Source: Deltaproteobacteria bacterium (GTDB lineage: Bacteria > Myxococcota_A > Polyangia > Polyangiales > JADJMO01). Taken from it: a stretch of 64,000 nt of DNA. A model generated the notes under the pieces. That model saw nothing but the letters and a program-made list of their open reading frames with translations, made no database searches and was not told where the DNA came from. Of the stretch, positions 1-64,000 are shown piece by piece. Position 1 is the first letter of the stretch. Every line of letters starts with the position of its first letter. A program made the translations under genes and the position numbers. The stretch covers positions 1 to 64,000 of the forward strand of contig JALHOE010000008.1 of assembly GCA_022843175.1 (NCBI GenBank), read 5' to 3'.

Positions 1-133
1 ACCTTCTCCAGCCCGTGCGATCTACACCGTCGGCGCGCGCGATGGCGACGACGAATGCGATTCGATCAGAAGCCGACGACCTCGTCAGGCTCCCGCGCTC
101 TCAAGCGATCGGTGACACGCACCTCTCAAGGAA

Positions 134-355
134 ATGTTCGCCGTCTTCCGCGAGGTCCGGAAGCTCCGGCAGGCTCCCGCCCACGCATTGAACGATGACG
201 CGTTCGATCGCTCGCTGTTCCACAAGCAACGCGAGCTGTTACTGCGCGCCTACAAGGCCGTTCGGCTGTTGCGGCTCGTACTCACGAATGCCCCCGGCGC
301 GAACGCCGTCGAAGTCGATTCGATGCTGTACCAAGGCAAGATCAACAGCTTCTAG
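134..355 (+). CDS. small hypothetical protein, possibly 3' part of a frameshifted gene
   Basis: A 73-residue reading frame with G/C-rich third codon positions typical of genes in this window. It is basic and Leu-rich in the middle and is not recognised. An in-frame stop lies at 113, so the ATG at 134 is the first good start. The frame one base over is also coding-like from an ATG at 42 to about 125, and joining the two would give one continuous protein of about 104 residues. This could therefore be the downstream piece of a frameshifted gene at 42-355. No function can be assigned. Confidence 0.4.
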   Translation: MFAVFREVRKLRQAPAHALNDDAFDRSLFHKQRELLLRAYKAVRLLRLVLTNAPGANAVEVDSMLYQGKINSF

Positions 356-381
356 TTTCGAGTCGCTCTCTCGCGGGATGC

Positions 382-1629
382 TCATACCTTGCTCGCACCG
401 CCGCGTACCGCGTCGAGCTTGCAGTCGGGCCGCGCTGCCCGGAACGCAGCGATACCCGTCTTGGTCAACGAGCATTGCTGCGCTTCGATGTGCAGGAGGC
501 TCGGCAGTCGAGCAAGGATCTTCAACGAGGCGTCAGTGACGCCGGTGCATCCATCGAGGCGAAGGCGCGCCAGTTTCGGCAGCGCTGCAAGATGCGCAAC
601 ACCATCATCCGTGATGCTGCGGTTGTACGGGATGGCGAGGTTCACCACCGATCCGAGCCCTGCCGTCTCACGCAGGTTCTCATCGGTGAGGCACTCGTTG
701 TGGAGACGGAGGGTCTCCAGCTTCGGCAACGCCCGCAGCTTGGGGATGTCGGTCCCGAGCGAGGGGGTCCCGGCGACGTCGACGACCTCCACCGTTCGAA
801 TCGATCGAAGCTTCGCGATCCCTTCGAACGTGATGCGTCCGTACCCCTGCATGAAGAACACTTCCAAGTTGTCGAAGCCGGCGAACCGCGTCAGCCCTGC
901 GTTCGTCAACCGACGATCTCCGCAGAGACGCAGCTCGTTCAGGCGGGAGCGGAGATTGTCCACGGCCGCCAGCTCGGCGAAATGCTCGTCCTGGACGACG
1001 GGAATCGGATGGAACGCGAGCCAGCGACAGCGGGACAGATCTAGTTCCCCAGGGGTGTACCGAACGATGGACCGGCGTTGCTCCTTCACCTCCCATTCGC
1101 CCTCCACCCCGATGAAGCAGTGCTGTTCGCCGAGCGACTCTGAACGGCGGCGCTCATCAGGCGGAGTCGTCTCGCTGCCGGTCGTGACCAGACGAAGGAC
1201 GCGCCGAGCAACGGCGACTTCGCCTTCGCGCCAGACCCGGGAGACGCCCTTCGCCGCATCCAACTCGCGAATCAGCCCTTCGAGCGCAGGTATCGCAACG
1301 TCCGGCCGACGGAAGTGATGACACGACCGTCCGAAGATCACGGTGAACGTCGCCTTCTGCTGCAGATCGGTGAAGCCGAGGTCGTTCAACCGAGCCCACG
1401 CATCGGTCAGCTCCTCGAACGTGTTCACCGCATAGCTCGCGAGGTTTTCGGCGGCCCGGCGCTGGAGTTCGAGGACCATGTGGGGTTCGACGGATGCCCG
1501 GTGCCTCTCGACCAGTGCCGCCCATCGGGCTCGCGCCTCCTCGTACGGCACTTGTTGCTTGTGCAGCTCAACGATCAGGCGGCCGGATTCGGCGGCAAAG
1601 TCGTTCGCAAGTGTGCGACGGCGGGCCAT
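382..1629 (-). CDS. leucine-rich repeat protein
   Basis: A 415-residue protein. Its N-terminal half (residues 1-200) is helical and Arg/Glu/Ala-rich with no recognised domain. From about residue 215 to the end there are six to seven repeats of the LxxLxxLxL type, for example 'LPKLETLRLHNECLTDENL' and 'LPKLARLRLDGCTGVTDASL', typical of RNI/AMN1-like leucine-rich repeats. The repeats probably form a curved scaffold for protein binding. No signal peptide is visible, so it is probably cytoplasmic. The start is the ATG at 1629 (MARRRT); an upstream in-frame ATG at 1761 would add an Arg/Ser-rich tail overlapping the upstream gene. It lies 85 bases after the orphan gene at 1715-2011, on the same strand. 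The partner is unknown. Confidence 0.75.
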   Translation of the reverse strand: MARRRTLANDFAAESGRLIVELHKQQVPYEEARARWAALVERHRASVEPHMVLELQRRAAENLASYAVNTFEELTDAWARLNDLGFTDLQQKATFTVIFGRSCHHFRRPDVAIPALEGLIRELDAAKGVSRVWREGEVAVARRVLRLVTTGSETTPPDERRRSESLGEQHCFIGVEGEWEVKEQRRSIVRYTPGELDLSRCRWLAFHPIPVVQDEHFAELAAVDNLRSRLNELRLCGDRRLTNAGLTRFAGFDNLEVFFMQGYGRITFEGIAKLRSIRTVEVVDVAGTPSLGTDIPKLRALPKLETLRLHNECLTDENLRETAGLGSVVNLAIPYNRSITDDGVAHLAALPKLARLRLDGCTGVTDASLKILARLPSLLHIEAQQCSLTKTGIAAFRAARPDCKLDAVRGGASKV

Positions 1630-1714
1630 CAGGGTTCGAAGCAGGGCTCGCCGCAGACGAAATCGCGGATGGGTCGCACGATCCCTTCCTGAGCGCGTAG
1701 ACCGACCAGCGGGA

Positions 1715-2011
1715 TCACACTCGGCCCCGCGCTGAATCGGCGAGGATCCGGCGGTAGACATCCTCCGGCACGCGTTCCGCGAGCATGCGGTACACGTCGA
1801 ACCACGGGTGGCGAGAACCGGGATCGATCGGCAACAGCTCGGCCTTGCCGTCGCCTACCACGAGCGAGATGCCCTCCTCTTGCTCGACGAGCTTTGCCCC
1901 TAGCTCGAACGCAAAGGCCTCGGCCTCTTTCCGGAAACTCGCTTCGCGCCGCGATCCCCATGCCCTTTCCTCGGCACGCTCCGTCGTTCGCCGTGAGGAA
2001 CGGTCACCCAT
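1715..2011 (-). CDS. hypothetical protein
   Basis: A 98-residue charged protein, not recognised. An Arg/Glu-rich N-terminus is followed by 'FELGAKLVEQEEGISLVVG' and 'PWFDVYRMLAERVPEDVYR', which look like a mixed alpha/beta fold. The start is taken at the ATG at 2011 (MGDRSS); an in-frame start at 2065 is possible. One copy of the 78-bp dispersed repeat lies just upstream (2087-2164). The gene is in the same orientation as the LRR gene and may be co-transcribed with it. Confidence 0.6.
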   Translation of the reverse strand: MGDRSSRRTTERAEERAWGSRREASFRKEAEAFAFELGAKLVEQEEGISLVVGDGKAELLPIDPGSRHPWFDVYRMLAERVPEDVYRRILADSARGRV

Positions 2012-2086
2012 GTTCTTCGAGCAGTATGGCAGACCGACGCCAAACCGCGCTCGGCGCAGCAGCACAGCTCGGCTGCCCCGACTTAC

Positions 2087-2164
2087 AGGTCGCGAGCATT
2101 GCCGAGCACTAAGCCGGAGAGCCTAGGATTTCCCGGCGAAATCGTTTCAACATCCCGTTGGGGA
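2087..2164 (-). repeat. 78-bp dispersed repeat, copy A
   Basis: This matches 4829-4906 without gaps at 62 of 78 positions. The core at 2138-2164 matches 26 of 27 bases. On the minus strand one frame reads 'RPQRDVETIS' and then 'GLVLGNARDL', the same peptide pattern as copy B, but here it is bounded by stop codons on both sides. It is probably a duplicated gene segment that has decayed. Both copies lie directly upstream of orphan minus-strand genes. Confidence 0.6.
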
Positions 2165-2220
2165 CGCTATTGTGATTGGAGCGCTTCGGGCTCCCTCACC
2201 ACGTCAACGGGTTCTGGCAT

Positions 2221-2284
2221 TTCTGTACTCGTCCAGTTCGCTCGGACTCGCTTCGCTCGTCCGGCTCCGTGGACTCGTACAGAA
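2221..2284. repeat. 64-nt nested inverted repeat
   Basis: The outer arms at 2221-2235 and 2270-2284 are complementary at 13 of 15 positions (TTCTGTAC..GTCCA against TGGAC..GTACAGAA). An inner pair CGGAC/GTCCG sits in the loop. The element lies about 105 bases downstream of the SUKH gene and could act as a terminator or processing hairpin for that operon. It has no following T-run, so a classical intrinsic terminator is not shown. The remaining 2012-2389 sequence holds copy A of the dispersed repeat and no gene I can support. Confidence 0.5.
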
Positions 2285-2389
2285 AAGCTCGAATCCCGGG
2301 AGCGGCGCGAAGATTCGGGGGAGGCAGCGGGCGCTGGCGAAGGAGCCGCGAGCGAGAGCGAGCGGCATGTCGAGGTGACGCGCGCCATG

Positions 2390-2899
2390 TCACAGCGAGG
2401 GCTGCGCGAAGCCGTGCACGATGTCCGTCGGAAATGACTTCACAACCAGATCGCCGGCAATCCAACGCGACAGGAACCTCGTCATCGTCAGACCGTAGTC
2501 GTCGACGACGTCGGTGCGCGGCGGCAGGACAGTGACCGTCCACTCCGGGGGCTCGCCGATCGTCCTCCAGCAGAGGACGTCGCCGTTGTCGGTCCCGCCC
2601 CACGGGATCAGTCCGCCGATCGCTGGATGGGGATCCCAATTCGTTCGCGGCTTGGGAGCGTCGAGTCGAAGCCAATGAAGAGCATGCCCGACGAAACCCT
2701 TGAACTGGGCGCGCTGTTGCGGCCGCAGGACGCCGAGAAAGTCGCTGATCGCGCCCGCTCCGTAGGTTCGCCAGAACTCGAAATAGTCTGTGGGTAGCTG
2801 CGTAGCGAGCTCCCGCTCGAGCAACGAGAATTCGTCATGGCTCGGGACCAACACAGGATTCGCGGGACGCGGAAGCACCGCGATCAACTCCTCGATCAC
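2390..2899 (-). CDS. SMI1/KNR4 (SUKH) family protein
   Basis: A 169-residue protein with the SUKH-superfamily pattern. An N-terminal helix carries 'EFSLLERELATQLPTDYFEF', followed by 'YGAGAISDFLGVL', a central beta region and 'IPWGGTDNGDVLCWRT', the G-rich turn common in SMI1/KNR4 proteins. Many bacterial family members are immunity proteins that neutralise polymorphic toxins. The ATG overlaps the stop of the ParE-type gene by four bases (2896-2899), so the three genes from 3424 to 2390 form one operon. Whether it protects against that toxin, another toxin, or has a housekeeping role cannot be told from sequence. Confidence 0.75.
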   Translation of the reverse strand: MIEELIAVLPRPANPVLVPSHDEFSLLERELATQLPTDYFEFWRTYGAGAISDFLGVLRPQQRAQFKGFVGHALHWLRLDAPKPRTNWDPHPAIGGLIPWGGTDNGDVLCWRTIGEPPEWTVTVLPPRTDVVDDYGLTMTRFLSRWIAGDLVVKSFPTDIVHGFAQPSL

Positions 2900-3204
2900 C
2901 GTGGTTCTCCAAGGCGAGGCCGACGTCGTCGGTGCGCGCCCCAGATCGAGTGGATCTCGATCGTGTCGTTCTCGCGATCATGGAAGTAGTACACGTGGCA
3001 TCGCGCGCGCTTCATCAACACGCGCTGGATCCGTTTGCCGCCGCTGCGCCGATACGTCGGTCCTGCTTCGGGGATCTTCGTGAGATCGCGCAGCACGTCG
3101 ACGAAGTCTTCGAGGACCACCTCTGGATGGTCGCGGTTCGCGCGCCACCACTCGTCCTCGGCCTCGAGCTGACGACGCGCTTCTTCAAGTAGAAGGACGC
3201 GCAC
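2896..3204 (-). CDS. RelE/ParE-family toxin
   Basis: A 102-residue protein of the ParE/RelE fold. The N-terminal helix 'EEARRQLEAEDEWWRANR' is typical of ParE helix 1. It is followed by 'FVDVLRDLTKIPEAGPTYR', a beta segment with basic residues (KRIQRVLMKRARCHVYYFHD) and a final strand 'DTIEIHSIWGAHR'. ParE toxins act on DNA gyrase and RelE toxins cleave mRNA; the sequence does not decide between them. It overlaps the upstream antitoxin gene by 20 bases and the downstream SUKH gene by 4. Confidence 0.8.
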   Translation of the reverse strand: MRVLLLEEARRQLEAEDEWWRANRDHPEVVLEDFVDVLRDLTKIPEAGPTYRRSGGKRIQRVLMKRARCHVYYFHDRENDTIEIHSIWGAHRRRRPRLGEPR

Positions 3205-3424
3205 GACGAGCCTTGTACTGCGCGAGGTACTCCCACGCGTCGACGCCCTCGCCCGCTTCCGACTGCGCGAGCGCGCGATCGAGCGACGCGTGGAGCGACG
3301 CGCGCTCCTCCGGCGTCATGTCGTCGTCGAACACGGCCACCTCGACCTCCGCGCCTTCGGGTAGATCGGTTGGCTCGTCGAGCACGAGACGTCCTTGTCG
3401 AACCTTCGCCTTGAGAGCGCGCAT
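3185..3424 (-). CDS. antitoxin of the ParE-type pair
   Basis: A 79-residue acidic protein starting 'MRALKAKVRQGRLVLDEPT', an AbrB/PHD-like N-terminal strand pattern. It contains 'LPEGAEVEVAVFDDDMTPEE', seen in many small antitoxins encoded before ParE toxins. Helical C-terminal residues (LHASLDRALAQSEAGEG) probably wrap the toxin. First gene of the operon, overlapping the toxin gene by 20 bases, the usual antitoxin-first order. Autoregulation is likely from family knowledge, but no clear operator was seen upstream. Confidence 0.75.
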   Translation of the reverse strand: MRALKAKVRQGRLVLDEPTDLPEGAEVEVAVFDDDMTPEERASLHASLDRALAQSEAGEGVDAWEYLAQYKARRARPST

Positions 3425-3487
3425 AACGAGCGAGATCGTAGCGCTACCAGGCTGCTTTGTCCCAGCGGCGGCGGATGGGTGGAACCG

Positions 3488-3859
3488 TTAGGCGGCGACC
3501 TCCATCGCGATCCGCGGCCAGAAGGCTGCAAGTCCCAATGTGTCGATCCCCGTTGGACGCTGTGATCTTTTCGAAACCGATGAGGTTTCGGGAAGATCGT
3601 CGTAGGTGAGGTCGAAGCCTGGCGGCCTCGTCACAGTAGCTCCGTAGAGGATGCGCCCGCGATCCTCGACCACGAACGGATCACGCCCACCCTGAACGTT
3701 GGCCGCTCCGACCATGTGGCGCGGTCTTAGGGTCCGAAGATCGCGGATCTCTTCCTCGTCATCGAGGTCGAAGCCGTACGAGGGCGGCTCCCAGTAGACG
3801 TCGAGAGCGCGCACACCGTGGCGTTCGCTCTCGATCCCCGTCGTCTGCTTCTCATGCAC
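3488..3859 (-). CDS. hypothetical protein, probably 5'-truncated
   Basis: A 123-residue reading frame from a GTG at 3859; not recognised. Motifs include 'VYWEPPSYGFDLDDEEE', 'MVGAANVQGGRDPFVVEDRG' and 'GFDLTYDDLPE'. The same frame stays coding-like upstream to about 3925 (TPEFGGRLGDALLNALSAV) without an ATG, and beyond two in-frame stops continues as 'GRVIWVMDDPSEG' near 3960-4000. The gene has therefore probably lost its 5' end through nonsense mutations and may be a pseudogene. FDLDD and DDLP motifs also occur in the neighbour at 4079-4378, but the overall similarity is too weak to claim paralogy. Confidence 0.45.
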   Translation of the reverse strand: MHEKQTTGIESERHGVRALDVYWEPPSYGFDLDDEEEIRDLRTLRPRHMVGAANVQGGRDPFVVEDRGRILYGATVTRPPGFDLTYDDLPETSSVSKRSQRPTGIDTLGLAAFWPRIAMEVAA

Positions 3860-4078
3860 CGCGCTCAGGGCGTTGAGGAGGGCATCGCCGAGGCGGCCCC
3901 CGAACTCGGGCGTCGCTTCAATTCAATCGCCGTGAAGCTAGCCCTCCGATGGATCGTCCATCACCCAGATGACTCTCCCCTTCAGGGCATCACGCTGCCA
4001 TCCAGGTCGCCCCAGACGTAGCGCCTTCGGACTACGTGTTCACCGCGATGATTTGGCAGGCGGGCGACGCCGCACCAG

Positions 4079-4378
4079 TCAAGGACGTGCCGTGAACGGC
4101 CGCCAGACCGGGTACCACAGGCCCCGGACCACGATGGGTCCCATGTGCTGCTGAACGTGCTTGGGGAGATCATCGAACCGTACGTCCCGTCGCACCAGCG
4201 GTTCTTCCGCCGGCGAGGCCAGGTAGTTCGCGTACTCGGTCTGGCGCAGGATCCACAACGCGTCGTCCAGGTCGAATGCCGTGACCCCGAGACCAAGCGG
4301 CGGACCGCCGGTCCGAATCTCGCCGGGCTTGGGCGCCGGAGGCTGCGGGGGGATGATCCAGAACGGAACGAGATCCAT
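4079..4378 (-). CDS. hypothetical protein
   Basis: A 99-residue protein, not recognised. It starts 'MDLVPFWIIPPQPPAPKPGE' and contains 'VTAFDLDDALWILRQTEY', 'RFDDLPKHVQQHMGPIVVRG' and a C-terminus rich in Trp, Arg and Pro. It looks cytoplasmic and compact. It begins 15 bases after the stop of the upstream gene (4394-4780) on the same strand, so the two are probably co-transcribed. Small paired orphan genes near SUKH and toxin genes are often immunity proteins, but nothing here proves that. Confidence 0.55.
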   Translation of the reverse strand: MDLVPFWIIPPQPPAPKPGEIRTGGPPLGLGVTAFDLDDALWILRQTEYANYLASPAEEPLVRRDVRFDDLPKHVQQHMGPIVVRGLWYPVWRPFTARP

Positions 4379-4393
4379 GTGGGTGGCCCTGCC

Positions 4394-4780
4394 TCAATCC
4401 CAACGCTTCGCGTGCAGGAGGCGCTCGAACGCCGCGATCCCTCCGTCGGCTGGTACGCGCCGAACATGGTCTCCCGGGCGAAGGTCCAAGGCGAAACCAC
4501 GCTCCTGAGCTGCCAGGACGAACCCTTCATCCGAGAGGTCCACGCGCAGCACCTCCTGGAAAGTCCGAATCTCCGGCGTCTGCGCGATGACCAAGGTGAA
4601 CATCGAGGTGTCGCCGAAGATCCTGTCGGCGTACCGTGCCGAGGCGATGTGTTCGACGAGCTGGGCCATCGGTCCCATCGACGGGAGCTGTCGATAACGG
4701 TCGATGATCGTCGACCATGGACGGGTTGGTCGCATAGGCCCGGCGTCAACGAACGGCGGCGTCACCTCTCGCTTCACCAC
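4394..4780 (-). CDS. hypothetical protein
   Basis: A 128-residue protein, not recognised. It contains 'MAQLVEHIASARYADRIFG', 'DTSMFTLVIAQTPEIRTFQE' and 'EVLRVDLSDEGFVLAAQERG', alternating strands and helices of a small globular domain. The start is uncertain: GTG at 4780 is used, ATG at 4733 (MRPTRPW) is a good alternative. Copy B of the dispersed repeat lies 49 bases upstream (4829-4906). First gene of a probable pair with 4079-4378. Confidence 0.5.
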   Translation of the reverse strand: MVKREVTPPFVDAGPMRPTRPWSTIIDRYRQLPSMGPMAQLVEHIASARYADRIFGDTSMFTLVIAQTPEIRTFQEVLRVDLSDEGFVLAAQERGFALDLRPGDHVRRVPADGGIAAFERLLHAKRWD

Positions 4781-4828
4781 CGAAATCTATCTTGCCCCGC
4801 CTGCAGCGACGACGGCACGGCGAGCTCG

Positions 4829-4906
4829 AGATCGCGGGCGTTGCCCAGCACGAGCCCGGCGACCCTCGGTTTCTCCGCGGAAATCGTTTCAACGTCCCGT
4901 TGGGGA
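4829..4906 (-). repeat. 78-bp dispersed repeat, copy B
   Basis: Partner of 2087-2164 (79% identical, ungapped). On the minus strand an open frame from about 4950 to 4790 reads 'PPTWRPPQRDVETISAEKPR' and then 'VAGLVLGNARDLELAVPSSL', with coding-like codon use but no ATG or GTG start. It is therefore probably the remnant of a duplicated gene rather than a regulatory element. Confidence 0.6.
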
Positions 4907-5116
4907 GGACGCCAAGTCGGCGGGGGTACCCCCTCCGCGTCAGGTCCTCAAACGATCGTCGAAGCGGGATCCTGACGCTTCAAGGTCGCGACTTGGCGAC
5001 GGAAGCTCCGCGATTCGTCAGTGACGCTCGCGCGAGCACCACCTGACGCTTCGCGGGCGGTGTCGCCTCCGATCATCGAAAATTACCGCGCGAAGTTGTG
5101 AGCGACGGGTTGCTGA
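4907..5116. other. intergenic stretch with inverted and direct short repeats
   Basis: No gene is supported here. The stretch contains the perfect palindrome GGGGGTACCCCC (4922-4933), an inverted pair GCGTCAGG (4937-4944) and CCTGACGC (4971-4978), and a direct repeat CCTGACGCTTC at 4971 and 5042. Its role is unknown. Confidence 0.45.
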
Positions 5117-5401
5117 GCCGGCGTCGATCCCCTGTCGTCGTCCGATGGCTGGGCACACAGGGAAGTCCCGGACGACTTCGAGGGCGCTCCTGACGACCTC
5201 CGCACCATTCTCGGCCCGCCGACGTGGCGCCGCCCGCAGGACCTGCGCAAGACGATCGCGGCGGTCCGCGGCGCACTGCGCGCGTGCGAATCGCCCGAGC
5301 GATGGGATCGTGCGAGCATCGACAGTGAGCTCGCTGCTCTCGATCGCGTCGCCGCCGAAGCCGAGTCGGTTGGAGCCTGCGTGTACCTCGATCACTCATG
5401 A
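5117..5401 (+). pseudogene. coding remnant without a start codon
   Basis: This frame is open for 94 codons and has typical coding third positions. It reads 'DDFEGAPDDLRTILGPPTW', then 'RRPQDLRKTIAAVRGALRAC' and 'SELAALDRVAAEAESVGACV', ending at the stop at 5399. It has no ATG, GTG or TTG start, and an in-frame TGA at 5114 closes it upstream. A different frame starting at GTG 5098 could once have supplied the 5' end. I read it as the 3' part of a decayed gene of unknown function. A CTG start at 5132 cannot be excluded. Confidence 0.4.
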
Positions 5402-5483
5402 AGCCGCTGGGGGCAGCGAGAGGAGTCCGAACGAGCCGTTTGCTGCAGTCGCTGTGAATCATCGGCCTCGGATAGCCTGTGGC

Positions 5484-5891
5484 ATGCCCGGCGCTTTGGT
5501 GTGGGAGAGCTACGCGACCGACAAGACACCGCCACACCCGCGTGGACGATCAAGCTTCATCGAGCCGTGGACTGCCGCCGTGCTCATGGAGGGCAACGTC
5601 GAGGTCGGGCACGTGTGGCTGACCACTCTCATGGATGCGGTGTTCGTCGATTTCACCTTCGACGACGCCGTGAACGGCGCGATGGATGATGCTGTTCTGC
5701 CCTTCGTCGTCGAGGGCTTCCTCGGCTATCGCGGCCACACGTTCGCCTTCTATCGCACCGAGGGTCACGGCATGGTGCACCTCACGAACCTGCGCTCGGG
5801 CACCGAGTGGCATTGCTACTGGGAAGAGATCGACGAGGTGGTCGCCACGATGAAGAAGTCCAAGGACTTCGTCGCGCGTGAGATCCGCTGA
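5484..5891 (+). CDS. hypothetical protein
   Basis: A 135-residue protein, not recognised. It carries 'EPWTAAVLMEGNVEVGHVWL', 'DAVFVDFTFDDAVNGAMDDA', 'FLGYRGHTFAFYRTEGHGMV' and 'EWHCYWEEIDEVVATMKKSK', suggesting an alpha/beta domain of about 110 residues. The start is the ATG at 5484; the frame is open further upstream but with atypical codons. It stands alone on the plus strand after a decayed segment. Confidence 0.6.
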   Translation: MPGALVWESYATDKTPPHPRGRSSFIEPWTAAVLMEGNVEVGHVWLTTLMDAVFVDFTFDDAVNGAMDDAVLPFVVEGFLGYRGHTFAFYRTEGHGMVHLTNLRSGTEWHCYWEEIDEVVATMKKSKDFVAREIR

Positions 5892-6211
5892 AGCGTGAAG
5901 CGGGTACCCGCTACGCGCCATGTCCGCGCGTGAACGTCGAAGGGTCGGGGTGACGATTCAACGGCGTGAGATCGCGCGGGAACTCGTTCGATGCGTCAGT
6001 GAGCCGGTGCAACGAGCGCTGCAGACGACCGGCGCGCTCGTTGCCCTGCCCGTCCTCGGGGGCCTTCATCACGACCACCGCCGAGCGGCATGACGCGCTC
6101 CATGAACCGCGGACGGCGAAAGGAGCCACCAGAGGCCGGGGCCGGCCGCGGATTCCGCTGCGATCTGCAGCCGGGCGTGCGGCCTCGGCGAGCGTGATGT
6201 AGGGTTCCCGC
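5892..6211. other. intergenic region, no gene called
   Basis: A 320-base gap. Two short overlapping frames, one on each strand (plus 5920-6093, 57 codons; minus from about 6085 to 5911), have mixed codon quality and no recognisable product. It probably contains the promoter of the lipoprotein operon starting at 6212. Confidence 0.4.
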
Positions 6212-6850
6212 ATGGCTCGATGGCTCCCGCCGTTCGTCGGCGTGCTGCTGTTTTCCTGTGGCAGCGAACCGGCCAGCACCACGTCCGTGCCCCCCGCGGA
6301 GGACAGCACGCCGGTCGCGGAGGACACCGCGCAGGTGGAGGAGACTCCGCCCGCCGAGGTGTGTGGAACGAAGGTCGGCGAGATCTTCTGCGATCACACG
6401 CTCACGGGTTACGCCCGCCCCGGCCAGACCACCGGCCTCGCGACGTCGGAGCCGTACGGCCCGCACAAGATCACCGACGTGTTGAGCAAGAGCGCGGTGA
6501 AGTACGTCTACGTCTTCGCCTCTGCCTACTGGTGAGGCGCTTGTCGAGCGAACGCCGGTGCGGCGGTCACGAAGTTTGCGGAAGGTCTCCACGAGAAGGC
6601 CGAGTTCGTTCAGTTGATCACAGAAGGAGTCGCGCCCGAGAAGCCTGCGCTCAAGTCCCACCTCGACAACTTCGTGAACACGGTGAAGATCCCCTACTCC
6701 GCGTTCCGCGATCCGGACGGGAAGCCGTTCTTCATCGTCGAGGCGATCGGCGAGAAGCACACCGGCATCGTCCTCGAGCGGGCGACCCGCAAGATCCTGT
6801 TCGTGGGTACCGAGGCCGCCGCGCTCGGTCATCTCGCCAGCCTGCCGTGA
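6212..6850 (+). CDS. thioredoxin-like lipoprotein, candidate selenoprotein (in-frame UGA at 6533)
   Basis: One frame runs from ATG 6212 to TGA 6850 (212 residues) if the internal TGA at 6533-6535 is read through. Residues 1-16 are a lipoprotein signal (lipobox LLFSC, Cys16). An acidic linker follows, then a thioredoxin-like domain. Before the TGA it reads 'SAVKYVYVFASAYW'; after it comes 'GACRANAGAAVTKFAEGLHE'. The TGA is thus residue 108 and fills the first Cys of a W-C-G-x-C redox motif, with Cys111 as partner. The downstream part (FIVEAIGEKHTGIVLERATR) keeps coding character. A perfect 5-bp hairpin CGCCG-GTG-CGGCG (6553-6565) puts a G-containing loop 23 nt after the UGA, within the usual spacing of bacterial SECIS elements. 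Otherwise it is a nonsense-mutated or misread Cys codon. It overlaps the next gene by four bases. Confidence 0.7.
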
Positions 6851-7899
6851 GCAGTGTGCGCGCGTTCGTTGCGTTCCTGCTGATCGGCTGCTCGGCGAAG
6901 GAGAGCGCGTCACCGGCGGCGCACGCGCCGGCCGATTCCGGCTACGCGGACGTCGCCCGCAACGTACCGGATGCCGATGCGGAGACGATCGTCGAGATCA
7001 CCCCGCCGGCGGTGCCGGGGACGCTCGCAGAGACGGGTCTCTACGCCGACTTCGCTGCACGCACGCTCGCAACTGGCGTGATCCCGTTCGACGTGCGCTA
7101 CCCGTTGTGGTCCGACGGCTCCGAGAAGTCACGATGGCTGTGGGTCCCGCCCGGCAAACCGATCGACACCGCCGACATGGATCACTGGGCCTACCCGATC
7201 GGGACCAAGGCCTGGAAGGAGTTCCGCCGCGACGGCGTCCTCGTGGAGACGCGCTATCTCGAGAAGAGCGGAGAGCCGCCCATCGGCTGGAAGTTCGTCG
7301 CGTACGTCTGGAGCGCGGACGGCAAGAGCGCGGTCGCGACGCCCGGCGGGCTCGCGAACGCACTCGGTACCCCGCACGATGTCCCGTCGCAGGAACAGTG
7401 CGAGCAGTGTCACAGCGGAACTCGCGACGGATTGATCGGCGTGAACGCGATCCAGTTGAGCAGCGAGAGCGGCAAGAGCGTGCTCGCGTCGCTCAGCGAG
7501 AAGGGCCTGCTCTCGAAGCCGCCGGGCAAGGAGTTCACGGTGCCCGGCGCCGGAGCCGTGCGGGATGCCCTTGGCTACCTGCATGGCAATTGCGGGTACT
7601 GTCACAGTGACGCCGGACGATGGGCCAAGGAACGGGAGATCCGATTGCGCGTCCGCGTCGGCGACACCACCCCCGAGTCGACCGCGATCTATCTCACCAC
7701 CATCAACGTCAAGATGCATCACGGCGACACGAAGGGGAATCCCTACATCGCCGTCGTTCCCGGCGATCCCGCCGCGAGCCACGTCTACGATCGGATGATC
7801 AAGCGTGACTTCTGGGCGATGCCGCCCGTCGGATCCGAGGTTGTCGATCCTACGGGGACCGCCCTGGTCAAGGCGTGGATCGCGTCACTGCCCAAGTGA
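6847..7899 (+). CDS. lipoprotein with two CxxCH haem motifs
   Basis: A 350-residue exported lipoprotein from a GTG start that overlaps the preceding stop (GTGA at 6847-6850). The signal ends at lipobox LIGC (Cys15). The conserved core has 'GVIPFDVRYPLWSDGSEKSR' and 'YPIGTKAWKEFRRDG', as in the HNE_0200/SO_0930-type conserved family. Two c-type haem motifs follow, CEQCH (about 185-189) and CGYCH (about 249-253), and the C-terminus is 'DFWAMPPVGSEVVDPTG'. Cys-His motifs imply covalent haem and electron transfer at the cell envelope. Co-transcription with a thioredoxin-fold lipoprotein suggests the partner may keep the haem-binding cysteines reduced; that is inference. Confidence 0.75.
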   Translation: MSSVRAFVAFLLIGCSAKESASPAAHAPADSGYADVARNVPDADAETIVEITPPAVPGTLAETGLYADFAARTLATGVIPFDVRYPLWSDGSEKSRWLWVPPGKPIDTADMDHWAYPIGTKAWKEFRRDGVLVETRYLEKSGEPPIGWKFVAYVWSADGKSAVATPGGLANALGTPHDVPSQEQCEQCHSGTRDGLIGVNAIQLSSESGKSVLASLSEKGLLSKPPGKEFTVPGAGAVRDALGYLHGNCGYCHSDAGRWAKEREIRLRVRVGDTTPESTAIYLTTINVKMHHGDTKGNPYIAVVPGDPAASHVYDRMIKRDFWAMPPVGSEVVDPTGTALVKAWIASLPK

Positions 7900-8003
7900 C
7901 AGCCTCGCGCTCTCAGCCGCGGACGCCCCTGTCCCGGTCATCGTGCTGGCTACTTCTCTCGAGTCCGACAAGCTCCGCTTGATCAGCGAGTCGGCGAACG
8001 CGT

Positions 8004-8078
8004 GACGCGTGCAACCGGATCGACCTGCTCTTCTTCCATCGCGCGCTTCGCTGCCTCGTGGTCATCGACCCGAAGATC
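8004..8078 (+). pseudogene. fragment of a DUF1016/YhcG-type PDDEXK nuclease
   Basis: The translated segment 'NRIDLLFFHRALRCLVVIDP' followed by 'KI' closely follows the conserved C-terminal core of DUF1016 nucleases, where the family reads roughly F-I-D-L-L-F-Y-H-x-x-L-x-C-L-V-x-I-E-L-K. The catalytic E of the ELK motif is replaced (D-P-K). No domain continues on either side, so this is a relic. The rest of 7900-8262 (363 bases) contains another coding-like scrap around 8098-8220 (TWFLDTLQELYGVERYDP) but no intact gene. Confidence 0.5.
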
Positions 8079-8262
8079 TCTGATCGCGGGGGGCGCGACG
8101 TGGTTCCTCGATACCCTGCAGGAGCTCTACGGCGTCGAGCGGTACGACCCAGCCACCGGCGACATTGCGAGGTGTGGCGGATGGAGCGCGTCGGATCGGG
8201 CATACGACCACCCTTTCGGTTCTGCGAGCGCTCCGGCGTTCGGCGAGGATGTGCTCGCCGCG

Positions 8263-9663
<1,401 letters not shown>

Positions 9664-9767
9664 CTCAATCGCTGCACTAGCATGGCGACTACACGGCAGC
9701 ACCCCTGGGGCGCGGCAGACGCGGGCTCCTGCCGCGTGATCCTGCGACGTAGCTCGCGAGCCCTCTC

Positions 9768-9903
9768 GTCGTCCCATGGCGCCGCGAACGAAACCGTCCA
9801 GGTCGGCGGCTACGTGCAGTCACAGCTGGCGTGGATGGCCGAAGGCGCGGCGCTCCGCGTGCGGCGCACGAGGTCGACCTTCACACCGTCGGCGGACGTG
9901 TAG
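9768..9903 (+). pseudogene. possible porin N-terminal fragment
   Basis: A short coding-like frame reads 'ANETVQVGGYVQSQLAWMAE' and then 'GAALRVRRTR', ending at the stop at 9901. The pattern G-Y-V-Q-x-Q followed by R-V-R-R-x-R resembles the first strands of phosphate-selective (OprO/OprP-type) porins. It has no convincing start and stops after about 40 residues, so it is called a remnant. Assignment to the porin family is by short motif only. Confidence 0.35.
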
Positions 9904-9937
9904 CGCCGGGGTGGCGCATCTGGGACCTCATCTGCAA

Positions 9938-11122
9938 CTAGGCCGCCTGGGACGCGATAGACCGCCCCTGGCGAGCCACCGCCTCTCCGAGGAACTTCAT
10001 CGGGGCGTCGTGACCGCCGGCGATCAGGACGAAGTCGCCGGGTCGCACGATCTCCGCGAGCGCGTTGGCGGCGAGGTAGCGGTCACGCGAGAAGTGCGTG
10101 GGGATGCCGTGGGCAAGTGTCGCGATGCCGACCGGCGACGCCGCGCGGCCGCAGACGAGGACAGCGTCGACATCGGCGCGTGCGCATGCGACGCCGACCG
10201 CCGTGTGCGCCCCGAGCGACGCCCTGCCGAGGGATCCCATCGCTCCCGCGACGACGATGAGCCGGCGCGACTCGTAGCTCGCGAGCTCGCGCGCGATCTC
10301 GATCGCCGAGCGCATCGACGCCGGCGTTGCGTCGGCGCAGTCGTAAAGGAGGACCGTGCCGTCCGCGAGACGACGCGGGAAGAACCGCTCGGTCTCGGCG
10401 CCGAGCTCGCCGAGCGCGCGTCGCACGGTGGTGCCGTCGAGCGGAGCCCCGAGGCACTGCTCCGCGAGCGCGATGGCTGCGGCGACGGCGCGTGCGCCGC
10501 CCTCGCCGAAGACCGGTGCGTCGACCGTGAGCGGCACGTCGCGCGGGCGCGCCACGCTCACCGTCGAACCGTTCAATCCGCGCGGCGCGCGAAAGAGGAC
10601 GCGGTAATCGGCCGCGGGTGACGTCCCCCACGTCGCGCCGCCGCGGCCCGCGACGGTTGCTCGCTGTCGCATCGCGCGGCGGTCGTCGGCGTTCGTGCAG
10701 GCGACGTGGCTGAGGCGGAGGAGATCTCCCTTCTCCGCCTCAACGTCATCGAGCGTTGCGAGGGCGTCGAGGTGGCCGACGTCGACGAGCGTCAGCGCGC
10801 CGACGTCCGGCGCGATCATCGCGGCCACGCGCGCGATGTCGCCGCGGCGCCGCGCCGAGACCTCGAGCACGCAGGCGGCCGTGGACGCGCGCAACGACAG
10901 GAGACACTGCGCGACGTCACGCGGGCTCGTGCGGTCGCCATGGTTCTCGACGACCTCGCCGCCCGTCGTCGCGCGGAGGATTGCCGAGAGCAGCCGGCGG
11001 GTGGTCGACTTCCCCGTGGTGCCGGTGATGCCGACGACGTGGCGGGGCAACGGCGATGGCGAGGCGGCCCACGCATGGCGATGGTTCGCCGCGACAGTCA
11101 TGAGTTCGTCGAGCACGGTCAT
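9938..11122 (-). CDS. Mur ligase family protein lacking the N-terminal domain
   Basis: 394 residues with the Mur-ligase ATPase core and C-terminal domain but no N-terminal UDP-binding domain. The ATP loop is ITGTTGKSTTRR (about residues 33-44). Middle-domain features include 'GALTLVDVGHLDALATLDDV', 'EAEKGDLLRL' and 'CTNADD'. The C-terminal domain has 'YDCADATPASMRSAIE', 'LIVVAGAMGSLG' and 'GDFVLIAGGHDAPMKFLGEA', as in MurF. These enzymes join an amino acid or peptide to a carboxylate with ATP. Without the first domain it is unlikely to be the cell-wall MurF and may act on another carboxylate. It is paralogous to 14145-15638. Confidence 0.75.
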   Translation of the reverse strand: MTVLDELMTVAANHRHAWAASPSPLPRHVVGITGTTGKSTTRRLLSAILRATTGGEVVENHGDRTSPRDVAQCLLSLRASTAACVLEVSARRRGDIARVAAMIAPDVGALTLVDVGHLDALATLDDVEAEKGDLLRLSHVACTNADDRRAMRQRATVAGRGGATWGTSPAADYRVLFRAPRGLNGSTVSVARPRDVPLTVDAPVFGEGGARAVAAAIALAEQCLGAPLDGTTVRRALGELGAETERFFPRRLADGTVLLYDCADATPASMRSAIEIARELASYESRRLIVVAGAMGSLGRASLGAHTAVGVACARADVDAVLVCGRAASPVGIATLAHGIPTHFSRDRYLAANALAEIVRPGDFVLIAGGHDAPMKFLGEAVARQGRSIASQAA

Positions 11123-11363
11123 GGCGCGCCGGGGTTGCGAGAGGCGTGCCACCGGAACGCGACCATCAGCCCACGGAGATCGCGAGCACTGTGACGAGGG
11201 GTGCGTGGCAAGTTGCTACACTGGCGCTCCACGCCACGCGGGAGCCGCCGACCGTTGGCCAGGATGAATGCTCGCCGCGGCGTGCTCATGCGCCCGGCGA
11301 TGGGCGGAGTCGTGCGACTGCATGTCGGGCGCCGGGCATACCCGTTGCTCTCGCAGGCGCTGC

Positions 11364-11825
11364 ATGAACGACCGTCGCACCGACCCCGAGATTGAGGGAG
11401 AGGATCTCGACGACGTCACTCAACCGATGCAACGGCGCGCGCTCTCGATGTGCGGACAGCGCGCGGTCGTTGTCGTGAGCGCGGACGACGAGCGCACGCG
11501 CATCGTCGAGCGCCTCGCAGCGCTCGGCTTCGATGTGGTCGCGGTCGAATCGCGGCTGACGCTGATCGCCGCGCTGCGGGAGCGCTGCGCGGTGTTGATC
11601 ATTGACCCGAGCGCGCGGGGAATGGCGATCTTCGACCTCATCGGTGAGGTCGCCCACCACCCTGGCCTGATCGTCATCGGCGGCGAGCGTGACGAGCGCG
11701 TCTTCGCTCGTAGCCGCAGGATCGCCGCGCTCCTGGTCCGCCGCCCGTTCCGCGATGAGGACCTGGGTGATCTCGCAGTCGACCTCGCGTTGCGCGCCGA
11801 CGTACCGACGAGAGGAGTCCGGTGA
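11364..11825 (+). CDS. receiver-like protein, degenerate
   Basis: 153 residues. Residues 33-150 follow the receiver fold: 'RAVVVVSADDERTRIVERLA', then 'CAVLIIDPSARGMAIFDLIG' with Asp81 in the phospho-acceptor place. The conserved Lys-Pro near the end is Arg-Arg-Pro (LVRRPFRDEDL), and the early acidic pair is SADDE. Loss of the Lys suggests altered or absent phosphorylation control. There is no output domain. The start ATG 11364 (MNDRRTD) fits the acidic N-terminus; the upstream frame is Cys/Arg-rich and unlikely. A GTG frame of 34 codons overlaps the stop (11822-11926) but is not convincing. Confidence 0.65.
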   Translation: MNDRRTDPEIEGEDLDDVTQPMQRRALSMCGQRAVVVVSADDERTRIVERLAALGFDVVAVESRLTLIAALRERCAVLIIDPSARGMAIFDLIGEVAHHPGLIVIGGERDERVFARSRRIAALLVRRPFRDEDLGDLAVDLALRADVPTRGVR

Positions 11826-12057
11826 GGGCGGCGCTGGCCGATGCGCTCTTCGAGCGTGGCGTCGTGATCCGGATCGCGGCGCCCGTGAGCATCGTGCCCG
11901 CCCTTCCTATGGCGCACACGCGCTAGCTCGTCGGCATTCGGCAACCCGAGAGACGCGCGCACGAACCTCCACGGTCGCAGCGACGCGAGGGTGCCAGCGG
12001 CACCGCCCTGGAGCGCCGCGCCGGAGGCACGGCACGCCGCTTGAAGGGCTGACGCGC

Positions 12058-12615
12058 ATGAGACGTGTCATCGCGGTGTTGCTCGGAAGCGGGCTCTCCC
12101 TTCTGGTCGTCGGCTCGGCCGCCAACGCGCCCGGACCAATCCCGGTCCCGACCGCCGAAGTACCGTTGTCTGTCGCGCCGCTCGTCCACGACACTGCACC
12201 CCTCGCGCACGACGTCACGCCGCTCGTCCACGACGTCGCGCCCTTCGATCCGCGCCGGCTCGGCGCCATCAAGAAGGCCGCGCTCGTCGCGCCGGGCGTC
12301 GAGGTCGATCTCCCGACGTTCACTCCAGCGCCCGCGGGCGACGGCGTCGAGACGATGGACCTCCCGACCACCGGGCGCTGCGAGGCGTCGGTCGACGCGT
12401 CGACACCGACGCGGCTGACGATCACTGCATCGTGCCGCTTGTCGGGCAAGCGCGCGTTCGCGCGAGCGGTGAACCCGAAGGGCACGCTCACGCGCGCGGT
12501 CAACCTGGAGGCGAAGGGGAGCCTCACGCTTGGCGTGGTGGAGCTCAACGGCCCGGTTGCGGTCTCGATCACGTCGACCGACGCACGCATCCGGATCGAG
12601 CTCCGGCCGAAGTGA
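12058..12615 (+). CDS. secreted protein with PLVHD repeats
   Basis: 185 residues with a signal peptide (MRRVIAVLLGSGLSLLVVGS, likely cleaved after AANA). Next come short repeats of the form [AP]L[VA]HD[TV] (PLVHDTAPLAHDVTPLVHDV, residues 41-60), a Pro-rich stretch, and a C-terminal beta-rich domain (TLTRAVNLEAKGSLTLGVVE, SITSTDARIRIELRPK). It is probably periplasmic or on the outer surface. The repeats look like a flexible, possibly metal-binding linker because of the paired His-Asp. Function unknown. It converges on the MscS gene with a two-base gap. Confidence 0.65.
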   Translation: MRRVIAVLLGSGLSLLVVGSAANAPGPIPVPTAEVPLSVAPLVHDTAPLAHDVTPLVHDVAPFDPRRLGAIKKAALVAPGVEVDLPTFTPAPAGDGVETMDLPTTGRCEASVDASTPTRLTITASCRLSGKRAFARAVNPKGTLTRAVNLEAKGSLTLGVVELNGPVAVSITSTDARIRIELRPK

Positions 12616-12617
12616 CG

Positions 12618-14105
12618 CTACGTCAGGCCGAACAGCTCGCGCACGCGCGCGAGGACACCATGCTCGGCACCGTTGTTCGCGGACGTAGCGACCGGCTGCG
12701 TCTGCGGCGCGAGCGCGCGACTGCGCGCCGTGACCAGCGCGGAGATCCGCTCCGCGACGACCGGCTCATTTCCGAGCGTATCGCGAAAGGCCGCTTCGCC
12801 GATCTCGAAGACCTCGGTCTCCACCGCGGCGACCACGTCGGCGTGTCGTGGGTTGCCCGTGAGCAACGCGAGCTCGCCGAAGACCTCCGAGGGGCCTAGG
12901 CGATCGAGCTCGCGGCCGTCGCGCCGGACGATGACCTCGCCGCGCCGCACGACATAGAGCTCGCGCCCTGGCGCGCCCGCCCGGAGGATCGTCTCTCCGG
13001 CCGCGAACAGGAGCCTTCGTCCGCGTCGCGCGAGCTCGTCGCGGGCGCTCTCGGGGAGCGGCTGGAGCACGTCGATCGCGTCGATCGCGGCCCGTCGATC
13101 GCGGATGACACTCTCGTCGATCGCGGCGCGTGCACTCGCGTCCATCGGCACGACGAACTGCTTTCGTATGGGGATCGCGATCTCGATCTTCCGCCGATTG
13201 AGGTGGTACCACACCCTCGTCAGCAGCTCGCCGCCGCAGCGATCGCGCGACGCGAAGTCGTTGATGAAGTACCGCAGCCAGTACTGCACTCCGCTGTCGA
13301 CGAACGCAGCCGTGACGATGGACGGCGCCGGCTCGGCAAGGACGCCGACCGTGTCGCCGCACGCCGCGAGCGCCGCCTCGTGCACGCGGCTGGGCGGCAC
13401 GTCGAACGGTACGACGAAGTACACGTTGCGACGGAAGGCGCCGCCCGGTCGCGAGTAGTTGATGAACGAGTTGCGGCTGAACTGGCTGTTCGGCACGACG
13501 ACGTGCAACCGGTCGTCGCCCTCGATCGTCACGGACCGCCAATTTGTCGAAACCACGCGGCCGATCACGTCGCCTGCCTCCATGCGCACCCAATCTCCGG
13601 GCTCGATGGGACGCTCGAGCTGGATTGCTGCGCCGGCCGCGAGGTTCCCCAACGTCTCCTGCAGCGCGAGTCCGACGATCGCAGTCAAGACGGTCCCCGT
13701 CGCGAGGAGCGAGACGGGGCGCACGCCGAGCGCGTGCAGGGCACCGAAGATCGCGAACGAGAACAGCGCGGCCTGTAGCACGTCGCGCACGAGCTGGTTC
13801 ATCGGCGCCCGGCCAGCGCGTTCCCACGCGATGTCGACGAGCACGACGAACATCGTCCTCGCGAGCGCGATCGACGCGACGACCGAGGCCGCGCCGTCTA
13901 GGACGACGAAGGCGCGCGACGGCTGTTCGAGCGCGTAGGCACAGACCTCGAGCGCGAAGTAGAGGACGAATAGAGCGATGGCCGCGCGAAGGCGCTTACG
14001 AATGGGGGAGGGCGTGGCGATCGTCAGAGCGACGGTCAGCACACCGGCGGCGACGAGCAGTGACGCGGCAGCGCTCTGGCCGAACCAGCGTTCGAGGATC
14101 CACAT
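12618..14105 (-). CDS. MscS-type mechanosensitive channel with cyclic nucleotide-binding domain
   Basis: 495 residues. Four N-terminal membrane segments lie between residues 13 and 135. The MscS pore and beta domain follows (LLATGTVLTAIVGLALQETL, EPGDWVRMEAGDVIGRVVST), with the typical 'VVVPNSQFSRNSFINYSRPG'. Residues about 360-470 form a cNMP-binding domain (LFAAGETILRAGAPGRELYV, SEVFGELALLTGNPRHADVV). Such fusions open to release solutes and may be gated by a nucleotide as well as by tension. Inner membrane. The start ATG 14105 gives the first membrane segment. Confidence 0.88.
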   Translation of the reverse strand: MWILERWFGQSAAASLLVAAGVLTVALTIATPSPIRKRLRAAIALFVLYFALEVCAYALEQPSRAFVVLDGAASVVASIALARTMFVVLVDIAWERAGRAPMNQLVRDVLQAALFSFAIFGALHALGVRPVSLLATGTVLTAIVGLALQETLGNLAAGAAIQLERPIEPGDWVRMEAGDVIGRVVSTNWRSVTIEGDDRLHVVVPNSQFSRNSFINYSRPGGAFRRNVYFVVPFDVPPSRVHEAALAACGDTVGVLAEPAPSIVTAAFVDSGVQYWLRYFINDFASRDRCGGELLTRVWYHLNRRKIEIAIPIRKQFVVPMDASARAAIDESVIRDRRAAIDAIDVLQPLPESARDELARRGRRLLFAAGETILRAGAPGRELYVVRRGEVIVRRDGRELDRLGPSEVFGELALLTGNPRHADVVAAVETEVFEIGEAAFRDTLGNEPVVAERISALVTARSRALAPQTQPVATSANNGAEHGVLARVRELFGLT

Positions 14106-14144
14106 GCGACACGTCGTTCAGCAATCGATGTGCCTCGGCCCCCG

Positions 14145-15638
14145 TCACAGTGCGCGCGTTTGGAGTGTTCGTGCGCCGCCGTTGCTCGTCCGCGGCTCGA
14201 GGCTGCGCGCTACGAGCGCTTGCGTCACCGACGACAGACCGCTGGCTCGGCCGCCGGCGACGAGGACTACGTCGCCCGAATACACGGTCGAGAGCACACG
14301 AGGGATCGCCGATGTCGGGTCCGTCACCGCGAACGTGTCGACCCCCAGCGAGAGCGCCTCGACGGCCGCGTTACGCGCGTGATGGCCGATCGCGATGAGG
14401 ACCGCGGGCCGCCGCTGGGCGACCGCGCTGCCGAGTGCGGCGTGCTCGCGCGCGGCGTCTTGCCCGAGCTCATGCAGCTCGCCGAGGACGACCACGAGCC
14501 TGCGGGTGAGCGCCGAAGCGATCTCACCGGCGGCCTCGAGACAGGCTCGGATCGAGGACGGTGACGCATCGCTGCCATCTGCGAGGACAATCGTCTCGTC
14601 GGGCAGCGTCGTCGCAGACAGCCGCGTCTCGCGGCTGTCGTCGGCGAAGCGCACCGCGTCCTGGACGAGCGTGTCCTTGAGCGTCGTGCCGATCGTCTTC
14701 TCCACGATCGCCACCGCAGCGGCGACCGTGAGCGCGCCAGCGACGCCGAACGACTTGGTCACGACCGCGAGCTCCGGGCCCTGTGGGCGTGCTACGCGGA
14801 TCCGTGAGCCGTCGAGCCCGAGCGGCGCGCGCGACACAATTCGATAGTCCGCACCCGCACTGAATCCCCAGCTGACGCGGCGTGAAGCGGCCGCGCGCGA
14901 CACCTGTGCGGCGGCGTTGCGGTCATCGGCGTTGAACGCGACAAGGCCGTCGGCATGAACAGCGGCGAAGAGATCGCCCTTCTCACTCGCGAGATCTTCG
15001 AACGTGCCGACGCCTTCGGCGTGCGCGAAACCCACCAACGTCAAAACGCCGACATCCGGGTCGGTCACCTGCGCCAAACGCGCGACGTCGCCGCGATAGC
15101 GAGTCGCGGTCTCCACGACGGCGAAGCGGTGCATGTCGGCGAGGCGGAGCAGCGTGAGCGCGACGCCGACGCGATCGAGGGCATCGCCGGTCTCGACGAC
15201 AGGCGCATCATCGACCATGCCGAGCAACGCCGCGACCAACCGCCGCGTCGACGACTTGCCGGCGGTGCCAGTGATGGAGATGACCGCACGGGCTCCGCGC
15301 GCGTGCACCGAGCGCCCCCACCGCCTTCGATGCGCGCGCGCGAGATCCGCGAGGGCAGTCGCCGCACTGCGGACGAGAACCACGCCGCAGCCCGGAGGGC
15401 ACGACATCGCTCGTTCAATCACGAACGCCGATGCCCCTGCGAGCGCCGACTCCGCGACGCGGCGCGCGTAGTCGTAGGGCGTCGCTCCGAGGGCGACGTA
15501 GCCGCAGCCCGGCTCAACATCTTGCGGGTACGCCGCTATTCCGCGGACATCGGGGCCATCGCGGAGCAGCGTGCCGCCGGTGATCGACGCAATTTCGCTG
15601 ACGGAGAACGCAGCGAAGTGGCGGTGCGGGATGTTCAT
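14145..15638 (-). CDS. MurF-like Mur ligase paralogue
   Basis: 497 residues with all three Mur-ligase domains. The N-terminal domain is 'FSVSEIASITGGTLLRDGP' with 'VEPGCGYVALGATPYDYARR'. The ATPase core has the P-loop ITGTAGKSSTRRLV (about residues 120-133) and 'DVGVLTLVGFAHAEGVGTFE'. The C-terminal domain has 'LADGSDASPSSIRACLEAAG', 'VVVLGELHELGQDAAREHAA' and 'YSGDVVLVAGGRASGLSSV'. MurF normally adds D-Ala-D-Ala to the UDP-muramyl tripeptide. The P-loop Lys-Ser in place of Lys-Thr and the 'DSR'-like loop replaced by 'AYPQDVEPG' suggest a specialised relative. It is divergent from the receiver/kinase operon at 15874. The start ATG 15638 is chosen over a longer Arg-rich extension. Confidence 0.75.
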   Translation of the reverse strand: MNIPHRHFAAFSVSEIASITGGTLLRDGPDVRGIAAYPQDVEPGCGYVALGATPYDYARRVAESALAGASAFVIERAMSCPPGCGVVLVRSAATALADLARAHRRRWGRSVHARGARAVISITGTAGKSSTRRLVAALLGMVDDAPVVETGDALDRVGVALTLLRLADMHRFAVVETATRYRGDVARLAQVTDPDVGVLTLVGFAHAEGVGTFEDLASEKGDLFAAVHADGLVAFNADDRNAAAQVSRAAASRRVSWGFSAGADYRIVSRAPLGLDGSRIRVARPQGPELAVVTKSFGVAGALTVAAAVAIVEKTIGTTLKDTLVQDAVRFADDSRETRLSATTLPDETIVLADGSDASPSSIRACLEAAGEIASALTRRLVVVLGELHELGQDAAREHAALGSAVAQRRPAVLIAIGHHARNAAVEALSLGVDTFAVTDPTSAIPRVLSTVYSGDVVLVAGGRASGLSSVTQALVARSLEPRTSNGGARTLQTRAL

Positions 15639-15873
15639 CCCTCTCGGCCAGAGCGAGCCGCGTGCCAGCGTGACCGAGTGGCCAAACGACGGGGCGAGAC
15701 GGCGAGCCCGTAGCATTTCGCCACGCGCGTGGCGGATGGCGCCATCCGGCGCGCCTGGATGGTCCGTGCGCTCGAGACCGATGCGCGCCTGCTCGGGCCG
15801 ATGGTCGACAAACCACGCTGTCGCAGCGTGCTACGCGGCGCGAGTCGGCACGCGCGTTGCGAGACGGCTCGTC

Positions 15874-16308
15874 ATGCAGAACCCCTACTACCACGACGAG
15901 GATATCGAGCTGCAGGCCTTTCCGATCCAAGAGGGCGCACGCGTCCTGATCGTCGACGACGATCCGAGCATGCGCGAGATGCTCGCCGACACGCTCGCCG
16001 CCGAGGGTTACGACGTCCACGAGGCGTCCTCCGGCGCTGCGCTGATCCACGCGGTTGACCGCGCGGCATCCGAGGAGTTCGACCTCATCATCACCGACGT
16101 CCGTATGCCGGGCATCGACGGCTTCACCGCGCTCAACCACCTGCGCGCGCGCGGCTGCTTCGTCCCGGCGGTCGTGATGACGGCATTCCCAGACGAGCCC
16201 ACGCTGCGGCGCGGGCGAGACCTCGGCTGCACGGTCCTCGCGAAGCCGTTCGCGCTCGAGGACGCGAGCCGCGCCGCGCTCGACGCGTTGCTCCGCCCCG
16301 CCTCATGA
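15874..16308 (+). CDS. single-domain response regulator
   Basis: 144 residues. The complete receiver domain (residues 22-140) has the acidic DDD (28-30), phospho-acceptor Asp75 (IITDVRMPGIDGF) and Lys124 (AKPF). There is no output domain. The stop overlaps the start of the sensor kinase gene by four bases (ATGA at 16305-16308), so the two are co-translated and this is almost certainly the kinase's direct substrate. It may pass phosphate on or act by protein contact. The start ATG 15874 fits the family N-terminus. Confidence 0.88.
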   Translation: MQNPYYHDEDIELQAFPIQEGARVLIVDDDPSMREMLADTLAAEGYDVHEASSGAALIHAVDRAASEEFDLIITDVRMPGIDGFTALNHLRARGCFVPAVVMTAFPDEPTLRRGRDLGCTVLAKPFALEDASRAALDALLRPAS

Positions 16309-17642
16309 GGATCGCGTGGAAGCTGACCACGGCGCTCACGGTCGGCGCTGCGTTGTTCTTTGGAGCGCACGAGTGGGAGCGGGAGCGCCGCGAGCGGGCG
16401 GCGCTCGTCGCCGACGTCGATCGCGACCATCGCGATCTCGGTGCCGCGATCGTCGCGTCGTGGAACGGCGAGTCGCACGATGAGCTGCGAGCCGCTGTCG
16501 GCCGCGTGAGCGCCTCCCGCAAGGAGCTCACCGTTGCGCTCGTCGCGCCGACGATGGCCCGCAGGACGTCGGACCAACACACGCGGATCAGCTACATCGA
16601 CGTTCGGCGCGGGACCGCGACATCAACCGCGATGATCGAGATCGCGGAGCGCATCGAATGGCACGGCTCGGTCATCGGCGCATTGCGACGAGAAGCGATC
16701 GGCGCCCTCGCCGCGCTCATCGTGTTCTTCTTCGTCATGACTGCGGTCCTCAGCGAGAGGCTCATCGCGAAGCCCACGCGCGCTCTCATTGCGCGGACCC
16801 GTCGCATCGGGGAGGGAGACCTCGCGCCGGGGTTCCACACGCACCGCGGCGACGAGCTGGGCGATCTGAGTCGGGCGATCGATGCGATGCGCGGCAAGTT
16901 GGCGGAGGCGCGGGAGGAGGTTCTTCGCGAGTCGGTCGCGCGCTCGTCGGCCGTCGAGCAGCTTCGCCACGCGGACCGCCTCGGGACGGTCGGGAAGCTC
17001 GCTGCCGGAATCGCGCACGAGCTGGGCACACCGCTGAACGTGATCACGGGCCGCGCCACGTTCCTCGCGCGCGCCACCGACGTCGCGGACGTCCAACGGC
17101 AGGCGGGCGCTATCGCCGAGGCTGCCGAGCGGCTGTCCCGCCTCGTGAAGCAACTGCTGTCGTTCGCGCGTCGCAGCGAGCCCTGCCTCCGCGCGCAGCC
17201 GGTTTGGCCAGTCGTCGAGCGGGCGACCGTGTTCGTCGAGCCGCTTGCGCGAAAGCGCGGAGTGACGCTCGAGGGGCATTGCGACGACAAGACCGCGTTC
17301 GCCGACATCGACGCGACGCAGATCGAACAGGTGCTCACGAACCTGCTGATGAACGCGATCCAGGCGAGCCCACCGATGGCGCGCGTCGAGGTTCGCGGGC
17401 TCATCCGAGACGGCGCGGTGGTGATCGAGGTCTGCGACAGCGGCGCAGGCATCGCCGAAGCAGATCTCCCGCGTGTGTTCGATCCATTCTTCACAACGAA
17501 GGATGTCGGTGAGGGAACCGGGCTCGGTCTCTCGGTCGCGCGTGGCATCGCAGCGGAGCACGGAGGCACCGTTACGCTCGAGAGCCGGCGGGGCGCAGGG
17601 ACCACGGCAACACTGCGGCTGCCGCTGAAGCGAGCTCGGTAG
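16305..17642 (+). CDS. membrane sensor histidine kinase
   Basis: 445 residues. It has one membrane segment near the N-terminus (TTALTVGAALFFG, residues 8-20), a periplasmic sensor of about 110 residues, and a second membrane segment (residues 132-150). A HAMP domain follows (RLIAKPTRALIARTRRIGEG, 152-205). The dimerisation helix has His238 in 'AGIAHELGTPLN'. The ATPase has an N-box 'NLLMNAIQAS', 'DSGAGIAEADLPRVFDPFF' and 'GTGLGLSVARGIA'. This resembles ZraS/NtrB-type kinases that often pair with sigma-54 regulators; one such regulator is encoded 6.6 kb away at 8263-9663. The signal is unknown. Confidence 0.9.
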   Translation: MRIAWKLTTALTVGAALFFGAHEWERERRERAALVADVDRDHRDLGAAIVASWNGESHDELRAAVGRVSASRKELTVALVAPTMARRTSDQHTRISYIDVRRGTATSTAMIEIAERIEWHGSVIGALRREAIGALAALIVFFFVMTAVLSERLIAKPTRALIARTRRIGEGDLAPGFHTHRGDELGDLSRAIDAMRGKLAEAREEVLRESVARSSAVEQLRHADRLGTVGKLAAGIAHELGTPLNVITGRATFLARATDVADVQRQAGAIAEAAERLSRLVKQLLSFARRSEPCLRAQPVWPVVERATVFVEPLARKRGVTLEGHCDDKTAFADIDATQIEQVLTNLLMNAIQASPPMARVEVRGLIRDGAVVIEVCDSGAGIAEADLPRVFDPFFTTKDVGEGTGLGLSVARGIAAEHGGTVTLESRRGAGTTATLRLPLKRAR

Positions 17643-17808
17643 AGACGGCGAACCCACCGAGGTACTCGCGGACAGAGCCATCGCCAGGCCAGCGCGACGG
17701 CCGTCGTTGCAGCCCGTTGCGCGGTAACGGCGAAGATGCCCGCGTGACGTGCCCCATCGCTTGGCTCGAAGAAATGCTGGCCCGATTCGGCGCCGCTCGC
17801 GATCGACG

Positions 17809-18261
17809 TCAGCGAAACGTCGCGCACTCCGAGAAGTCGGTGGCACCGTCGGGGCGACGACGCCATTCCGCGACGCGATATCGGCACGCGGCGAGCGAGC
17901 CCTGACACGATGCGATCACAGGCCCGGTGGCGTGGCGGAACGTAAAGCACGCCGCCTCGCGTTGCTCGACGCACGCGGTGTGCTCGACGTTCGACGCGAT
18001 GGACGAGCTGCTCTGATCGCACGGCGCGCGCTCACGAAAGCACATCGACAGCGGCACGCTGCCCGCGCCGATTCGGTAGCACCACCAACCGGCGCCGGCG
18101 GGAACGACGTCCTTCGCTGGCGGCGGTGCGCTGGGGTCCGGAGAGGGTGTCCCCGATGCCGAAGCCGGCGGCTCCGGGTCCCGCTGCGCCTCTCGACGAG
18201 AGCACGACGTCGCGGCCGCGACGGTCACGAACATCGCTGCGATGCGAAGCGCCCTGTGCAC
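17809..18261 (-). CDS. Cys-rich lipoprotein
   Basis: About 150 residues. The lipoprotein signal (RALRIAAMFVTVAAATSCS) is followed by a Pro/Ser/Ala linker and a Cys-rich domain: 'AGWWCYRIG', 'SMCFRERAPCDQSS', 'EHTACVEQREAACFTF', 'ASCQGSLAACRYRV'. Nine cysteines in about 90 residues suggest a disulfide-held exported domain. The start is uncertain: GTG 18261 gives a good signal peptide, ATG 18234 a shorter one. Function unknown. Confidence 0.7.
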   Translation of the reverse strand: MHRALRIAAMFVTVAAATSCSRREAQRDPEPPASASGTPSPDPSAPPPAKDVVPAGAGWWCYRIGAGSVPLSMCFRERAPCDQSSSSIASNVEHTACVEQREAACFTFRHATGPVIASCQGSLAACRYRVAEWRRRPDGATDFSECATFR

Positions 18262-18351
18262 GTGGCGCGTTCTATCACTCGAAAGACGGCGACAGCAGTC
18301 AAAACAGCTCGCTCGCGCGATGGACCGCGCGACGCTCACGCCGAAGCCTGG

Positions 18352-18699
18352 TCAGCCGCCGAACATGTTGGGCTCGGCGATGCCGTGGAGCCGCTGGACC
18401 ATGATCGCATCGGCGGGTGCGGACTCGGCGGGCAGCGAGCGCCACGTTCTCCCCGCGTCGCTGCTGGCGTAGCAGGTCGTCCGCGCTCCCGTGTGGGTCT
18501 GGTACTGACGGATCCGAACGAACAGGCGCGAGTCCGCCGTGAGAAGCTCCGCGTCGTAGTCGTAGTGCGTGACCGGATGGAGATCGTCGCCGGTCATGAC
18601 GTAGGCACCGACTGCCGCATCGATGCCTTCCGCGACGAAGTACACGGAGCCGTCGGCCGTCGTCACCGCGCCATCTCGATCGCGCACCTCGATACGCAC
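18352..18699 (-). CDS. hypothetical protein with beta-propeller-like motif
   Basis: 115 residues from a GTG start at 18699 (VRIEVRDRDGAVTTADGSVY). It contains 'LLTADSRLFVRIRQYQTHTG' and 'TTCYASSDAGRTWRSLPAES'. The S-x-D-x-G-x-T-W element is an Asp-box as in sialidase/BNR repeats, so this may be one or two blades of a propeller. No signal peptide. It lies 13 bases beyond the end of the longer antisense frame of the lipoprotein start and on the same strand, so it may share its transcript. Not otherwise recognised. Confidence 0.5.
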   Translation of the reverse strand: MRIEVRDRDGAVTTADGSVYFVAEGIDAAVGAYVMTGDDLHPVTHYDYDAELLTADSRLFVRIRQYQTHTGARTTCYASSDAGRTWRSLPAESAPADAIMVQRLHGIAEPNMFGG

Positions 18700-18806
18700 G
18701 ACGTTGATTCTACGAGCGCGTCGGTCGCCGGGCGAGCAGACCGCGGGCATGTGAGCATTGCGGCGAGCGCACCTCCCCTTGCACGCCGTCACGGCTCGCG
18801 ATAGAT

Positions 18807-18826
18807 ACTGAACCACATGGTTCAGT
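18807..18826. promoter_or_regulatory. perfect inverted repeat, probable ArsR operator
   Basis: ACTGAACCA-CA-TGGTTCAGT is a perfect 9-bp inverted repeat with a two-base centre. It covers the start codon of the ArsR gene (ATG at 18817). ArsR repressors bind such repeats as dimers, so autoregulation of the ArsR/AHSA1 pair is likely. Confidence 0.7.
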
Positions 18827-19173
18827 TTTCGCCACGCCGCCTCGATGCCTCGTTCGCCGCGCTGTCGGACGCCACCAGGCGCGGCGTCCTCGAGCAGCTC
18901 GGGCGCGCCGACGCCTCGATCACCGACCTGGCCGACAAGTTCCACATGACGCTGACGGGCATGAAGAAGCACGTCAGCGTCCTCGAGCAGGCGGGGCTCG
19001 TCACGACCGAGAAGATCGGTCGCGTGCGCACCTGCAAGCTCGGACCACGACGGCTGGAGGACGAGGCGGCCTGGATCGAGAAGTACCGCCTCATGTGGGA
19101 TGCACGCTTCGACGAGCTCGAGAACGTCGTCGAGGAACTGACACGCAAGGAGAAGAGTCATGGACGCAAGTAG
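18817..19173 (+). CDS. ArsR-family transcriptional regulator
   Basis: 118 residues with a winged helix-turn-helix: 'FAALSDATRRGVLEQLGRAD', then 'ITDLADKFHMTLTGMKKHVS' (recognition helix) and 'LEQAGLVTTEKIGRVRTCKL'. The metal-binding Cys pair of classic ArsR is absent, as in the SdpR-like branch usually paired with AHSA1 genes. It overlaps the downstream AHSA1 gene by 14 bases and has a palindrome across its own start. The inducing signal is unknown. Confidence 0.85.
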   Translation: MVQFSPRRLDASFAALSDATRRGVLEQLGRADASITDLADKFHMTLTGMKKHVSVLEQAGLVTTEKIGRVRTCKLGPRRLEDEAAWIEKYRLMWDARFDELENVVEELTRKEKSHGRK

Positions 19174-19660
19174 CCCGGCGAAGAACCCGACGACGGTGGA
19201 GCGAACCTCCGAGCTCGAGCTCGTCGTCACGCGAACCATCAACGGTCCAGCGCGCATCGTGTTCGAGGCCTTCACCAGGGCGGAGCTGTTCCGGCGGTGG
19301 TGGGTGCCGAAGTCGTTCGGCATGAACCTGCTCTCCTGTGAGATCGATGCCCGCGTCGGCGGCACCTACCGTCTCGTGTTCGCCCACGGGTCGTCGGAGA
19401 TGGCGTTCCACGGGCGGTATCTCGACGTCACGCCGCACTCGCGCATCGTGTGGACGAACGATGAGGCCGGCGACGCCGGGCAGATCACGACCGTCACGTT
19501 CGAGGAGCGAGGCGGCAAGACGCTGGTCGTCATGCACGAGCGCTATCCCTCGAAGCAGGCTGTCGACGAGGCCCTCGGCGCGTACGGCGGGATGCGCGAG
19601 ACCTTCGATCAGCTCGACGAGCTCGTCTCGTCGTCCGGGGGAGCGCTCGCGGCCCAATAA
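19160..19660 (+). CDS. SRPBCC/AHSA1-domain protein
   Basis: 166 residues of the START/Bet v1-like AHSA1 fold: 'TRTINGPARIVFEAFTRAEL', 'FRRWWVPKSFGMNLLSCEID', 'VGGTYRLVF', 'MAFHGRYLDVTPHSRIVWTN', 'TTVTFEERGGKTLVVMHERY', and a C-terminal helix with 'GMRETFDQLDELV'. These proteins have a deep hydrophobic ligand cavity; their ligands are mostly unknown. Translationally coupled to the ArsR gene, which probably controls it. A second such pair lies at 31756-32623. Confidence 0.85.
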   Translation: MDASSPAKNPTTVERTSELELVVTRTINGPARIVFEAFTRAELFRRWWVPKSFGMNLLSCEIDARVGGTYRLVFAHGSSEMAFHGRYLDVTPHSRIVWTNDEAGDAGQITTVTFEERGGKTLVVMHERYPSKQAVDEALGAYGGMRETFDQLDELVSSSGGALAAQ

Positions 19661-19761
19661 ACCGGGGGGGGCTTGGCGCCGGCTGGCAGCAAGCCGCATT
19701 CGATCTGTCACGCGCGACCGCGCGGGACATCGCTCTGGAGCACGGCCAGACGACTGAGTGC

Positions 19762-20043
19762 TCACGCGCCCGCGAGATCGAGGCGCACTGCGACGATGTG
19801 CTCGTCGTCCCGCAACTTCGCCGCGGCGCCGAAGGCATCCTCCGGGAGGACCCACACGACGCCGTCGAGATCGCCCTTCTCGATCACGCTGTCGGGCCAG
19901 TCGGAGGGCTTCGCACGCCTCACGATCAACACTCGCAACTCTCCGACGCTGAACTGCGCTCCCTCCGGCAGCGGCATGCCACGGACCACGACGCGAATCG
20001 TGTTGCGAGTGGTCGTCGGGAGCCTGTCGTTTGCGTCGGCCAA
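19762..20043 (-). CDS. hypothetical protein
   Basis: 93 residues, not recognised. Sequence features are 'TIRVVVRGMPLPEGAQFSVG', 'LRVLIVRRAKPSDWPDSV' and 'GVVWVLPEDAFGAAAKLRDD', a small alpha/beta protein without signal or membrane segment. It starts four bases after the stop of the receiver gene at 20048-20431, so the two form an operon and this may be its interaction partner. Confidence 0.6.
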   Translation of the reverse strand: MADANDRLPTTTRNTIRVVVRGMPLPEGAQFSVGELRVLIVRRAKPSDWPDSVIEKGDLDGVVWVLPEDAFGAAAKLRDDEHIVAVRLDLAGA

Positions 20044-20047
20044 GGAC

Positions 20048-20431
20048 TCACCTCTCAGCGGTGTCTTTCGGCGACCGCCCGCTGCGGATCGCCGCCGCCA
20101 CGCAGCTCACGACGTCGTCGATGTCGAACGGCTTGCGGAGGAGCGGCACGCCGAATCGGTGAGCCACGGGCGGCGCGACAGGCGATGCGGACACGATCAT
20201 CATCGGCGGACATTGGTCGTTCGCGGACGCGACAGAGAGGATGTCCTCCGCCGTTCCATCGGGCAGATGAAAATCGAGCACGACGCATTCGACGGGCTCG
20301 CAGCCAAGCACCTTCAGCGCCGCCGCCACGGTCTCGACGCCCCGCGCGACGTACCCCTCGTCGCTCAGCACCGCGCAGAGCACCTCCAGGATCGTCGGAT
20401 CATCCTCGACGAGAAGGACGCGTGCGGGCAC
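20048..20431 (-). CDS. single-domain response regulator
   Basis: 127 residues from a GTG start. Receiver fold: VEDD (8-11), phospho-acceptor Asp53 (VVLDFHLPDG) and Lys100 (LRKPFDIDDV). No output domain. The longer open frame to 20656 is Arg/Ala-rich and unlikely. First gene of a two-gene operon with 19762-20043. It belongs to a set of related receivers in 20-24.4 kb that share a D-L/F-x-L-x-D-G-x motif after the phospho-acceptor and an S-A-S/T motif on strand 4. Confidence 0.8.
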   Translation of the reverse strand: MPARVLLVEDDPTILEVLCAVLSDEGYVARGVETVAAALKVLGCEPVECVVLDFHLPDGTAEDILSVASANDQCPPMMIVSASPVAPPVAHRFGVPLLRKPFDIDDVVSCVAAAIRSGRSPKDTAER

Positions 20432-20818
20432 CGACCGCAACCATACACGGTCCCGGGACCCACTGGATGTGTCCGACTGCTCGCGCGCCGCTCGGCGTTC
20501 GGCAGCGGCAACGACGACGAGGCGATCCGCGAGTTGGTCGCTCGTTACCTCGCCGCCACTGGCTTCGAGGCGCTCACGAGCGCTCACGCCGCGCTGGCAC
20601 CCGACCAGGTCGCGAGCGTGCCTGCATGGACGACGCACTTCTGCATCGCAATCCACAACGGTGCACGGTGCGATTTCATCGCGGGCTCAACTTGCATGAC
20701 GCAGGCCCACGTTCGGTTGAGCTGCGTCCCGACTCACAGGACATCCGCAGCGATTCCAAGGGCTTCGAGGGCTGGCGCAACGACGCCACCAGCGGGGGCG
20801 TCCAACGAGCTCGGTTCG

Positions 20819-21280
20819 ATGAGGACGTCCCACAGTCACCCTCGCACCCGGTCAGTTCTGGTCGTCGAGGACGACCCGACGCTGTGCCGCTCGCTCGCCG
20901 AGCTGTTCGAGGACGAGGGCTTCGAGGTCATGACCGCGTCGAACCTGCGGCGGGCGCGCTATGTGCTCTTCGAGTCATTGCATCCCGTCGGCGTGCTGCT
21001 GCTCGACCTCCAGCTCGCCGACGGCGATGGCGAGACCCTGCTTGGTGAGTTGAGCGCAGCGAGTCGCGCCCCCCCAACGGTCGTGATTTCCGCGCTGCCC
21101 GCGCGGGCCGATCATGCTGCCGAGACGTACGGTCTACCGAGACTCTCGAAGCCGCTGGACCTCGCGCTCGTCGTGACCAGCGTGACAGTCGCGTTCGACA
21201 ACGACATCCGCCCACGCGATCCAACGGGCGGGGGTGGGGGTCGGCGCTCGCTGTCCACGCGACGGTTCCGAGCCGCGTGA
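20819..21280 (+). CDS. single-domain response regulator
   Basis: 153 residues. Receiver: VEDD (16-19), phospho-acceptor Asp63 (LLLDLQLADGDGE), 'VVISALPARADHAAETYG' and Lys111 (LSKPLDLALV). A short Gly/Arg-rich tail of about 30 residues follows (GGGGGRRSLSTRRFR) and could be a disordered extension. The start ATG 20819 (MRTSHSHPRTRS) directly precedes the fold. It diverges from 20048-20431 and converges with 21319-21684. Confidence 0.8.
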   Translation: MRTSHSHPRTRSVLVVEDDPTLCRSLAELFEDEGFEVMTASNLRRARYVLFESLHPVGVLLLDLQLADGDGETLLGELSAASRAPPTVVISALPARADHAAETYGLPRLSKPLDLALVVTSVTVAFDNDIRPRDPTGGGGGRRSLSTRRFRAA

Positions 21281-21318
21281 TGCACCGGCTCACCCCGGCG
21301 GCCCAGAGATGGGCGCGT

Positions 21319-21684
21319 TCAGGAGATGACGGCCGCCAGCACCGCGTCCACCAGGCGATCGAGCTCGAATGGCTTCTCAACAAGCACGGCGCGCCGCCGA
21401 TGCGGCGTGGCACGCAGCCGCCGCACATCGGCAGACATGAGGACGACCGACACGTGTACGCCCTCGCGGTCCATCTCGTCGAGCAGCGCGGCCGCGTCCT
21501 CCTGGCCGAGCTGCAGGTCGAGCACGATCGCACAGGGGTGAATGATCCCGATGAGCTTGCGAGCGTTGGGGAGCGTGCTCGCACCATGCGGCTCCAGTCC
21601 CGCTTCCCGCAGCACCGCACAGATCACGTCACGCAAGACCGCGTCGTCCTCGACAACCGCGACTGCGTTCGAGTTGCACGCCAC
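21319..21684 (-). CDS. single-domain response regulator
   Basis: 121 residues from a GTG start (VACNSNAVAVVEDDAVLR). The receiver has VEDD (11-14), phospho-acceptor Asp56 (IVLDLQLGQEDAA), 'VVLMSADVRRLRATPHRR' and Lys104 (VEKPFELDRLV). No output domain. Its DLQLxxxD pattern marks it as a paralogue of the other receivers nearby. The partner kinase is not encoded in the immediate cluster apart from the Ser/Thr kinase-receiver fusion at 22343-23644. Confidence 0.8.
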   Translation of the reverse strand: MACNSNAVAVVEDDAVLRDVICAVLREAGLEPHGASTLPNARKLIGIIHPCAIVLDLQLGQEDAAALLDEMDREGVHVSVVLMSADVRRLRATPHRRRAVLVEKPFELDRLVDAVLAAVIS

Positions 21685-21809
21685 GACACGCGTGGGCAGC
21701 GCGCTCGTGCGACCGCCGAGGTCGAGATCGGAGGGTCGGTCGTCTTGGCTCACGATCGGGCGCCGTTGGACACGATTTCGTTTTCCGATGCACCGCGCGC
21801 GCGACCATT

Positions 21810-22031
21810 GTGGCCTTTTGTCGAGCGGCCGACGAATTCTCGCGCGCACACCGCGCGACCGGACGATCTTGCGGATCGCAGCCATCGCGCTGCGTATTGC
21901 TCGAGGCAACGACACGCGATCGCGCGTACGTCTCCCCACTCAAGAAGCCCTTTGAAATCGACACGCTCATCCGCGAGGTCGAGCGCGCCGCCGAGGAGAA
22001 CCTCACGCCGCGACGAATCCGTAGCGCGTGA
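21810..22031 (+). pseudogene. remnant of a receiver-domain gene
   Basis: The 3' part of this frame reads 'TTRDRAYVSPLKKPFEIDTL' and then 'IREVERAAEENLTPRR', which matches the last strand and helix of the neighbouring receivers, including the Lys-Pro-Phe motif. The upstream part lacks the acidic pocket and phospho-acceptor. It looks like the 3' end of a fifth receiver gene whose 5' part was lost or scrambled. The rest of 21685-22150 shows no other gene. Confidence 0.5.
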
Positions 22032-22150
22032 CCGACGTGCACGGTCCGCGAAAGGGCGGGCGCCACGGGACCACGTTCCGGACTCCGCTTGGTCGGCACG
22101 AGCGATCATCGACGTGGCACCCTCGTTGCTGAGCGCCTCGGCGAGAGACG

Positions 22151-22339
22151 ATGGCGAAACCCGACCCGAACGGCGACGCGCAGGAAGACTCGAAGCGATC
22201 GGGCGCGCGACGCGTCGCTCTCGACGTCGGCGTCGACGAGCAACTCCCAGCGACACCGGCCGTGATGACGAACCGTCCTCGGATCGTCACGGGTCGCTAC
22301 TCCATCATCAAGCCGCCCCGTGTCCCTATGGCGAAGTGA
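22151..22339 (+). CDS. small hypothetical protein
   Basis: 62 residues, 'MAKPDPNGDAQEDSKRSG' then 'PRIVTGRYSIIKPPRVPMAK'. Charged, Pro-rich and probably unstructured. Codon use is only partly typical and the ribosome-binding site is weak. It converges on the kinase-receiver gene with a three-base gap. Existence uncertain. Confidence 0.4.
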   Translation: MAKPDPNGDAQEDSKRSGARRVALDVGVDEQLPATPAVMTNRPRIVTGRYSIIKPPRVPMAK

Positions 22340-22342
22340 TCG

Positions 22343-23644
22343 TCACTCCGCCTTGACCGACGTCGGCGACGACGCGCGGGTGTTGAGCACCGCTGACTCG
22401 ACGCGATCGAGCCAGTCGCCACCCTTCCGGATGAAGTTGGTGATCCCGAGCTGACGGAGCACGGCGACATCACGCGGCTGGGCCGCTGCGCTGAGCGCGA
22501 CGATCGAGGTCTGCGGTGCGATGCCGCCGCCTCGCAAGTGCATGCACAGCTCGATTCCGTTCATGGACGGCAGCCCGAGATCCAGGAGCAGGAGATCGGG
22601 TTGCGATTGCCGCACGTATGCGAGCACGGCGTTGCCATCGCGCGCGACACGAACCGTCGCGTCCGGCACAACATCGCCAATCAGGTCTTCGAGCACGTTC
22701 GCCATCGTCGGTTCGTCCTCGGCGATGAGCACCGAGATGGGTCGTCGCTCCGGCGCGTCAGAGGTGCGCGGGCGAAGGGCTGCCGTGATGGCCTCCATGC
22801 TCGGTGGACGCTCGCCAGGATCCTTGTGGAGCGTGGCGTCGATCACAGACGCAATGTAGGCGGGAACGTCCGGGCGGACTGCGCCGATCGAGGGCGGCAC
22901 CTCGTAGAGTTGCTTCTCGATGATGCCCTGCACATTCGGCGCAACGAACGGGCGCCTGCCGGCGAGCAACTCGAAGGCGACAATGCCGAACGCGTAGATA
23001 TCGACCAGGTGCGCGGCACCCCGCGCGACCGTCCGCGAGATCGCCTCGGGTGCCATGTAGTCCGCCGTGCCCGGAGCGACGTCGGCGTCGACCGCGTCGA
23101 ACTGCGGAAGGAAGATGCCGAAGTCGGTCAGAACGAGTCGATCGCGCGCGCCGAGGATGACGTTCGCCGGCTTGACGTCACGGTGCGCGATTCCGGCCTC
23201 GTGGACGGCGCGGAGCCCCTCGGCGAGGCGCAGCAACACTTCCACTGCTTCGGCGACCGGTATGGGGCCGGCGCCGCGTCGCTTCTCGATGTGATCGGCG
23301 AGCGTCGTCCCGAGGATCCGCTCCATCACGATGAAGTCGACGTCACGATGGCGGCCGACGGAGTGAACGGTCACGACCGACGGGTGACGGATGGCCGCGA
23401 GCGCCTGCGCCTCCTTCTGGACGGGAAATGCGTGGAGGTGCGGCCAGTGGGCCTTGATGGCCACGCGCCTGTTCAAGACTCGGTCATGCGCGTCGAAGAC
23501 CTGCCCCATCCCGCCGGCGCCGAGCACCCCGCGGATCTCGAAGGTACCAGCCAAGATCTCGCCGGTCTGGAAGAGGCCGTTCACCTCGCGCACAGCCGCT
23601 CGGGAGGGTCGACTACGCGGGCGGGTGGTTCCCTGTCGGACCAT
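22343..23644 (-). CDS. Ser/Thr protein kinase fused to a receiver domain
   Basis: 433 residues. The kinase domain (about 30-290) is complete: glycine loop GAGGMGQVF (42-50), Lys64 (VAIK), HRDVKPAN with catalytic Asp156, DFG (174-176), activation-loop end MAPE, and 'VDIYAFGIVAFELLAGRRPF'. The receiver (303-420) has AEDE (308-311), phospho-acceptor Asp355 (LLLLDLGLPSMNG) and Lys407 (IRKGG). There is no membrane segment, so it is soluble. The arrangement links Ser/Thr phosphorylation with His-Asp signalling and sits inside a cluster of stand-alone receivers that could be partners. ATG 23644 is the start. Confidence 0.88.
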   Translation of the reverse strand: MVRQGTTRPRSRPSRAAVREVNGLFQTGEILAGTFEIRGVLGAGGMGQVFDAHDRVLNRRVAIKAHWPHLHAFPVQKEAQALAAIRHPSVVTVHSVGRHRDVDFIVMERILGTTLADHIEKRRGAGPIPVAEAVEVLLRLAEGLRAVHEAGIAHRDVKPANVILGARDRLVLTDFGIFLPQFDAVDADVAPGTADYMAPEAISRTVARGAAHLVDIYAFGIVAFELLAGRRPFVAPNVQGIIEKQLYEVPPSIGAVRPDVPAYIASVIDATLHKDPGERPPSMEAITAALRPRTSDAPERRPISVLIAEDEPTMANVLEDLIGDVVPDATVRVARDGNAVLAYVRQSQPDLLLLDLGLPSMNGIELCMHLRGGGIAPQTSIVALSAAAQPRDVAVLRQLGITNFIRKGGDWLDRVESAVLNTRASSPTSVKAE

Positions 23645-23977
23645 GCTGTTGGAGCGATTCGATGACGCAACCAGAACGACGTCGCGCCGAGGTCGGTACC
23701 CAAGCCGCGCCCGGCAAAGTCATCGCAGCTCCGACGTGTGGGTATGCCGGAGAACGATTCGAGCTCGCTCGTGTCGTCGTGGACTCGGTGGATGGCGCCG
23801 GAGAGCTGTTCGGGCGCGGAGCTCGGGGCGAACGGATGACACGGAGATCGCTCTGCCGGACAACCGCGAAGCCGCCCAAGGCACGAGGGAGGGAGCGTTC
23901 TCCACGCGGAAGTCGCGGCACCCCGCAACATCCCAAGCGAAGTGCGGCATCGGTACTTCAATCGCGAGGATCACAGA
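23645..23977. other. intergenic region between divergent genes, no gene called
   Basis: 333 bases between the divergent kinase-receiver and receiver genes. All long frames here have poor codon character. It probably holds both promoters; no clear inverted repeat was found. Confidence 0.4.
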
Positions 23978-24391
23978 ATGAGCAACTCGAGCCCGTTGCG
24001 AACAATCCCGCTGTCCTATCGTGTCGTGCTGCTCGCCGAGGACGACCCCGTGCTCCGGCGATCGCTGAGTGACTTCCTGGCCGACGAGGGGTTCCTCGTG
24101 CGCGAAGCATCCGACGTCGCGACCCTCCGTCGCTACCTCGCAGACGGCGATCCCACCGCGCTGGTTCTCGACCTCCAGCTGTCCGATGGCGACGTCGACG
24201 ATGTGCTCCGCGACCTCGCCGCGCGCGACGATCGACCGAACGTGGTCCTCATCTCGGCGACTTCGCGTGCCGCGAGGATTGCCCGCGAGCATCGCGTTCA
24301 ATTCGTCGCCAAGCCGCTCGAGCTCGAGCACCTCGTGCAAGCGCTGCTGGTTCCGACCGACGAACGCACGACCGACATCGAGCTGCCGTAG
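23978..24391 (+). CDS. single-domain response regulator
   Basis: 137 residues. Receiver: AEDD (20-23), phospho-acceptor Asp65 (LVLDLQLSDGDVDD), 'VVLISATSRAARIAREHR' and Lys112 (AKPLELEHLV). A ten-residue tail follows, no output domain. It is closest in sequence to 20819-21280 (shared DLQLxDGD and the strand-4 S-A motif). It is divergent from the kinase-receiver fusion, a plausible partner. Confidence 0.82.
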   Translation: MSNSSPLRTIPLSYRVVLLAEDDPVLRRSLSDFLADEGFLVREASDVATLRRYLADGDPTALVLDLQLSDGDVDDVLRDLAARDDRPNVVLISATSRAARIAREHRVQFVAKPLELEHLVQALLVPTDERTTDIELP

Positions 24392-24499
24392 CTACCCACG
24401 CGGAGGCCTGCTCGGCGATACACATGCGAGCAGCGACCGGCACTCATCCTCCACCGGGTCTCGTGGAGCGCGAGCAGCCGCTCGTAGTGACGTTCGCTG

Positions 24500-26263
24500 C
24501 TACCTCTGCGAGGCGATCGCCAGGTTCGCCGCGGTGTCCGTGCTCACGAGCTGGACGTGCGGCGGGAGGAGCTTCGCGAGCGTGAGGAACCCGTTCTCGA
24601 GCGTCAGCCCGCCGTCACTGGTCATGTACACCCAGGTCACCGTGCCCTTCGGGTACGCGGCGATCTCCGCGGCCATCAGCTGCGGGGTCAGGCGAAAAGC
24701 ATCGCTCGCGCTGTCGATACCGCGCCACGAACGCGGCTTGAACACTGCGAGCCGCCCTCCTTCGGTGTCTTTCTGGACCTCGAAGAACTGCTCCTCGGGC
24801 CACCACGTGAAGATGGGGAAGGCGAAGGGAACGTTGACCGGGAAGATCCCGCGGATGGCGCCGTTCTTCAGATACTTCGGCAGGAAGTGGTCCGCGGCCA
24901 CACGCCAGGTCCCCGCCGAGTCCCAGTGGACGGTGCCCGTCAGCCCGAGGACGCACGCGTCACGCTCGGTCGCCGCGACAAAAGGGTTCTGAGCGGCCTC
25001 GGCCAGCGTCGAGGGGTAGGCGTAGAGGTGCCCGCTCGGTGGGAGGACGAAGTAGTCCCGCTTCGTCTGGTGGCTCTTCGCGTAATACCAACCGAGGACA
25101 TCGGGCGCGAGCCGCGCGAGATGCGGAGAGATGCTCCACGTGAGCGGCGCACAGGAGCTCGGGCTCGCCGCGCAGGAGGCGACCCGCTGCTGGAACCAAT
25201 CACGCCGCGTCGTCAGCATGTACTGGATGTTGTCGCCGTCCCCGACGACGAACGCGACGTACGTCTTCTGGGGATCGTAGGTCACGGCCTCGGCAGGGTT
25301 CTGAACGACGGCCCCCGCCTCGGTGATGGCCGGGGCGCGCGTCGAGAAGAACGATAGATTGCCCACCTCGCTCGGGACCGCGCCCATCTTGTGCGAGTCG
25401 AGGCAGGTCGTCTGCGCCTCGTACAGGTAGCCGCCGAGGACGTACCAGGAGTTGTTGTAGCCATACACCGGGATGGGCGACGGCCACTGGCCCGCGTCGA
25501 CGATGCTGCTCAGCGCCGCTTTCTCTGGGTGCCCATTGGTGCACCCGTTGACGAGGAACACGGCGAACAACTTCTCGGAGAAGACGAGGTCGACGAGCGC
25601 CGGCTTCATCTCGCGGTTCAACGCCGGGGACCGCGGCTCGCTCGGGGCCTGCTCGTATCCGGGGTTGAGCATCGCGAGGCCCGTCGTCTGGCGGCCGAAC
25701 TTGTCGAAGACGTACTTCGTCGCGAGCAACGGGGTGCTCTTGTCCGCGAGCTCCGTGACCGCGTCGAAGACCGGGGCTGCACACCGCACCTTCTGGCCTT
25801 CGTCGAGGGGAACGGCGCCGAGCGCCGCAGCGGCCGTGAGCACGTTCGGCAGGAGCGCCTTCTGCGTCGCGTAGTCGTAGCGGACACACGAGGGAAACGC
25901 CTCGACGCACGACGCAAGGAACGGCTCCGCGTCCACCGTCGTCGCGGCGGAGAGGCCGAGCTCGCTCAGCCACCCGAGGTCGTGCGGATCCGCGTCGAGG
26001 TACACCGAGCCGGAGACCTTGCGGTTGCGGAGCCCCGCGCACGCGGCGACCGCGAGCTGCGTCGAGGGCGGCACACCGGGGTCGAGGTGCACGACCGTGA
26101 TCGGCTGGGGCGCTGGCTTCGCACGCGATGGATCGTACTTGCCGCACCCCGGGGGGACCTTCTGCGGCGGGGGCTCCGGGCGCGCGTCGCCGCCGCCGTC
26201 GCCACACGACGAGGCGAGGCACATCGCGACGAGCAGGAGCGCACGAGGCTTTCGTTTCGGCAT
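24500..26263 (-). CDS. GxGYxYP-type putative glycoside hydrolase lipoprotein
   Basis: 587 residues. The lipoprotein signal ends at LASSC (Cys20), followed by a Pro-rich linker. The core contains 'FVVGDGDNIQYMLTTRRDWF', 'LPPSGHLYAYPSTL' (the motif naming the GxGYxYP family, here G-x-L-Y-A-Y-P), and 'IFPVNVPFAFPIFTWWPEEQ'. Family members are thought to act on polysaccharides at the cell surface, but activity is poorly proven. The length fits the family with its N-terminal subdomain. Single-gene unit, exported to the outer membrane or surface. Confidence 0.72.
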   Translation of the reverse strand: MPKRKPRALLLVAMCLASSCGDGGGDARPEPPPQKVPPGCGKYDPSRAKPAPQPITVVHLDPGVPPSTQLAVAACAGLRNRKVSGSVYLDADPHDLGWLSELGLSAATTVDAEPFLASCVEAFPSCVRYDYATQKALLPNVLTAAAALGAVPLDEGQKVRCAAPVFDAVTELADKSTPLLATKYVFDKFGRQTTGLAMLNPGYEQAPSEPRSPALNREMKPALVDLVFSEKLFAVFLVNGCTNGHPEKAALSSIVDAGQWPSPIPVYGYNNSWYVLGGYLYEAQTTCLDSHKMGAVPSEVGNLSFFSTRAPAITEAGAVVQNPAEAVTYDPQKTYVAFVVGDGDNIQYMLTTRRDWFQQRVASCAASPSSCAPLTWSISPHLARLAPDVLGWYYAKSHQTKRDYFVLPPSGHLYAYPSTLAEAAQNPFVAATERDACVLGLTGTVHWDSAGTWRVAADHFLPKYLKNGAIRGIFPVNVPFAFPIFTWWPEEQFFEVQKDTEGGRLAVFKPRSWRGIDSASDAFRLTPQLMAAEIAAYPKGTVTWVYMTSDGGLTLENGFLTLAKLLPPHVQLVSTDTAANLAIASQR

Positions 26264-26345
26264 GCGAGGGTGTTCGAAGGTACACCGGAGACCGGGGAAA
26301 TCGGGTTCCCAAAAGACAGATCGGGTTGATGGTCTTCAAGGCGCG

Positions 26346-27806
26346 TCACGTCCCTGCGCGCGCGCGAAGCCGCAGTCGAACCGGACGATCCGGACGTAGG
26401 CTGCCGGGCAGCTTCGCGATCCCGACGTCGGCGCCGGCGCGAGCAACGTCGAAGCGTCGCGCCAGGGTGGACAGCATGACGGCGCCCTCGGCGAGCGCGA
26501 AGTGGTTGCCCATGCAGAGGCGCGGCCCCGCGCCGAAGGGCACGAAGGCGCCCGGGGCGATGGCTGCTCGACGCTCGGGGAGGAATCGCTCCGGATCGAA
26601 GTCGAGCGGTGCGGGCCACACATCCGGCCGCCGATGGAGCGCGAAGATCGAACACACGAGCATCGTCCCTGAAGGGACGCGGTACCCCGCGATCACGTCG
26701 TCCGTCGCCGCGATGCGTGGCACGAACGGGAGCGGCGGATAGAGCCGCATGCTCTCCTCGAACACGGCACGCGCGTACGGGAGCCGCGGCAAGTCGGCGG
26801 CGCGCGGGGCCCGGTCGCCGAGCACCGCGTCGGCCTCCGCCCGGAGCCGCTCGAGGATGTTCGGACTGCGGCAGACCTCGACCCACGCCCAGGAGAGCGT
26901 GTTCGCGGTCGTTTCGTGCCCCGCGATGAACAGCGTGATGATCTCGTCGCGCAGGTGCTTCGCCGTCATCGTCCGCCCGGTCTCCGGATCCGGCGACTCG
27001 AGCAGCCTGTTGACGACGCCCGCGGCGCCCGCGGCGCGGTTCTGCTCGATCACCGCCGCGACGAACTCGTCGATCGTCGCGATGGCCGCGAGCATGGGCT
27101 TTTCGAGCGCGCGCCAGACGGTGCCGCCCAGCGGGCCGGGAACGCTCAGCTCCACCTGCAGCAAGAGGAGCAGGCGGTCGAGCGCGCGCCCGAGCCGCGC
27201 CGAGTCGGCACCGAGGTCCACGCCGAGAACCGTGTGGCAGATGATCCGCATCGCCGCGTCGCGCATCGTCTCGGTCGCGTCCACCACGCGGCCGGCTCGA
27301 CACGCGAGCTCCCACTCGCGCGCGACCGCCGCTGCGACGCTCGCCATTCCGTCGACGAGTGCGTCCACACCCCGCGACGTGAACTCGGGCTGCAGGATCC
27401 GGCGCTGCGAGCGCCAGAACTCTCCCTCACTGAGGAACACGCCGTTTCCGGCGAGGGGGCGGAGGAGCTCGAAGACGGGGTTGTCCTTGAGGTAGACGTG
27501 ATTCTGCGTGACGAGGACGTGCCGGATCAGGTCGGGGCGCGAGACGAAGACCGCGGGAAAGGGTCCGAGAGACGCGGCGGCGACCTCGCCCGTGCGACGG
27601 ATCGCTTCCTCGATGTAGCCGTTGATCCCGAACCGCACCACGCTCGGAATCGACGCGAGCGTGTCGCGCCAGGTCATGGTAGGGACGCGCCCGAGTCCGG
27701 ACGCAGACACGGCGGATGGTCGCGGCATGTCGGCCGGGCGTCGCGGCGCTCGCGCGGCGGACGAGGAATCGGAAGACGAGGAGGGGCGAGTCGGGCCGGG
27801 CAACAT
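26346..27806 (-). CDS. cytochrome P450
   Basis: 486 residues with all P450 hallmarks: the I-helix AGHETTANTLSW (295-306), ExxR as EESMRLYPPLPF (Glu351, Arg354), 'FDPERFLPERR', and the haem loop FGAGPRLCMGNHFALAE with Cys431 as iron ligand. It resembles CYP102/CYP4-like fatty-acid or terpene hydroxylases in its motifs, but the substrate is unknown. No reductase domain is attached. The start ATG 27806 is preferred because GGAGAGAACC precedes it; ATG 27677 would give a shorter N-terminus. Divergent from a TetR regulator, with a probable operator between. Confidence 0.9.
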   Translation of the reverse strand: MLPGPTRPSSSSDSSSAARAPRRPADMPRPSAVSASGLGRVPTMTWRDTLASIPSVVRFGINGYIEEAIRRTGEVAAASLGPFPAVFVSRPDLIRHVLVTQNHVYLKDNPVFELLRPLAGNGVFLSEGEFWRSQRRILQPEFTSRGVDALVDGMASVAAAVAREWELACRAGRVVDATETMRDAAMRIICHTVLGVDLGADSARLGRALDRLLLLLQVELSVPGPLGGTVWRALEKPMLAAIATIDEFVAAVIEQNRAAGAAGVVNRLLESPDPETGRTMTAKHLRDEIITLFIAGHETTANTLSWAWVEVCRSPNILERLRAEADAVLGDRAPRAADLPRLPYARAVFEESMRLYPPLPFVPRIAATDDVIAGYRVPSGTMLVCSIFALHRRPDVWPAPLDFDPERFLPERRAAIAPGAFVPFGAGPRLCMGNHFALAEGAVMLSTLARRFDVARAGADVGIAKLPGSLRPDRPVRLRLRARAGT

Positions 27807-27856
27807 GGTTCTCTCCATCCGACGTCTGGCGGGACGCCTACGACGAATGCTAAAGT

Positions 27857-27869
27857 CGAACAATATTCG
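27857..27869. promoter_or_regulatory. probable TetR operator between P450 and TetR genes
   Basis: CGAA-CAATA-TTCG is an interrupted inverted repeat in an AT-rich pocket of otherwise GC-rich DNA. It lies 51 bases upstream of the P450 start and 17 bases upstream of the TetR start, well placed to repress both. Confidence 0.5.
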
Positions 27870-27885
27870 GATTCAAACTCGCGCC

Positions 27886-28497
27886 ATGACCAAGAGAATC
27901 CCGCGCCAGGCCCGCTCGATTGCGAAGTATGACGCAATAATCCGAGCGACAAGTCGGGTTATTGAGCGTGGCGACTTCGCGAGCGCGTCGACGCACGCGA
28001 TCGCCGAGCGCGCGGGGGTCGGGGTGGGCACGCTCTACGAGTACTTCGACGGGAAGGACGACCTCCTTCGCGCCGTCGTCGAGTTCGAGTCGAGGACGAT
28101 CTGGCGGCGCATCGAGCGGCGGATACCCAGCTGGACGACGATGGACGGAGTGACGGCGTTCGAAGAGCTCGTGCGCGAGCTCATGGACGTCGCGGTGGCG
28201 CACCGTGGTCTCGTCAGGGTGATGCTCGGTCAGGTCCCCGACGTGATGCGCCAGGAGCCCGTCGTACGTCTGCTCGGCCAAGCCGAGGTCCTCGTCAAGC
28301 TGCTCCTCCTTCGCGATGCGCGCGTCCCGAACGCTCGGCGCGTCGACACGAGCTCGTTCATCCTCGTGAACTCGTTGGCGGGGCTGATGTTGGGCGTCGC
28401 GCGCGGCCTACCGCCGTCCGTCACGCCGGACGACGTGGCCGCGCAGATCGGCAGCGTCCTGCGCACGCTCGTCGAGCACCGTGGGGGACTGTTCTAG
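27886..28497 (+). CDS. TetR/AcrR-family regulator
   Basis: 203 residues. The N-terminal helix-turn-helix is 'RQARSIAKYDAIIRATSRVI', 'THAIAERAGVGVGTLYEYFD', followed by 'GKDDLLRAVV'. The C-terminal ligand domain is all-helical (FEELVRELMDVAVAHRGLVR, SSFILVNSLAGLMLGVARG). It probably represses the divergent P450 gene until a hydrophobic ligand binds. The start ATG 27886 gives a standard N-terminus; the frame is open further upstream but enters the P450 promoter. Confidence 0.88.
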   Translation: MTKRIPRQARSIAKYDAIIRATSRVIERGDFASASTHAIAERAGVGVGTLYEYFDGKDDLLRAVVEFESRTIWRRIERRIPSWTTMDGVTAFEELVRELMDVAVAHRGLVRVMLGQVPDVMRQEPVVRLLGQAEVLVKLLLLRDARVPNARRVDTSSFILVNSLAGLMLGVARGLPPSVTPDDVAAQIGSVLRTLVEHRGGLF

Positions 28498-28569
28498 CTT
28501 CGACCGATCTCCCCTCCTCATCCGGGTCGATCCGCGGGAGACGGACGCTGCCGATATCATTGGCCCCGC

Positions 28570-29952
28570 ATGGGCGTCCTCACCTCCCACATCGACTCGA
28601 AGTTCCATCTCGCGCGCGAGCACTTCCCGGCCGTGATCGAGGCGATGAAGAAGGTCGTGCGCGAGGCCGCGCGACCGACCGAGTATGTGCACCTCCCCGA
28701 TCAGCTGCTCGCGACCAACGAGATCGCGGAGGCGTTCGACGCGGCGGGGTTCGTCGTGACGTTCGACGCGCGCGGCGACATCGACTCGCTCAAGTGGGGC
28801 GGCGACAAGCTGCCGTTCGACACGACGACGCTCTATCACTTGTTCAAGGGGTTCGCGCGGCACGTCCAGCGCGGGAGCTACCTTGAAATCGAGGAGGAAG
28901 ACGCGCGCTGTCGGATGCGGTGGCGCGGGATCGCTATCGAATATGACTACCACGGCCGCGATCCGCACGAGGCGTTGTACATGCGCGCGCGCGACGCGGC
29001 CCACGCGGGCGATCACGAGCGCGCCGTGCGGCTGCTGCGCGACGCGCTCGAGCTTCACGAGGACTACTCGGCCGCGTGGAACGATCTCGCGATCGAGCTG
29101 GCGAGCCTGCGACGCTGGGACGAGGCCATGGCCGCGTGCGAGCGAGCGGCGGTGGATGCCGGCTGTTACCGCGAGGTCGCGACCCTCGCGCGAACGGCCG
29201 GCGAGCTCGAGACGGCGCTGCGCTTCGTCGACGCGGGGCTGCCGCGAATGAAGGCCGACTACGCCCAAGTCCTGCTACGGACGGAGGGAGCGGCTGTTTG
29301 CTCGGCGCTCTCGCGGTTCGAGCGTGCGCTCGAGCTCGCTCGCGAGGCGAAGGCGCTCTCGCCGGGCAGCGCGAACGTGGCGTATGAGGAGTGCTCGGCC
29401 TGCTTCGATCTCGGTCGGTACGCGGAGGCCGTCGACGCCGCGAAGCGCGCGCGGAACCTCTTGAAGGCGGTGCTCCTCCGCGCCGAGGCGTGCGTGATGC
29501 TGGGCAAGAAGGCCGACGCCCGCAAGTGGTTCGAGAAGGTCCTGAACGCCGCCCACAAGGAGCGCGCGAAGGGGAACTACGTCGCGTGGCATGCGGCGCT
29601 CGAGAGCCACGCCTTGTTCGCGCTCGGGCGTCGCAACGAATCGACGCAGGCGGCGCGCGACGCCCTCGCGAGCGCGCCGGCCTGGTCGTATCCCCTCCAT
29701 CGACTCGGCGTCGCGCAGCTCGACGAGAAGCTGCACGACGAAGCAAGAGCGTCGCTCGCGCGCGCGATCGAGCTCTCTCCCTCGTGGGACTTCGGCCGGT
29801 ACGACCTCGCACGCGCGCTGATCGCGTGCGGCGAGCGCGAGGAAGCGCGGGCGATCCTCGCGGAGATCACGCGGTCGAACCCCCACCTCGCTGGGCTCGT
29901 CGTGCGCGCCGCCTCCGACGACGAGCTCCCGCCCGCCAATCCGGTGCTGTGA
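28570..29952 (+). CDS. TPR-repeat protein
   Basis: 460 residues. Residues 1-135 form an uncharacterised domain (MGVLTSHIDSKFHLAREHFP, FDTTTLYHLFKGFARHVQRG). From about 138 there are eight or more tetratricopeptide-like repeats, for example 'AGDHERAVRLLRDALELHED' and 'LRRWDEAMAACERAAVDAG', ending 'GEREEARAILAEITRSNP'. TPRs bind peptides or other proteins. No signal peptide, so cytoplasmic. Possibly in one transcript with the next gene (91-base gap). Confidence 0.8.
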   Translation: MGVLTSHIDSKFHLAREHFPAVIEAMKKVVREAARPTEYVHLPDQLLATNEIAEAFDAAGFVVTFDARGDIDSLKWGGDKLPFDTTTLYHLFKGFARHVQRGSYLEIEEEDARCRMRWRGIAIEYDYHGRDPHEALYMRARDAAHAGDHERAVRLLRDALELHEDYSAAWNDLAIELASLRRWDEAMAACERAAVDAGCYREVATLARTAGELETALRFVDAGLPRMKADYAQVLLRTEGAAVCSALSRFERALELAREAKALSPGSANVAYEECSACFDLGRYAEAVDAAKRARNLLKAVLLRAEACVMLGKKADARKWFEKVLNAAHKERAKGNYVAWHAALESHALFALGRRNESTQAARDALASAPAWSYPLHRLGVAQLDEKLHDEARASLARAIELSPSWDFGRYDLARALIACGEREEARAILAEITRSNPHLAGLVVRAASDDELPPANPVL

Positions 29953-30043
29953 TCGGCGCGCGATCGCGCGAGCGGAGGCGGATCGGCAGGCACGAAGCAC
30001 GCGCGCGTTTGGTTCGGACTCGATCTCGGGTAAGAGTCGAGCG

Positions 30044-30616
30044 ATGAGGCGCCACGTCCTCCGCAGCGGGACCGAGGACAACGGGTTCTTGGGCCGACTT
30101 CGCGCGCTCCTGCCGCAGCTGCAGGAGAGAACCGGCCTCCGCTTCGTCGCGGGGCAACACGAGGACCCGAGCGACGACGTCCGCAAGTACCCCTTCGTCG
30201 AGTCGGAGAAGCACGGAACCCTGAGCCTCCTCGAGGACCTCGATACCGGGACGCGTTGGCTCGAGATCGAGGGAGACTCCCCGGACTTCGAGCGGTGTGT
30301 CGACGACGCCATTCTGCTTCTGGTGGAGATCGTTCCCCTCCGGCAGCTACGCGGCGAGGCACGCAAGAAGACCGATGACGTCACGCTCAAGCGCCTCGCG
30401 CGAGGCGCCGGCGAGAAGGCTGACACCGAGACCATGGAGATCCTCGCCTCCTGCCTCTCGAGCAACAACCCCTCGCGGGTCCACGACGCGGCCGACGCGG
30501 CGACGATCCTCGGCTGGCCCGAGCTCGTGCCCGCGCTCGAAGCAGCCGCGAGCATCAAGCGCACGTCACGCGTCAAGCACGCGCTGCGGGCCGCGTTGGC
30601 TGCCTGCACCAAGTAG
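30044..30616 (+). CDS. hypothetical protein
   Basis: 190 residues, not recognised. The N-terminal half is beta-rich (GTLSLLEDLDTGTRWLEIEG, DFERCVDDAILLLVEIVPL). The C-terminal half is helical (DTETMEILASCLSSNNPSRV, DAADAATILGWPELVPALEA), like one or two HEAT-type repeats. Soluble. It follows the TPR gene on the same strand. Confidence 0.6.
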   Translation: MRRHVLRSGTEDNGFLGRLRALLPQLQERTGLRFVAGQHEDPSDDVRKYPFVESEKHGTLSLLEDLDTGTRWLEIEGDSPDFERCVDDAILLLVEIVPLRQLRGEARKKTDDVTLKRLARGAGEKADTETMEILASCLSSNNPSRVHDAADAATILGWPELVPALEAAASIKRTSRVKHALRAALAACTK

Positions 30617-30803
30617 GACGCCACCTCGCCGCCGATCCGCCAACAGGCGAGAGACTCGTCGCTTTCACCGCAGCCGCTTCGAGATCCAGCCAAGCCCCCA
30701 CGCCGACACCCGTCGGCGGGGGTCGTTCGTCAGCGTCTCGTCGGTGGTCTCCAGGCCGGGGTCGAACGTCCACGGTGTCCTCGCCGATCCTACGACGTGC
30801 AGA

Positions 30804-31580
30804 CTAGGGCTTCTTCGACTTCGAAACAGCCTGATGCGGCGTCGCGGGCGCTGCGCGACGAGGCTCCTCGATGCATGCCTTGCTGTCCGTCGGGCAGGCG
30901 ACGCGCACGTGGAAGTGGTTTCTGTGGGGCGAGGCTCCGCCCGGTTGGTGCATTGCGCGCGCCGCGCGGGCGATGACGTCAGCGCTCGCTCCCGTCGCGT
31001 GCCCGTACGCGAGCAACAGGTTTCGCAAACCGTTCGAGACGAAGATGTGCTGAACGCGGACCGGACCGGAGACCAGGGCTGCGACGACGGTCCAGTTCTT
31101 CTTGGTGTCGAACCGGAGCGCAGGGCTGGCGATCGCGAGGCCGTCGTCTCGAAATCCGATGTAGTCGTTCGTAGCAACGCTCTTGTCGTTCGCGTCGAGC
31201 ACGAAGAAGGCAATGTCGACGTCTCGGCCGCTCTGGTGAGAAGCGTGGCGCGGAATCGGCCCACCATGCTCCGCGGAGAGGTCGCCGACGCCCAGCTGAA
31301 CGTGGTGCGTCTCCCAAACCGCGTGCCCGGTTCGACGCAACAGCGTCACCAACTCGGTGGTTCCCCATCGATGGCTCCACGCCGGGAGGCAGCGGAGCTC
31401 TGTTCCATTGGCGCAATCGAGGCGAAGGCCGTGAACGAGCCGCCCCGCGTTGACGTGACCAATCGATTGACCCGAAAGGGCCCCGTCACCAAGCGACTTC
31501 GGGACGGGCTTGCTGCGTGCCTCGGTCGCAAGGCACAGCGACGCAGCGACGACACCCCCGATCAGGCTTCGCGACTGCAC
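30804..31580 (-). CDS. penicillin-insensitive murein endopeptidase (MepA type)
   Basis: 258 residues from a GTG start giving a clean signal peptide (QSRSLIGGVVAASLCLATEA). The MepA/LAS metallopeptidase core is clear: 'HASHQSGRDVDIAFFV' supplies the first His and Asp zinc ligands, and 'PHRNHFHVRVACP' supplies the last His. Such enzymes cut D-Ala-meso-DAP cross-links in the periplasm. Length is close to the family norm of about 270. A longer frame to 31685 adds an implausible N-terminus. Stand-alone gene. Confidence 0.85.
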   Translation of the reverse strand: MQSRSLIGGVVAASLCLATEARSKPVPKSLGDGALSGQSIGHVNAGRLVHGLRLDCANGTELRCLPAWSHRWGTTELVTLLRRTGHAVWETHHVQLGVGDLSAEHGGPIPRHASHQSGRDVDIAFFVLDANDKSVATNDYIGFRDDGLAIASPALRFDTKKNWTVVAALVSGPVRVQHIFVSNGLRNLLLAYGHATGASADVIARAARAMHQPGGASPHRNHFHVRVACPTDSKACIEEPRRAAPATPHQAVSKSKKP

Positions 31581-31755
31581 CGCGAGATCATGCTGGAATC
31601 CCGAAGCCCGGACCAATTTGCAGCCGACCGAGCAGGAGATCGCAGAGCTGCGCGAGATCGCGCGCATCCCGATCGCGACGGTCATCCTCGTCGAGCTCGT
31701 GTAGCGGCGCGGCGGCCTCGAGACGAACTCGACGACACCACCCGGGCGCGGAGGA

Positions 31756-32250
31756 TCAGCGCTGCGTGCGCAGGTGCTCGGCGAGCTTGTCGAGCGTCTG
31801 GTACCCGAGCTCGACGGCGCCGAAGCCGAGCCCCGCGTCGCGCTGCGCCTTGCTCGGGTGGAGCTGGCGCAGCGTGAGCACCGTCTTCTTGTCGCTCTGC
31901 TCGTCGAACATGAGCGTCACGCGGAAGCGGCCCGGATCGTCGGCGTCGCGCCCGTGATCCATCACGATCAGCTTCGGGCTCTCGATCTCGAGGAAGACGA
32001 TGTAGTTCGGGTAGATGGTGCCGTCGGGCCCGCGCATCTCGAAGCGCCAACGGCCGCCGACGCGGATGTCGATCTCTTGCGTCGTGCAGCTGAACCCGCT
32101 CGGGCCGAACCACTTCGGGAGGGCCTCCGGATCGGTCCACGCGCGGAAGACGAGCTCTCGCGGGAAGGCGTACACGCGCGTGATCACGAGCTCGCGCTCG
32201 CGGATCGATCGGGGGAGGTCCATCGTCTCAGCGTCGGCGGCGGGGGGCAT
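31756..32250 (-). CDS. SRPBCC/AHSA1-domain protein
   Basis: 164 residues of the AHSA1 fold: 'RELVITRVYAFPRELVFRAW', 'DPEALPKWFGPSGFSC', 'IDIRVGGRWRFEMRGPDGTI', 'NYIVFLEIESPKLIVMDHG', 'KTVLTLRQLHPSKAQRDAGL' and a final helix with 'TLDKLAEHL'. It probably binds a small hydrophobic ligand. Overlaps the end of the ArsR gene by 23 bases. Second ArsR/AHSA1 cassette of the window. Confidence 0.85.
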   Translation of the reverse strand: MPPAADAETMDLPRSIRERELVITRVYAFPRELVFRAWTDPEALPKWFGPSGFSCTTQEIDIRVGGRWRFEMRGPDGTIYPNYIVFLEIESPKLIVMDHGRDADDPGRFRVTLMFDEQSDKKTVLTLRQLHPSKAQRDAGLGFGAVELGYQTLDKLAEHLRTQR

Positions 32251-32623
32251 GGTCGTCTTCCTTCTTGGTCTCGTGCTCTGAGGTCTTCGTCTGCTCGGTG
32301 TCTTGCATCTGTTCGAGGTAGCGTTGCAGTCGGTCGAAGCGCTGCTCCCAAGCGCGCCGCGTGTGCTCCGCCCACGCCGCCACCTCGGTCAGCGCCTCGG
32401 GCCGGAGCCGACACGGACGCTTCTGCGCGTCGCGTCCGCGGGTGATGAGGCCCGCCTTCTCGAGGACCTTCAGGTGGCGCGAGATGGCCGGGAGGCTGAT
32501 GTCGAACGGGGCGGCGAGCTCGAGCACCGTCGCGTCGCCCGCGGCGAGGCGCTCGACGATCGCACGGCGCGTCGGATCGCCGAGCGCGGCGAAGGTGTCG
32601 TGGATCGAGGCGGGTGGGCGCAT
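32228..32623 (-). CDS. ArsR-family transcriptional regulator
   Basis: 131 residues: 'FAALGDPTRRAIVERLAAGD', 'LELAAPFDISLPAISRHLKV' (recognition helix) and 'LEKAGLITRGRDAQKRPCRL', then a long helix and a charged tail (EQTKTSEHETKKEDDHAPR). No classic metal-binding Cys pair. Translationally coupled to the AHSA1 gene. An inverted repeat 27-52 bases upstream is its likely operator. Confidence 0.87.
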   Translation of the reverse strand: MRPPASIHDTFAALGDPTRRAIVERLAAGDATVLELAAPFDISLPAISRHLKVLEKAGLITRGRDAQKRPCRLRPEALTEVAAWAEHTRRAWEQRFDRLQRYLEQMQDTEQTKTSEHETKKEDDHAPRRRR

Positions 32624-32649
32624 GGTGGTCGGGGAATTCGTGGCCAGAA

Positions 32650-32675
32650 CGTATTTAACGTTTTGGTTAAGTACG
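32650..32675. promoter_or_regulatory. inverted repeat, probable ArsR operator
   Basis: The arms CGTATTTAAC (32650-32659) and GTTAAGTACG (32666-32675) are complementary at 9 of 10 positions, with a six-base centre. It lies just upstream of the ArsR start at 32623, in AT-rich sequence that probably also forms the promoter. Confidence 0.65.
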
Positions 32676-32742
32676 ACCCGGCGGCGGGTTCGTCAAGGCC
32701 CGAGGAGCGAGTCCCAGCGGAAGATGATTCGTTCCGCGGTCG

Positions 32743-32949
32743 TTGGAGTGCTTCGAGATCTCACCGGCCCTGATCGCGCGGGCCCTCGTCAACCGGCCCG
32801 ATAGGGAGACTGTGGCGGCCATGAAGAGGCTGTTGAAGTCGAGGTCCCTCTCCACGCGCGTCGAAGCGGCGCGCGTGCTCGTCACGCTCGGCGATCCGGC
32901 CGGTGCCGAGGCATACGAGCGCGCGCGGCGCGCGGCGCAGAAGAGGTAG
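32743..32949 (+). CDS. small HEAT-like repeat protein or fragment
   Basis: Up to 68 residues from a TTG; an ATG start at 32821 would give 42. The text 'AAMKRLLKSRSLSTRVEAAR' and 'VLVTLGDPAGAEAYERARR' resembles one or two HEAT-type helices. Codon use is good. An in-frame stop sits at 32725. It may be an independent small protein or the end of a lost gene. Confidence 0.4.
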   Translation: MECFEISPALIARALVNRPDRETVAAMKRLLKSRSLSTRVEAARVLVTLGDPAGAEAYERARRAAQKR

Positions 32950-32961
32950 ACCGACTTCGGG

Positions 32962-33654
32962 CTACGCCCAGGAGATTCTCATCTCGATGGACGAGCGCAG
33001 GCCCTTCGACCGTTCCTCGCGCACGTAGACCGCGCGGCTCAGGTTGGCGGCGGCAGCGCGGTAGTAGGCCACCGTCGCGTCGCGGAAGTAGGGGATCTCG
33101 AGCAGCACGCAGCCGACGATGTTGACGACGGCTTCTTTGGGACCGATCTGGCTCACGCACTGATCGGCGCCGTCGATCATGCGTTCCCAGATTCGATGCG
33201 CGTTCTTGTAGAGGTGCCATGGCGTCGCGCCGGCGCCGGCGGCGACTCTGAGGATCGTGCCGACAAACGCCTGTTGAGTGCGCATCGAGACCCGCTCGCC
33301 AAGGGCGCGGATGTCGTTGGCGGACAGCTTCAGCGCGTCGCACGCTCGGTAGTGATCGAGCGCGACGTCAACCGCCAGCCACGAACCGGCCACCATGCCG
33401 CGCACCGTGTCGTGGCGATCGGCGGGCAGGTGACCGAAGTACGCGTCCTCCCAACCCATCGCGCGCAGCGCGTGAAGCGACGCCGTGATCAACGTGGAGC
33501 GGACCCGCGTGACCGGCGGCATTCTCCCCGGCGGATACCGGAAGGGTGCCACGATCTCGCGCGCTTCGTTCAGTCGGCTCACGTCCTTTGGCAAAAGTGT
33601 ATCGCAACTCAGTCGTGGTGCACCTCGGCTCTGATTCATCGCGAGCGCGCGCAT
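32962..33654 (-). CDS. TIGR02265/DUF2378-like protein
   Basis: 230 residues. Segments 'GSWLAVDVALDHYRACDALK', 'RVSMRTQQAFVGTILRVAAG', 'AGATPWHLYKNAHRIWERM' and 'IGPKEAVVNIVGCVLLEIPY' resemble a paralogous family known mainly from myxobacteria (TIGR02265/DUF2378). I recall this pattern but cannot check it. No signal or membrane segment. The start is ATG 33654 (MRALAMNQ) or ATG 33639. The function of the family is unknown. Divergent from the lipoprotein at 33752. Confidence 0.55.
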   Translation of the reverse strand: MRALAMNQSRGAPRLSCDTLLPKDVSRLNEAREIVAPFRYPPGRMPPVTRVRSTLITASLHALRAMGWEDAYFGHLPADRHDTVRGMVAGSWLAVDVALDHYRACDALKLSANDIRALGERVSMRTQQAFVGTILRVAAGAGATPWHLYKNAHRIWERMIDGADQCVSQIGPKEAVVNIVGCVLLEIPYFRDATVAYYRAAAANLSRAVYVREERSKGLRSSIEMRISWA

Positions 33655-33751
33655 GAGACAGCTAGAGGCCGCACGGGGCTCCGATCGGCTCAAGTATTTT
33701 TCAGCGAGTTTTCTCGTTGCTGAGCCACCCGACCTCCAACACGATGCGGCT

Positions 33752-35116
33752 ATGCGCTTGCTTCGCTCGTCTGGTCTCACCGTCCTCATCCTCGCGGGAG
33801 CGCTCGGCTCCGCGGCCTGCTCCTCTGACGCGACGCCGGGGAGCACACCCGGCGAGCCCGACGCCGCGGACGAAGCCGCGAGCGATACCGGCGAGCTCGA
33901 GGCCGCGCCCGCCGATTCGACCGCCGCGGACGACACCACAACCGCCGACACCGAGCCGGCCGCTGATACGGTCGCGATGGATACCAGCACCGCCGACTCC
34001 GTCGTCGCCGACTCCTTCGTCGCTGACACCGTCGTCGCCGACTCCTTCGTCGCTGACACCGCCATGGCGGACACCAAGCCGGCGGACGCCGCGGACGCCG
34101 GCACGGCGCTGACCCGCGCGCGCGTCTTCATCACCGGTCACAGCCTCACCGACAATCCCCTCGCCGATCACCTCGCGGAGATCTCGTCGAGCCTCTCCAC
34201 CGACCTCAAGTGGAACCAGCAGATCGGCATCGGCTCTCCGATCCGCGTGCGCACCAAGGGCAACGATCCCTCGGCGTCCGGATGGCCCGGCTACAGCCGC
34301 GGCAAGAACCGCGTCGGCAGCGACATGAACGTGATCAACGAGCTCAAGTCGCCGGCGACCCTCGGCGCCGGGGAGCGCTACGACACGCTCGTCATCACCG
34401 AGCGCCACGACATCCTCGGCACGATCCAATGGGAGAACACCGTCGGCTACACGAGGCACTTCCACGATCGACTGATCGACGGAAACCCCGCCGGCACCAC
34501 CTATCTCTATCACTCGTGGCTCTCGCTCTCGAAGACGAGCCCCGCGGCGTGGATCGATCACGAGAAGAAGGCGCTCTACGCCTGGGAGTGCGTGTCGAGC
34601 AGGGTGAATCAGACCCTCGCGCTCAACGCGAAGCCCGGGCGCGTGATTACGCCGCCGGCTGGCGCTGCGCTCGTCGCGCTGGTCGAGCGCCTCGTGGCCA
34701 ACACCGTACCGGGGATCACCGGCACCCTCGAGCAGCGCATGAACGCGATCTTCAGCGACGACGTCCACCTCACGAACCTGGGTTCGTACTACGCCGCGCT
34801 CGTGACGTACTCGTCGATCTTCCGCCGCTCGGCCGTCGGCGCGAAGGCGCCAACCGGCGCCAGCGCCACTGCGGTCGCGTCGCTGCAGCAGATCGCCTGG
34901 GCGTATGTGTCGGCGTACTACGCGAAGCCCGCCTTCGACACGCACACCATGGCCGAGTGCCGGAGCTACGTCGCCGAGACGGTGTGCCCATCGTTCTGGA
35001 ACCTGCTCGGCACGCCGGGCAACATCACGGGTTGCCGGAACTTCTTCGGGAACGCCGCAGCGGCGGGGAACCCCTTCGTCGACACGGCGACCTATACCCC
35101 CCTGCCCGCGCCCTGA
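33752..35116 (+). CDS. SGNH/GDSL-like lipoprotein with Asp/Thr linker
   Basis: 454 residues. Lipoprotein signal (lipobox GSAAC, Cys23), then about 90 residues of Asp/Ala/Thr-rich linker (including a perfect 30-bp duplication at 34001-34060), then an alpha/beta domain. 'RVFITGHSLTDNPLADHLAE' (about 124-143) puts a Ser in block I of SGNH hydrolases, and 'DDVHLTNLGSYYAALVTY' supplies the D-x-x-H catalytic pair. Likely an exported esterase or deacetylase on sugars; the substrate is unknown. The linker type recurs in the lipoproteins at 42196 and 54174. Confidence 0.72.
   Translation: MRLLRSSGLTVLILAGALGSAACSSDATPGSTPGEPDAADEAASDTGELEAAPADSTAADDTTTADTEPAADTVAMDTSTADSVVADSFVADTVVADSFVADTAMADTKPADAADAGTALTRARVFITGHSLTDNPLADHLAEISSSLSTDLKWNQQIGIGSPIRVRTKGNDPSASGWPGYSRGKNRVGSDMNVINELKSPATLGAGERYDTLVITERHDILGTIQWENTVGYTRHFHDRLIDGNPAGTTYLYHSWLSLSKTSPAAWIDHEKKALYAWECVSSRVNQTLALNAKPGRVITPPAGAALVALVERLVANTVPGITGTLEQRMNAIFSDDVHLTNLGSYYAALVTYSSIFRRSAVGAKAPTGASATAVASLQQIAWAYVSAYYAKPAFDTHTMAECRSYVAETVCPSFWNLLGTPGNITGCRNFFGNAAAAGNPFVDTATYTPLPAP
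34001..34060 (+). repeat. 30-bp perfect tandem duplication in lipoprotein linker
   Basis: Two adjacent identical 30-bp units, each encoding VVADSFVADT, inside the linker of the 33752-35116 lipoprotein. The unit is a multiple of three, so changes in copy number would keep the frame and only alter linker length. Confidence 0.9.
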
Positions 35117-35269
35117 GGCCGGTTCCCGCGGCGCGCGGGATGGTGCGGCGTTCGCGGAGATCACCGGGCAGGCGAGGCTGCGTTGGTCGCCCTATTGTCG
35201 CCGCCCGCGTCGGCGCCCTCGCGGGCATACTTGGCCTCCGCCGGTCGTTCCTCCCCGGTGCGAGCCCCC

Positions 35270-35941
35270 ATGCGCCGTTCGTCCGCCGTCCTCGTGTGCG
35301 CTGCTCTCGCGAGCTGCGTGGACGCCTACGACCCGGATGCACGAGTCGTCCGCGACGGCCCGATCGATCCGGCGGTCGCTGCGGACATCATCGCGTTCAA
35401 CCAGCAGGCCGAGGGCAGCGCCTCCTTTCGCCAGCTCGGCGTTATCTGTCGTTGGGAGCTCCCCGTCCGAGTCTTCGTCCAGCCGCCCGTCGCGCGCGCC
35501 AACGCCGAAGCGGCTCTGAAGTATTGGGAGTCCGCCGCCGGCATCCGGTTCCTGCTCGTGGGGAGCGACGAGTCGCCTCGGATCCTCTTCCGCGAGGGAA
35601 CCGACGGCATCGCGGTCGTGGAGAAGGGCCTCGGCGCGCGCTCCGGAATCGACGGCACGTTCGCCGACAACCGCGCGCGATCGGGCTTCGTGGTTCTCAA
35701 CTCGGTGGCGGCGCACTGCAGCATGAGCGACCCGTCGTGCGAGTACATCTATCGCCATGAGCTCGGGCACGCGCTCGGATACCTCGGCCACAACAAAGTC
35801 CCGCGCGGCCTCATGTCCGAGATCGGCGGTCGAAGCACCATTCTCGACCAGCGGGAGATCGACATGATGCGCCAGCTCTACGCGCTCCCGCATGGGGCGC
35901 GCGTAGAGGCCGATGGCTCGTGGGCCGTGCCGGCGGAGTGA
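35270..35941 (+). CDS. metzincin-like zinc metalloprotease lipoprotein
   Basis: 223 residues. The signal ends at ALASC (Cys16), so it is a lipoprotein. Zinc site HELGHALGYLGH (163-174) is the extended HExxHxxGxxH motif of metzincins, with a following Met in 'RGLMSEIGG' (Met182) as the Met-turn. Upstream strands 'VRVFVQPPVARANAEAALKY' and 'ESAAGIRFLLVGSDESPRI' fit the M10/M57-type fold. Probably a surface or periplasmic protease. Stand-alone gene. Confidence 0.8.
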   Translation: MRRSSAVLVCAALASCVDAYDPDARVVRDGPIDPAVAADIIAFNQQAEGSASFRQLGVICRWELPVRVFVQPPVARANAEAALKYWESAAGIRFLLVGSDESPRILFREGTDGIAVVEKGLGARSGIDGTFADNRARSGFVVLNSVAAHCSMSDPSCEYIYRHELGHALGYLGHNKVPRGLMSEIGGRSTILDQREIDMMRQLYALPHGARVEADGSWAVPAE

Positions 35942-36136
35942 TCCTCGAGGACGAGCAATCAGCGCCCAGCCGGCCCAGCGCACCGACACAAACGGCGCGC
36001 CGCGAAACACATACCCGTAGCCGGCGACGTCCGGTCCCCGATGCCATCAAGCCACCGAGGACGACGAGAATCGCGCCGCGCCCCGCGGACGACAGCGGCT
36101 CGTCCCACCAACGCATCGTTCACATGCCCTCGAGCC

Positions 36137-36517
36137 TCAGAATCCCTCGGCGGGCTCCCACAGCTCGAAGCGATTGCCCTCGGGATCCATCGCCCACCCG
36201 AAGCGACCGTTGTCCTCGACCTGCACCTTCTCGTCGACCACCGCGCCCGCGGACTTCAGCTGCGCGCGCATCGCGTCGAGGTCGCGGACTCTGTAGTTGA
36301 TCATGAAGCTCGCCCTGCTCGGCGCGAAGTACTCCGTCTCTTCGGCGAAGGGGCTCCACACGGTCACCGCGGTCGCGGCGCGCGGGTCGTCCTGCCAGCG
36401 GAAGACCGCTCCGAAGTCCATGCAGTCGATGCCGAGGTGCTCTTGGTACCAGGCGCGAAGCTTGTTCGGATCCCTGGCCTTGAAGAAGATCCCGCCGATG
36501 CCGGTGACGCGCTCCAT
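36137..36517 (-). CDS. VOC (glyoxalase/bleomycin-resistance) family protein
   Basis: 126 residues: 'MERVTGIGGIFFKARDPNKL', 'RAWYQEHLGIDCMDFGAVFR', 'SFMINYRVRDLDAMRAQLKS', 'GAVVDEKVQVEDNGRFGWAM' and 'DPEGNRFELWEP'. This is one complete vicinal-oxygen-chelate module with two beta-alpha-beta-beta-beta halves; it works as a dimer and usually binds a metal. The substrate is unknown. The start ATG 36517 is chosen over 36553. Confidence 0.85.
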   Translation of the reverse strand: MERVTGIGGIFFKARDPNKLRAWYQEHLGIDCMDFGAVFRWQDDPRAATAVTVWSPFAEETEYFAPSRASFMINYRVRDLDAMRAQLKSAGAVVDEKVQVEDNGRFGWAMDPEGNRFELWEPAEGF

Positions 36518-36613
36518 GAATTGCGCGGTAATCGTCGCCCCGGCGCGCCGCAACGCCCGCTCGGCGGTGACGAGGCGCGCCGGTGTCCAGCGACATGATC
36601 CGTCGGTTGAGCA

Positions 36614-37234
36614 TCACGGCATGTGCTCGAGGAACCTCACCTCGAGACGGCGCCGACGCAGCGACGACCGCAGCTCCGCGATGAAGATCCCCTGCCCCTC
36701 AACGATGCAGGCTCGCACAGCGCGCTCGTTGAACGTCGCCCGATCGACGTCGGACGCATGAAACGAGGCGACCACGGGGAGCGCTCGGCGCATGTCGAGG
36801 GTGTGCTCGACGCCGCAGGACGGCGAGTCTCCGACGCCCACGATCGCCACGACCTCGACGCCGCTTCGAATGTAGTCGGCGATGTCACGTACGACCCGCC
36901 GCGCGAGGCGTCGAAACCTCACGGCGGTGTAGAGGCGAAACAGAGGGAACAGGAGCGACGCGATTCGATAGGAAACGGTCCCCGCGGACCCGTAGAAGCG
37001 AACGATGAATCGCTTCATGACGCCGCCCCACGCCGCCTGCTCGGGGCACGGCATCTGGTAGATACCCACGCCGTCCCGTTCGAAGGGTTCGATGACCTCC
37101 CTGACCATGCCGCGCGATGACGCGCCACCGAGATAGCGCACATTCTGGTTGAGAAGACAGTGCGCCACGAAGACGACGCGACGACTCCGCTCGTCGACGA
37201 GACGGCGAGCCCACCCCGCGACATCGGAGGCCAT
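36614..37234 (-). CDS. TudS/DUF523-like iron-sulfur protein
   Basis: 206 residues. Cysteines fall in the family positions: 'VFVAHCLLNQNVRYLGG' (Cys26), 'IYQMPCPEQAAWGG' (Cys63) and 'GVGDSPSCGVEHTL' (Cys140). DUF523/TudS proteins use three Cys to hold an open [4Fe-4S] cluster and some remove sulfur from thiouracil. Here the enclosing family features (CLLNxxVR, P-E-Q, SPSCG) are present, so a cluster is likely; the substrate is not shown. It precedes the TetR gene on the same strand with a 28-base gap after it. Confidence 0.72.
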   Translation of the reverse strand: MASDVAGWARRLVDERSRRVVFVAHCLLNQNVRYLGGASSRGMVREVIEPFERDGVGIYQMPCPEQAAWGGVMKRFIVRFYGSAGTVSYRIASLLFPLFRLYTAVRFRRLARRVVRDIADYIRSGVEVVAIVGVGDSPSCGVEHTLDMRRALPVVASFHASDVDRATFNERAVRACIVEGQGIFIAELRSSLRRRRLEVRFLEHMP

Positions 37235-37262
37235 CCACCAACTCTAACGCGCGCTGGGCCGA

Positions 37263-37997
37263 TCAGCGCTCCTCGCACAGCTCGTGGAGCAGCGCCTCGG
37301 CCTCCGCGATCTGCTTGGTGCTCGACTCGGGCCCGATGTCGAGCGCGATCAGGGCGGCGATGCCCGCGAGCACCCTCGCCCGCATTCGGCGCGCCTCTCC
37401 GCGGCCGACGTCGAACGCGGCGGCGCGCCGATCGAGGAACGCCGCGAGCAGCTCGGCTGCGCGGGTGTGGGGACGCAGCGCCTCGCCGAGGAGCGCTCGC
37501 GCGAGCCAACCCGCGAGGGCGAACGCGCCGACATCGACCCGCGCGCTCTGCGCACCGCGCTCGCGCTTGCCGGCGTCGCGCAGCGCGGACTCGGCTACGG
37601 CGGCCCACGCGCTGAACAAGAGCTCGAGCAGCGCCTCGACCACCGCGGCCCTGTCGGCGAAGAACTGGTAGAACGTGCGGCGGGAGACGTCGGCCGCGCC
37701 GAGGATGTCGTCGACCGAGACCGCGTCGACGCCTCGCTCGCCGATGACGTCTGCAGCACCGCGCAGGATGCGCGCGTAGGCGGGCGCGGCGCCGAGGGCG
37801 GCACCGAGCTCGAGGACCAAATCGAGCGCGCGCGCGCGTGTGAGCCCGAACCGGGGCGCGCTCGGACGCGGTGCGAGTGACGCTCCCGGCCCGAGGTGCT
37901 CGCGGGCGAGCGTCTCGATCGCTCGCTTGAGGCGATCGAGCGAGGCGTCGGCGTCCCGCGCCCGCTCCCGCGCCGGCATCGGCTTGGCGACCATCAC
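37263..37997 (-). CDS. TetR/AcrR-family regulator with N-terminal extension
   Basis: 244 residues. The helix-turn-helix lies unusually late, at about residues 70-120: 'YARILRGAADVIGERGVDAV', 'SVDDILGAADVSRRTFYQFF', 'ADRAAVVEALLELL'. It is preceded by an Ala/Arg-rich extension of about 65 residues. The C-terminal domain is helical. It is divergent from the alkylsulfatase-like gene and an inverted repeat lies between, so it probably represses that gene. Confidence 0.83.
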   Translation of the reverse strand: MMVAKPMPARERARDADASLDRLKRAIETLAREHLGPGASLAPRPSAPRFGLTRARALDLVLELGAALGAAPAYARILRGAADVIGERGVDAVSVDDILGAADVSRRTFYQFFADRAAVVEALLELLFSAWAAVAESALRDAGKRERGAQSARVDVGAFALAGWLARALLGEALRPHTRAAELLAAFLDRRAAAFDVGRGEARRMRARVLAGIAALIALDIGPESSTKQIAEAEALLHELCEER

Positions 37998-38070
37998 GCC
38001 ACTATAAACACGCCGTTTACCGAATCAACCGTTGTTTTGTCGGATCGAACCGGCACCACCTTGCGAACTG

Positions 38071-38087
38071 GTATACGCGACGTATAC
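38071..38087. promoter_or_regulatory. perfect inverted repeat, probable TetR operator
   Basis: GTATACG-CGA-CGTATAC is a perfect 7-bp inverted repeat ending eight bases before the ATG at 38095. It would block translation start or promoter clearance of the hydrolase gene. A second interrupted repeat AAAC-ACGCC-GTTT lies near the TetR start (about 38006-38019). Confidence 0.65.
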
Positions 38088-38094
38088 TCTACCC

Positions 38095-39900
38095 ATGACT
38101 CGAAAGAAATGGGTCTCGGGCGCGGTGCTCGTCCTCGCGCTGGCACTCGCGTTGGTGGCACGCCGGCCGCTGGTGATCGCCTTCGAGGGCTCGGGCATGG
38201 ATCCGGCCATCCCCGTGGAGTTCCGCGTGCCGCCGTCGATCCACCCCGAGCTCGCCGAGCACAGCAAGCTGTACGAGAAGAAGATCTACAAGGTCGCCGA
38301 CTCGGTGCACGTCGCAGTGGGATACGGCATCGCCAACATCGTCATGGTCGAGGGCACCGACGGGATCGTCATCGTCGACACCGGCGAGTCGATCGCGCAG
38401 GGCGAGGAGGTCCTCGCCGAGCTCCGGAAGATCACGAGCAAGCCGATCGTCGCGGTCGTGCTCACCCACCACCACGCCGACCACGTCCTCGGGACGACCG
38501 CGTTCGTGAAGCCGGGCGACGCCATCCCGATCATCGCCCACGACTCCCTCGTGCAGCACTACGGAGACGAGACCGGGCTCATCGTCGAGCTGCAGGCGAT
38601 CCGTGCCGCGCACATGCTCGGCGCGTTCCTCGGTCCGGCCGACCGCAAGGACTCGAACAATGGCATCGGCCCCTTCGTCGGCCGAAGCCTCGCCAACTTC
38701 GTCCCGCCGAACAAGACGTTCCACGACGCGCTCGACATCACGCTGGCGGGCGTTCGCTTCGAGATGAAGCACGTCCCCTCCGAGGCCGAGTCCGAGATCG
38801 CGATGTACCTGCCCGACAAGAAGGTCCTCCTCTCGGCGGAGGTCGTGCAGGGCCACACCTTCCCCAACGTCTACACGATCCGCGGCGCGCGCTACCGCGA
38901 CCCGCTCAGGTGGGTGCGGAGCCTCGACGTGCTTCGCGCGTGGGGCGCCGAGTCGATGGTCCTCCAGCACGGGCCGCCGGTCCTCGGAAAGGCGGAGGTC
39001 GAGCACGTCCTCACCGCCTACCGCGACCAGATCCAATACGTGCACGACCAGACCGTCCGCTACATGAACAAGGGCCTGACGGCGCAGGAGATCGCCAACG
39101 TGGTGAAGCTCCCGCCGCACCTCGACGCCGAGAAGCCGTGGGGCCAGCAGTTCTACGGCACCGTCAAGCACTCGGTGCGCAACGTCTATGGCGGATACGT
39201 CGGCTGGTTTCAGGGAGATCCCGTCGATCTCGATCCGACGCCGCCGGCCGAGTCGGCGCGCCGGTTGGTCGCGATGATGGGGGGGCGCGACAAGGTCCTC
39301 GAGGCCGCGCGCAAGGCGTACGCGTCCAAGGACGATCACTTCGCGGCGGAGCTCGCGACGTATCTGATCCGCATCGACCAGAAGGACATGGACGCGCGGC
39401 ACATCAAGGGCGCGGCCTTCCGTCGGCTCGGGTATGCGGAGAAGAACGCCAACTGGCGCAACTACTACCTCGTCTCCGCGATGGAGCTCGACGATCAGGT
39501 GCCCGAAGCCATCTACACCGCGGTCGCGGGCAGGATGATGTTGGGCAGCGCGCTGGCCGGTCTCCCTCCGGAGAATCAGCTCGCCATGCTCCCCTCACGC
39601 CTCAAGGCCGAGGAGACCTTCTCCGAGGACGTGGTGGCCGCGATCCGCTACGCCGACGTCAAAGAGCCCTTCCGCCTCCACTTGCGCCGCGGCGTGCTCG
39701 AGATCTCGCGGGGCGACGTGACGCACGCGGTCTTCACGATCGAGGCCACGCAAGCGACCATGGGCGCGTTCCTCGCCGGCAAGTCGTTCGACGACGCGTT
39801 CGGCGCGTCGACGATCACCGGGGACGCCGCCGCCGCAGCGCGCTTCTTCGCGCACTTCGAGACGCCGTTCGCGAAGAAGCCCGAGGTCGTGGTTCGCTGA
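38095..39900 (+). CDS. metallo-beta-lactamase-fold alkylsulfatase-like protein
   Basis: 601 residues with one N-terminal membrane or signal segment (VSGAVLVLALALALVARRPL). The catalytic domain has THHHADH (124-130), 'KHVPSEAESEIAMYLPDKKV' and 'LLSAEVVQGHTFPNVYTIRG', followed by 'DPLRWVRSLDVL', the order seen in SdsA1-type alkylsulfatases. The alpha-helical dimer domain (LPPHLDAEKPWGQQFYGTVK, RHIKGAAFRRLGYAEKNANW) and a C-terminal sterol-carrier-like domain complete it. It would hydrolyse long-chain alkyl sulfates in the envelope. The first motif THHHADH differs slightly from THSHADH. Controlled by the divergent TetR gene. Confidence 0.82.
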   Translation: MTRKKWVSGAVLVLALALALVARRPLVIAFEGSGMDPAIPVEFRVPPSIHPELAEHSKLYEKKIYKVADSVHVAVGYGIANIVMVEGTDGIVIVDTGESIAQGEEVLAELRKITSKPIVAVVLTHHHADHVLGTTAFVKPGDAIPIIAHDSLVQHYGDETGLIVELQAIRAAHMLGAFLGPADRKDSNNGIGPFVGRSLANFVPPNKTFHDALDITLAGVRFEMKHVPSEAESEIAMYLPDKKVLLSAEVVQGHTFPNVYTIRGARYRDPLRWVRSLDVLRAWGAESMVLQHGPPVLGKAEVEHVLTAYRDQIQYVHDQTVRYMNKGLTAQEIANVVKLPPHLDAEKPWGQQFYGTVKHSVRNVYGGYVGWFQGDPVDLDPTPPAESARRLVAMMGGRDKVLEAARKAYASKDDHFAAELATYLIRIDQKDMDARHIKGAAFRRLGYAEKNANWRNYYLVSAMELDDQVPEAIYTAVAGRMMLGSALAGLPPENQLAMLPSRLKAEETFSEDVVAAIRYADVKEPFRLHLRRGVLEISRGDVTHAVFTIEATQATMGAFLAGKSFDDAFGASTITGDAAAAARFFAHFETPFAKKPEVVVR

Positions 39901-39942
39901 TCAGCTGGCCGCGACACCTCGGCGGTCCGTGTTCCGAAATGC

Positions 39943-40404
39943 TCACGGGATCCGACGGCAGTCGCGCAGGGCGAGGACCGGCTCCCAATAGGCGAGAGGG
40001 AGTTGCCAATGATGCGTCGCCCCGACCTCGAACCGCCCCTCGACGGTGAGCGTCTCCCCGTCGTTCGGGAGCCCGCCGTCGGGATCGGCGACGACGCAGA
40101 TGACGGCGAGCGTTCGTCCCGGCTTGTCCTTCAGGAGGATCGCGCCGGCCGGAATCTTGTCCGGCGGGCGGGACGCCAAGCCGGAGATCCGGATCACCTG
40201 GCCGCTCCAGCGATCGCCCGAAGCGGGCACGTCGCTCTTCTTGTCGATGGGTAGCTTGGCGTAGAGGTCGAGGAGCGTCGTGAGCAGCTCCGCGGCCGTG
40301 GGTGCTTTTCCGGGCGCGTCGGCCGGGTCCGCGCGCAGCGCTGGCTCGCTTCGACACCCGCACAGCAGCGCGACGACGAGCACTCCACCGATCGCACGCG
40401 CCAT
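39943..40404 (-). CDS. lipoprotein of unknown function
   Basis: 153 residues; lipobox LLCGC (Cys17). The mature domain 'AAELLTTLLDLYAKLPIDKK', 'VIRISGLASRPPDKIPAGAI' and 'LKDKPGRTLAVICVVADPDG' followed by 'GETLTVEGRFEVG' suggests a small OB-like beta fold (tRNA_anti-like). Probably periplasmic. Convergent with the alkylsulfatase gene. Confidence 0.65.
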   Translation of the reverse strand: MARAIGGVLVVALLCGCRSEPALRADPADAPGKAPTAAELLTTLLDLYAKLPIDKKSDVPASGDRWSGQVIRISGLASRPPDKIPAGAILLKDKPGRTLAVICVVADPDGGLPNDGETLTVEGRFEVGATHHWQLPLAYWEPVLALRDCRRIP

Positions 40405-40528
40405 AGCGAGGGGACCGAGCCTACGCCTTCGCCGCCGAGGCGCTCAAGTCGGCCGAGCTTCGCCTCCGCGGGGAGGCCGCAAGACGTGAAACAACCTGCG
40501 CGGCCACGGCGTGTCCGAGCGCCACCGA

Positions 40529-42169
40529 CTATGTCAGCGAGATGCTCCTCCGGCCCTCGACCGCGACCGCGGCGAAGTGCTCCGCCATCAGGGCCAGCTC
40601 GCGCACCAGCACGCGACGGAGGTCCTCGGGCTGCACGATCGCGTCGTACCACCCCTTCGACGCGGCGTAGTCGGCGCCGAGCGTTCGGTGATGGTGGCCG
40701 ACCACCGCGTCGCGCTCGGCCTCGATCGCCGCGCGTCGCGCCGCGTTGTCACCGGCCATCGCGAGCGCCTCGCCGTAGACGACCTGACTGAGTTGCTCGG
40801 GCGCCATCGTTCCGGTCTCGGCCGTGGGCAGGGCGAGGACGCGCGTCGGCGCGAAGCCCGGCCCGCACAGCGCGTATTGGCCGGCGCCGTAGGCCTTGCG
40901 GAGAATGACGGTGATCCGCGGAACGCGCGCGCGCGACATCGCCTGAATCATCCGCGCGCCGGCGTGAATGATCCCTCCGCGTTCGGCCTTGGAGCCGACC
41001 ATGAAGCCGGGAACGTCCTGGAGGAACAGCAGCGGAACGTTGAACGCATCGCACAGCGAGATGAACCACGCGGCCTTATCGGCCGCCGCCGAATCGATCA
41101 CGCCGCCGAGGTGCTTCGGCTGACTGGCGACGACGCCGATCGCGTATCCGTCGAGCCGTGCGAGACCGACGACGAGCGACTGGCCGTAGCCGCCGCGCAG
41201 CTCGAAGAAGCTCTCGCGGTCGCACGCCTCGCCGATCAGCGCGCGCACGTCGTACGCCTTGCGGCTGTCGCCGGGGATGAGCGATGCGATGGACGAGGTC
41301 TCCCGTCGTGCGTCGTCGGCGCTCGGCACGCGCGGCGGCTTGCCGGCGTGATTCGTGGGGAGATAGGAGAGGAATCGTCGAATCGATTGGAGCGCCGCCG
41401 CCTCGTCCGCGCACTCGAGGTCCCCGACGCCGGATTGCCGGCAGTGGAGCTTGGCCCCGCCGAGATCCTCGACGCTCACCTCTTCGCCGATCGCGGCCTG
41501 CACGAGCTTCGGCCCGGCGAGGAACATCGCGCTGTGCTTGCTGACCATCGGCACGAAGTCGGCGAGGCCGGGGACGTAGGCGCCGCCGGCGACGCTCGCG
41601 CCGAAGAGCCCCGCGACCTGGGGGAACAGACCGGAGTGGTTCGCGAGATAGTGAAACACCCGCCCGCCGTGACGCGCGCCGGAGTGCACGTCCTCCTGCT
41701 CGGGGAGATAGGCGCTCGCCGAGTCCACCAGGAACACGATCGGCACCCGGTGCGCGAACGAGAACTCTTGCGCGCGAAGCGTCTTGAAGACGCTCTCGCC
41801 GTACCACGCCCCGGCCTTCGACTCGCTCATGTTCGACACGACGACGACCGGCCTCCCGTCGATGAGCCCGTGACCGGTGATCGTGTTGCCGCGGAGCACC
41901 CCGCGGTGCGCGCCCAGGTGTTTGTCGAGCTCGCTGAACGAGCCCGGGTCGACGAGCATTTCGATCCGCTCCCAGCCGGTGTGCTTGCCGCGCGCGTGGA
42001 GCTTCTCGACGGCCGCCGGCCCCCCGCCCGCTTCGATCCGCTGCTCGATCTCGCGAACGCGCGCGGCCTTGGCAGACGCGTCCTTCAGATCGCGGAGCGG
42101 CTCCGCCGGGAGCCCGGCGCGGGAGCCGAGAGACTCGTCAAACTTCCCACCGACGTCGCGTGCGCTCAT
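40529..42169 (-). CDS. acyl-CoA carboxylase beta subunit (carboxyltransferase)
   Basis: 546 residues, the usual length. Two crotonase-like halves are clear: 'HARGKHTGWERIEMLVDPGS', 'VVVVSNMSESKAGAWYGES', 'LVDSASAYLPEQEDV' and 'GLFGASVAGGAYVPGLADF'; then 'VASQPKHLGGVIDSAAADKA', 'NVPLLFLQDVPGFMVGSKAE' and 'RKAYGAGQYALCGPGF'. It moves CO2 from carboxybiotin to an acyl-CoA. Methylcrotonyl- or geranyl-type enzymes carry the SxxE-rich QDVPGFMVG signature seen here, while propionyl-type is also possible. No alpha subunit is nearby. Confidence 0.85.
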   Translation of the reverse strand: MSARDVGGKFDESLGSRAGLPAEPLRDLKDASAKAARVREIEQRIEAGGGPAAVEKLHARGKHTGWERIEMLVDPGSFSELDKHLGAHRGVLRGNTITGHGLIDGRPVVVVSNMSESKAGAWYGESVFKTLRAQEFSFAHRVPIVFLVDSASAYLPEQEDVHSGARHGGRVFHYLANHSGLFPQVAGLFGASVAGGAYVPGLADFVPMVSKHSAMFLAGPKLVQAAIGEEVSVEDLGGAKLHCRQSGVGDLECADEAAALQSIRRFLSYLPTNHAGKPPRVPSADDARRETSSIASLIPGDSRKAYDVRALIGEACDRESFFELRGGYGQSLVVGLARLDGYAIGVVASQPKHLGGVIDSAAADKAAWFISLCDAFNVPLLFLQDVPGFMVGSKAERGGIIHAGARMIQAMSRARVPRITVILRKAYGAGQYALCGPGFAPTRVLALPTAETGTMAPEQLSQVVYGEALAMAGDNAARRAAIEAERDAVVGHHHRTLGADYAASKGWYDAIVQPEDLRRVLVRELALMAEHFAAVAVEGRRSISLT

Positions 42170-42195
42170 GGAGGGGCATGGTATCCACGCGCGCG

Positions 42196-43401
42196 CTAGT
42201 AGCCGAGCGGTTCGTGCCCAGCGGTGTCAACGTACGGCGCGCCCTTCGCCCACTTGATCTCGTCGAGCATGAGGTAGCGCGTCTTGTCGCCGCTCTTGCT
42301 CCTGGCCGCGGCGGCGTAGACGATGCGGTCGTCGCCGACGAAGATCGCTCCGCCGGGACCTCCGTTGGTGAAGCTCGCGTTCCCGTTGGAGCGAACGACC
42401 TGGAGAATGCCGCGGTCACCGCTGTTGACCATGTGCCATCCGCCGCTCGTCGACGCGGGGCACAGCGGTCCGCACGTGCTCAGTGCGTGCGCCGTGGCGT
42501 AGCTGTCGTCGAACCAATGACCACCCGAGAAGAGCATGTGATAGCTGCCGTCCGCGTCGCGGATCACGGCCGGGTTCTCGCGGACGTTGTCCTCCCACGT
42601 GCCCGGCCCGCCGTAGCCGTTCATCACCTCCATCGAGCTCCCCGCGACGAGCTTCGTCCACGTGGCGTCGACGCGCGCGCCCATGATGCTCGACGACACG
42701 CCGCCGCCGTACTGCTTCCAGTACGTGTAGCGACCGCCGTCCTTGTCGATGAACATGAACGGATCGATGAACTGCTCGCCCTTGCCGGCGTCGATCGCCA
42801 GGCCCTCGAACGTCCACACGCCATCTGGTGAAGGCGCGGTGAGCACAGCGATCGAGCGCGTGTCCCAGCGGCCGTCGACCTTTGCGGCCTGCGCATCCGG
42901 CACCGAGACCCACATCACGTATTTCTTCAGCGCCGCCGAGTAGACCAACCCCGGCGCCCACCAGCCTCCGATCTCCTTGCCGTTGTCGGACAGTCCCCCG
43001 AGCGCGAACGACACGCTCGAGCGCACATCGGCGAACGACACCCAGTCGCTCGTCCTCCACACGTGCGACATGCTGGTGCAGAAGACGTAGTGCACCTTGC
43101 CCGCATCGTTCTCCGACACCACCGCAGGGTCGGCGCAGGGCAAGGGTTTGTCGGGACGGAGCAGCGCGGTCGTCGGCGGCGCCGGCTTCGAATCGGGCTT
43201 CGCGGTGTCGGGCAACACGTCGCTCGGCGCGACGCTGTCCTCGGGTGTCGCGACATCCTCCGTCACCGGCGTCGAGTCGGCGACGTCGTCGAGCGCGACG
43301 GAGTCCGCGGTCGGCGCGGCGTCGCTTTCGTTGGCATCGGCGTCGGCGACGCCGCCGCAGCCGACGAGGGAGATGAGGAACACAGCCGCGAGGGAGCGCA
43401 C
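42196..43401 (-). CDS. GH43-like beta-propeller lipoprotein
   Basis: 401 residues from a GTG start. Lipobox LVGC (Cys14), then an Asp/Thr/Val-rich linker of about 70 residues. The catalytic-like domain has 'DPAVVSENDAGKVHYVFCTS', 'GWWAPGLVYSAALKKYVMWV', 'FIDPFMFIDKDGGRYTYWKQ', 'VRENPAVIRDADGSYHMLFS' and a final 'GHEPLGY'. The repeated Asp-Pro and Glu-Asn-Pro elements match five-bladed GH43 glycosidases (arabinanase/xylosidase type), where Asp, Asp and Glu are catalytic. Probably a surface glycosidase; the substrate is unknown. Confidence 0.75.
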   Translation of the reverse strand: MRSLAAVFLISLVGCGGVADADANESDAAPTADSVALDDVADSTPVTEDVATPEDSVAPSDVLPDTAKPDSKPAPPTTALLRPDKPLPCADPAVVSENDAGKVHYVFCTSMSHVWRTSDWVSFADVRSSVSFALGGLSDNGKEIGGWWAPGLVYSAALKKYVMWVSVPDAQAAKVDGRWDTRSIAVLTAPSPDGVWTFEGLAIDAGKGEQFIDPFMFIDKDGGRYTYWKQYGGGVSSSIMGARVDATWTKLVAGSSMEVMNGYGGPGTWEDNVRENPAVIRDADGSYHMLFSGGHWFDDSYATAHALSTCGPLCPASTSGGWHMVNSGDRGILQVVRSNGNASFTNGGPGGAIFVGDDRIVYAAAARSKSGDKTRYLMLDEIKWAKGAPYVDTAGHEPLGY

Positions 43402-43543
43402 GCTCGGTGCTCTGCACGAAGCGATCCGCGCAGGAGAACCGCGGTTTCTCGCTGGATTCGCGCGCGCGCTGGAGGGCTCGGTGACCACCATCGGTGTGAC
43501 ACCGGGCAGACGAGAACCTGATCCTCGAGGGACCGAGCGCGCC

Positions 43544-44806
43544 TCAGGAGGGTGTGGTCTCGACTTCGGTCACCGGACTGCGGCGGAGCGTCTCGCTCAT
43601 GCGCGCGGCCACGACGAGCCCAGAGCCGAAGGTGAGCGCGGCGACGATCCACATCGCCGAGGGGAGCCCCAGCGCGTCGGCGGCGACGCCGGCGAGCACT
43701 GCGCCGAACGCGTACCCGAGGTCGCGCCACAGGCGATAGACGCCGACGGACGACGCGCGCCAGGACGGATGGGCGACGTCGCCAATCGCCGCGAGCAGCG
43801 TCGGATAGACCATGGCCGTCCCGATGCCGAGCAGCGCCGCGCCGGCGGCGAAGCCGACGAAGCCGCGGGAGACGATGACGAGCACGATGCCGACGGCCTG
43901 CACCCACATGCCGCCGGCGATGAGCCACTTGCGACCGATTCGATCGGACCACGCACCGGTGAGCAGCTGGCTGAGGCCCCACGTCGCGGGGTAGATCGCC
44001 GCGAGGGTGCCGATCTGCGCGAGGTTCATCCGCGCGGCGGCGAAGAACAGCGGGAAGAGCCCCCACGCCATGCCGTCGTTCAGGTTGTTGACCAAGCCGG
44101 CCTGGCTCACGCTCGAGAGGTTCTTGTCGAGGAGCGAGGTGCGCCAGAAGATCTCGCGCTGCGTGGGCACGCCCTCGGGCGGAAGCTCGCCGTGGAGCTT
44201 CGACTCGGCGGCGACGTGGTGCTTGGTCTCGCGCACGACGAGCGCCGAGAGCGCGAGACCGATCGCGACGAACCCCACGCCCAGAAAGAACGGCTGCGGG
44301 CGCAGGCCGTAGTGCGCCGCGATGAGGCCGGTGGCGAGCGCGCTGCCGGCGACGGCGAAGTAGCCGGCGAACTCGTTGAGCCCCATCGCGAGTCCGCGAT
44401 TCTTCGCGCCGGCGAGGTCGATCTTCATGATGACCGTCGTCGACCAGGTGAGCCCCTGGCTCACGCCGAGGAACGCGTTCGCCACCAGCACCCAGGTCCA
44501 CGATGGGGCCCACATGAGGAGGAACGGCACCGGCGCGGCCACGAGCCACCCGGCGACCAGCACGTGCTTGCGGCCGAAGCGATCCGAGAGCCGCCCAGCG
44601 AGGTAGTTCGTGAACGCCTTCGTGACGCCGAAGACGACGATGAAGGACAGGATCGCCGTCTTCGCCGCGAGGTGGAACTCCTGCTCGGCGATCGGCGAAA
44701 GGAGCGTGCGTTCCATGCCGACCATCGCGCCGACGAACGCGTTGACCACGACGAGCAGCGAGAACTGGGCGAGGTTCTCCCGCAGACCCAGGCGCACCGC
44801 GCTCAT
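43544..44806 (-). CDS. MFS transporter
   Basis: 420 residues with about 12 membrane segments. MFS motif A appears in the 2-3 loop ('AGRLSDRFGRKHVLV') and again in the second half ('TGAWSDRIGRKWLIAGG'). Other features: 'VFGVTKAFTNYLAGR', 'VYRLWRDLGYAFGAVLAGVA'. Substrate unknown. Its ATG overlaps the stop of the ArsR-rhodanese gene by four bases (44803-44806), so it is co-translated with that regulator and probably controlled by it. Such pairs occur in sulfur- and metal-stress loci. Confidence 0.85.
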   Translation of the reverse strand: MSAVRLGLRENLAQFSLLVVVNAFVGAMVGMERTLLSPIAEQEFHLAAKTAILSFIVVFGVTKAFTNYLAGRLSDRFGRKHVLVAGWLVAAPVPFLLMWAPSWTWVLVANAFLGVSQGLTWSTTVIMKIDLAGAKNRGLAMGLNEFAGYFAVAGSALATGLIAAHYGLRPQPFFLGVGFVAIGLALSALVVRETKHHVAAESKLHGELPPEGVPTQREIFWRTSLLDKNLSSVSQAGLVNNLNDGMAWGLFPLFFAAARMNLAQIGTLAAIYPATWGLSQLLTGAWSDRIGRKWLIAGGMWVQAVGIVLVIVSRGFVGFAAGAALLGIGTAMVYPTLLAAIGDVAHPSWRASSVGVYRLWRDLGYAFGAVLAGVAADALGLPSAMWIVAALTFGSGLVVAARMSETLRRSPVTEVETTPS

Positions 44807-45522
44807 GGTTCCCCACGCTCGACCCTGAAGCCGCGCGCTCGCCAGTCGACGACCCCCTGCTCCATCCGGCGCGCGGTGAAGCCCTTCTTCTGCAGCAACT
44901 GCACGGCCTCGATCGCCATCACGCAGTACGGGCCTCGGCAGTAGGCGACGATCTCCCGGTTCTTCGGCAGCTCCTTCAGCCGCGCGCGCAGCTGGTCGAT
45001 GGGGATCGAGATCGCACCCGGTACGTGCGCCGCGCGGTACTCCTCCACGGGACGGACATCGAGCACGGTGACGTCGCCGCTTCGCACCCGACGGAGGAGC
45101 TCGTCGCCCTCGACAGGCTCCAGACCTCCCGAGCGGAGCAGCCGCTCGAGCGCGCCGCGCTGCTCGAGGTACGTGCGGCTGACCTGCTCGACCTCCGCGA
45201 GGCGAGACTCGGCGAGCCCGCGCAGGGCGACGAAGAAGCGCGCGACGTCCTCGCCGGCGACGCGGTATTCGACGTAGAGGCCCTTCTTCTCGGCGTCGAC
45301 CAGGCGCGCGGCGCGGAGGACCTGCAGGTGCTTCGACGCGTTCGCGATCGACAGCGCAGCTTGCTCGGCGAGCGCCTCGACCGTGCGTGGGCCCTGCGTG
45401 AGAAGGTCGAGGAGCTCGAGCCGCTTCGGAGCCGAGAGCGCCTTTCCGAGCCGGGCGAACTGCTCGTAGATCGAGTCCTTGAAGCGGCGGTGGTCGGGCG
45501 TAGCCACCCGAAGAGTATTCAA
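44803..45522 (-). CDS. ArsR-type regulator fused to a rhodanese domain
   Basis: 239 residues. The ArsR winged helix-turn-helix (about 15-95) is 'FARLGKALSAPKRLELLDLL', 'VEALAEQAALSIANASKHLQ' and 'LYVEYRVAGEDVARFFV'. The rhodanese domain (about 135-235) is 'LDVRPVEEYRAAHVPGAISI', with the active-site loop 'IVAYCRGPYCVMA' carrying a catalytic Cys, then 'GFTARRMEQGVVDWRARGF'. It probably senses reactive sulfur or metal stress through the rhodanese Cys; this is inference. It starts 12 bases beyond the cusA stop, with a palindrome in between. Confidence 0.85.
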   Translation of the reverse strand: MNTLRVATPDHRRFKDSIYEQFARLGKALSAPKRLELLDLLTQGPRTVEALAEQAALSIANASKHLQVLRAARLVDAEKKGLYVEYRVAGEDVARFFVALRGLAESRLAEVEQVSRTYLEQRGALERLLRSGGLEPVEGDELLRRVRSGDVTVLDVRPVEEYRAAHVPGAISIPIDQLRARLKELPKNREIVAYCRGPYCVMAIEAVQLLQKKGFTARRMEQGVVDWRARGFRVERGEP

Positions 45523-45529
45523 CCACTCA

Positions 45530-45543
45530 ATTGATTAGTCAAT
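45530..45543. promoter_or_regulatory. inverted repeat, probable operator of the ArsR-rhodanese gene
   Basis: ATTGA-TTAG-TCAAT is a perfect 5-bp inverted repeat in an AT-rich pocket spanning the end of cusA and the region just before the ArsR-rhodanese start at 45522. It could let the last two genes be controlled separately from the pump genes. Confidence 0.55.
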
Positions 45544-48500
45544 CGATGGATCGGCGCCCGGTAGCGGCTTCGCTAGGACGGTGCGGCGCGACAGAGCGCG
45601 CCCGCGCCATATCACCCACGCAGCGGGGACGACGAGCAACGTGAGCAGCGTGAGGGACACAAGGCCGCCCCACATCGGCGCCGCGATCCGCTTCGCCACG
45701 TCTGCGCCGACGCCCGCGTCGAGCAGGACCGGCAGGAGGCCGAAGATGTTGGTCATCACGGTCATCAGGAGCGGACGAACGCGCTTGCTGCCGGCCTCCA
45801 CCGCGACGTCGGCCAGCGCTGCGGCGTCGCGGAACCCACTTGGTCCCCCGCGCGCCTCCCACGCCTCATCGAGGTAGACGACCATGACGCTCGCGGTCTC
45901 GGCGGCGACGCCGAGCAGCGCGATGATGCCAACCCATACTGCGATCGAGGTGTTGAACCGCGCGAACCACAGCGTCCATACGGCGCCCACCGCGGCGAAG
46001 GGGACGGCGCTCATGACGAGCAGCGTCTGCGGCACTCCGCGAAAGTTCATGTAGAGGATCAGGAACACGATCCCCAGCGTGAGCGGGATGACGTAGGCCA
46101 TGCGCGTGCGCACACGCTCGAGCAGCTCGTATTGTCCCGTCCACTTCACCACGTAACCCGGCGGGAGACTCACCTCACGCCCGACCACCCGCTTCGCGTC
46201 GGCCACGTAGCTGCCGACGTCGCGTCCCTCGATGTCGACGTAGATCCATCCGGTGAGCTGGCCCGACTCGCTCTTGATCATCGGAGGCCCCATCACCGTC
46301 TCGATCTTCGCGAGCTGGCCGAGCGGTAAGAACGCGGCGGGCCTGGCCGGCGTCGCGGAGGCGCTGGGCATCGAAGAGCTCATGCCGACGTCATCGGTCG
46401 CGGTCGCGACGCCCATCCCCCCGGCCGGCTCCATTTCGCCCGCGCCGCTCGCGGGCGTGACGGCGCCCGGGGGGCGGTTCGCGGGCGTAGTCCGCACCGG
46501 CACCAGCACCTCTCGCAGCGACGCGAGATCCTGCCGAAGGTCCCGCGGGTAGCGCACGTTGATGCGATAGCGCTCGCGGCCCTCGATCGTAGCGCTCACG
46601 TCCATGCCGCCGATGGTGCTCTCGACGACGTCGAGCACGTCCCGCACCGTCACGCCGTAGCGCGCGATCGCCTCACGGTCGGGCGTGATGTCGAGGAAGA
46701 AGCCGCCCAGCTCGCGCTCGGCGTACACCGACCGCGTGCCGGTCACCTTGCGAAGCGCGAGCTCGATCTGACCGTTCACGGCGACGATGCCCTCGAGGCT
46801 CGGACCGAACACCTTCACGCCGACCGGCGTCCGGATCCCGGTCGAGAGCATGTCGATCCGCGCCTTGATCGGCATCGTCCACGCGCCCTGCACGCCCGGC
46901 AGCGAGGCCTTCGCCTCGAGCTCCGCGACGAGCTTCTCCATCGTCATACCGGCGCGCCACTGTTCCCGCGGCCTCAGGCGCACGACGGTCTCGAACATCG
47001 AGAGCGGCGCGGGATCGAGCGCAGTGTCGGCGCGCCCGGCCTTGCCGAACACCTGCACGACCTCTGGCACGCTCTTGATCTGCGCGTCCTGGAAGCGAAG
47101 GAGTCGGCGCGCCTCCTCAATCGGGATCGAGGGCACCGTGATCGGCATGTAGAGGAGGTCGCCCTCGTAGAGCGGCGGCATGAACTCCGAACCGAGGCGC
47201 GCGAACGGCCACGCCGTTGCGGCGGTGAGAGCGACCGCCAACATCAGGACCCCCCACCGCGCGCGCAGGCACGCGCGGAGGATCGGCCGATACGCCGCCA
47301 CGCACAGACGGTTGATCGGGTTCTGGCCCTCTGGTCGGATCTTGCCGCGGAGAAACCACACCATCAGCGCCGGAACGAGGGTTACCGCGAGGAGCGACGC
47401 GAACGCCATCGAGGCCGTCTTCGCGAGCGCGAGGGGGCGAAACAATCGGCCCTCTTCGCCCTCGAGCACGAAGACGGGGAGGAACGCGATCGTCAGGACC
47501 AGCAGCGCACCGAACATCGACGGCCCGAGCTCCCTTGCGGCGGCGATCACCAGCTCCTTCCGCTCGACCGTCGACCCCTCGCGCTCCGCCTGCTCGATCT
47601 TCTTGTGCGCGTTCTCGACCAACACGACCGCCGAATCGACCATGTCGCCGAGCGCGAGGATCACCCCGGCCAGTGACATGATGTTGATCGTCATGCGCAG
47701 CGCCCAGAACGCGATGAACGATCCCGCGGTCGCCGCGACGAGGGTGATCACGCTCACGAGGGAGGAGCGGATGTGGAACAGGAACACCCCGATGACGATC
47801 AGCACGACGGCGATGATCTGCGCGACGTTGGTGCCGAGCGTCCTCACGGAGGCGGTAATGAGCTGGCTCCGGTCGTAGACGGGCACGACCTTCACGCCCG
47901 GCGGCAGCGAGCCCTGCACCTCGGCGAGCTTCGCCTTCACTCGGTTGATGACGTCGAGCGCGTTTTCGCCGTAGCGCATGACGACGATGCCGCCCACGAC
48001 CTCGCCGCGCCCATCGAGATCGACGACCCCGCGGCGGATGTTGCCGCCGACGACGACGGTCGCGACATCCTTGATGCGGATCGGCGTGCCGTCGGCCCTC
48101 GTTACGACGACCGCGAGCTCGATGTCGCGCTTGTCCCTGATGTAGCCGCGGCCACGCACCGCGTACTCGTGCTGCGCGAGCTCCACGACGCGGCCCCCCA
48201 CCTCGTCGTTCGCCCCTCGAATTGCGCCCGCGACCTGCGCGACGGTGATCCCGAACGCCTTCATGCGCACGGGATCCATTTCGACTTGGTATTCCTTCTC
48301 GAACCCCCCGACGCTGGCGACCTCGGCGACGCCCTCCACGCCCTGCAGCCAATAGCGCAGATACCAATCCTGGAACGACCGCAGCTCCTGCAGGTCGTGC
48401 TTCCCGCTCTCGTCGACGAGCGCGTACTGAAACACCCACCCGACGCTCGTCGCGTCGGGCCCGAGCTGCGGGCTCACCCCCGGCGGCAACTTGTCGCGAA

Positions 48501-48873
48501 CCTTCGAGAGATACTCGAGCACGCGCGCACGCGCCCAATACACGTCCGTCCCGTCCTCGAAGATGACGTAGACGAAGGACATGCCGAACATGGTGAAGCC
48601 GCGAACGGCCTTCACCCGCGGCGCGCCGAGGAACGTCGTGACGATCGGATACGTGACCTGATCCTCGATGACTGTGGGATTGCGCCCCATCCACTCGGTC
48701 GCGACGATCACCTGCGTGTCGGACAGGTCGGGCAGTGCGTCGAGCGGCGTGTTCCGCGCCGACCACACGCCAAACACCGTGATCGCGAGCGCCACGATCA
48801 CGACCAGGAGTCGATTGCGCCCGGAGAAGTCGATGACGCGGGCGACGAACCCCAACCGCGTCTCAGTGGCCAC
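45535..48873 (-). CDS. cusA: CusA-like heavy-metal RND pump (Cu/Ag type)
   Basis: 1112 residues from a GTG start overlapping the cusB end. HME-RND features: N-terminal 'RNRLLVVIVALAITVFGVWS', 'DALPDLSDTQVIVATEWMGR', 'VFQYALVDESGKHDL', transmembrane helix 4 as 'LGDMVDSAVVLVENAHKK' (about 410-422, matching the copper/silver HME4 type rather than the DFG type of Czc pumps), and the C-terminal 'LLGVAAETASVMVVYLDEAW'. An insertion of about 50 residues (about 793-847), rich in Met, Ala, Pro and Gly, sits in the second periplasmic loop before 'FLPLGQLAKIETVMGPPMIK'. It forms the inner-membrane part of a tripartite efflux pump. Confidence 0.9.
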   Translation of the reverse strand: MATETRLGFVARVIDFSGRNRLLVVIVALAITVFGVWSARNTPLDALPDLSDTQVIVATEWMGRNPTVIEDQVTYPIVTTFLGAPRVKAVRGFTMFGMSFVYVIFEDGTDVYWARARVLEYLSKVRDKLPPGVSPQLGPDATSVGWVFQYALVDESGKHDLQELRSFQDWYLRYWLQGVEGVAEVASVGGFEKEYQVEMDPVRMKAFGITVAQVAGAIRGANDEVGGRVVELAQHEYAVRGRGYIRDKRDIELAVVVTRADGTPIRIKDVATVVVGGNIRRGVVDLDGRGEVVGGIVVMRYGENALDVINRVKAKLAEVQGSLPPGVKVVPVYDRSQLITASVRTLGTNVAQIIAVVLIVIGVFLFHIRSSLVSVITLVAATAGSFIAFWALRMTINIMSLAGVILALGDMVDSAVVLVENAHKKIEQAEREGSTVERKELVIAAARELGPSMFGALLVLTIAFLPVFVLEGEEGRLFRPLALAKTASMAFASLLAVTLVPALMVWFLRGKIRPEGQNPINRLCVAAYRPILRACLRARWGVLMLAVALTAATAWPFARLGSEFMPPLYEGDLLYMPITVPSIPIEEARRLLRFQDAQIKSVPEVVQVFGKAGRADTALDPAPLSMFETVVRLRPREQWRAGMTMEKLVAELEAKASLPGVQGAWTMPIKARIDMLSTGIRTPVGVKVFGPSLEGIVAVNGQIELALRKVTGTRSVYAERELGGFFLDITPDREAIARYGVTVRDVLDVVESTIGGMDVSATIEGRERYRINVRYPRDLRQDLASLREVLVPVRTTPANRPPGAVTPASGAGEMEPAGGMGVATATDDVGMSSSMPSASATPARPAAFLPLGQLAKIETVMGPPMIKSESGQLTGWIYVDIEGRDVGSYVADAKRVVGREVSLPPGYVVKWTGQYELLERVRTRMAYVIPLTLGIVFLILYMNFRGVPQTLLVMSAVPFAAVGAVWTLWFARFNTSIAVWVGIIALLGVAAETASVMVVYLDEAWEARGGPSGFRDAAALADVAVEAGSKRVRPLLMTVMTNIFGLLPVLLDAGVGADVAKRIAAPMWGGLVSLTLLTLLVVPAAWVIWRGRALSRRTVLAKPLPGADPSID

Positions 48874-50039
48874 TGTGCCCGCCCGGCGTTCCGGTCGTCG
48901 CTCGGAGACGACTCTCCGAGTCAATGAGGAACTGCGCGCTCGTCGCGACGCTCTCGCCGGCGGCCAGCCCGTTCGTCACGCGATAGTGGCCAGAGACCTG
49001 CGGCCCGAGCGTGACCTCGCGCGGGACGATGTGCGCGCTGCCGTCGTCCGCCCGGTGCACGACGAACACGACGTTGCGCGTGCCGGTGTGTACGACCGCA
49101 CTCTCTGGGATCGAGAGGCCGCGACCGAGCGGGAGATCGATCTCTGCGGTCGCGAAGGCGCCGGGCTTGAGCTTCCCGTCGGCGTTCGGCACGTCGAGCC
49201 GGATCTTGAGCGTGCGCGTCGCCTGATCGATGATCGGCGCGATGAACGTGACCTTCGCGGTGAGCGGATCCGATCTGCCCTCTACGGTGAGCTTCGCCAC
49301 CTGACCGAGCGCGACGTGCGGGACGTCTGCCTCGTAGACGTCCACGAGCATCCACAGATGGGTGAGATCGGAGATGGTGAACAGCTCCGCCCCGGGCTCG
49401 ACGTAGGTGCCGAACACTGCTTGCTTGGCCACGAGCACCCCGGCGCGGGGCGAGGTGACGGCGTAGGTCCTCTGCGGCTCCAACGTCTTTTCGAGCCGAT
49501 CGATCTGCGCTCTCGGCACGTCCCACAGCAAGAGACGGCGCCGCGACGCCGCAACGAGCTTGTCCCTCATCTTGGCGTCCGCGTCCTCGGCCTCCACGTC
49601 GCCGAGGTTCAACCGTTGGCTGTTTGAGGAGCGCGAGGTGCTCGAGCTGCGCGGCGTAGACCTGTTGACTGTAGATCGCGGCGAGCACCTCGCCCTTCTT
49701 CACCGACCTCCCGACAAAGTCCGCGGGGAGCGCCTCGATGAAGCCCTTCACCTTCGTGTGCACGTGTGCCGTGCGCGTCTCGTCGAGGGCCACGACGCCG
49801 ACGGTGCGGAGCAGTTTGGTGAAGTCGCGCTGCTCGACGGTCGCGGTCGCGAGCCCGAGCGGTCCGATCCGAGCGGGATCGATCACGATCGGCGCGTAGC
49901 CGGGCACGTGTCCCTCGTGCGGCCCACCGCCGACCGCGCTCGAAGCGGGCACATGCCCGCTGTGATCCTGCTTCTGCGCGCAGTTGCCGCCGAGGCCGAC
50001 CAGGGCCAACGTGACGACAGCGAGCGCGCGCGCGTTCAT
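48863..50039 (-). pseudogene. cusB: CusB-like periplasmic adaptor, reading frame broken by one base
   Basis: Two frames together give one complete adaptor of about 391 residues. The 5' frame (50039 to about 49625) starts with a lipoprotein-like signal (MNARALAVVTLALVGLGGNC), a His-rich stretch 'KQDHSGHVP..GGGPHEGHVP', then 'HVHTKVKGFIEALPADFVGR' and 'QQVYAAQLEHLALL'. The 3' frame continues 'QRLNLGDVEAEDADAKMRDK', 'TYAVTSPRAGVLVAKQAVFG' and 'TRTLKIRLDVPNADGKLKPG', ending with His-Ser-Gly-His. The switch is at the AAA run 49623-49625; removing one A restores the frame. It is a real mutation, a sequencing error or a slippery site. Overlaps cusC and cusA by a few bases. Confidence 0.8.
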
Positions 50040-51307
50040 GACGGCACCGCGATGCGAACGACGCCGACAGCGCGCCCGAGCTTGACCCACGCTGCGCCGA
50101 GGCGAACCTCCGACACGACCTGCTCCATGCGCGTCATGCGGAGCATCGCCAGCGCGTCGAGCACCGACACCAGCGGCACCTGCCCGGTCGCGTAGCTCGC
50201 GAGCTGCAACGACACGGCCTGACGCGCGATGGGGACGAGCTTGTCGCGCGTGGTCTCGAACCGAATCCTCGCCGCGACGACGCCGCCTCGCGCGCTCGCC
50301 ACCTGGCCCTCGATCATCGTGCGCATCGCCGCGGTCTCGGCGTCGACCATGCTCGACATGTGGGTCGCCTCGGCCACGCCGGCACCGAGCTTCTCGCGCC
50401 AGATCGGCAGACTCACGCCGACCATCAGCATCACTCCCGGTCCCTCGTTCATCGTGTACGACGGGCCGGTCCGCACGAACGCCATCGGGTTGTACATCGC
50501 GTTCATCACTGCGACGTCGGCCGACGCCTTCTCGAACCGGTGCTTCATCACTGCGAGCTCGGGACGCTTGGCGATCGCGATGGCGACGAGCTTGGTCGCG
50601 TCGGGCGGATCGGTCGTGGGGATCGTGAGCGACGTCGGCGGGACAACGGCGGCGATGGGACGCGCGAGGGCCGCGTTCAGCATCGACCTCGCCGCGACCA
50701 GCTCGGCGTCGACGGCGGAGCGCTCGCCCGTAAGCCGGGCGACGTCGAGCCGTGCGCGTACGATATCGCCAGCGCTGCCGCTGCCGCCCTCGAGGCGCGC
50801 GAGCGTCGCCTCGACGATGTCCTTCGCGGTCGCGATCTGTTCATCGAGCACCGTCTGCATGCGCTCGCGCTCGACGACCATGAGGTACGCGATCAACGCT
50901 TCGGCCGCGACATCGAGCGCGACTCGCTCGACATCCGCGCCGGCTGCGCGCGCGTCTGCTTCCGCTGAGGCCTTCTTCTTACCGAGCACGCCCGAGAGGG
51001 GAAAATCCTGCTGCAGGAGCAGGCTCGCGTCGGCGCCCATCATCTTGAACGGCAAGTGATCGAGCGACACCATGACCATCGGGTCGGGCAGCGCGGAGAC
51101 CACCTTCGGCGCCTCGTTCAGGGCGTTGGTCTTGGCGGTCGCCGCCGTCAGCTCGGCCCGATGAGTCTTGGCCCAAACGACCACGTCGTCCGGGCGGAGC
51201 GGCGACGGCAGCGCGTCTTTCGACTGTGCCGACGCGTTCGTTGCGGCGAGCGCGATGGATGCGGCGCCGACGGCCATCGGGAGCCAGGAGAGCCGGCGAG
51301 AGCGCAT
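50036..51307 (-). CDS. cusC: CusC-like outer-membrane efflux protein (TolC family)
   Basis: 423 residues with a signal peptide (LPMAVGAASIALAATNASA). Two OEP repeats typical of TolC-family proteins: 'QQDFPLSGVLGKKKASAEAD', 'LEGGSGSAGDIVRARLDVAR' and then 'RPELAVMKHRFEKASADVAV', 'LPIWREKLGAGVAEATHMSS', 'YATGQVPLVSVLDALAMLRM'. It is the outer-membrane channel of the pump. First gene of the five-gene minus-strand locus; its stop overlaps the cusB start by four bases (50036-50039). Met is frequent, which fits copper or silver handling. The start ATG 51307 gives the signal peptide. Confidence 0.85.
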   Translation of the reverse strand: MRSRRLSWLPMAVGAASIALAATNASAQSKDALPSPLRPDDVVVWAKTHRAELTAATAKTNALNEAPKVVSALPDPMVMVSLDHLPFKMMGADASLLLQQDFPLSGVLGKKKASAEADARAAGADVERVALDVAAEALIAYLMVVERERMQTVLDEQIATAKDIVEATLARLEGGSGSAGDIVRARLDVARLTGERSAVDAELVAARSMLNAALARPIAAVVPPTSLTIPTTDPPDATKLVAIAIAKRPELAVMKHRFEKASADVAVMNAMYNPMAFVRTGPSYTMNEGPGVMLMVGVSLPIWREKLGAGVAEATHMSSMVDAETAAMRTMIEGQVASARGGVVAARIRFETTRDKLVPIARQAVSLQLASYATGQVPLVSVLDALAMLRMTRMEQVVSEVRLGAAWVKLGRAVGVVRIAVPS

Positions 51308-51445
51308 ACCCTGCCGAAACAGCAAGTCGTGGGCCGCGCGGTCGTTGCGCCGTTCGATCCGGCCCGTGGCACCATTCTCGAACCGCTGCGACGGGGAGAG
51401 AACGCTCGCCATGGTCTGCATCCGCCTCGAAAAGCCGATCGCGTG

Positions 51446-52777
51446 ATGGACGCGCGAATCCTCGCCACGGTCCTCGCACGACGGCGTTTGCTGCGCTCGC
51501 ACGATCGCTGGTCGCGCCGCGAGCTCGAGGTCCATCAGGCGGGCGAGCTCCGTGACCTCCGCAACTTCGCGGCGCTGAACTCACCGTTCTACGCGCGTCT
51601 TCACCGAGGTTTCGAAGACCGCCCGCTGCACGAGCTGCCGATCGTAACGAAGCGCGAGCTGATGGCCGCGTTCGACGACGTGGTCACCGACCGTTCGCTG
51701 AAGCTCGCCGACGTGAGCTCCTATCTCGCCGCCGCGTCCACCGACCAACCGCTCGCCCCGCTGCGCGACCGCTGGTACGTCACCTCGACCTCCGGGAGCA
51801 CGGGGATGCGAGGCATCTTCGTCCAGGACCACGACGAGTGGCTGTGGGTGCTCGCGTCGTATGCGCGCGCGAACGATTGGGCCGGGCTGAGGGCAGGGCT
51901 CACGCATCGAATGAAGCTCGCGGTGGTGAGCTCGCGAACGCCCTGGCATCAGTCCGCGCTCGTCGGCGCCTCGCTCCACAGCAAGTTTGTCCCCACCCTG
52001 CGGATCGACGCGACGGATTCGCTCGCCACGATCGACGAGCGCCTCAACGAGTTTCAGCCGGAGTCGCTCGTCGGCTACGCGTCGATGATGCGCCTTCTCG
52101 CCGAGGAGCAGCTCGCCGGTCGCCTGCGGATTCACCCGAAGGCCGTCACCTGCTCGTCCGAGGTGATCACCGACGACACGCGAGAGCGCATCCGACGTGC
52201 GTTCGGGAGGCCGCCGGTCGAGGTCTACGCGGCGACCGAGCCGGCGGGGATCGCGTCGCACTGCGATCGCGGTCGGATGCACCTCTACGAAGATCTCGTC
52301 GTCCCCGAGTTCGTGGACGAGAACGATCGGCCCGTTCCTCCCGGCGTCTATGGCGCGCGCGTTCTCGTGACGGTGTTGTTCAGCCGCACCATGCCGTTGA
52401 TCCGCTATGCGATGAGCGATTCGGTTCGCCTGTCATCCGAGCGGTGCGATTGCGGGCGCCCGTACGCGCTCATCGACGGCATTCAGGGGCGAAACGAGGA
52501 TCTCCTCACGTTCGGCTCCGTGACCGTGCAGCCGAATGCCTTCCACAAGGTCATGGAGGTGTTGCCCGTGACCGCGTGGCAGATCGAGCAACTCGATTCC
52601 GGGATCCTCGTGCGCCTGGTGGGTCGCGATGGGACGAAGACGCTCGAAGCCGTTCGCGGCGAGGTGCGTGACCTGCTCGCGAGCCAGGGTGCTGCCATCG
52701 AAGTCCGCGTTGAGGACGTGGCGTTCATCCCGAAGACGCGAATGGGCAAAGCGCCGCTGATCGTGGCCAAGCGTTGA
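51446..52777 (+). CDS. phenylacetate-CoA ligase family protein (PaaK-like)
   Basis: 443 residues of the PaaK/coenzyme F390 synthetase branch of adenylate-forming enzymes. Motifs: the ATP loop 'YVTSTSGSTGMRGIFV', 'LNEFQPESLVGYASMMRLLA', 'AVTCSSEVITDDTRERIRRA', 'VEVYAATEPAGIASHC', 'RTMPLIRYAMSDSVRL' and 'GIQGRNEDLL', with the small C-terminal domain ending 'IPKTRMGKAPLIVAKR'. It activates an aryl or fatty carboxylate as an acyl-adenylate or CoA ester. Divergent from the cus locus. The substrate is unknown. ATG 51446 is the start. Confidence 0.82.
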   Translation: MDARILATVLARRRLLRSHDRWSRRELEVHQAGELRDLRNFAALNSPFYARLHRGFEDRPLHELPIVTKRELMAAFDDVVTDRSLKLADVSSYLAAASTDQPLAPLRDRWYVTSTSGSTGMRGIFVQDHDEWLWVLASYARANDWAGLRAGLTHRMKLAVVSSRTPWHQSALVGASLHSKFVPTLRIDATDSLATIDERLNEFQPESLVGYASMMRLLAEEQLAGRLRIHPKAVTCSSEVITDDTRERIRRAFGRPPVEVYAATEPAGIASHCDRGRMHLYEDLVVPEFVDENDRPVPPGVYGARVLVTVLFSRTMPLIRYAMSDSVRLSSERCDCGRPYALIDGIQGRNEDLLTFGSVTVQPNAFHKVMEVLPVTAWQIEQLDSGILVRLVGRDGTKTLEAVRGEVRDLLASQGAAIEVRVEDVAFIPKTRMGKAPLIVAKR

Positions 52778-52868
52778 GTGCCGAGCCGTTCGGACGGAAC
52801 AGCTTCGCGCCCGTGTCGATCCCGCGGGCCCTCGTTCGACGCATGGGCAGACCCCGAAAGGAACAGCC

Positions 52869-53543
52869 ATGTCGGACGCCCCGAACCTCCTGAACGACGA
52901 CCACACCGCCTCGATGGCGACCGCCCTCATGATGTCGCACCACGGATTTCGGCGCGATCTCGCCCGCTTCCACAGCGCGCTCGAGGCGGTTGCCGGCGGG
53001 GAGGTCTCGCGCATCGAGGCGCTCCGTGAGGAGTGGAAGAGCCTCTACCAGACCCTTCACGGTCACCACCATTCGGAGGACGCCGGGGTCTTTCCGAGCC
53101 TGCAAGCCGAGCACGCCTCCGTGCGGGCGGTCATCGAGCAACTGTCGGCCGACCACCGCCGCATCGATCCGATCCTCGATCGCGGGGAGGCGGCGTTCGC
53201 GCGCCTGCCGGACGCGAAACCGGCGCTCGCGATCGTGCGCGAGCTAGAGGGGTTGCTCGATGCGCACCTGGCGATCGAGGAGCGGGAGATCATCCCCTTG
53301 CTGCGCGGGGCGAAGAGCTTCCCGGCGCCGCCGAGCGAGGAGATGGCCGTGATGTACGCACAGGGCTTCGCGTGGGCCATGCAGGGCATCGCGCCCGACG
53401 TGCTGCGGCAGGTCGAGCAGATGTTGCCCGAGACGCTGGTCGCTCGCCTGCCCGAGGCGCGCGCCGCGTTCGATGCGCGCTGCGAACGGGTCTGGGGCTC
53501 GGCTGCCGCCGGCGCCGCGCGAACGCCGATCCCCACGACGTGA
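52869..53543 (+). CDS. hemerythrin HHE-domain protein
   Basis: 224 residues. Four-helix hemerythrin fold with His/Glu ligands: 'MATALMMSHHGFRRDLARFH', 'LYQTLHGHHHSEDAGVFPSL', 'LSADHRRIDPILDRGEAAF' and 'LLDAHLAIEEREIIPLL'. These bind a di-iron or di-metal centre for oxygen, NO or redox sensing. A C-terminal helical extension (residues 150-224) follows. Soluble, not membrane-bound. Starts 91 bases after the ligase gene on the same strand, with GGAA before the ATG. Confidence 0.83.
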   Translation: MSDAPNLLNDDHTASMATALMMSHHGFRRDLARFHSALEAVAGGEVSRIEALREEWKSLYQTLHGHHHSEDAGVFPSLQAEHASVRAVIEQLSADHRRIDPILDRGEAAFARLPDAKPALAIVRELEGLLDAHLAIEEREIIPLLRGAKSFPAPPSEEMAVMYAQGFAWAMQGIAPDVLRQVEQMLPETLVARLPEARAAFDARCERVWGSAAAGAARTPIPTT

Positions 53544-53690
53544 GCCGCGCGGGACGGGGCCGCGGGCGTGAGCCAACGGTTGCCACAGAGCAACCCCACT
53601 CACGTCGGATTCAGGCGCTCGCTGACGCGCGCGCCTATCGGGCCTCGCTCCTGACAGACTGCTGTCGCGAACCGCGGATAGCCTCCGGGC

Positions 53691-54080
53691 ATGATCGATC
53701 ACACCGGAGTCACCGTCACGAAGGGTTCCGTCAGCCGTGCGTTCTACGAGAAGGCGCTCGCACCGCTCGGCTACGCGGTCCTCGTAGAGATCCCCACCGA
53801 GTACACCGACGGGCGCGTCGTGTTCGGCATGGGTGTCGCGCCGAAGCCCGATTTCTGGGTCACCGAGGGCGACACGCCGCGGAAGAACCACATCGCGTTC
53901 CGCGCCGAGTCGCGCGCCGCGGTCGACGCGTTCTACCAGGCAGCGCTTGCCGCCGGCGGCAAGGACAACGGCGCCCCCGGCCCGCGTCCGCAGTACCACC
54001 AGCACTACTACGGGGCGTTCGTGCTCGACCCGGACGGTCACAACATCGAGGCCGTGATCCACACCCCCGAAACCGCGTAA
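53691..54080 (+). CDS. VOC family protein
   Basis: 129 residues: 'MIDHTGVTVTKGSVSRAFYE', 'KALAPLGYAVLVEIPTEYTD', 'WVTEGDTPRKNHIAFRAESR', 'AAVDAFYQAALAAGGKDNGA' and 'YYGAFVLDPDGHNIEAVIHT'. This is a glyoxalase-fold protein with likely metal ligands His4, His76 and Glu122. The substrate is unknown. Single gene between the hemerythrin and the propeller lipoprotein. Confidence 0.88.
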   Translation: MIDHTGVTVTKGSVSRAFYEKALAPLGYAVLVEIPTEYTDGRVVFGMGVAPKPDFWVTEGDTPRKNHIAFRAESRAAVDAFYQAALAAGGKDNGAPGPRPQYHQHYYGAFVLDPDGHNIEAVIHTPETA

Positions 54081-54173
54081 CTCCCGCCATGCTCGCGCCG
54101 ACATTCGCTCGCGCGGGGTGAATTCTTTCGCGCGCTGCTCGTCGGAGGTGCTCCCGCAGCACCTGGAGTCCCC

Positions 54174-55919
54174 ATGTCCGACGACGCCTCCCTCGCCCCC
54201 CTCCGCGCGACGCCCCTTTCGTTCCGACGGAGCGCCGCCGCCCTCGTGCTCGGGGGCGCAGCGCTCCTCGTCGCGTGCTCGAGCGGCTCCGAGGGCCCCA
54301 CCACGGGCGAGCCGGCAGACTCGGACACGACCGACGCAGCCACCGACGACGTCGCCGTCGAAGAAGACACGACCACGGAGGACTCGGGCGGGTCGGACAC
54401 CGGCCGGGTCGACACCGGCACGACGAAGCCGGACACCGCGGTGAGCGAGACCCCGGCCGACACCAAGCCGCCGGGGTACGACTACGGCAAGACCGCGCTC
54501 GACGAGTCCTGCTATGCGGCGGGCAACTTCGGTCAGTTCGACGACGTGCAGGCCTCCGCGGACGGCACCAGGCTCGTCTTCCAGCGCTGCGACGACGCGA
54601 AGTCCATCGTGTTGCGCGATCTCAGCGGCGGGACCGCGACCGTGATCGCGACCGGCAGCGGCTTCTTCCAGGCGGTGTCCAACGGCGTGCTCGGCGTCGA
54701 CGGCACGGCAACCGAGCTCACCCCGTGGACCGGCGGTTCGCCGGTGTCCCTGCCCGTGGTCACCACCGCGGCCGAGGCCTGGCGCGTGTGGCAGGGCCCC
54801 GGCGCGCTGAAGCTCGCGAACAAGGCCGCGGGTGCGTCGAGCAGCAAGGAGAAGCTCGTCTTCTTCACCAGCGGGAGCACGACGTCCGTCGCGTCGGCCG
54901 AGTACGACGTCACCAAGTCCACGATCGCGAGCGTCATCTTCAGCGCCGACGGCACCAAGGTCGCTTCGCTCGAGCGGTATCCCTCGGAGCTCGGGAGCCG
55001 GCTGCGGGTCGCGAGCCCCACGGCGGGCGCGGCCATCACCACCTACGATCTCGCGATGTTCGAGCCGCGCTGGGTGCGCGGCGGTCAGCTCGGCAACGGC
55101 GCGCTGTTCCTCTCGGGCATGAGCGGCACCCAGCGCGCGAGCCGCCTCTATTTCGTCGACTTCGGCACCGGCGTCGTCAAGCAGTTGTCGACCACCGACG
55201 TCATCCCGGTGATGCCGCCCAAGGACGACGACGTCCCGGCGGTCGCCATCGTCGGCGACAAGGTCTTCTTCCTCACCGGCTCGGTCTCGTCCACCGGCAG
55301 CTCACCGGTGGGCAAGAGCGTCACCGTGAACGTGTGGAGCGTCACGAGCCCCACCAGCTCACCGACGACCCTGACCACCATCACCGACGCGCAGATCTAC
55401 AACCTCGCGAAGTACACCTCGCAGAAGCAGTCGATCGTCGTCTCGCCGGACAAGACGCACCTCCTCCTCAACCTCGTCGCGAAGTCCGGCACCATCTTCG
55501 GCAACGCGTGGGCCGCGGTTCCCGTCGCGGGCGGCACGGCGAAGTTCGTCGCCGGCACGAGCGACATCGCGGTCGGCGCCCCGAACAAGGTCGCGGCGTC
55601 GAACTACATGGAGACCGACACGAAGTTCGTCGACGTCGTCTCGGGGACCAGCGTCGGCATGACGCGTGGCACGCCGCTGTTCTCGCCGGACGGCGCGGTC
55701 TACTTCACGACCAACGCGATGGGCTCCTCCCCGATGTACAGCTTCACCGCCCGCCGCAAGGTGGGCACCGCCGCCGAGTCGACGATCGTCTCGCTCCCGA
55801 AGGTCGACTCGATCCCGCGGCCCATCGCGGTGCAGGCGTCGTCGCTGTTGCTCCGCTTGCCGCGAAACGCCCCGGTGACCGGGAGCGAGACGAAGCACGA
55901 CCTCTACGTGTTCCCCTGA
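54174..55919 (+). CDS. TolB-like beta-propeller lipoprotein with Asp/Thr linker
   Basis: 581 residues. A signal with lipobox LLVAC (about Cys35) is followed by an Asp/Thr/Glu-rich linker (PADSDTTDAATDDVAVEEDT and on to about residue 100). The mature domain repeats Ala/Ser-Asp-Gly-Thr turns ('VQASADGTRLVFQRCDDAKS', 'VIFSADGTKVASLERY', 'IVVSPDKTHLLLNLVAKSG', 'MTRGTPLFSPDGAVYFTTNA'), as in TolB/PD40-type propeller blades. It is probably a surface-exposed binding protein. GGAG precedes the ATG. Convergent with the SnoaL gene. Confidence 0.72.
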   Translation: MSDDASLAPLRATPLSFRRSAAALVLGGAALLVACSSGSEGPTTGEPADSDTTDAATDDVAVEEDTTTEDSGGSDTGRVDTGTTKPDTAVSETPADTKPPGYDYGKTALDESCYAAGNFGQFDDVQASADGTRLVFQRCDDAKSIVLRDLSGGTATVIATGSGFFQAVSNGVLGVDGTATELTPWTGGSPVSLPVVTTAAEAWRVWQGPGALKLANKAAGASSSKEKLVFFTSGSTTSVASAEYDVTKSTIASVIFSADGTKVASLERYPSELGSRLRVASPTAGAAITTYDLAMFEPRWVRGGQLGNGALFLSGMSGTQRASRLYFVDFGTGVVKQLSTTDVIPVMPPKDDDVPAVAIVGDKVFFLTGSVSSTGSSPVGKSVTVNVWSVTSPTSSPTTLTTITDAQIYNLAKYTSQKQSIVVSPDKTHLLLNLVAKSGTIFGNAWAAVPVAGGTAKFVAGTSDIAVGAPNKVAASNYMETDTKFVDVVSGTSVGMTRGTPLFSPDGAVYFTTNAMGSSPMYSFTARRKVGTAAESTIVSLPKVDSIPRPIAVQASSLLLRLPRNAPVTGSETKHDLYVFP

Positions 55920-55923
55920 GGGT

Positions 55924-56373
55924 TCAGGGCACGATGGCGCCGAGCTGACGCAAGAACGAGATCGAGTCGGCGTAGACGTCTTTCCGAGCGACCAGGCCAC
56001 CGCGCATCGGTATGACGTCCATGCCGTCCCAGGACAGCTTCCGGCCGGAGGGCGGAAAGGTCCGCGTGCCCCGGGTCACCGGGTTCGCGTGCGTGGCGGT
56101 GGCGGTCCACTCGAGGACCGCCAGGTCCTCACGGAAGTACGCGCGACGCGTCGCGAACTGCAGATCGGGAAACGTCGCGAAGACGCCCTCGAGCAGCCTG
56201 CGAATGCCTGCCCTGCCGACCGCGACCCCACCGCTCGTGTGGTTCTCGAAGACGGAGTCCTCGGTGTGCATGGCGACGATGGCGTCTACGTCGTGACGAC
56301 TCCAGGCGTCGCTGTAGCGCTCGAGGGTGGCCTCGAGCGGCTGCCCCGCTCGGGTCCCGAGCGGGCGGCTCAT
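55924..56373 (-). CDS. SnoaL-like (NTF2-fold) protein
   Basis: 149 residues: 'LEATLERYSDAWSRHDVDAI', 'VAMHTEDSVFENHTSGGVAV', 'GRAGIRRLLEGVFATFPDLQ', 'DLAVLEWTATATHANPV' and 'GRKLSWDGMDVIPMRGGLVA'. This is the SnoaL-like polyketide cyclase/NTF2 fold with a cone-shaped pocket; many members are ester cyclases or isomerases. The substrate is unknown. Its ATG overlaps the end of the cupin gene by four bases. Confidence 0.82.
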   Translation of the reverse strand: MSRPLGTRAGQPLEATLERYSDAWSRHDVDAIVAMHTEDSVFENHTSGGVAVGRAGIRRLLEGVFATFPDLQFATRRAYFREDLAVLEWTATATHANPVTRGTRTFPPSGRKLSWDGMDVIPMRGGLVARKDVYADSISFLRQLGAIVP

Positions 56374-56738
56374 CGCTTCGCGTAGTTGCTCGCGCCGAAC
56401 CAGTCCACCACGACGACCGGCACGTCACCGACGACCCACGCGTCGTGGCCGCTCGGGAGCGAGGTGATGTCGCCGGGGCCGGCGACGAACTCGCTCCCGT
56501 CGTCCATCTTGATCGCGAGCTTCCCGGACACGTGGTACTGGAAGTGCGGCGCTTCGCAGCTCGAGGTCTTGGCGAGCGGCTGCACGTCCTTCGACCACCT
56601 CCAACCCGGCTGGAACACCAGGCGACCGACCTCGCCGTCGCCGACCTTCAAGATCTCCGCGCGACCGCGCGGAAACTCGCGGATCTCGTCGGGCTTCGCG
56701 AAACTCTTGTGCTCCGTCTTGTGCTCGTGGGCTCCCAT
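56370..56738 (-). CDS. cupin-domain protein
   Basis: 122 residues: 'GRAEILKVGDGEVGRLVFQP', 'GWRWSKDVQPLAKTSSCEAP', 'HFQYHVSGKLAIKMDDGSEF', 'VAGPGDITSLPSGHDAWVVG' and 'DVPVVVVDWFG'. This is a single beta-barrel cupin with likely metal or ligand residues His in 'HFQYHVSG' and His in 'SGHDAW'. The start ATG 56738 is set by a strong ribosome-binding site, AGGAGGTCCAC. First gene of the cupin/SnoaL pair, divergent from the ATPase regulator. Confidence 0.85.
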   Translation of the reverse strand: MGAHEHKTEHKSFAKPDEIREFPRGRAEILKVGDGEVGRLVFQPGWRWSKDVQPLAKTSSCEAPHFQYHVSGKLAIKMDDGSEFVAGPGDITSLPSGHDAWVVGDVPVVVVDWFGASNYAKR

Positions 56739-56771
56739 GTGGACCTCCTGATCCGGGAGGCGTGACGATCG

Positions 56772-56790
56772 ACCGGAACATTGTTCCGGT
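56772..56790. promoter_or_regulatory. perfect 9-bp inverted repeat between divergent genes
   Basis: ACCGGAACA-T-TGTTCCGGT is perfectly symmetric around one base. It lies 33 bases from each divergent start (cupin at 56738, ATPase regulator at 56824), so one dimeric factor could control both directions. Confidence 0.75.
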
Positions 56791-56823
56791 TTTCGGCGAG
56801 CGCCGTTCGGGTACGGTCTTCGG

Positions 56824-59800
56824 GTGCGCTTCCTCGGGCGGGAACGGGAGGTGGAGCTCCTCGTCCGGAGCTGCGAAGCCGCCATCGACGGCCGCGGCAG
56901 CGTGCACCTGGTCCTCGGCGAGCCGGGCATCGGGAAGACACGCCTGGCCGACGAGATCGCAGCCCTGGCTGCCAAGCGCGGGATGGTCGTCGCGTGGGGC
57001 CGCGCCTGGGAGACCGGCGGCGCCCCCCCGTTCTACCCGTGGATCGAGGTGCTCGAGGCGCTCGGAGGCAGAGCGGCAGGTGCGCCGAGTCTCGACGACA
57101 CGGGGCCGACCCGCGGCGAGAGCGCCCGCACGGATTCGGGGCGCGAGCGCTTCGCCATCTTCGATCGAGTCGCCACGTTCCTGCGCGAGCGATCTCGAGA
57201 GGCGCCTCTGCTCCTCATCTTCGACGATCTCCACGCCGCAGACCTCCCCTCGCTCGAGGTCCTGCACTTTGTCTCGCGCGGCCTGCGCTCGCGGCGCATC
57301 GTGGTCATCGGCACTTTGCGCGACGTCGAGGCGCAGCGCGCCCCGATCGCGGAGGTTCTCGCTCGTCTCGGGCGCGAAGCGACCCAGCTCACCCTGGGGG
57401 CGCTCGGCTCGGAGGATGTCGCGAAGCTCGTCGAGGAGCACATCGGTCGCGCGGACGCCCGCCTGACCTCCGAGCTCGTCACCAAGACCGAGGGCAATCC
57501 GCTCTTCGTCGCCGAGGCCCTCCGCGTGCTGGACCAGCGGGGGGCGATGGCGCCCTCGGGGGTCCTCTCGATCATCGCCTCTCGCATCGATGGGCTCGAC
57601 GCCGCGACCGCGGCGCTCCTCGACGCAGCGAGCGTCTTCGGTCGCAGGATCGTCGCCGCCGCGCTCGCGAGCGCGACCGAGACACCTCTCGTCGAGGTGA
57701 TGGGCCGACTCGGCGACCTGTCGGCGCGAGGTCTGCTCCGCCGGGACGACGACGACTCGTACGTCTTTTCCCATGCGCTCGTCCGCGACGCGTTCTACGA
57801 GCGCGTCGCGCCGAACCGCCGTCGCGAGCTCCATCGGTCCTTCGCAACCACGCTCGCCCGTGACGGCCAACGGAACGCGGCGCTCGCTGCCCACCACATG
57901 CTCGGCGCTCTCCCGCTCGTGAGCGCCCACGAGGTCATCGGCGCATCGATCTTCGCCGCCGAAACCGCGCGCGCCCGACTGGCGCCCGAGGACGCCGTCG
58001 CGCTCCTCGAACGCACGTCCAAGGCTGTCGAAGAGCTCGACACCTCCGAAGCCGACCGGATCGAGCTGTTGATCGCGCTCGGCTGGGCCGCGACGGAGGC
58101 GGGCTCCCTGGCTCGCGGTCGCCAGGTCTTTCGCGAGGCGAGTCGCCGCGCGCGCGCGACCGGTGACGCCGTGCTCATCGCGCGGGCCGCGCTGGGCCAG
58201 GGCGCGGAGCTCGTCTTCGGCGAGGTGCGCGAAGAGCTCGTCACGATGCTTCGAAGCGCGCTGGTCGGCCTGGCCGGCGCGGACGATCTGCGCGCGCGCG
58301 TCCTCGCTCGCCTCGCCGCCGCGCTCCAACCGAGCACCACGCCCGAAGAGCCCGTCGCCCTCGCACGGCAAGCGATGGAGATGGCCGAGCGGGTGGTCGA
58401 CCCCCGCGTCCGCGCCGAGATCGCGCTCGCCGCGGGCTCGGCGCTCACGGATTTCGCGCCGCCGCTCGATCGCATCCCCGTCTCGGAGGAGCTTGTTGGC
58501 ACCGCGCGCACCACCGGCGATGCGGTCGTCGAGCTACGCGGCCTGACAAGGCTCGCGACAGACTGGATCGAGCTCGGCGACTTCGCGCGGGCGGAGGCCG
58601 TCGTCGAGGCGCGCGCCGAGCTCGCCGCGCGCCTCGGGCATCCTCGCTACCTGTGGCAGACACCGCTCCTGCGGTCGATGCTCGCGATGCCGCGGGGCGC
58701 GTTCGCCCTCTGCGACGAGGCGATCGAGGAGGCGACGGCGATCGGGCAAGAGGGGCTCGACGTGAACGCCGCGCACGTCATCGCGATGCACCGATTCTGG
58801 ATGCTCCTCGTGCGCGGAGACACCCGCGGCCTCCGCACCCACGAGCCGGAGATTCTTCGCGCGATGCGCCGCATGCCCGAGCCCGGGCAGCACCAGGCGC
58901 TCGTCCACGCGGTGGTCCATGCGCGCTCGGGCGACGGGGCGCGCGCGCGGGAGGCGCTCGCTGGAATCGGCGACGGGGCGCGGATGCTCGCGCCGATGAT
59001 GCTGGCGACCATCGCGGATGTGGCGCTCCTGGCCGACGACACCGCGCGCTTCCCCGATCTCCTTGCCAAGCTCACGCCCGCGCGCGGACGAAACACCGCA
59101 TGGGGCCCCTTCGGCTTCGTCTGCGGCCCGCCGTACGACGCGATCCTCGGCTCACTCCTCGCGCGGCAGGGCGAACGCGACCGCGCGCTCGCCTCGTTCG
59201 CTGCGGCGCTCGACCTCACCCGCCGCTCCGGCGCCACGGCCAGCGAAGCGTGGGTTCATCTCGCGCGGGCCGAGGCGTTGACGCGTTGGTCTCAACCCGC
59301 GTCCAACGACTTCACGCTCGCCGCGCACCTGGCCAGGGAGCACGGGATGGACGCGATCCTTGCGCGCGCAGAGGCGGGCGCGGGCGCCGCGTCGGCAGCC
59401 CCCCCGCAGCCCGAGCCCCGCGCCGAGCCGCCCCTCGACTTCACGCTCTCCACGGCGGGCAAGGAGGTCGTCGTCGTCTGCAACGGGAGAACGACGCGCC
59501 TCAAATCGGTGCGCGGCCTGCCGATGCTCGCGCGCCTCGTCGAGCAGCCCGGCCGAGAGTTCCACGTCCTCGACCTCGCGGCGGAGCCCGACGACGGGAG
59601 CGCTGTCGGCGATGCCGGCGATGCGGGCGAGGTGCTCGACGGAAGGGCCCGAGAGGCTTACCAACGGCGCATCGGCGAGCTGCGCGAAGAGCTCGACGAG
59701 GCCGAGCGCTTCGCGGACGTGGCGCGCGCAGATCGCGCTCACCGCGAGCTCGACATGCTGGTCCAGCAGCTCTCGAGCGCCGTCGGGCTCGGAGGTCGCG

Positions 59801-59976
59801 CGCGACGGGTCGGCTCGATGGCCGAGCGCGCGCGCATCGTGGTGCAACGCCGCGTCCGCGAGGCGATCAAGAAGCTCGCCGAGCGCGAGCCCGAGCTCGG
59901 GCGCCACCTCGACTGGGCGATCCGCACGGGGACCTTCTGCGCCTACGAGCCCATGGGGCGCAAGACCGCAAGGTAG
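56824..59976 (+). CDS. large LuxR-type (LAL/STAND) ATPase regulator
   Basis: 1050 residues from a GTG start. N-terminal STAND ATPase: 'FLGREREVELLVRSC', Walker A GEPGIGKT (32-39), Walker B 'LLLIFDDLHAAD' (129-140), and 'VTKTEGNPLFVAEALRVL'. About 500 residues of TPR-like helices follow (SKAVEELDTSEADRIELLIA, ARQAMEMAERVVDPRVRAEI). A C-terminal domain reads 'RGLPMLARLVEQPGREFHVL', 'REAYQRRIGELREELDEAER', 'RARIVVQRRVREAIKKLAER', then 'LDWAIRTGTFCAYEP'. That C-terminus looks like a winged-helix-type domain and replaces the usual LuxR HTH. Probably a ligand- or stress-responsive transcription factor controlling the divergent cupin/SnoaL pair. Confidence 0.8.
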   Translation: MRFLGREREVELLVRSCEAAIDGRGSVHLVLGEPGIGKTRLADEIAALAAKRGMVVAWGRAWETGGAPPFYPWIEVLEALGGRAAGAPSLDDTGPTRGESARTDSGRERFAIFDRVATFLRERSREAPLLLIFDDLHAADLPSLEVLHFVSRGLRSRRIVVIGTLRDVEAQRAPIAEVLARLGREATQLTLGALGSEDVAKLVEEHIGRADARLTSELVTKTEGNPLFVAEALRVLDQRGAMAPSGVLSIIASRIDGLDAATAALLDAASVFGRRIVAAALASATETPLVEVMGRLGDLSARGLLRRDDDDSYVFSHALVRDAFYERVAPNRRRELHRSFATTLARDGQRNAALAAHHMLGALPLVSAHEVIGASIFAAETARARLAPEDAVALLERTSKAVEELDTSEADRIELLIALGWAATEAGSLARGRQVFREASRRARATGDAVLIARAALGQGAELVFGEVREELVTMLRSALVGLAGADDLRARVLARLAAALQPSTTPEEPVALARQAMEMAERVVDPRVRAEIALAAGSALTDFAPPLDRIPVSEELVGTARTTGDAVVELRGLTRLATDWIELGDFARAEAVVEARAELAARLGHPRYLWQTPLLRSMLAMPRGAFALCDEAIEEATAIGQEGLDVNAAHVIAMHRFWMLLVRGDTRGLRTHEPEILRAMRRMPEPGQHQALVHAVVHARSGDGARAREALAGIGDGARMLAPMMLATIADVALLADDTARFPDLLAKLTPARGRNTAWGPFGFVCGPPYDAILGSLLARQGERDRALASFAAALDLTRRSGATASEAWVHLARAEALTRWSQPASNDFTLAAHLAREHGMDAILARAEAGAGAASAAPPQPEPRAEPPLDFTLSTAGKEVVVVCNGRTTRLKSVRGLPMLARLVEQPGREFHVLDLAAEPDDGSAVGDAGDAGEVLDGRAREAYQRRIGELREELDEAERFADVARADRAHRELDMLVQQLSSAVGLGGRARRVGSMAERARIVVQRRVREAIKKLAEREPELGRHLDWAIRTGTFCAYEPMGRKTAR

Positions 59977-60108
59977 GCGCGCGCGTAAGCGAGCGCCTGG
60001 CACCGCAAGGTAGGCGCGCGCGTAAGCGAGCGCCTGGCACCGCAAGGTAGGCGCGCGCGTAAGCGAGCGCCTGGCACCGCAAGGTAGGCGCGCGCGTAAG
60101 CGAGCGCC
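59965..60108. repeat. 37-bp tandem repeat, 3.9 copies, each a hairpin with a GTAA loop
   Basis: Units start at 59965, 60002, 60039 and 60076 and are identical except that the last ends after 33 bases. There are no spacers. Each unit holds GGCGCGCGC-GTAA-GCGAGCGCC, a 9-bp stem with one mismatch and a GNRA-type loop. The first unit overlaps the stop codon of the ATPase regulator (TAG at 59974-59976). The minus strand stays open through the array. Confidence 0.9.
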
Positions 60109-60184
60109 CAACGCGGCGACCAAGGACGGCCCGTGCTGAGGGTTCCACCCGTAGCCGGCTCGAGGAGCACGCGCTCGGGGGACC

Positions 60185-61135
60185 ATGCACCGATCCATCC
60201 TGCTCGCTTCGATGGTTCTCTCTGCGTGCCAGCGCGACGCACCTCCGAGCGCCACGAAGCTGACAAGGAAGGAGCTCGACGCGCGCGCCCCCGAGCCCCT
60301 CGTATGCATCGACGCTGCGGCGCGCAGGGATGACGCCGCCGCCGCCACCGGCCTGACGAGCGACGGTGACGTTGTAGTGTGCGTTCGCGGACGCTGCTCG
60401 GTGTTCGAGCTCGCCACGGGACGCAGGCGCTACGTCGACAAGGTCGAGTCCCGGGCCCCCTACGACGACCCACCGTGGTCATCGCCCTATGTGCAGACGG
60501 TCACCGACGGCGTGGTGGTCACTTTCGCGGGCGGGGCGACGCGGACGATCCCGGTCGCGGGCGCGCGCGCACCGCACGCCAAGTCCAGCTACGAGGGCAC
60601 GCCCGCCGAGATCGATCGTGACGGTGAGCTGCTCGTCGTCCTCATCGACAACGATGCGGTCGTCTACGACGTCAAAACAGCGAAGTTCGTCCATCGGTTC
60701 ACGTCGACGCCGCAAGCGTGCTTCTTCGGCAAGGCGTTCTACGCGCTCGGCTTCCGCGACCCGCGATCCGGCGCGCTCATCGCGCACCTCGGTGGCTCGC
60801 CGGGGACGCCGATCGACTGTCGGGAGCGGCGAATCGGGTGGGGCCATTCAATCCCACAATCGCCCCACCTGCGGCTCTCCGGCGAGACGTGGGCGTTCCT
60901 CGCGAACGACGGCACGAGGCTGGTCATCGACGACGTCTCCACGCACGCATCGCCGACCATCGTCGAACTGCAACCGAAGCGACCGTTCGCGCCCTTGCCG
61001 ACGATCGTCGAGTCGAAGAAGCGCCTCGTGGCCGTCCTCACCGGACCGCAGCTCGGCGACATCGTCGTTGTCGATCCTGCAACCGGGACCTCGGAGCGCT
61101 ACCCCTTGCCCACCTGCGGGGGCGACGCGGGCTAG
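60185..61135 (+). CDS. lipoprotein, possible beta-propeller
   Basis: 316 residues. Short signal with lipobox VLSAC (Cys15). The mature protein alternates short strands and turns: 'LTSDGDVVVCVRGRCSVFEL', 'VTDGVVVTFAGGATRTIPVA', 'DRDGELLVVLIDNDAVVYDV' and 'GDIVVVDPATGTSERYPLP', suggesting a propeller or beta sandwich. Exported, function unknown. Follows the 37-bp repeat array. Convergent with the RND gene. Confidence 0.65.
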   Translation: MHRSILLASMVLSACQRDAPPSATKLTRKELDARAPEPLVCIDAAARRDDAAAATGLTSDGDVVVCVRGRCSVFELATGRRRYVDKVESRAPYDDPPWSSPYVQTVTDGVVVTFAGGATRTIPVAGARAPHAKSSYEGTPAEIDRDGELLVVLIDNDAVVYDVKTAKFVHRFTSTPQACFFGKAFYALGFRDPRSGALIAHLGGSPGTPIDCRERRIGWGHSIPQSPHLRLSGETWAFLANDGTRLVIDDVSTHASPTIVELQPKRPFAPLPTIVESKKRLVAVLTGPQLGDIVVVDPATGTSERYPLPTCGGDAG

Positions 61136-61161
61136 CTCGGAGTCGCGCACCGCACGCGGAG

Positions 61162-64000
61162 TCACCGTCGTCGCACGAGCGAGTACGCCACCGGCAACAC
61201 CAGCAGCGTGAGGAGCGTCGCGGACACGAGGCCACCGATGACGACCGTCGCGAGCGGACGCTGCACCTCGGCCCCGGGTGCTGTCGAGAGAGCCATCGGC
61301 AGGAAGCCGAGCGACGCGACGAGGGCGGTCGTGAGGACTGGCCGCAGGCGGAGCTGCGCGGCGTCGAAGATCGCGTCCGACGGTGCCGCCCCTCGCTCCT
61401 CGAGGTGGCGCGCGAAACCTACGAGCACGAGCCCGTTGAGCACGGCGACGCCGAAGAGGGCGATGAAGCCGACCGCCGCCGACAGCGAGAACGGCAGCCC
61501 GCGGGTCCACAGGGCAACGACGCCGCCGACGATCGCGAAGGGGACGCCGAGGAAGATCACGGCGGCCGCGCGCAGCGAGCGGAAGGCCATCCACAGGAGG
61601 AACCCGATCAGCGCGAGCGCCAGCGGCACCACGACCGCGAGCCTCCGCTTGCCCTCGACGTAGTGCTCGAACTGACCGCCCCACTCGACGCGGTAACCCG
61701 TCGGCAGGCGCAGCGCGGTCGAGAGCGCGGCCCGGGCATCGCTCACGGTCGACAGCAGATCGCGACCGCGTACGTTGAACTCGACCGTGAGTCGCCGCGA
61801 CAAGCTGTCGCGGCTGACCTGCGCCGGTCCGACCGAGAAGTCGAGCGCGGCGACGTCGCCGAGGGGGACCAGTTGACCGCTGACCGAGCGGAGCGGCAGA
61901 GACCGGAGCGCGTCGAGCTCGCCCGCATAGGCGTGGTCGCTCTTGATGACGAGCCCGAAGCGCCGCTCGCCCTCGAGCACGAACCCGAGCGAGTGGCCGA
62001 CGGCGATCGTCTCCGTGACCTGATTCACGTCCTCGACCGCCAGCCCGTATCGCGCGAGCTTGGCTCGGTCCGGAGCGACACGGAGGTAGCGGAGCCCGGC
62101 GACCTGCTCGACGCGCAGGTCGACGACGCCGGGCACCTTGCGCAGCGCGCCCGCGGCGGTGTCGCCCAGCGACGCGAGCACGGCCAGGTCCGGTCCGTAG
62201 ATGAGCGCCGCAACGTCCGACCGGACACCCTCGATCAGCTCGTTGCTGCGCATCTGGATCGGCTGCGAGATCGCCAGCGCCGCCTCGGGCAGCGCGGCGC
62301 CGAGCTTCTCGGCGATCTCCCGGCCGAGGTCGTCCTTGGTCAGCCCCGGTCGCCACTCCGCGCGCGGCTTGAGCGCGATGTACGTGTCGGTCTGTTCGAT
62401 ACCCATCGGATCGGTGGCGAGCTCGGGAGCGCCCGTCTTGCTCACCGCGTGCTGCACCTCGGGCAACTTGAGGAGCTCACGCTGAATCCGGGTGTCCATC
62501 GCGACCGACTCGGTCAGCGCGACGCCGGGGAGTCTGCGAACCTCGACGAGCAGATCCCCCTCGTCGAGCTGCGGGACGAACTCCGCGCCGATCCGGCCGA
62601 AGATGACGACGGCGCCCGCCAACGCCAACACGGCGATCGCGATGGTGGCCGCCCGCGCGCGCTTCACCCGTCGCAGGACCGGCGTGTACAGCGCGTGCGC
62701 TTTGCGCAGGATCCATGTCTCGTGCTGGCCGACCGACGGACGCAGCAGGTAGCTCGCGAGCACGGGCACCAGCGTGAGCGAGAGCACGAACGCGCCGAGC
62801 AACGCGAGCAGCACCGTCACGGCCATCGGCTTGAACAGCTTTCCCTCGATCCCGGAGAGGGCGAGGATGGGCACGTACACGATCGCGATGATCGCCTCGC
62901 CGAAGACGCTCGCCGCACGCACCTCGAGCGTCGCCTCCCGCACGACGCTTTTGCGCTCGTCGCCGGTCAGGTCACGGCCGAGCATGCGCCGGTGCTCGCT
63001 CAGCCTTCGCGCCGCGTTCTCCACGATGATCACCGCGCCATCGACGATGAGGCCGAAGTCGATGGCGCCGAGGCTCATCAGGTTCCCGGAGAAGCCGAAC
63101 GCCTCCATGATGACGACGGCGAACAGCAGCGAGAGCGGGATCGTGAGCGCGACGACGACACCCGCGCGCACGTCTCCGAGCAGGAGGAACAGCACCGCGA
63201 TGACGAGGACGGCGCCCTCGGCGAGGTTCTTGCCGACAGTTCGGATGGTGCGGTCGACGAGGACCGAACGATCGTAGAACGGCTCGATCACCGTGCCCTC
63301 GGGGAGCGATGACTGCAACGCGGCGAGCTTGGCCTTGACGGCCGCGGTGACGATGCGCGAGTTCTCACCGATCAGCATCAGCGTGACGCCGACGACGACC
63401 TCGCCCTTCGCGTCCTCTGACGCCGCTCCGCGACGAAGCCGCGGCCCGAACTGCACCTCTCCGACGGTGGCGACGGTGATCGGGACGCCGTCGGGCGTCG
63501 CTCCGATGACGACGCGCTGGAGGTCCTCGAGGTTCTTGACGAGCCCGGCGGAGCTGATGACGAAGTGCGTGCGGTCGATCTCGAGGTAGCCGCCTCCGGC
63601 GTTGGCATTGGCCTTCCGGATCGCTTCGGCCACGTGCGACACCGACAGGCGCGCGGCCTGAAGGCGCTTGGGATCGAGGATGACCTGATACTGCCGCTCC
63701 TCCCCGCCGAAGGTGTTCACCTCGACGATGCCGGGCACGGTCCGGAGCTGGGGGCCGATCTGCCAATCGAGCAGCTCCTTGAGCTGCATGATCGAGAGCC
63801 GATCGTTGCGGACCACGAACTGGAAGACCTCGCCGAGCCCGGTCGTGATCGGCCCCATCTCGGGCTTCCCGTACGCACCGAGCACGGCGTCCTGCGCCTC
63901 GGGCATCCGTTCGTTCACCATCTGGCGGGCGAAATACACGTCCGTGTCGTCGCGAAAGACGACCGTGACCAGAGAGATTCCGTACTTCGAGACCGAGCGG
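61162..64000 (-). CDS. second heavy-metal RND pump, 5' end outside the window
   Basis: At least 946 codons; the frame runs off the right edge. 'KYGISLVTVVFRDDTDVYFA', 'GPITTGLGEVFQFVVRND', 'VVIGATPDGVPITVATVGEV', then helix 4 as 'GAIDFGLIVDGAVIIVENAA', which matches the Czc/Cnr DFG type rather than the Cus type. C-terminal 'AVLNGLVLVGFARHLEERGA', 'LRPVLTTALVASLGFLPMAL', 'GLVSATLLTLLVLPVAYSLV'. It is therefore probably a cobalt/zinc/cadmium or nickel exporter. Adaptor and outer-membrane genes would be expected beyond position 64000. Confidence 0.88.
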   Translation of the reverse strand, partial: RSVSKYGISLVTVVFRDDTDVYFARQMVNERMPEAQDAVLGAYGKPEMGPITTGLGEVFQFVVRNDRLSIMQLKELLDWQIGPQLRTVPGIVEVNTFGGEERQYQVILDPKRLQAARLSVSHVAEAIRKANANAGGGYLEIDRTHFVISSAGLVKNLEDLQRVVIGATPDGVPITVATVGEVQFGPRLRRGAASEDAKGEVVVGVTLMLIGENSRIVTAAVKAKLAALQSSLPEGTVIEPFYDRSVLVDRTIRTVGKNLAEGAVLVIAVLFLLLGDVRAGVVVALTIPLSLLFAVVIMEAFGFSGNLMSLGAIDFGLIVDGAVIIVENAARRLSEHRRMLGRDLTGDERKSVVREATLEVRAASVFGEAIIAIVYVPILALSGIEGKLFKPMAVTVLLALLGAFVLSLTLVPVLASYLLRPSVGQHETWILRKAHALYTPVLRRVKRARAATIAIAVLALAGAVVIFGRIGAEFVPQLDEGDLLVEVRRLPGVALTESVAMDTRIQRELLKLPEVQHAVSKTGAPELATDPMGIEQTDTYIALKPRAEWRPGLTKDDLGREIAEKLGAALPEAALAISQPIQMRSNELIEGVRSDVAALIYGPDLAVLASLGDTAAGALRKVPGVVDLRVEQVAGLRYLRVAPDRAKLARYGLAVEDVNQVTETIAVGHSLGFVLEGERRFGLVIKSDHAYAGELDALRSLPLRSVSGQLVPLGDVAALDFSVGPAQVSRDSLSRRLTVEFNVRGRDLLSTVSDARAALSTALRLPTGYRVEWGGQFEHYVEGKRRLAVVVPLALALIGFLLWMAFRSLRAAAVIFLGVPFAIVGGVVALWTRGLPFSLSAAVGFIALFGVAVLNGLVLVGFARHLEERGAAPSDAIFDAAQLRLRPVLTTALVASLGFLPMALSTAPGAEVQRPLATVVIGGLVSATLLTLLVLPVAYSLVRRR

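Follow-up and report, generated by a model that had tools for sequence, protein, structure and literature searches.

A ParE/RelE-like toxin–antitoxin pair followed by a SUKH-superfamily gene in a deltaproteobacterial genome

Three overlapping genes on a contig of a Deltaproteobacteria bacterium are best explained as a standard toxin–antitoxin (TA) pair and an orphan immunity-type gene of the SUKH superfamily. These were likely joined by a rearrangement in one lineage and are probably co-transcribed and functionally separate. The genes lie in a stretch of 64,000 nucleotides, referred to below as the window. Overall, we view the trio as an ordinary TA pair with an orphan immunity-type gene, of modest interest as a possible case of immunity-gene capture.

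All three genes are on the minus strand. The first encodes an antitoxin of 79 amino acids from an ATG start (3185-3424), the second a ParE/RelE-like toxin of 102 amino acids from a GTG start (2896-3204) and the third a SUKH-superfamily (SMI1/KNR4-like) protein of 169 amino acids, also from a GTG start (2390-2899). Based on the ORF coordinates, the antitoxin and toxin genes overlap by 20 bases and the toxin stop overlaps the SUKH start by 4 bases. Across the three genes, the GC-content of codon positions 1, 2 and 3 is 0.65-0.79, 0.44-0.47 and 0.73-0.78, respectively, which is a coding pattern. The three overlapping genes that an earlier, sequence-only reading of this DNA had proposed are confirmed. 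Two relatives (L053 and L055; see below) retain the 20-base overlap, which lends credence to the GTG at 3204 as the toxin start. No sigma-70-like promoter and no intrinsic terminator were found at 1900-4000. A perfect 10-base palindrome, GTAGCGCTAC (3438-3447), is located 14-23 bases ahead of the start codon of the antitoxin gene and possibly represents an operator, although it could also have arisen by chance. Sequence homology to the TA remnant of a genome of the same genus stops at 3447, the end of this palindrome.

The toxin belongs to a sequence family (alignment A3, 17 sequences) whose members match the ParE_toxin profile PF05016. The window protein alone scores below the cut-off of this profile (14.2 bits; cut-off 23), and we therefore name it ParE/RelE-like rather than file it as ParE. 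At E <= 0.01, a threshold distinct from the curated cut-off, PF05016 is matched by 13 of the 17 aligned members, with 5.5e-10 as the best value; the window protein is not among these 13. No chain of a solved structure matched the A3 profile at E <= 0.1, and the AlphaFold model of the toxin, built from 4 sequences, is poor (mean pLDDT 58.1; pTM 0.45). For the antitoxin, no Pfam family scored above its cut-off, and none matched the window protein at E <= 0.01. Its match to the NCBIfam RelN antitoxin is weak (18.4 bits; cut-off 70), and its N-terminus is, by its look, presumably AbrB-like.

The pair itself is widespread. Toxin matches were found in 26 of 282 genomes of the phylum with the single protein as query and in 58 of 377 with the 17-sequence alignment (own genome included in both counts), and the relatives in the phylum-wide clade around A3 are 28-56% identical to the window toxin. 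A small antitoxin gene directly upstream is conserved with the toxin across these relatives: eight antitoxin homologues (35-72% identical) sit upstream of toxin homologues, and our neighbor listing of 28 other loci, from which the partial match L027 was left out, has 16 in which the toxin start shares 4 bases with the ORF ahead of it; no upstream ORF was listed for three of the 28 (L009, L026 and L030). The nearest toxin relatives outside the genus come from deltaproteobacterial MAGs (L053, L054 and L055; 53-56% identical), where antitoxin and toxin overlap by 20, 23 and 20 bases, respectively. At both L053 and L055 the antitoxin ends at 3020 and the toxin starts at 3001, and at L054 the toxin is cut by a late stop. 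A SUKH profile search of these three loci found the pairs without a SUKH gene. The conserved overlap indicates that the two-gene module is old and that the 20-base overlap was inherited. The gene order agrees with that of RelE/ParE type II pairs (PF05016), in which the antitoxin lies directly upstream and often overlaps the toxin; the window differs from them in its toxin score below the PF05016 cut-off and in the SUKH gene behind the toxin. Judged on sequence, the best reading of the genes at 3185-3424 and 2896-3204 is a standard type II TA pair of a family common in the phylum. A further toxin relative, in two overlapping pieces, was observed on contig C21 of G000 (22430-22719; L162); it is apparently a second copy from this family, disrupted by a frameshift.

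Past the last conserved leucine of the family, the window toxin has a short tail of four residues, GEPR, and the stop after this tail is the one that overlaps the SUKH start. At L053 and L055, a TAG stop directly follows the conserved leucine codon, and none of the 16 other aligned toxins has a similar tail, although L007 has one extra residue. The tail could thus be a trace of the join with the SUKH gene. We consider this weak evidence, since two toxins outside the alignment (L022 and L160) have tails of ~6 residues with no SUKH gene behind them and a toxin that had simply lost its stop codon would present the same picture.

The nearest genome, G284 of the same genus, carries a decayed copy of the TA pair on contig C61 (also G286, through L056, JACPFM010000010.1). 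The remnant is identical to the window at 147 of 159 bases over the 3' part of the antitoxin gene and the first ~32 toxin codons (94% over 32 residues for the toxin protein) and at 84 of 98 bases over the antitoxin start. About 80 bases are missing between the matching parts, and the rest of the toxin gene is gone. No SUKH relative was found in G284 with the window protein, and none in the 6.4 kb around the remnant. These data place the TA pair elsewhere, and without a SUKH gene, in the nearest genome, although the deletion could also have removed a SUKH gene. A homologue of the window gene 6850-7896 (62%) is located on contig C83 of G284 and offered a possible comparison of sites. This comparison failed: none of the other 11 tested proteins of window 1-6850 matched in the 13 kb before that homologue.

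We searched for the trio in other genomes with profiles of both proteins. The SUKH profile matched none of the toxin loci L003-L031 and L053-L062 (flanks up to 1.5-3 kb, shorter downstream where a contig ends, e.g., 140 bases at L014), and the toxin profile matched none of the 30 SUKH loci L063-L092 (with at most 1.5 kb of flank). Both searches included the loci that had not been used to build the toxin profile (L020, L024-L027 and L031) or the SUKH profile (L074, which has an internal stop, L083 and L089-L092). A profile search of 59 further loci (L105-L163) yielded 29 with a toxin match and 30 with a SUKH match, and the two met only in L110, which is the window itself, and in L160, which had been included deliberately after a comparison of coordinates. 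In these counts, L003 and L055 are one place, L056, L058, L059 and L163 are another, and G284 and G286 are taken as one genome as they have the same coordinates. Finally, we compared 107 toxin places with 165 distinct listed SUKH places, taken from 150 and 72 listed matches; the searches behind the toxin places and the 150 SUKH matches drew on 377 genomes and the search behind the 72 on 282, and the true number of SUKH places is at least 165. Among the matches listed, toxin and SUKH genes were found on the same contig within 30 kb in three cases: the window, G357 (1.19 kb apart) and G102 (20 kb apart). The G357 pair (L160) was rejected as a second trio: its toxin and SUKH genes are convergent with other frames between them and do not form an operon.

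The window is therefore the one operonic case in 107 toxin places among the SUKH matches listed, and a third gene conserved with the TA pair was not found. The sequence-only reading had offered a three-part system as one possibility and had named uniqueness to this strain, together with a SUKH protein that does not influence the toxin, as the outcome that would speak against it. As to the first half of this outcome, the trio indeed appeared in no other genome searched, among the matches listed, and the proposal lacks comparative support. Absence from the searched sets does not mean absence everywhere, and more such pairs could exist.

The SUKH protein scores just above the cut-off of PF14568 (27.1 bits; cut-off 27) and below that of PF09346 (23.8 bits; cut-off 25.4). 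Its two nearest paralogues in the same genome are located on contig C125 and are 32-33% identical to it over 157 and 141 columns (tblastn). They lie in tandem directly behind an Rhs gene and ahead of a VgrG-like gene (L034/L051). The Rhs gene matches PF03527 RHS (43 bits) and ends in a tip matching Endonuclea_NS_2, a DNA/RNA non-specific endonuclease (PF13930; 59.4 bits); the gene after the SUKH pair matches PF05954 (121 bits), which we read as VgrG. From these matches, the locus looks like a T6SS-type effector with its immunity genes. This Rhs-nuclease context is the one expected for SUKH immunity proteins from the description in PMC3482391, an excerpt of which has a table row that names Imm-SUKH with Tox-NucA, HNH and other nuclease toxins. 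The window gene differs from the C125 genes in what precedes it, a TA toxin in place of a nuclease-tipped Rhs gene. Contig C36 carries the third SUKH place of the genome (L161, about 3519-3890), which matches PF09346 with 51.4 bits and, by eye, adjoins no recognized toxin gene.

More distant SUKH relatives, all less than 60% identical, were found in 23 plasmid records, and we examined 11 annotated homologues of the 20 listed from these 23. Five of the 11 follow genes annotated or judged to be of polymorphic-toxin type: a VENN pre-toxin, a gene with DUF4781, which we take to be a toxin-type domain (one ORF between), a T7SS-secreted protein, a DNA/RNA non-specific endonuclease and an RHS gene. 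Two of these five share the arrangement of the window, a 4-base overlap between toxin stop and SUKH start. The other six adjoin no annotated toxin, several of their neighbors being 'hypothetical', and no annotated TA gene adjoins any of the 11. A scan of genome contigs for close SUKH relatives gave 24 candidate stretches, none of which was confirmed, so that the sets searched yielded no close relative of the window protein. The toxin had no match in plasmids at E 1e-3, nor the SUKH protein in phages at E 1e-5. Single-protein queries, whose reach is limited to close relatives, led to no confirmed relative of either protein in viral contigs.

No such toxin neighbor was observed near the window gene: at 1-6 kb, where six ORFs on its flanks were scanned, no polymorphic or secreted toxin gene, no Rhs gene and no T6SS gene was found, the leftward scan being bounded by the contig end at window base 1. 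Orphan SUKH genes have precedents. According to an excerpt of PMC12247911, orphan SUKH proteins of gut Bacteroidales protect against a T6SS effector, and the rAID genes described there likewise have no cognate toxin adjoining. As presented in that excerpt, the rAID SUKH genes form immunity arrays and have two SUKH domains, whereas in the window one SUKH gene stands behind a TA pair, and an array of known immunity families was not recognized. The three small ORFs near the trio match no Pfam or NCBIfam family, and a leucine-rich-repeat gene lies on its other side.

Together, these results suggest how the trio may have formed and how it may work. A rearrangement in the lineage of the window would have set the SUKH gene directly behind the toxin gene. 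As in such families in general, the antitoxin would bind the ParE/RelE-type toxin and repress the shared promoter, and loss of the antitoxin would free the toxin. The SUKH gene is probably co-transcribed and translationally coupled with the TA pair, as its start overlaps the toxin stop. Given the Rhs-nuclease context of its relatives, the target of the SUKH protein is likely a nuclease toxin delivered by a neighbor or competitor through an Rhs/T6SS-type system, and not the adjoining toxin; the protein would most likely bind the nuclease tip of the delivered toxin. Against functional separation, selection for coupling could account for the 4-base overlap and for an SUKH frame that is still intact.

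Around the trio, the GC-content of bases 1-6200 is 0.647, relative to 0.685 for the whole window, and the third-position GC is 0.70-0.79 in eight of the nine ORFs picked up to 5891, while most ORFs picked elsewhere reach 0.8-0.9. A direct repeat of 78 bases brackets the trio (left copy 2087-2164; right copy 4829-4906; 79% identical), and six minus-strand ORFs lie between the copies: the trio and the small ORFs 3488-3859, 4079-4378 and 4394-4780. The first of these is located 63 bases upstream of the antitoxin gene in the same direction and has no family match; the other two match no Pfam or NCBIfam family, and ORF 4079-4378 is rare in the phylum (2 of 188 genomes, own included). The differences between the repeat copies fall mostly, by eye, on third positions of one minus-strand frame, so that the repeat may be the remnant of a duplicated gene; the 43-residue peptide of the right copy has no Pfam match. 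Its 22-base core occurs at only these two places in the genome, allowing up to 2 mismatches, and related genomes contain only short partial matches of 22-38 bases. The motif CCCGTTGGGGA is found at the same end of both copies (2154-2164 and 4896-4906; 2 occurrences in the window versus 0.02 expected) and again in the same-genus genome (L056, 1174-1184), 8 bases beyond the point at which the TA remnant breaks off. This motif may mark a recombination end. In four tests of the repeat ends against that break point, 14, 61, 3 and 5 of 500 shuffles reached the observed score, and on this sequence comparison the alignment is suggestive only.

Beyond the SUKH gene, on the strand of the trio and within the low-GC stretch, we observed a leucine-rich-repeat gene (382-1761) and an overlapping small ORF (1715-2065). 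In an excerpt of PMC13340143, a lower-GC stretch behind a Stenotrophomonas Rhs effector contains Knr4/Smi1, Imm26 and LRR genes. Window 1-6200 resembles the stretch described there in its lower GC-content and in having a SUKH-type gene and an LRR gene, and differs in that no Rhs or T6SS gene was found among the six flanking ORFs and that a TA pair precedes the SUKH gene. By analogy, immunity-type genes may likewise have been brought together in the low-GC stretch of the window. Elsewhere, the window also contains two AcrB/AcrD/AcrF-type efflux pump genes (45535-48924 and 61162-63939).

Several alternatives assign a role to the position of the SUKH gene. An unlikely possibility is that the gene was recruited as a third component into a RelE/ParE-type operon, either because its product neutralizes a BECR-fold toxin or because the addictive pair keeps and expresses an orphan immunity gene against delivered toxins. 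The sequence-only reading had likewise suggested that a TA operon captured an immunity gene. In a weak form, with an immunity-type gene adjoining the TA pair and probably read with it, this suggestion fits the evidence and is a possible reading of the locus. The adaptive form, in which the TA pair would preserve the SUKH gene by providing a promoter and by rendering the locus difficult to lose, is unlikely. It would agree with the position of the gene inside the likely TA transcript and with the protection by orphan SUKH genes in gut Bacteroidales (the excerpt of PMC12247911), but the window is a single case and the same-genus genome retains only a broken pair, which indicates that the pair does not always resist loss.

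We consider it improbable that the SUKH protein acts as a second neutralizer or regulator of the ParE/RelE-type toxin in a three-part TA system. Three genes on one strand, closely packed with overlaps of 20 and 4 bases, would fit such a system, but the nearest relatives are two-gene modules, and the trio is the sole operonic case among the matches listed. RelE and EndoU toxins have a common BECR fold, and we take PDB 2c1w to be EndoU. A table row citing PDB 2c1w in an excerpt of PMC3482391 lists Imm-SUKH, i.e., for another BECR-fold nuclease; given the common fold, binding of a RelE-fold toxin by a SUKH protein is conceivable, but the same excerpt pairs Tox-RelE with Imm54. SUKH is also tabled for EndoU-like and colicin E3-like RNases in an excerpt of PMC13129497, in which SUKH and RelE/ParE appear only as separate table entries. 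A three-gene module of the RelE/ParE superfamily with a chaperone does exist: in HigBAC (an excerpt of PMC11980606), a third gene stands alongside the pair, as in the window. That third gene encodes a SecB-like chaperone, whereas the window SUKH gene is not conserved with the pair among the matches listed, and SUKH is not mentioned in the excerpt. Among the papers listed in our searches of the open-license literature, we found no account of a RelE/ParE operon that includes a SUKH gene.

It is very improbable that the third gene encodes a general SMI1/KNR4-like protein and not an immunity protein: the PF14568 match just over its cut-off, the PF09346 score below its own, the six of 11 plasmid homologues with no annotated toxin gene adjoining and the C36 gene would agree with this, but the two nearest paralogues lie behind an Rhs-nuclease gene and the five remaining plasmid homologues follow polymorphic-toxin-type genes.

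If the arrangement is mere juxtaposition, as in the explanation that we favor of a TA pair and a functionally separate orphan immunity-type gene, the window would extend the tally of orphan SUKH genes and that of TA pairs by one each. A functional link would connect delivered toxins and their immunity proteins with intracellular TA pairs in one operon, and the trio would hint at a way in which orphan immunity genes are retained and expressed.

Follow-up and report, generated by a model that had tools for sequence, protein, structure and literature searches.

A putative selenocysteine codon in the redox motif of an exported TlpA/ResA-like lipoprotein from a Myxococcota genome

An interrupted thioredoxin-like lipoprotein gene

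The 64,000-nt stretch of DNA analysed here (the window) contains a forward-strand reading frame at positions 6212–6850 that is interrupted by a TGA triplet, which raises the question of whether this triplet marks a damaged gene, a gene boundary or a codon for selenocysteine (Sec). The UGA was interpreted as being read as Sec, with a probability of about 0.96, and the gene as encoding an exported TlpA/ResA-like lipoprotein selenoprotein with a U-G-A-C site. This reading, already proposed in an initial annotation, is supported computationally by the presence of a Sec machinery, by Cys/Sec exchange exactly at the UGA site and by a Sec-specific hairpin, as well as by purifying selection after the UGA and by the predicted fold.

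Translation of 6212–6850 with TGA as Sec (U) yielded 212 residues, ending at a TGA stop (6848–6850), and confirmed that a single frame is broken only by the TGA at 6533–6535. The deduced product begins with a signal peptide and a lipobox, followed by a variable linker and then a thioredoxin-like domain, an assignment based on this translation, a family alignment, AlphaFold2 and Foldseek. The signal peptide and its lipobox, LFSC, occupy 6212–6259 on the forward strand; Cys16, the last lipobox residue, was invariant in a 27-row alignment, which points to lipidation of the protein. A possible Shine–Dalgarno sequence (AGGG, 6201–6204, forward strand) was read 7 nt upstream of the start codon. The active-site motif is A-Y-W-U-G-A-C (W107-U108-G-A-C111), in which putative Sec108 (6533–6535) occupies the first and Cys111 (6542–6544) the second, resolving redox position.

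All TGA triplets on both strands of the window were subjected to a log-odds codon-usage scan that required coding-like in-frame sequence on either side. The TGA at 6533 was the only match in the 64 kb, which makes a chance origin of the broken frame very unlikely.

Cys/Sec exchange among homologues

A protein search returned matches in 44 of 145 relatives, and when all fetched loci were analysed in six frames, using a profile built from 27 members, 89 distinct domains were identified, the counts of the phylum search being lower bounds since seven candidates were scored per genome. The codon aligned with 6533 was TGC in 49 domains, TGT in 10 and TGA in the remaining 30, with nothing else observed, whereas the codon for Cys111 was TGC or TGT in all 89. 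Homologues thus carry Cys at position 108 (59/89), as anticipated by the assignment of the TGA to the first cysteine of a W-C-G-x-C motif. Each of the 30 TGA-bearing domains contained exactly one TGA, at the equivalent site, and no internal TGA was observed within the 59 aligned Cys domains; relatives interrupted by TGA elsewhere in the domain, which would have argued against Sec, were therefore not encountered in this set.

Eight TGA copies and about 11 Cys copies were identified in the genome from which the window derives. Besides the window's own copy on contig C8, TGA copies are located at C1:83581-84270, C27:17252-17944, C17:19313-20059, C17:24744-25421, C329:641-1300, C37:41851-42555 and C84:6661-7131, the last of which diverges most from the rest and is the least secure assignment. 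A search of genome contigs with the single window protein returned no matches; a narrower family alignment, searched against genome contigs, recovered three named loci, from Myxococcales and Polyangiaceae metagenome-assembled genomes.

A family tree constructed by a quick method, with the motif residue masked, implied at least eight switches between Sec and Cys, four of which are forced by well-supported branches. In one supported clade, the Sec copy of genome G273 grouped with the Cys copies of G245 and G336, and all three genomes encode tRNA-Sec. The corresponding, closely related loci, L107 (Sec; G273) and L104 and L105 (Cys; G245 and G336), share the motif GAWW[C/U]GKCRAAT and differ in it only at the Cys/Sec site, which, judged from the sequences, appears to represent a recent switch. 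Given this number of switches, and the coexistence of eight Sec with about 11 Cys copies in one genome, the family constitutes a good natural experiment on why selenium is retained at some sites of a cell's proteins and sulphur at others.

Sec machinery and distribution of tRNA-Sec

The window's genome assembly (9.75 Mb, 95% complete) is fragmented into 470 contigs. It was shown to contain a tRNA-Sec gene with a UCA anticodon, which scored 65.1 bits against a gathering threshold of 47, together with selA (389 bits), selB (279 bits) and selD (359 bits). The start of selA is missing; the selB score refers to the N-terminal part, the C-terminal part being absent because the frame runs into the contig end. 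The search for selA, selB, selC and selD proposed in the initial annotation thus recovered every one of them, with both selA and selB truncated by contig ends. Furthermore, selD (L069, G000:C44:36123-37052) is itself a selenoprotein gene with one in-frame TGA (HGAGUACKI), in agreement with the UxxK motif listed for selenophosphate synthetase (PMC13188914), and serves as an internal positive control for the decoding of UGA as Sec in this organism.

Among genomes with an aligned TGA copy, tRNA-Sec was detected in 19 of 20, comprising 14 of 15 in a first set and all five in a second (G041, G009, G033, G042 and G273); the sole genome without a match is a bin that is 76% complete. No selA match was obtained for G003 and G058, both of which carry TGA copies, yet tRNA-Sec was present in each. 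Neither selA nor tRNA-Sec was found in G076, G082, G143 and G121, which carry the closest all-Cys copies. The absence of tRNA-Sec from ten Cys-only genomes is partly built into the comparison, as these were selected for lacking a selA match. Cys copies were also found in the Sec-decoding genomes G245, G336, G222 and G060, and the implication from TGA to tRNA-Sec therefore runs in one direction, as expected.

A Sec-specific hairpin after the UGA

Bacterial SECIS (bSECIS) elements have been described by a stem of 4–16 bp, a loop of 3–9 nt with G in one of its first two positions, a distance of 16–37 nt between UGA and loop, and an energy at or below −7.5 kcal/mol (PMC13188914). The perfect 5-bp hairpin with a G-starting three-base loop noted previously was recovered exactly, as CGCCG-GTG-CGGCG at 6553–6565 on the forward strand (alternatively CGCC-GGTGC-GGCG). 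Checked against the bSECIS description, this putative element has the appropriate layout (5-bp stem, GTG loop, 22 nt after the UGA), but the energy of its bare stem, −6.1 kcal/mol, falls short of the limit; values of −9.4 and −12.3 kcal/mol were obtained for the 24-nt local fold and for 42 nt, respectively. Compared with dinucleotide-shuffled sequences, the 42 nt following the window's UGA showed no gain in folding stability (z +0.89). Given the energy of the bare stem, the case for this hairpin, which is weak when taken alone, rests on the family, in whose Sec members a hairpin occurs at the matching position.

In the 24-nt stretch starting 12 nt past the UGA, the mean energy was −10.9 kcal/mol for Sec and −4.9 kcal/mol for Cys members (p 1.4e-11), a stretch that was picked after looking and a p value that, like the other hairpin p values, is too small because related sequences were treated as independent, although the direction is clear. 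The GC content of this stretch was 0.73 for Sec and 0.67 for Cys members. Fairer tests are provided by a sliding energy profile from −120 to +156, which displayed a single peak, at +18, for Sec but not for Cys members, and by the published bSECIS criteria. Applied with uninterrupted stems, these criteria accepted 21 of the 30 sequences with Sec and 4 of the 47 with Cys, and the pass rate at other codon positions of the Sec genes was 9.2%. The loop of Sec members mostly starts 21 nt after the UGA (range 17–24), with xG(U/G) as its usual reading. By the stability of the whole 42-nt fold, Sec and Cys members could not be told apart (p 0.39), and covariation in the hairpin (RNAalifold) was modest, as a conserved AARDLA-like peptide constrains part of the stem. 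A bSECIS-like hairpin at a fixed distance characterises the TGA members, whereas the Cys members lack it.

Selection after the UGA

Across eight pairs of Sec genes, the region beyond the UGA gave dN/dS values of 0.10 to 0.38, in most pairs similar to, or lower than, those of the region before it, the window's own gene being too divergent to be paired. The post-UGA region of Sec genes is under protein-level purifying selection.

These findings bear on the explanation that a nonsense mutation or a miscalled base at a Cys codon produced a pseudogene or an apparent one, with no Sec insertion. In one isolated gene, a single TGC-to-TGA change would give the same picture; however, 30 independent-looking members, eight of them in the window's genome, carry TGA at that codon only, selection persists past it, the TGA copies track tRNA-Sec and the hairpin is Sec-specific, which renders this explanation very improbable. 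Even less probable is the decoding of UGA 6533 as another amino acid through a changed code or a suppressor tRNA: while the frame would be open under such a code, the gene's own stop is TGA, the window holds no other TGA inside coding-like sequence, the tRNA found with a UCA anticodon is tRNA-Sec, and the site is otherwise always Cys among the 89 members.

Predicted fold and known relatives

AlphaFold2 modelling from the 27-row alignment (pLDDT 87.6, with values above 94 across most of the domain) predicted a thioredoxin fold in which the redox motif opens the first long helix (residues 109–123, DSSP). The mechanical open reading frames 6212–6535 and 6614–6850 might be taken for two short genes, or the first half for the product of termination at the UGA, but the break lies where the active-site helix of a single domain begins, the Cys relatives are single continuous proteins and conservation also covers the codons that separate the UGA from TTG 6614, including that for Cys111, so that this explanation, as improbable as a changed code, was rejected on the evidence against it, as were the other two.

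For the predicted Sec-containing lipoprotein, the top Foldseek matches of the model were DsbE (3gl3) and ResA (4nmu, 1st9), and the best PDB match of the family profile was ResA 3c71 (E 6.9e-11). The family thus resembles the exported reductases ResA, DsbE and TlpA, which carry Cys where its Sec members carry Sec. None of the Pfam (Redoxin, AhpC-TSA) and NCBIfam (ResA) models scored over cut-off on the window's copy; at E 0.01 or better, PF00578 (AhpC-TSA) matched 17 and PF08534 five of 27 family members.

A 2026 review lists TlpA-like, Prx-like and Redoxin classes of UxxC selenoproteins (PMC13188914). Among these, the predicted 'thiol-disulfide isomerase-like protein' (cd02966, TlpA-like, UxxC), compared here by its description, shares the general fold class and the UxxC placement, whereas the present family is a multi-copy lipoprotein set of Myxococcota-type genomes. 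The Prx-like thiol:disulfide oxidoreductase (PF00578, UxxC or UxxU) and the Redoxin family protein (PF08534, UxxC) (PMC13188914) are similar in that they share UxxC and that many family members match PF00578 or PF08534, with the window's copy under both cut-offs. The 6212–6850 product is very probably one more UxxC selenoprotein of an already listed kind. No study of Myxococcota selenoproteins was found among the open-licence literature searched. Most of the bacteria so far known to be rich in selenoproteins are anaerobes (PMC13188914), and this large-genome Myxococcota lineage joins those worth counting for selenoproteins. Gene finders that treat UGA as a stop split these genes in two, and such proteins are consequently easily missed.

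Inspection of the alignment by eye indicated that the cis-proline opposite the motif, located just before the strand that starts at about residue 184 (window-protein numbering), has apparently given way to another residue in most Sec members and in the Cys relatives nearest to them, and is kept in other Cys paralogues (GLPYN, AMPLN) and in L051. This replacement may alter the binding of substrates or metals.

Proposed mechanism and gene neighbourhood

The likeliest role of the product is that of a membrane-anchored selenol/thiol-disulfide oxidoreductase, for which we infer lipidation, redox direction, electron donor and substrate as follows. SelB carrying Sec-tRNA would recognise the hairpin just past the codon, so that the ribosome would read UGA 6533 as Sec. 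Outside the cytoplasmic membrane, Sec108 of the lipid-anchored protein would make the attack on a disulfide or on some other oxidised substrate, leaving Cys111 to resolve the resulting selenosulfide. Electrons may be supplied by a DsbD/CcdA-type membrane protein, and a carrier of this type in the window's genome (72.9 bits) represents a candidate donor only.

The next gene (6847–7899, forward strand), the GTG start of which overlaps the TGA stop (GTGA), encodes a cytochrome c-like lipoprotein with two CxxCH motifs and a weak PSCyt1 match just below cut-off. Its position suggests a functional link to the selenoprotein gene. A paralogue of its product (38% identity) is encoded on G000:C149 (L094).

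As read from sequence, the Sec copies on C1 and C27 adjoin multicopper-oxidase-like genes. The two loci (L048, G000:C1:76000-85500; L049, G000:C27:16000-21500) are near-duplicates in gene content, both encoding one redoxin with Sec, one with Cys (WCPPC) and a lipoprotein that resembles multicopper oxidases, which suggests a duplicated extracytoplasmic redox cluster that is possibly copper-linked. It is a tentative and rather speculative proposition that the lineage-specific, much-duplicated Sec-lipoprotein family of Polyangia-type Myxococcota forms an extracytoplasmic selenium redox system with the adjoining multicopper-oxidase-like and cytochrome c-like proteins, with repeated Sec/Cys exchange among paralogues.

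Elsewhere in the window, the reverse strand at 2390–2899 encodes an SMI1/KNR4 (SUKH)-type protein, a family whose members are often immunity proteins of contact-dependent toxins.
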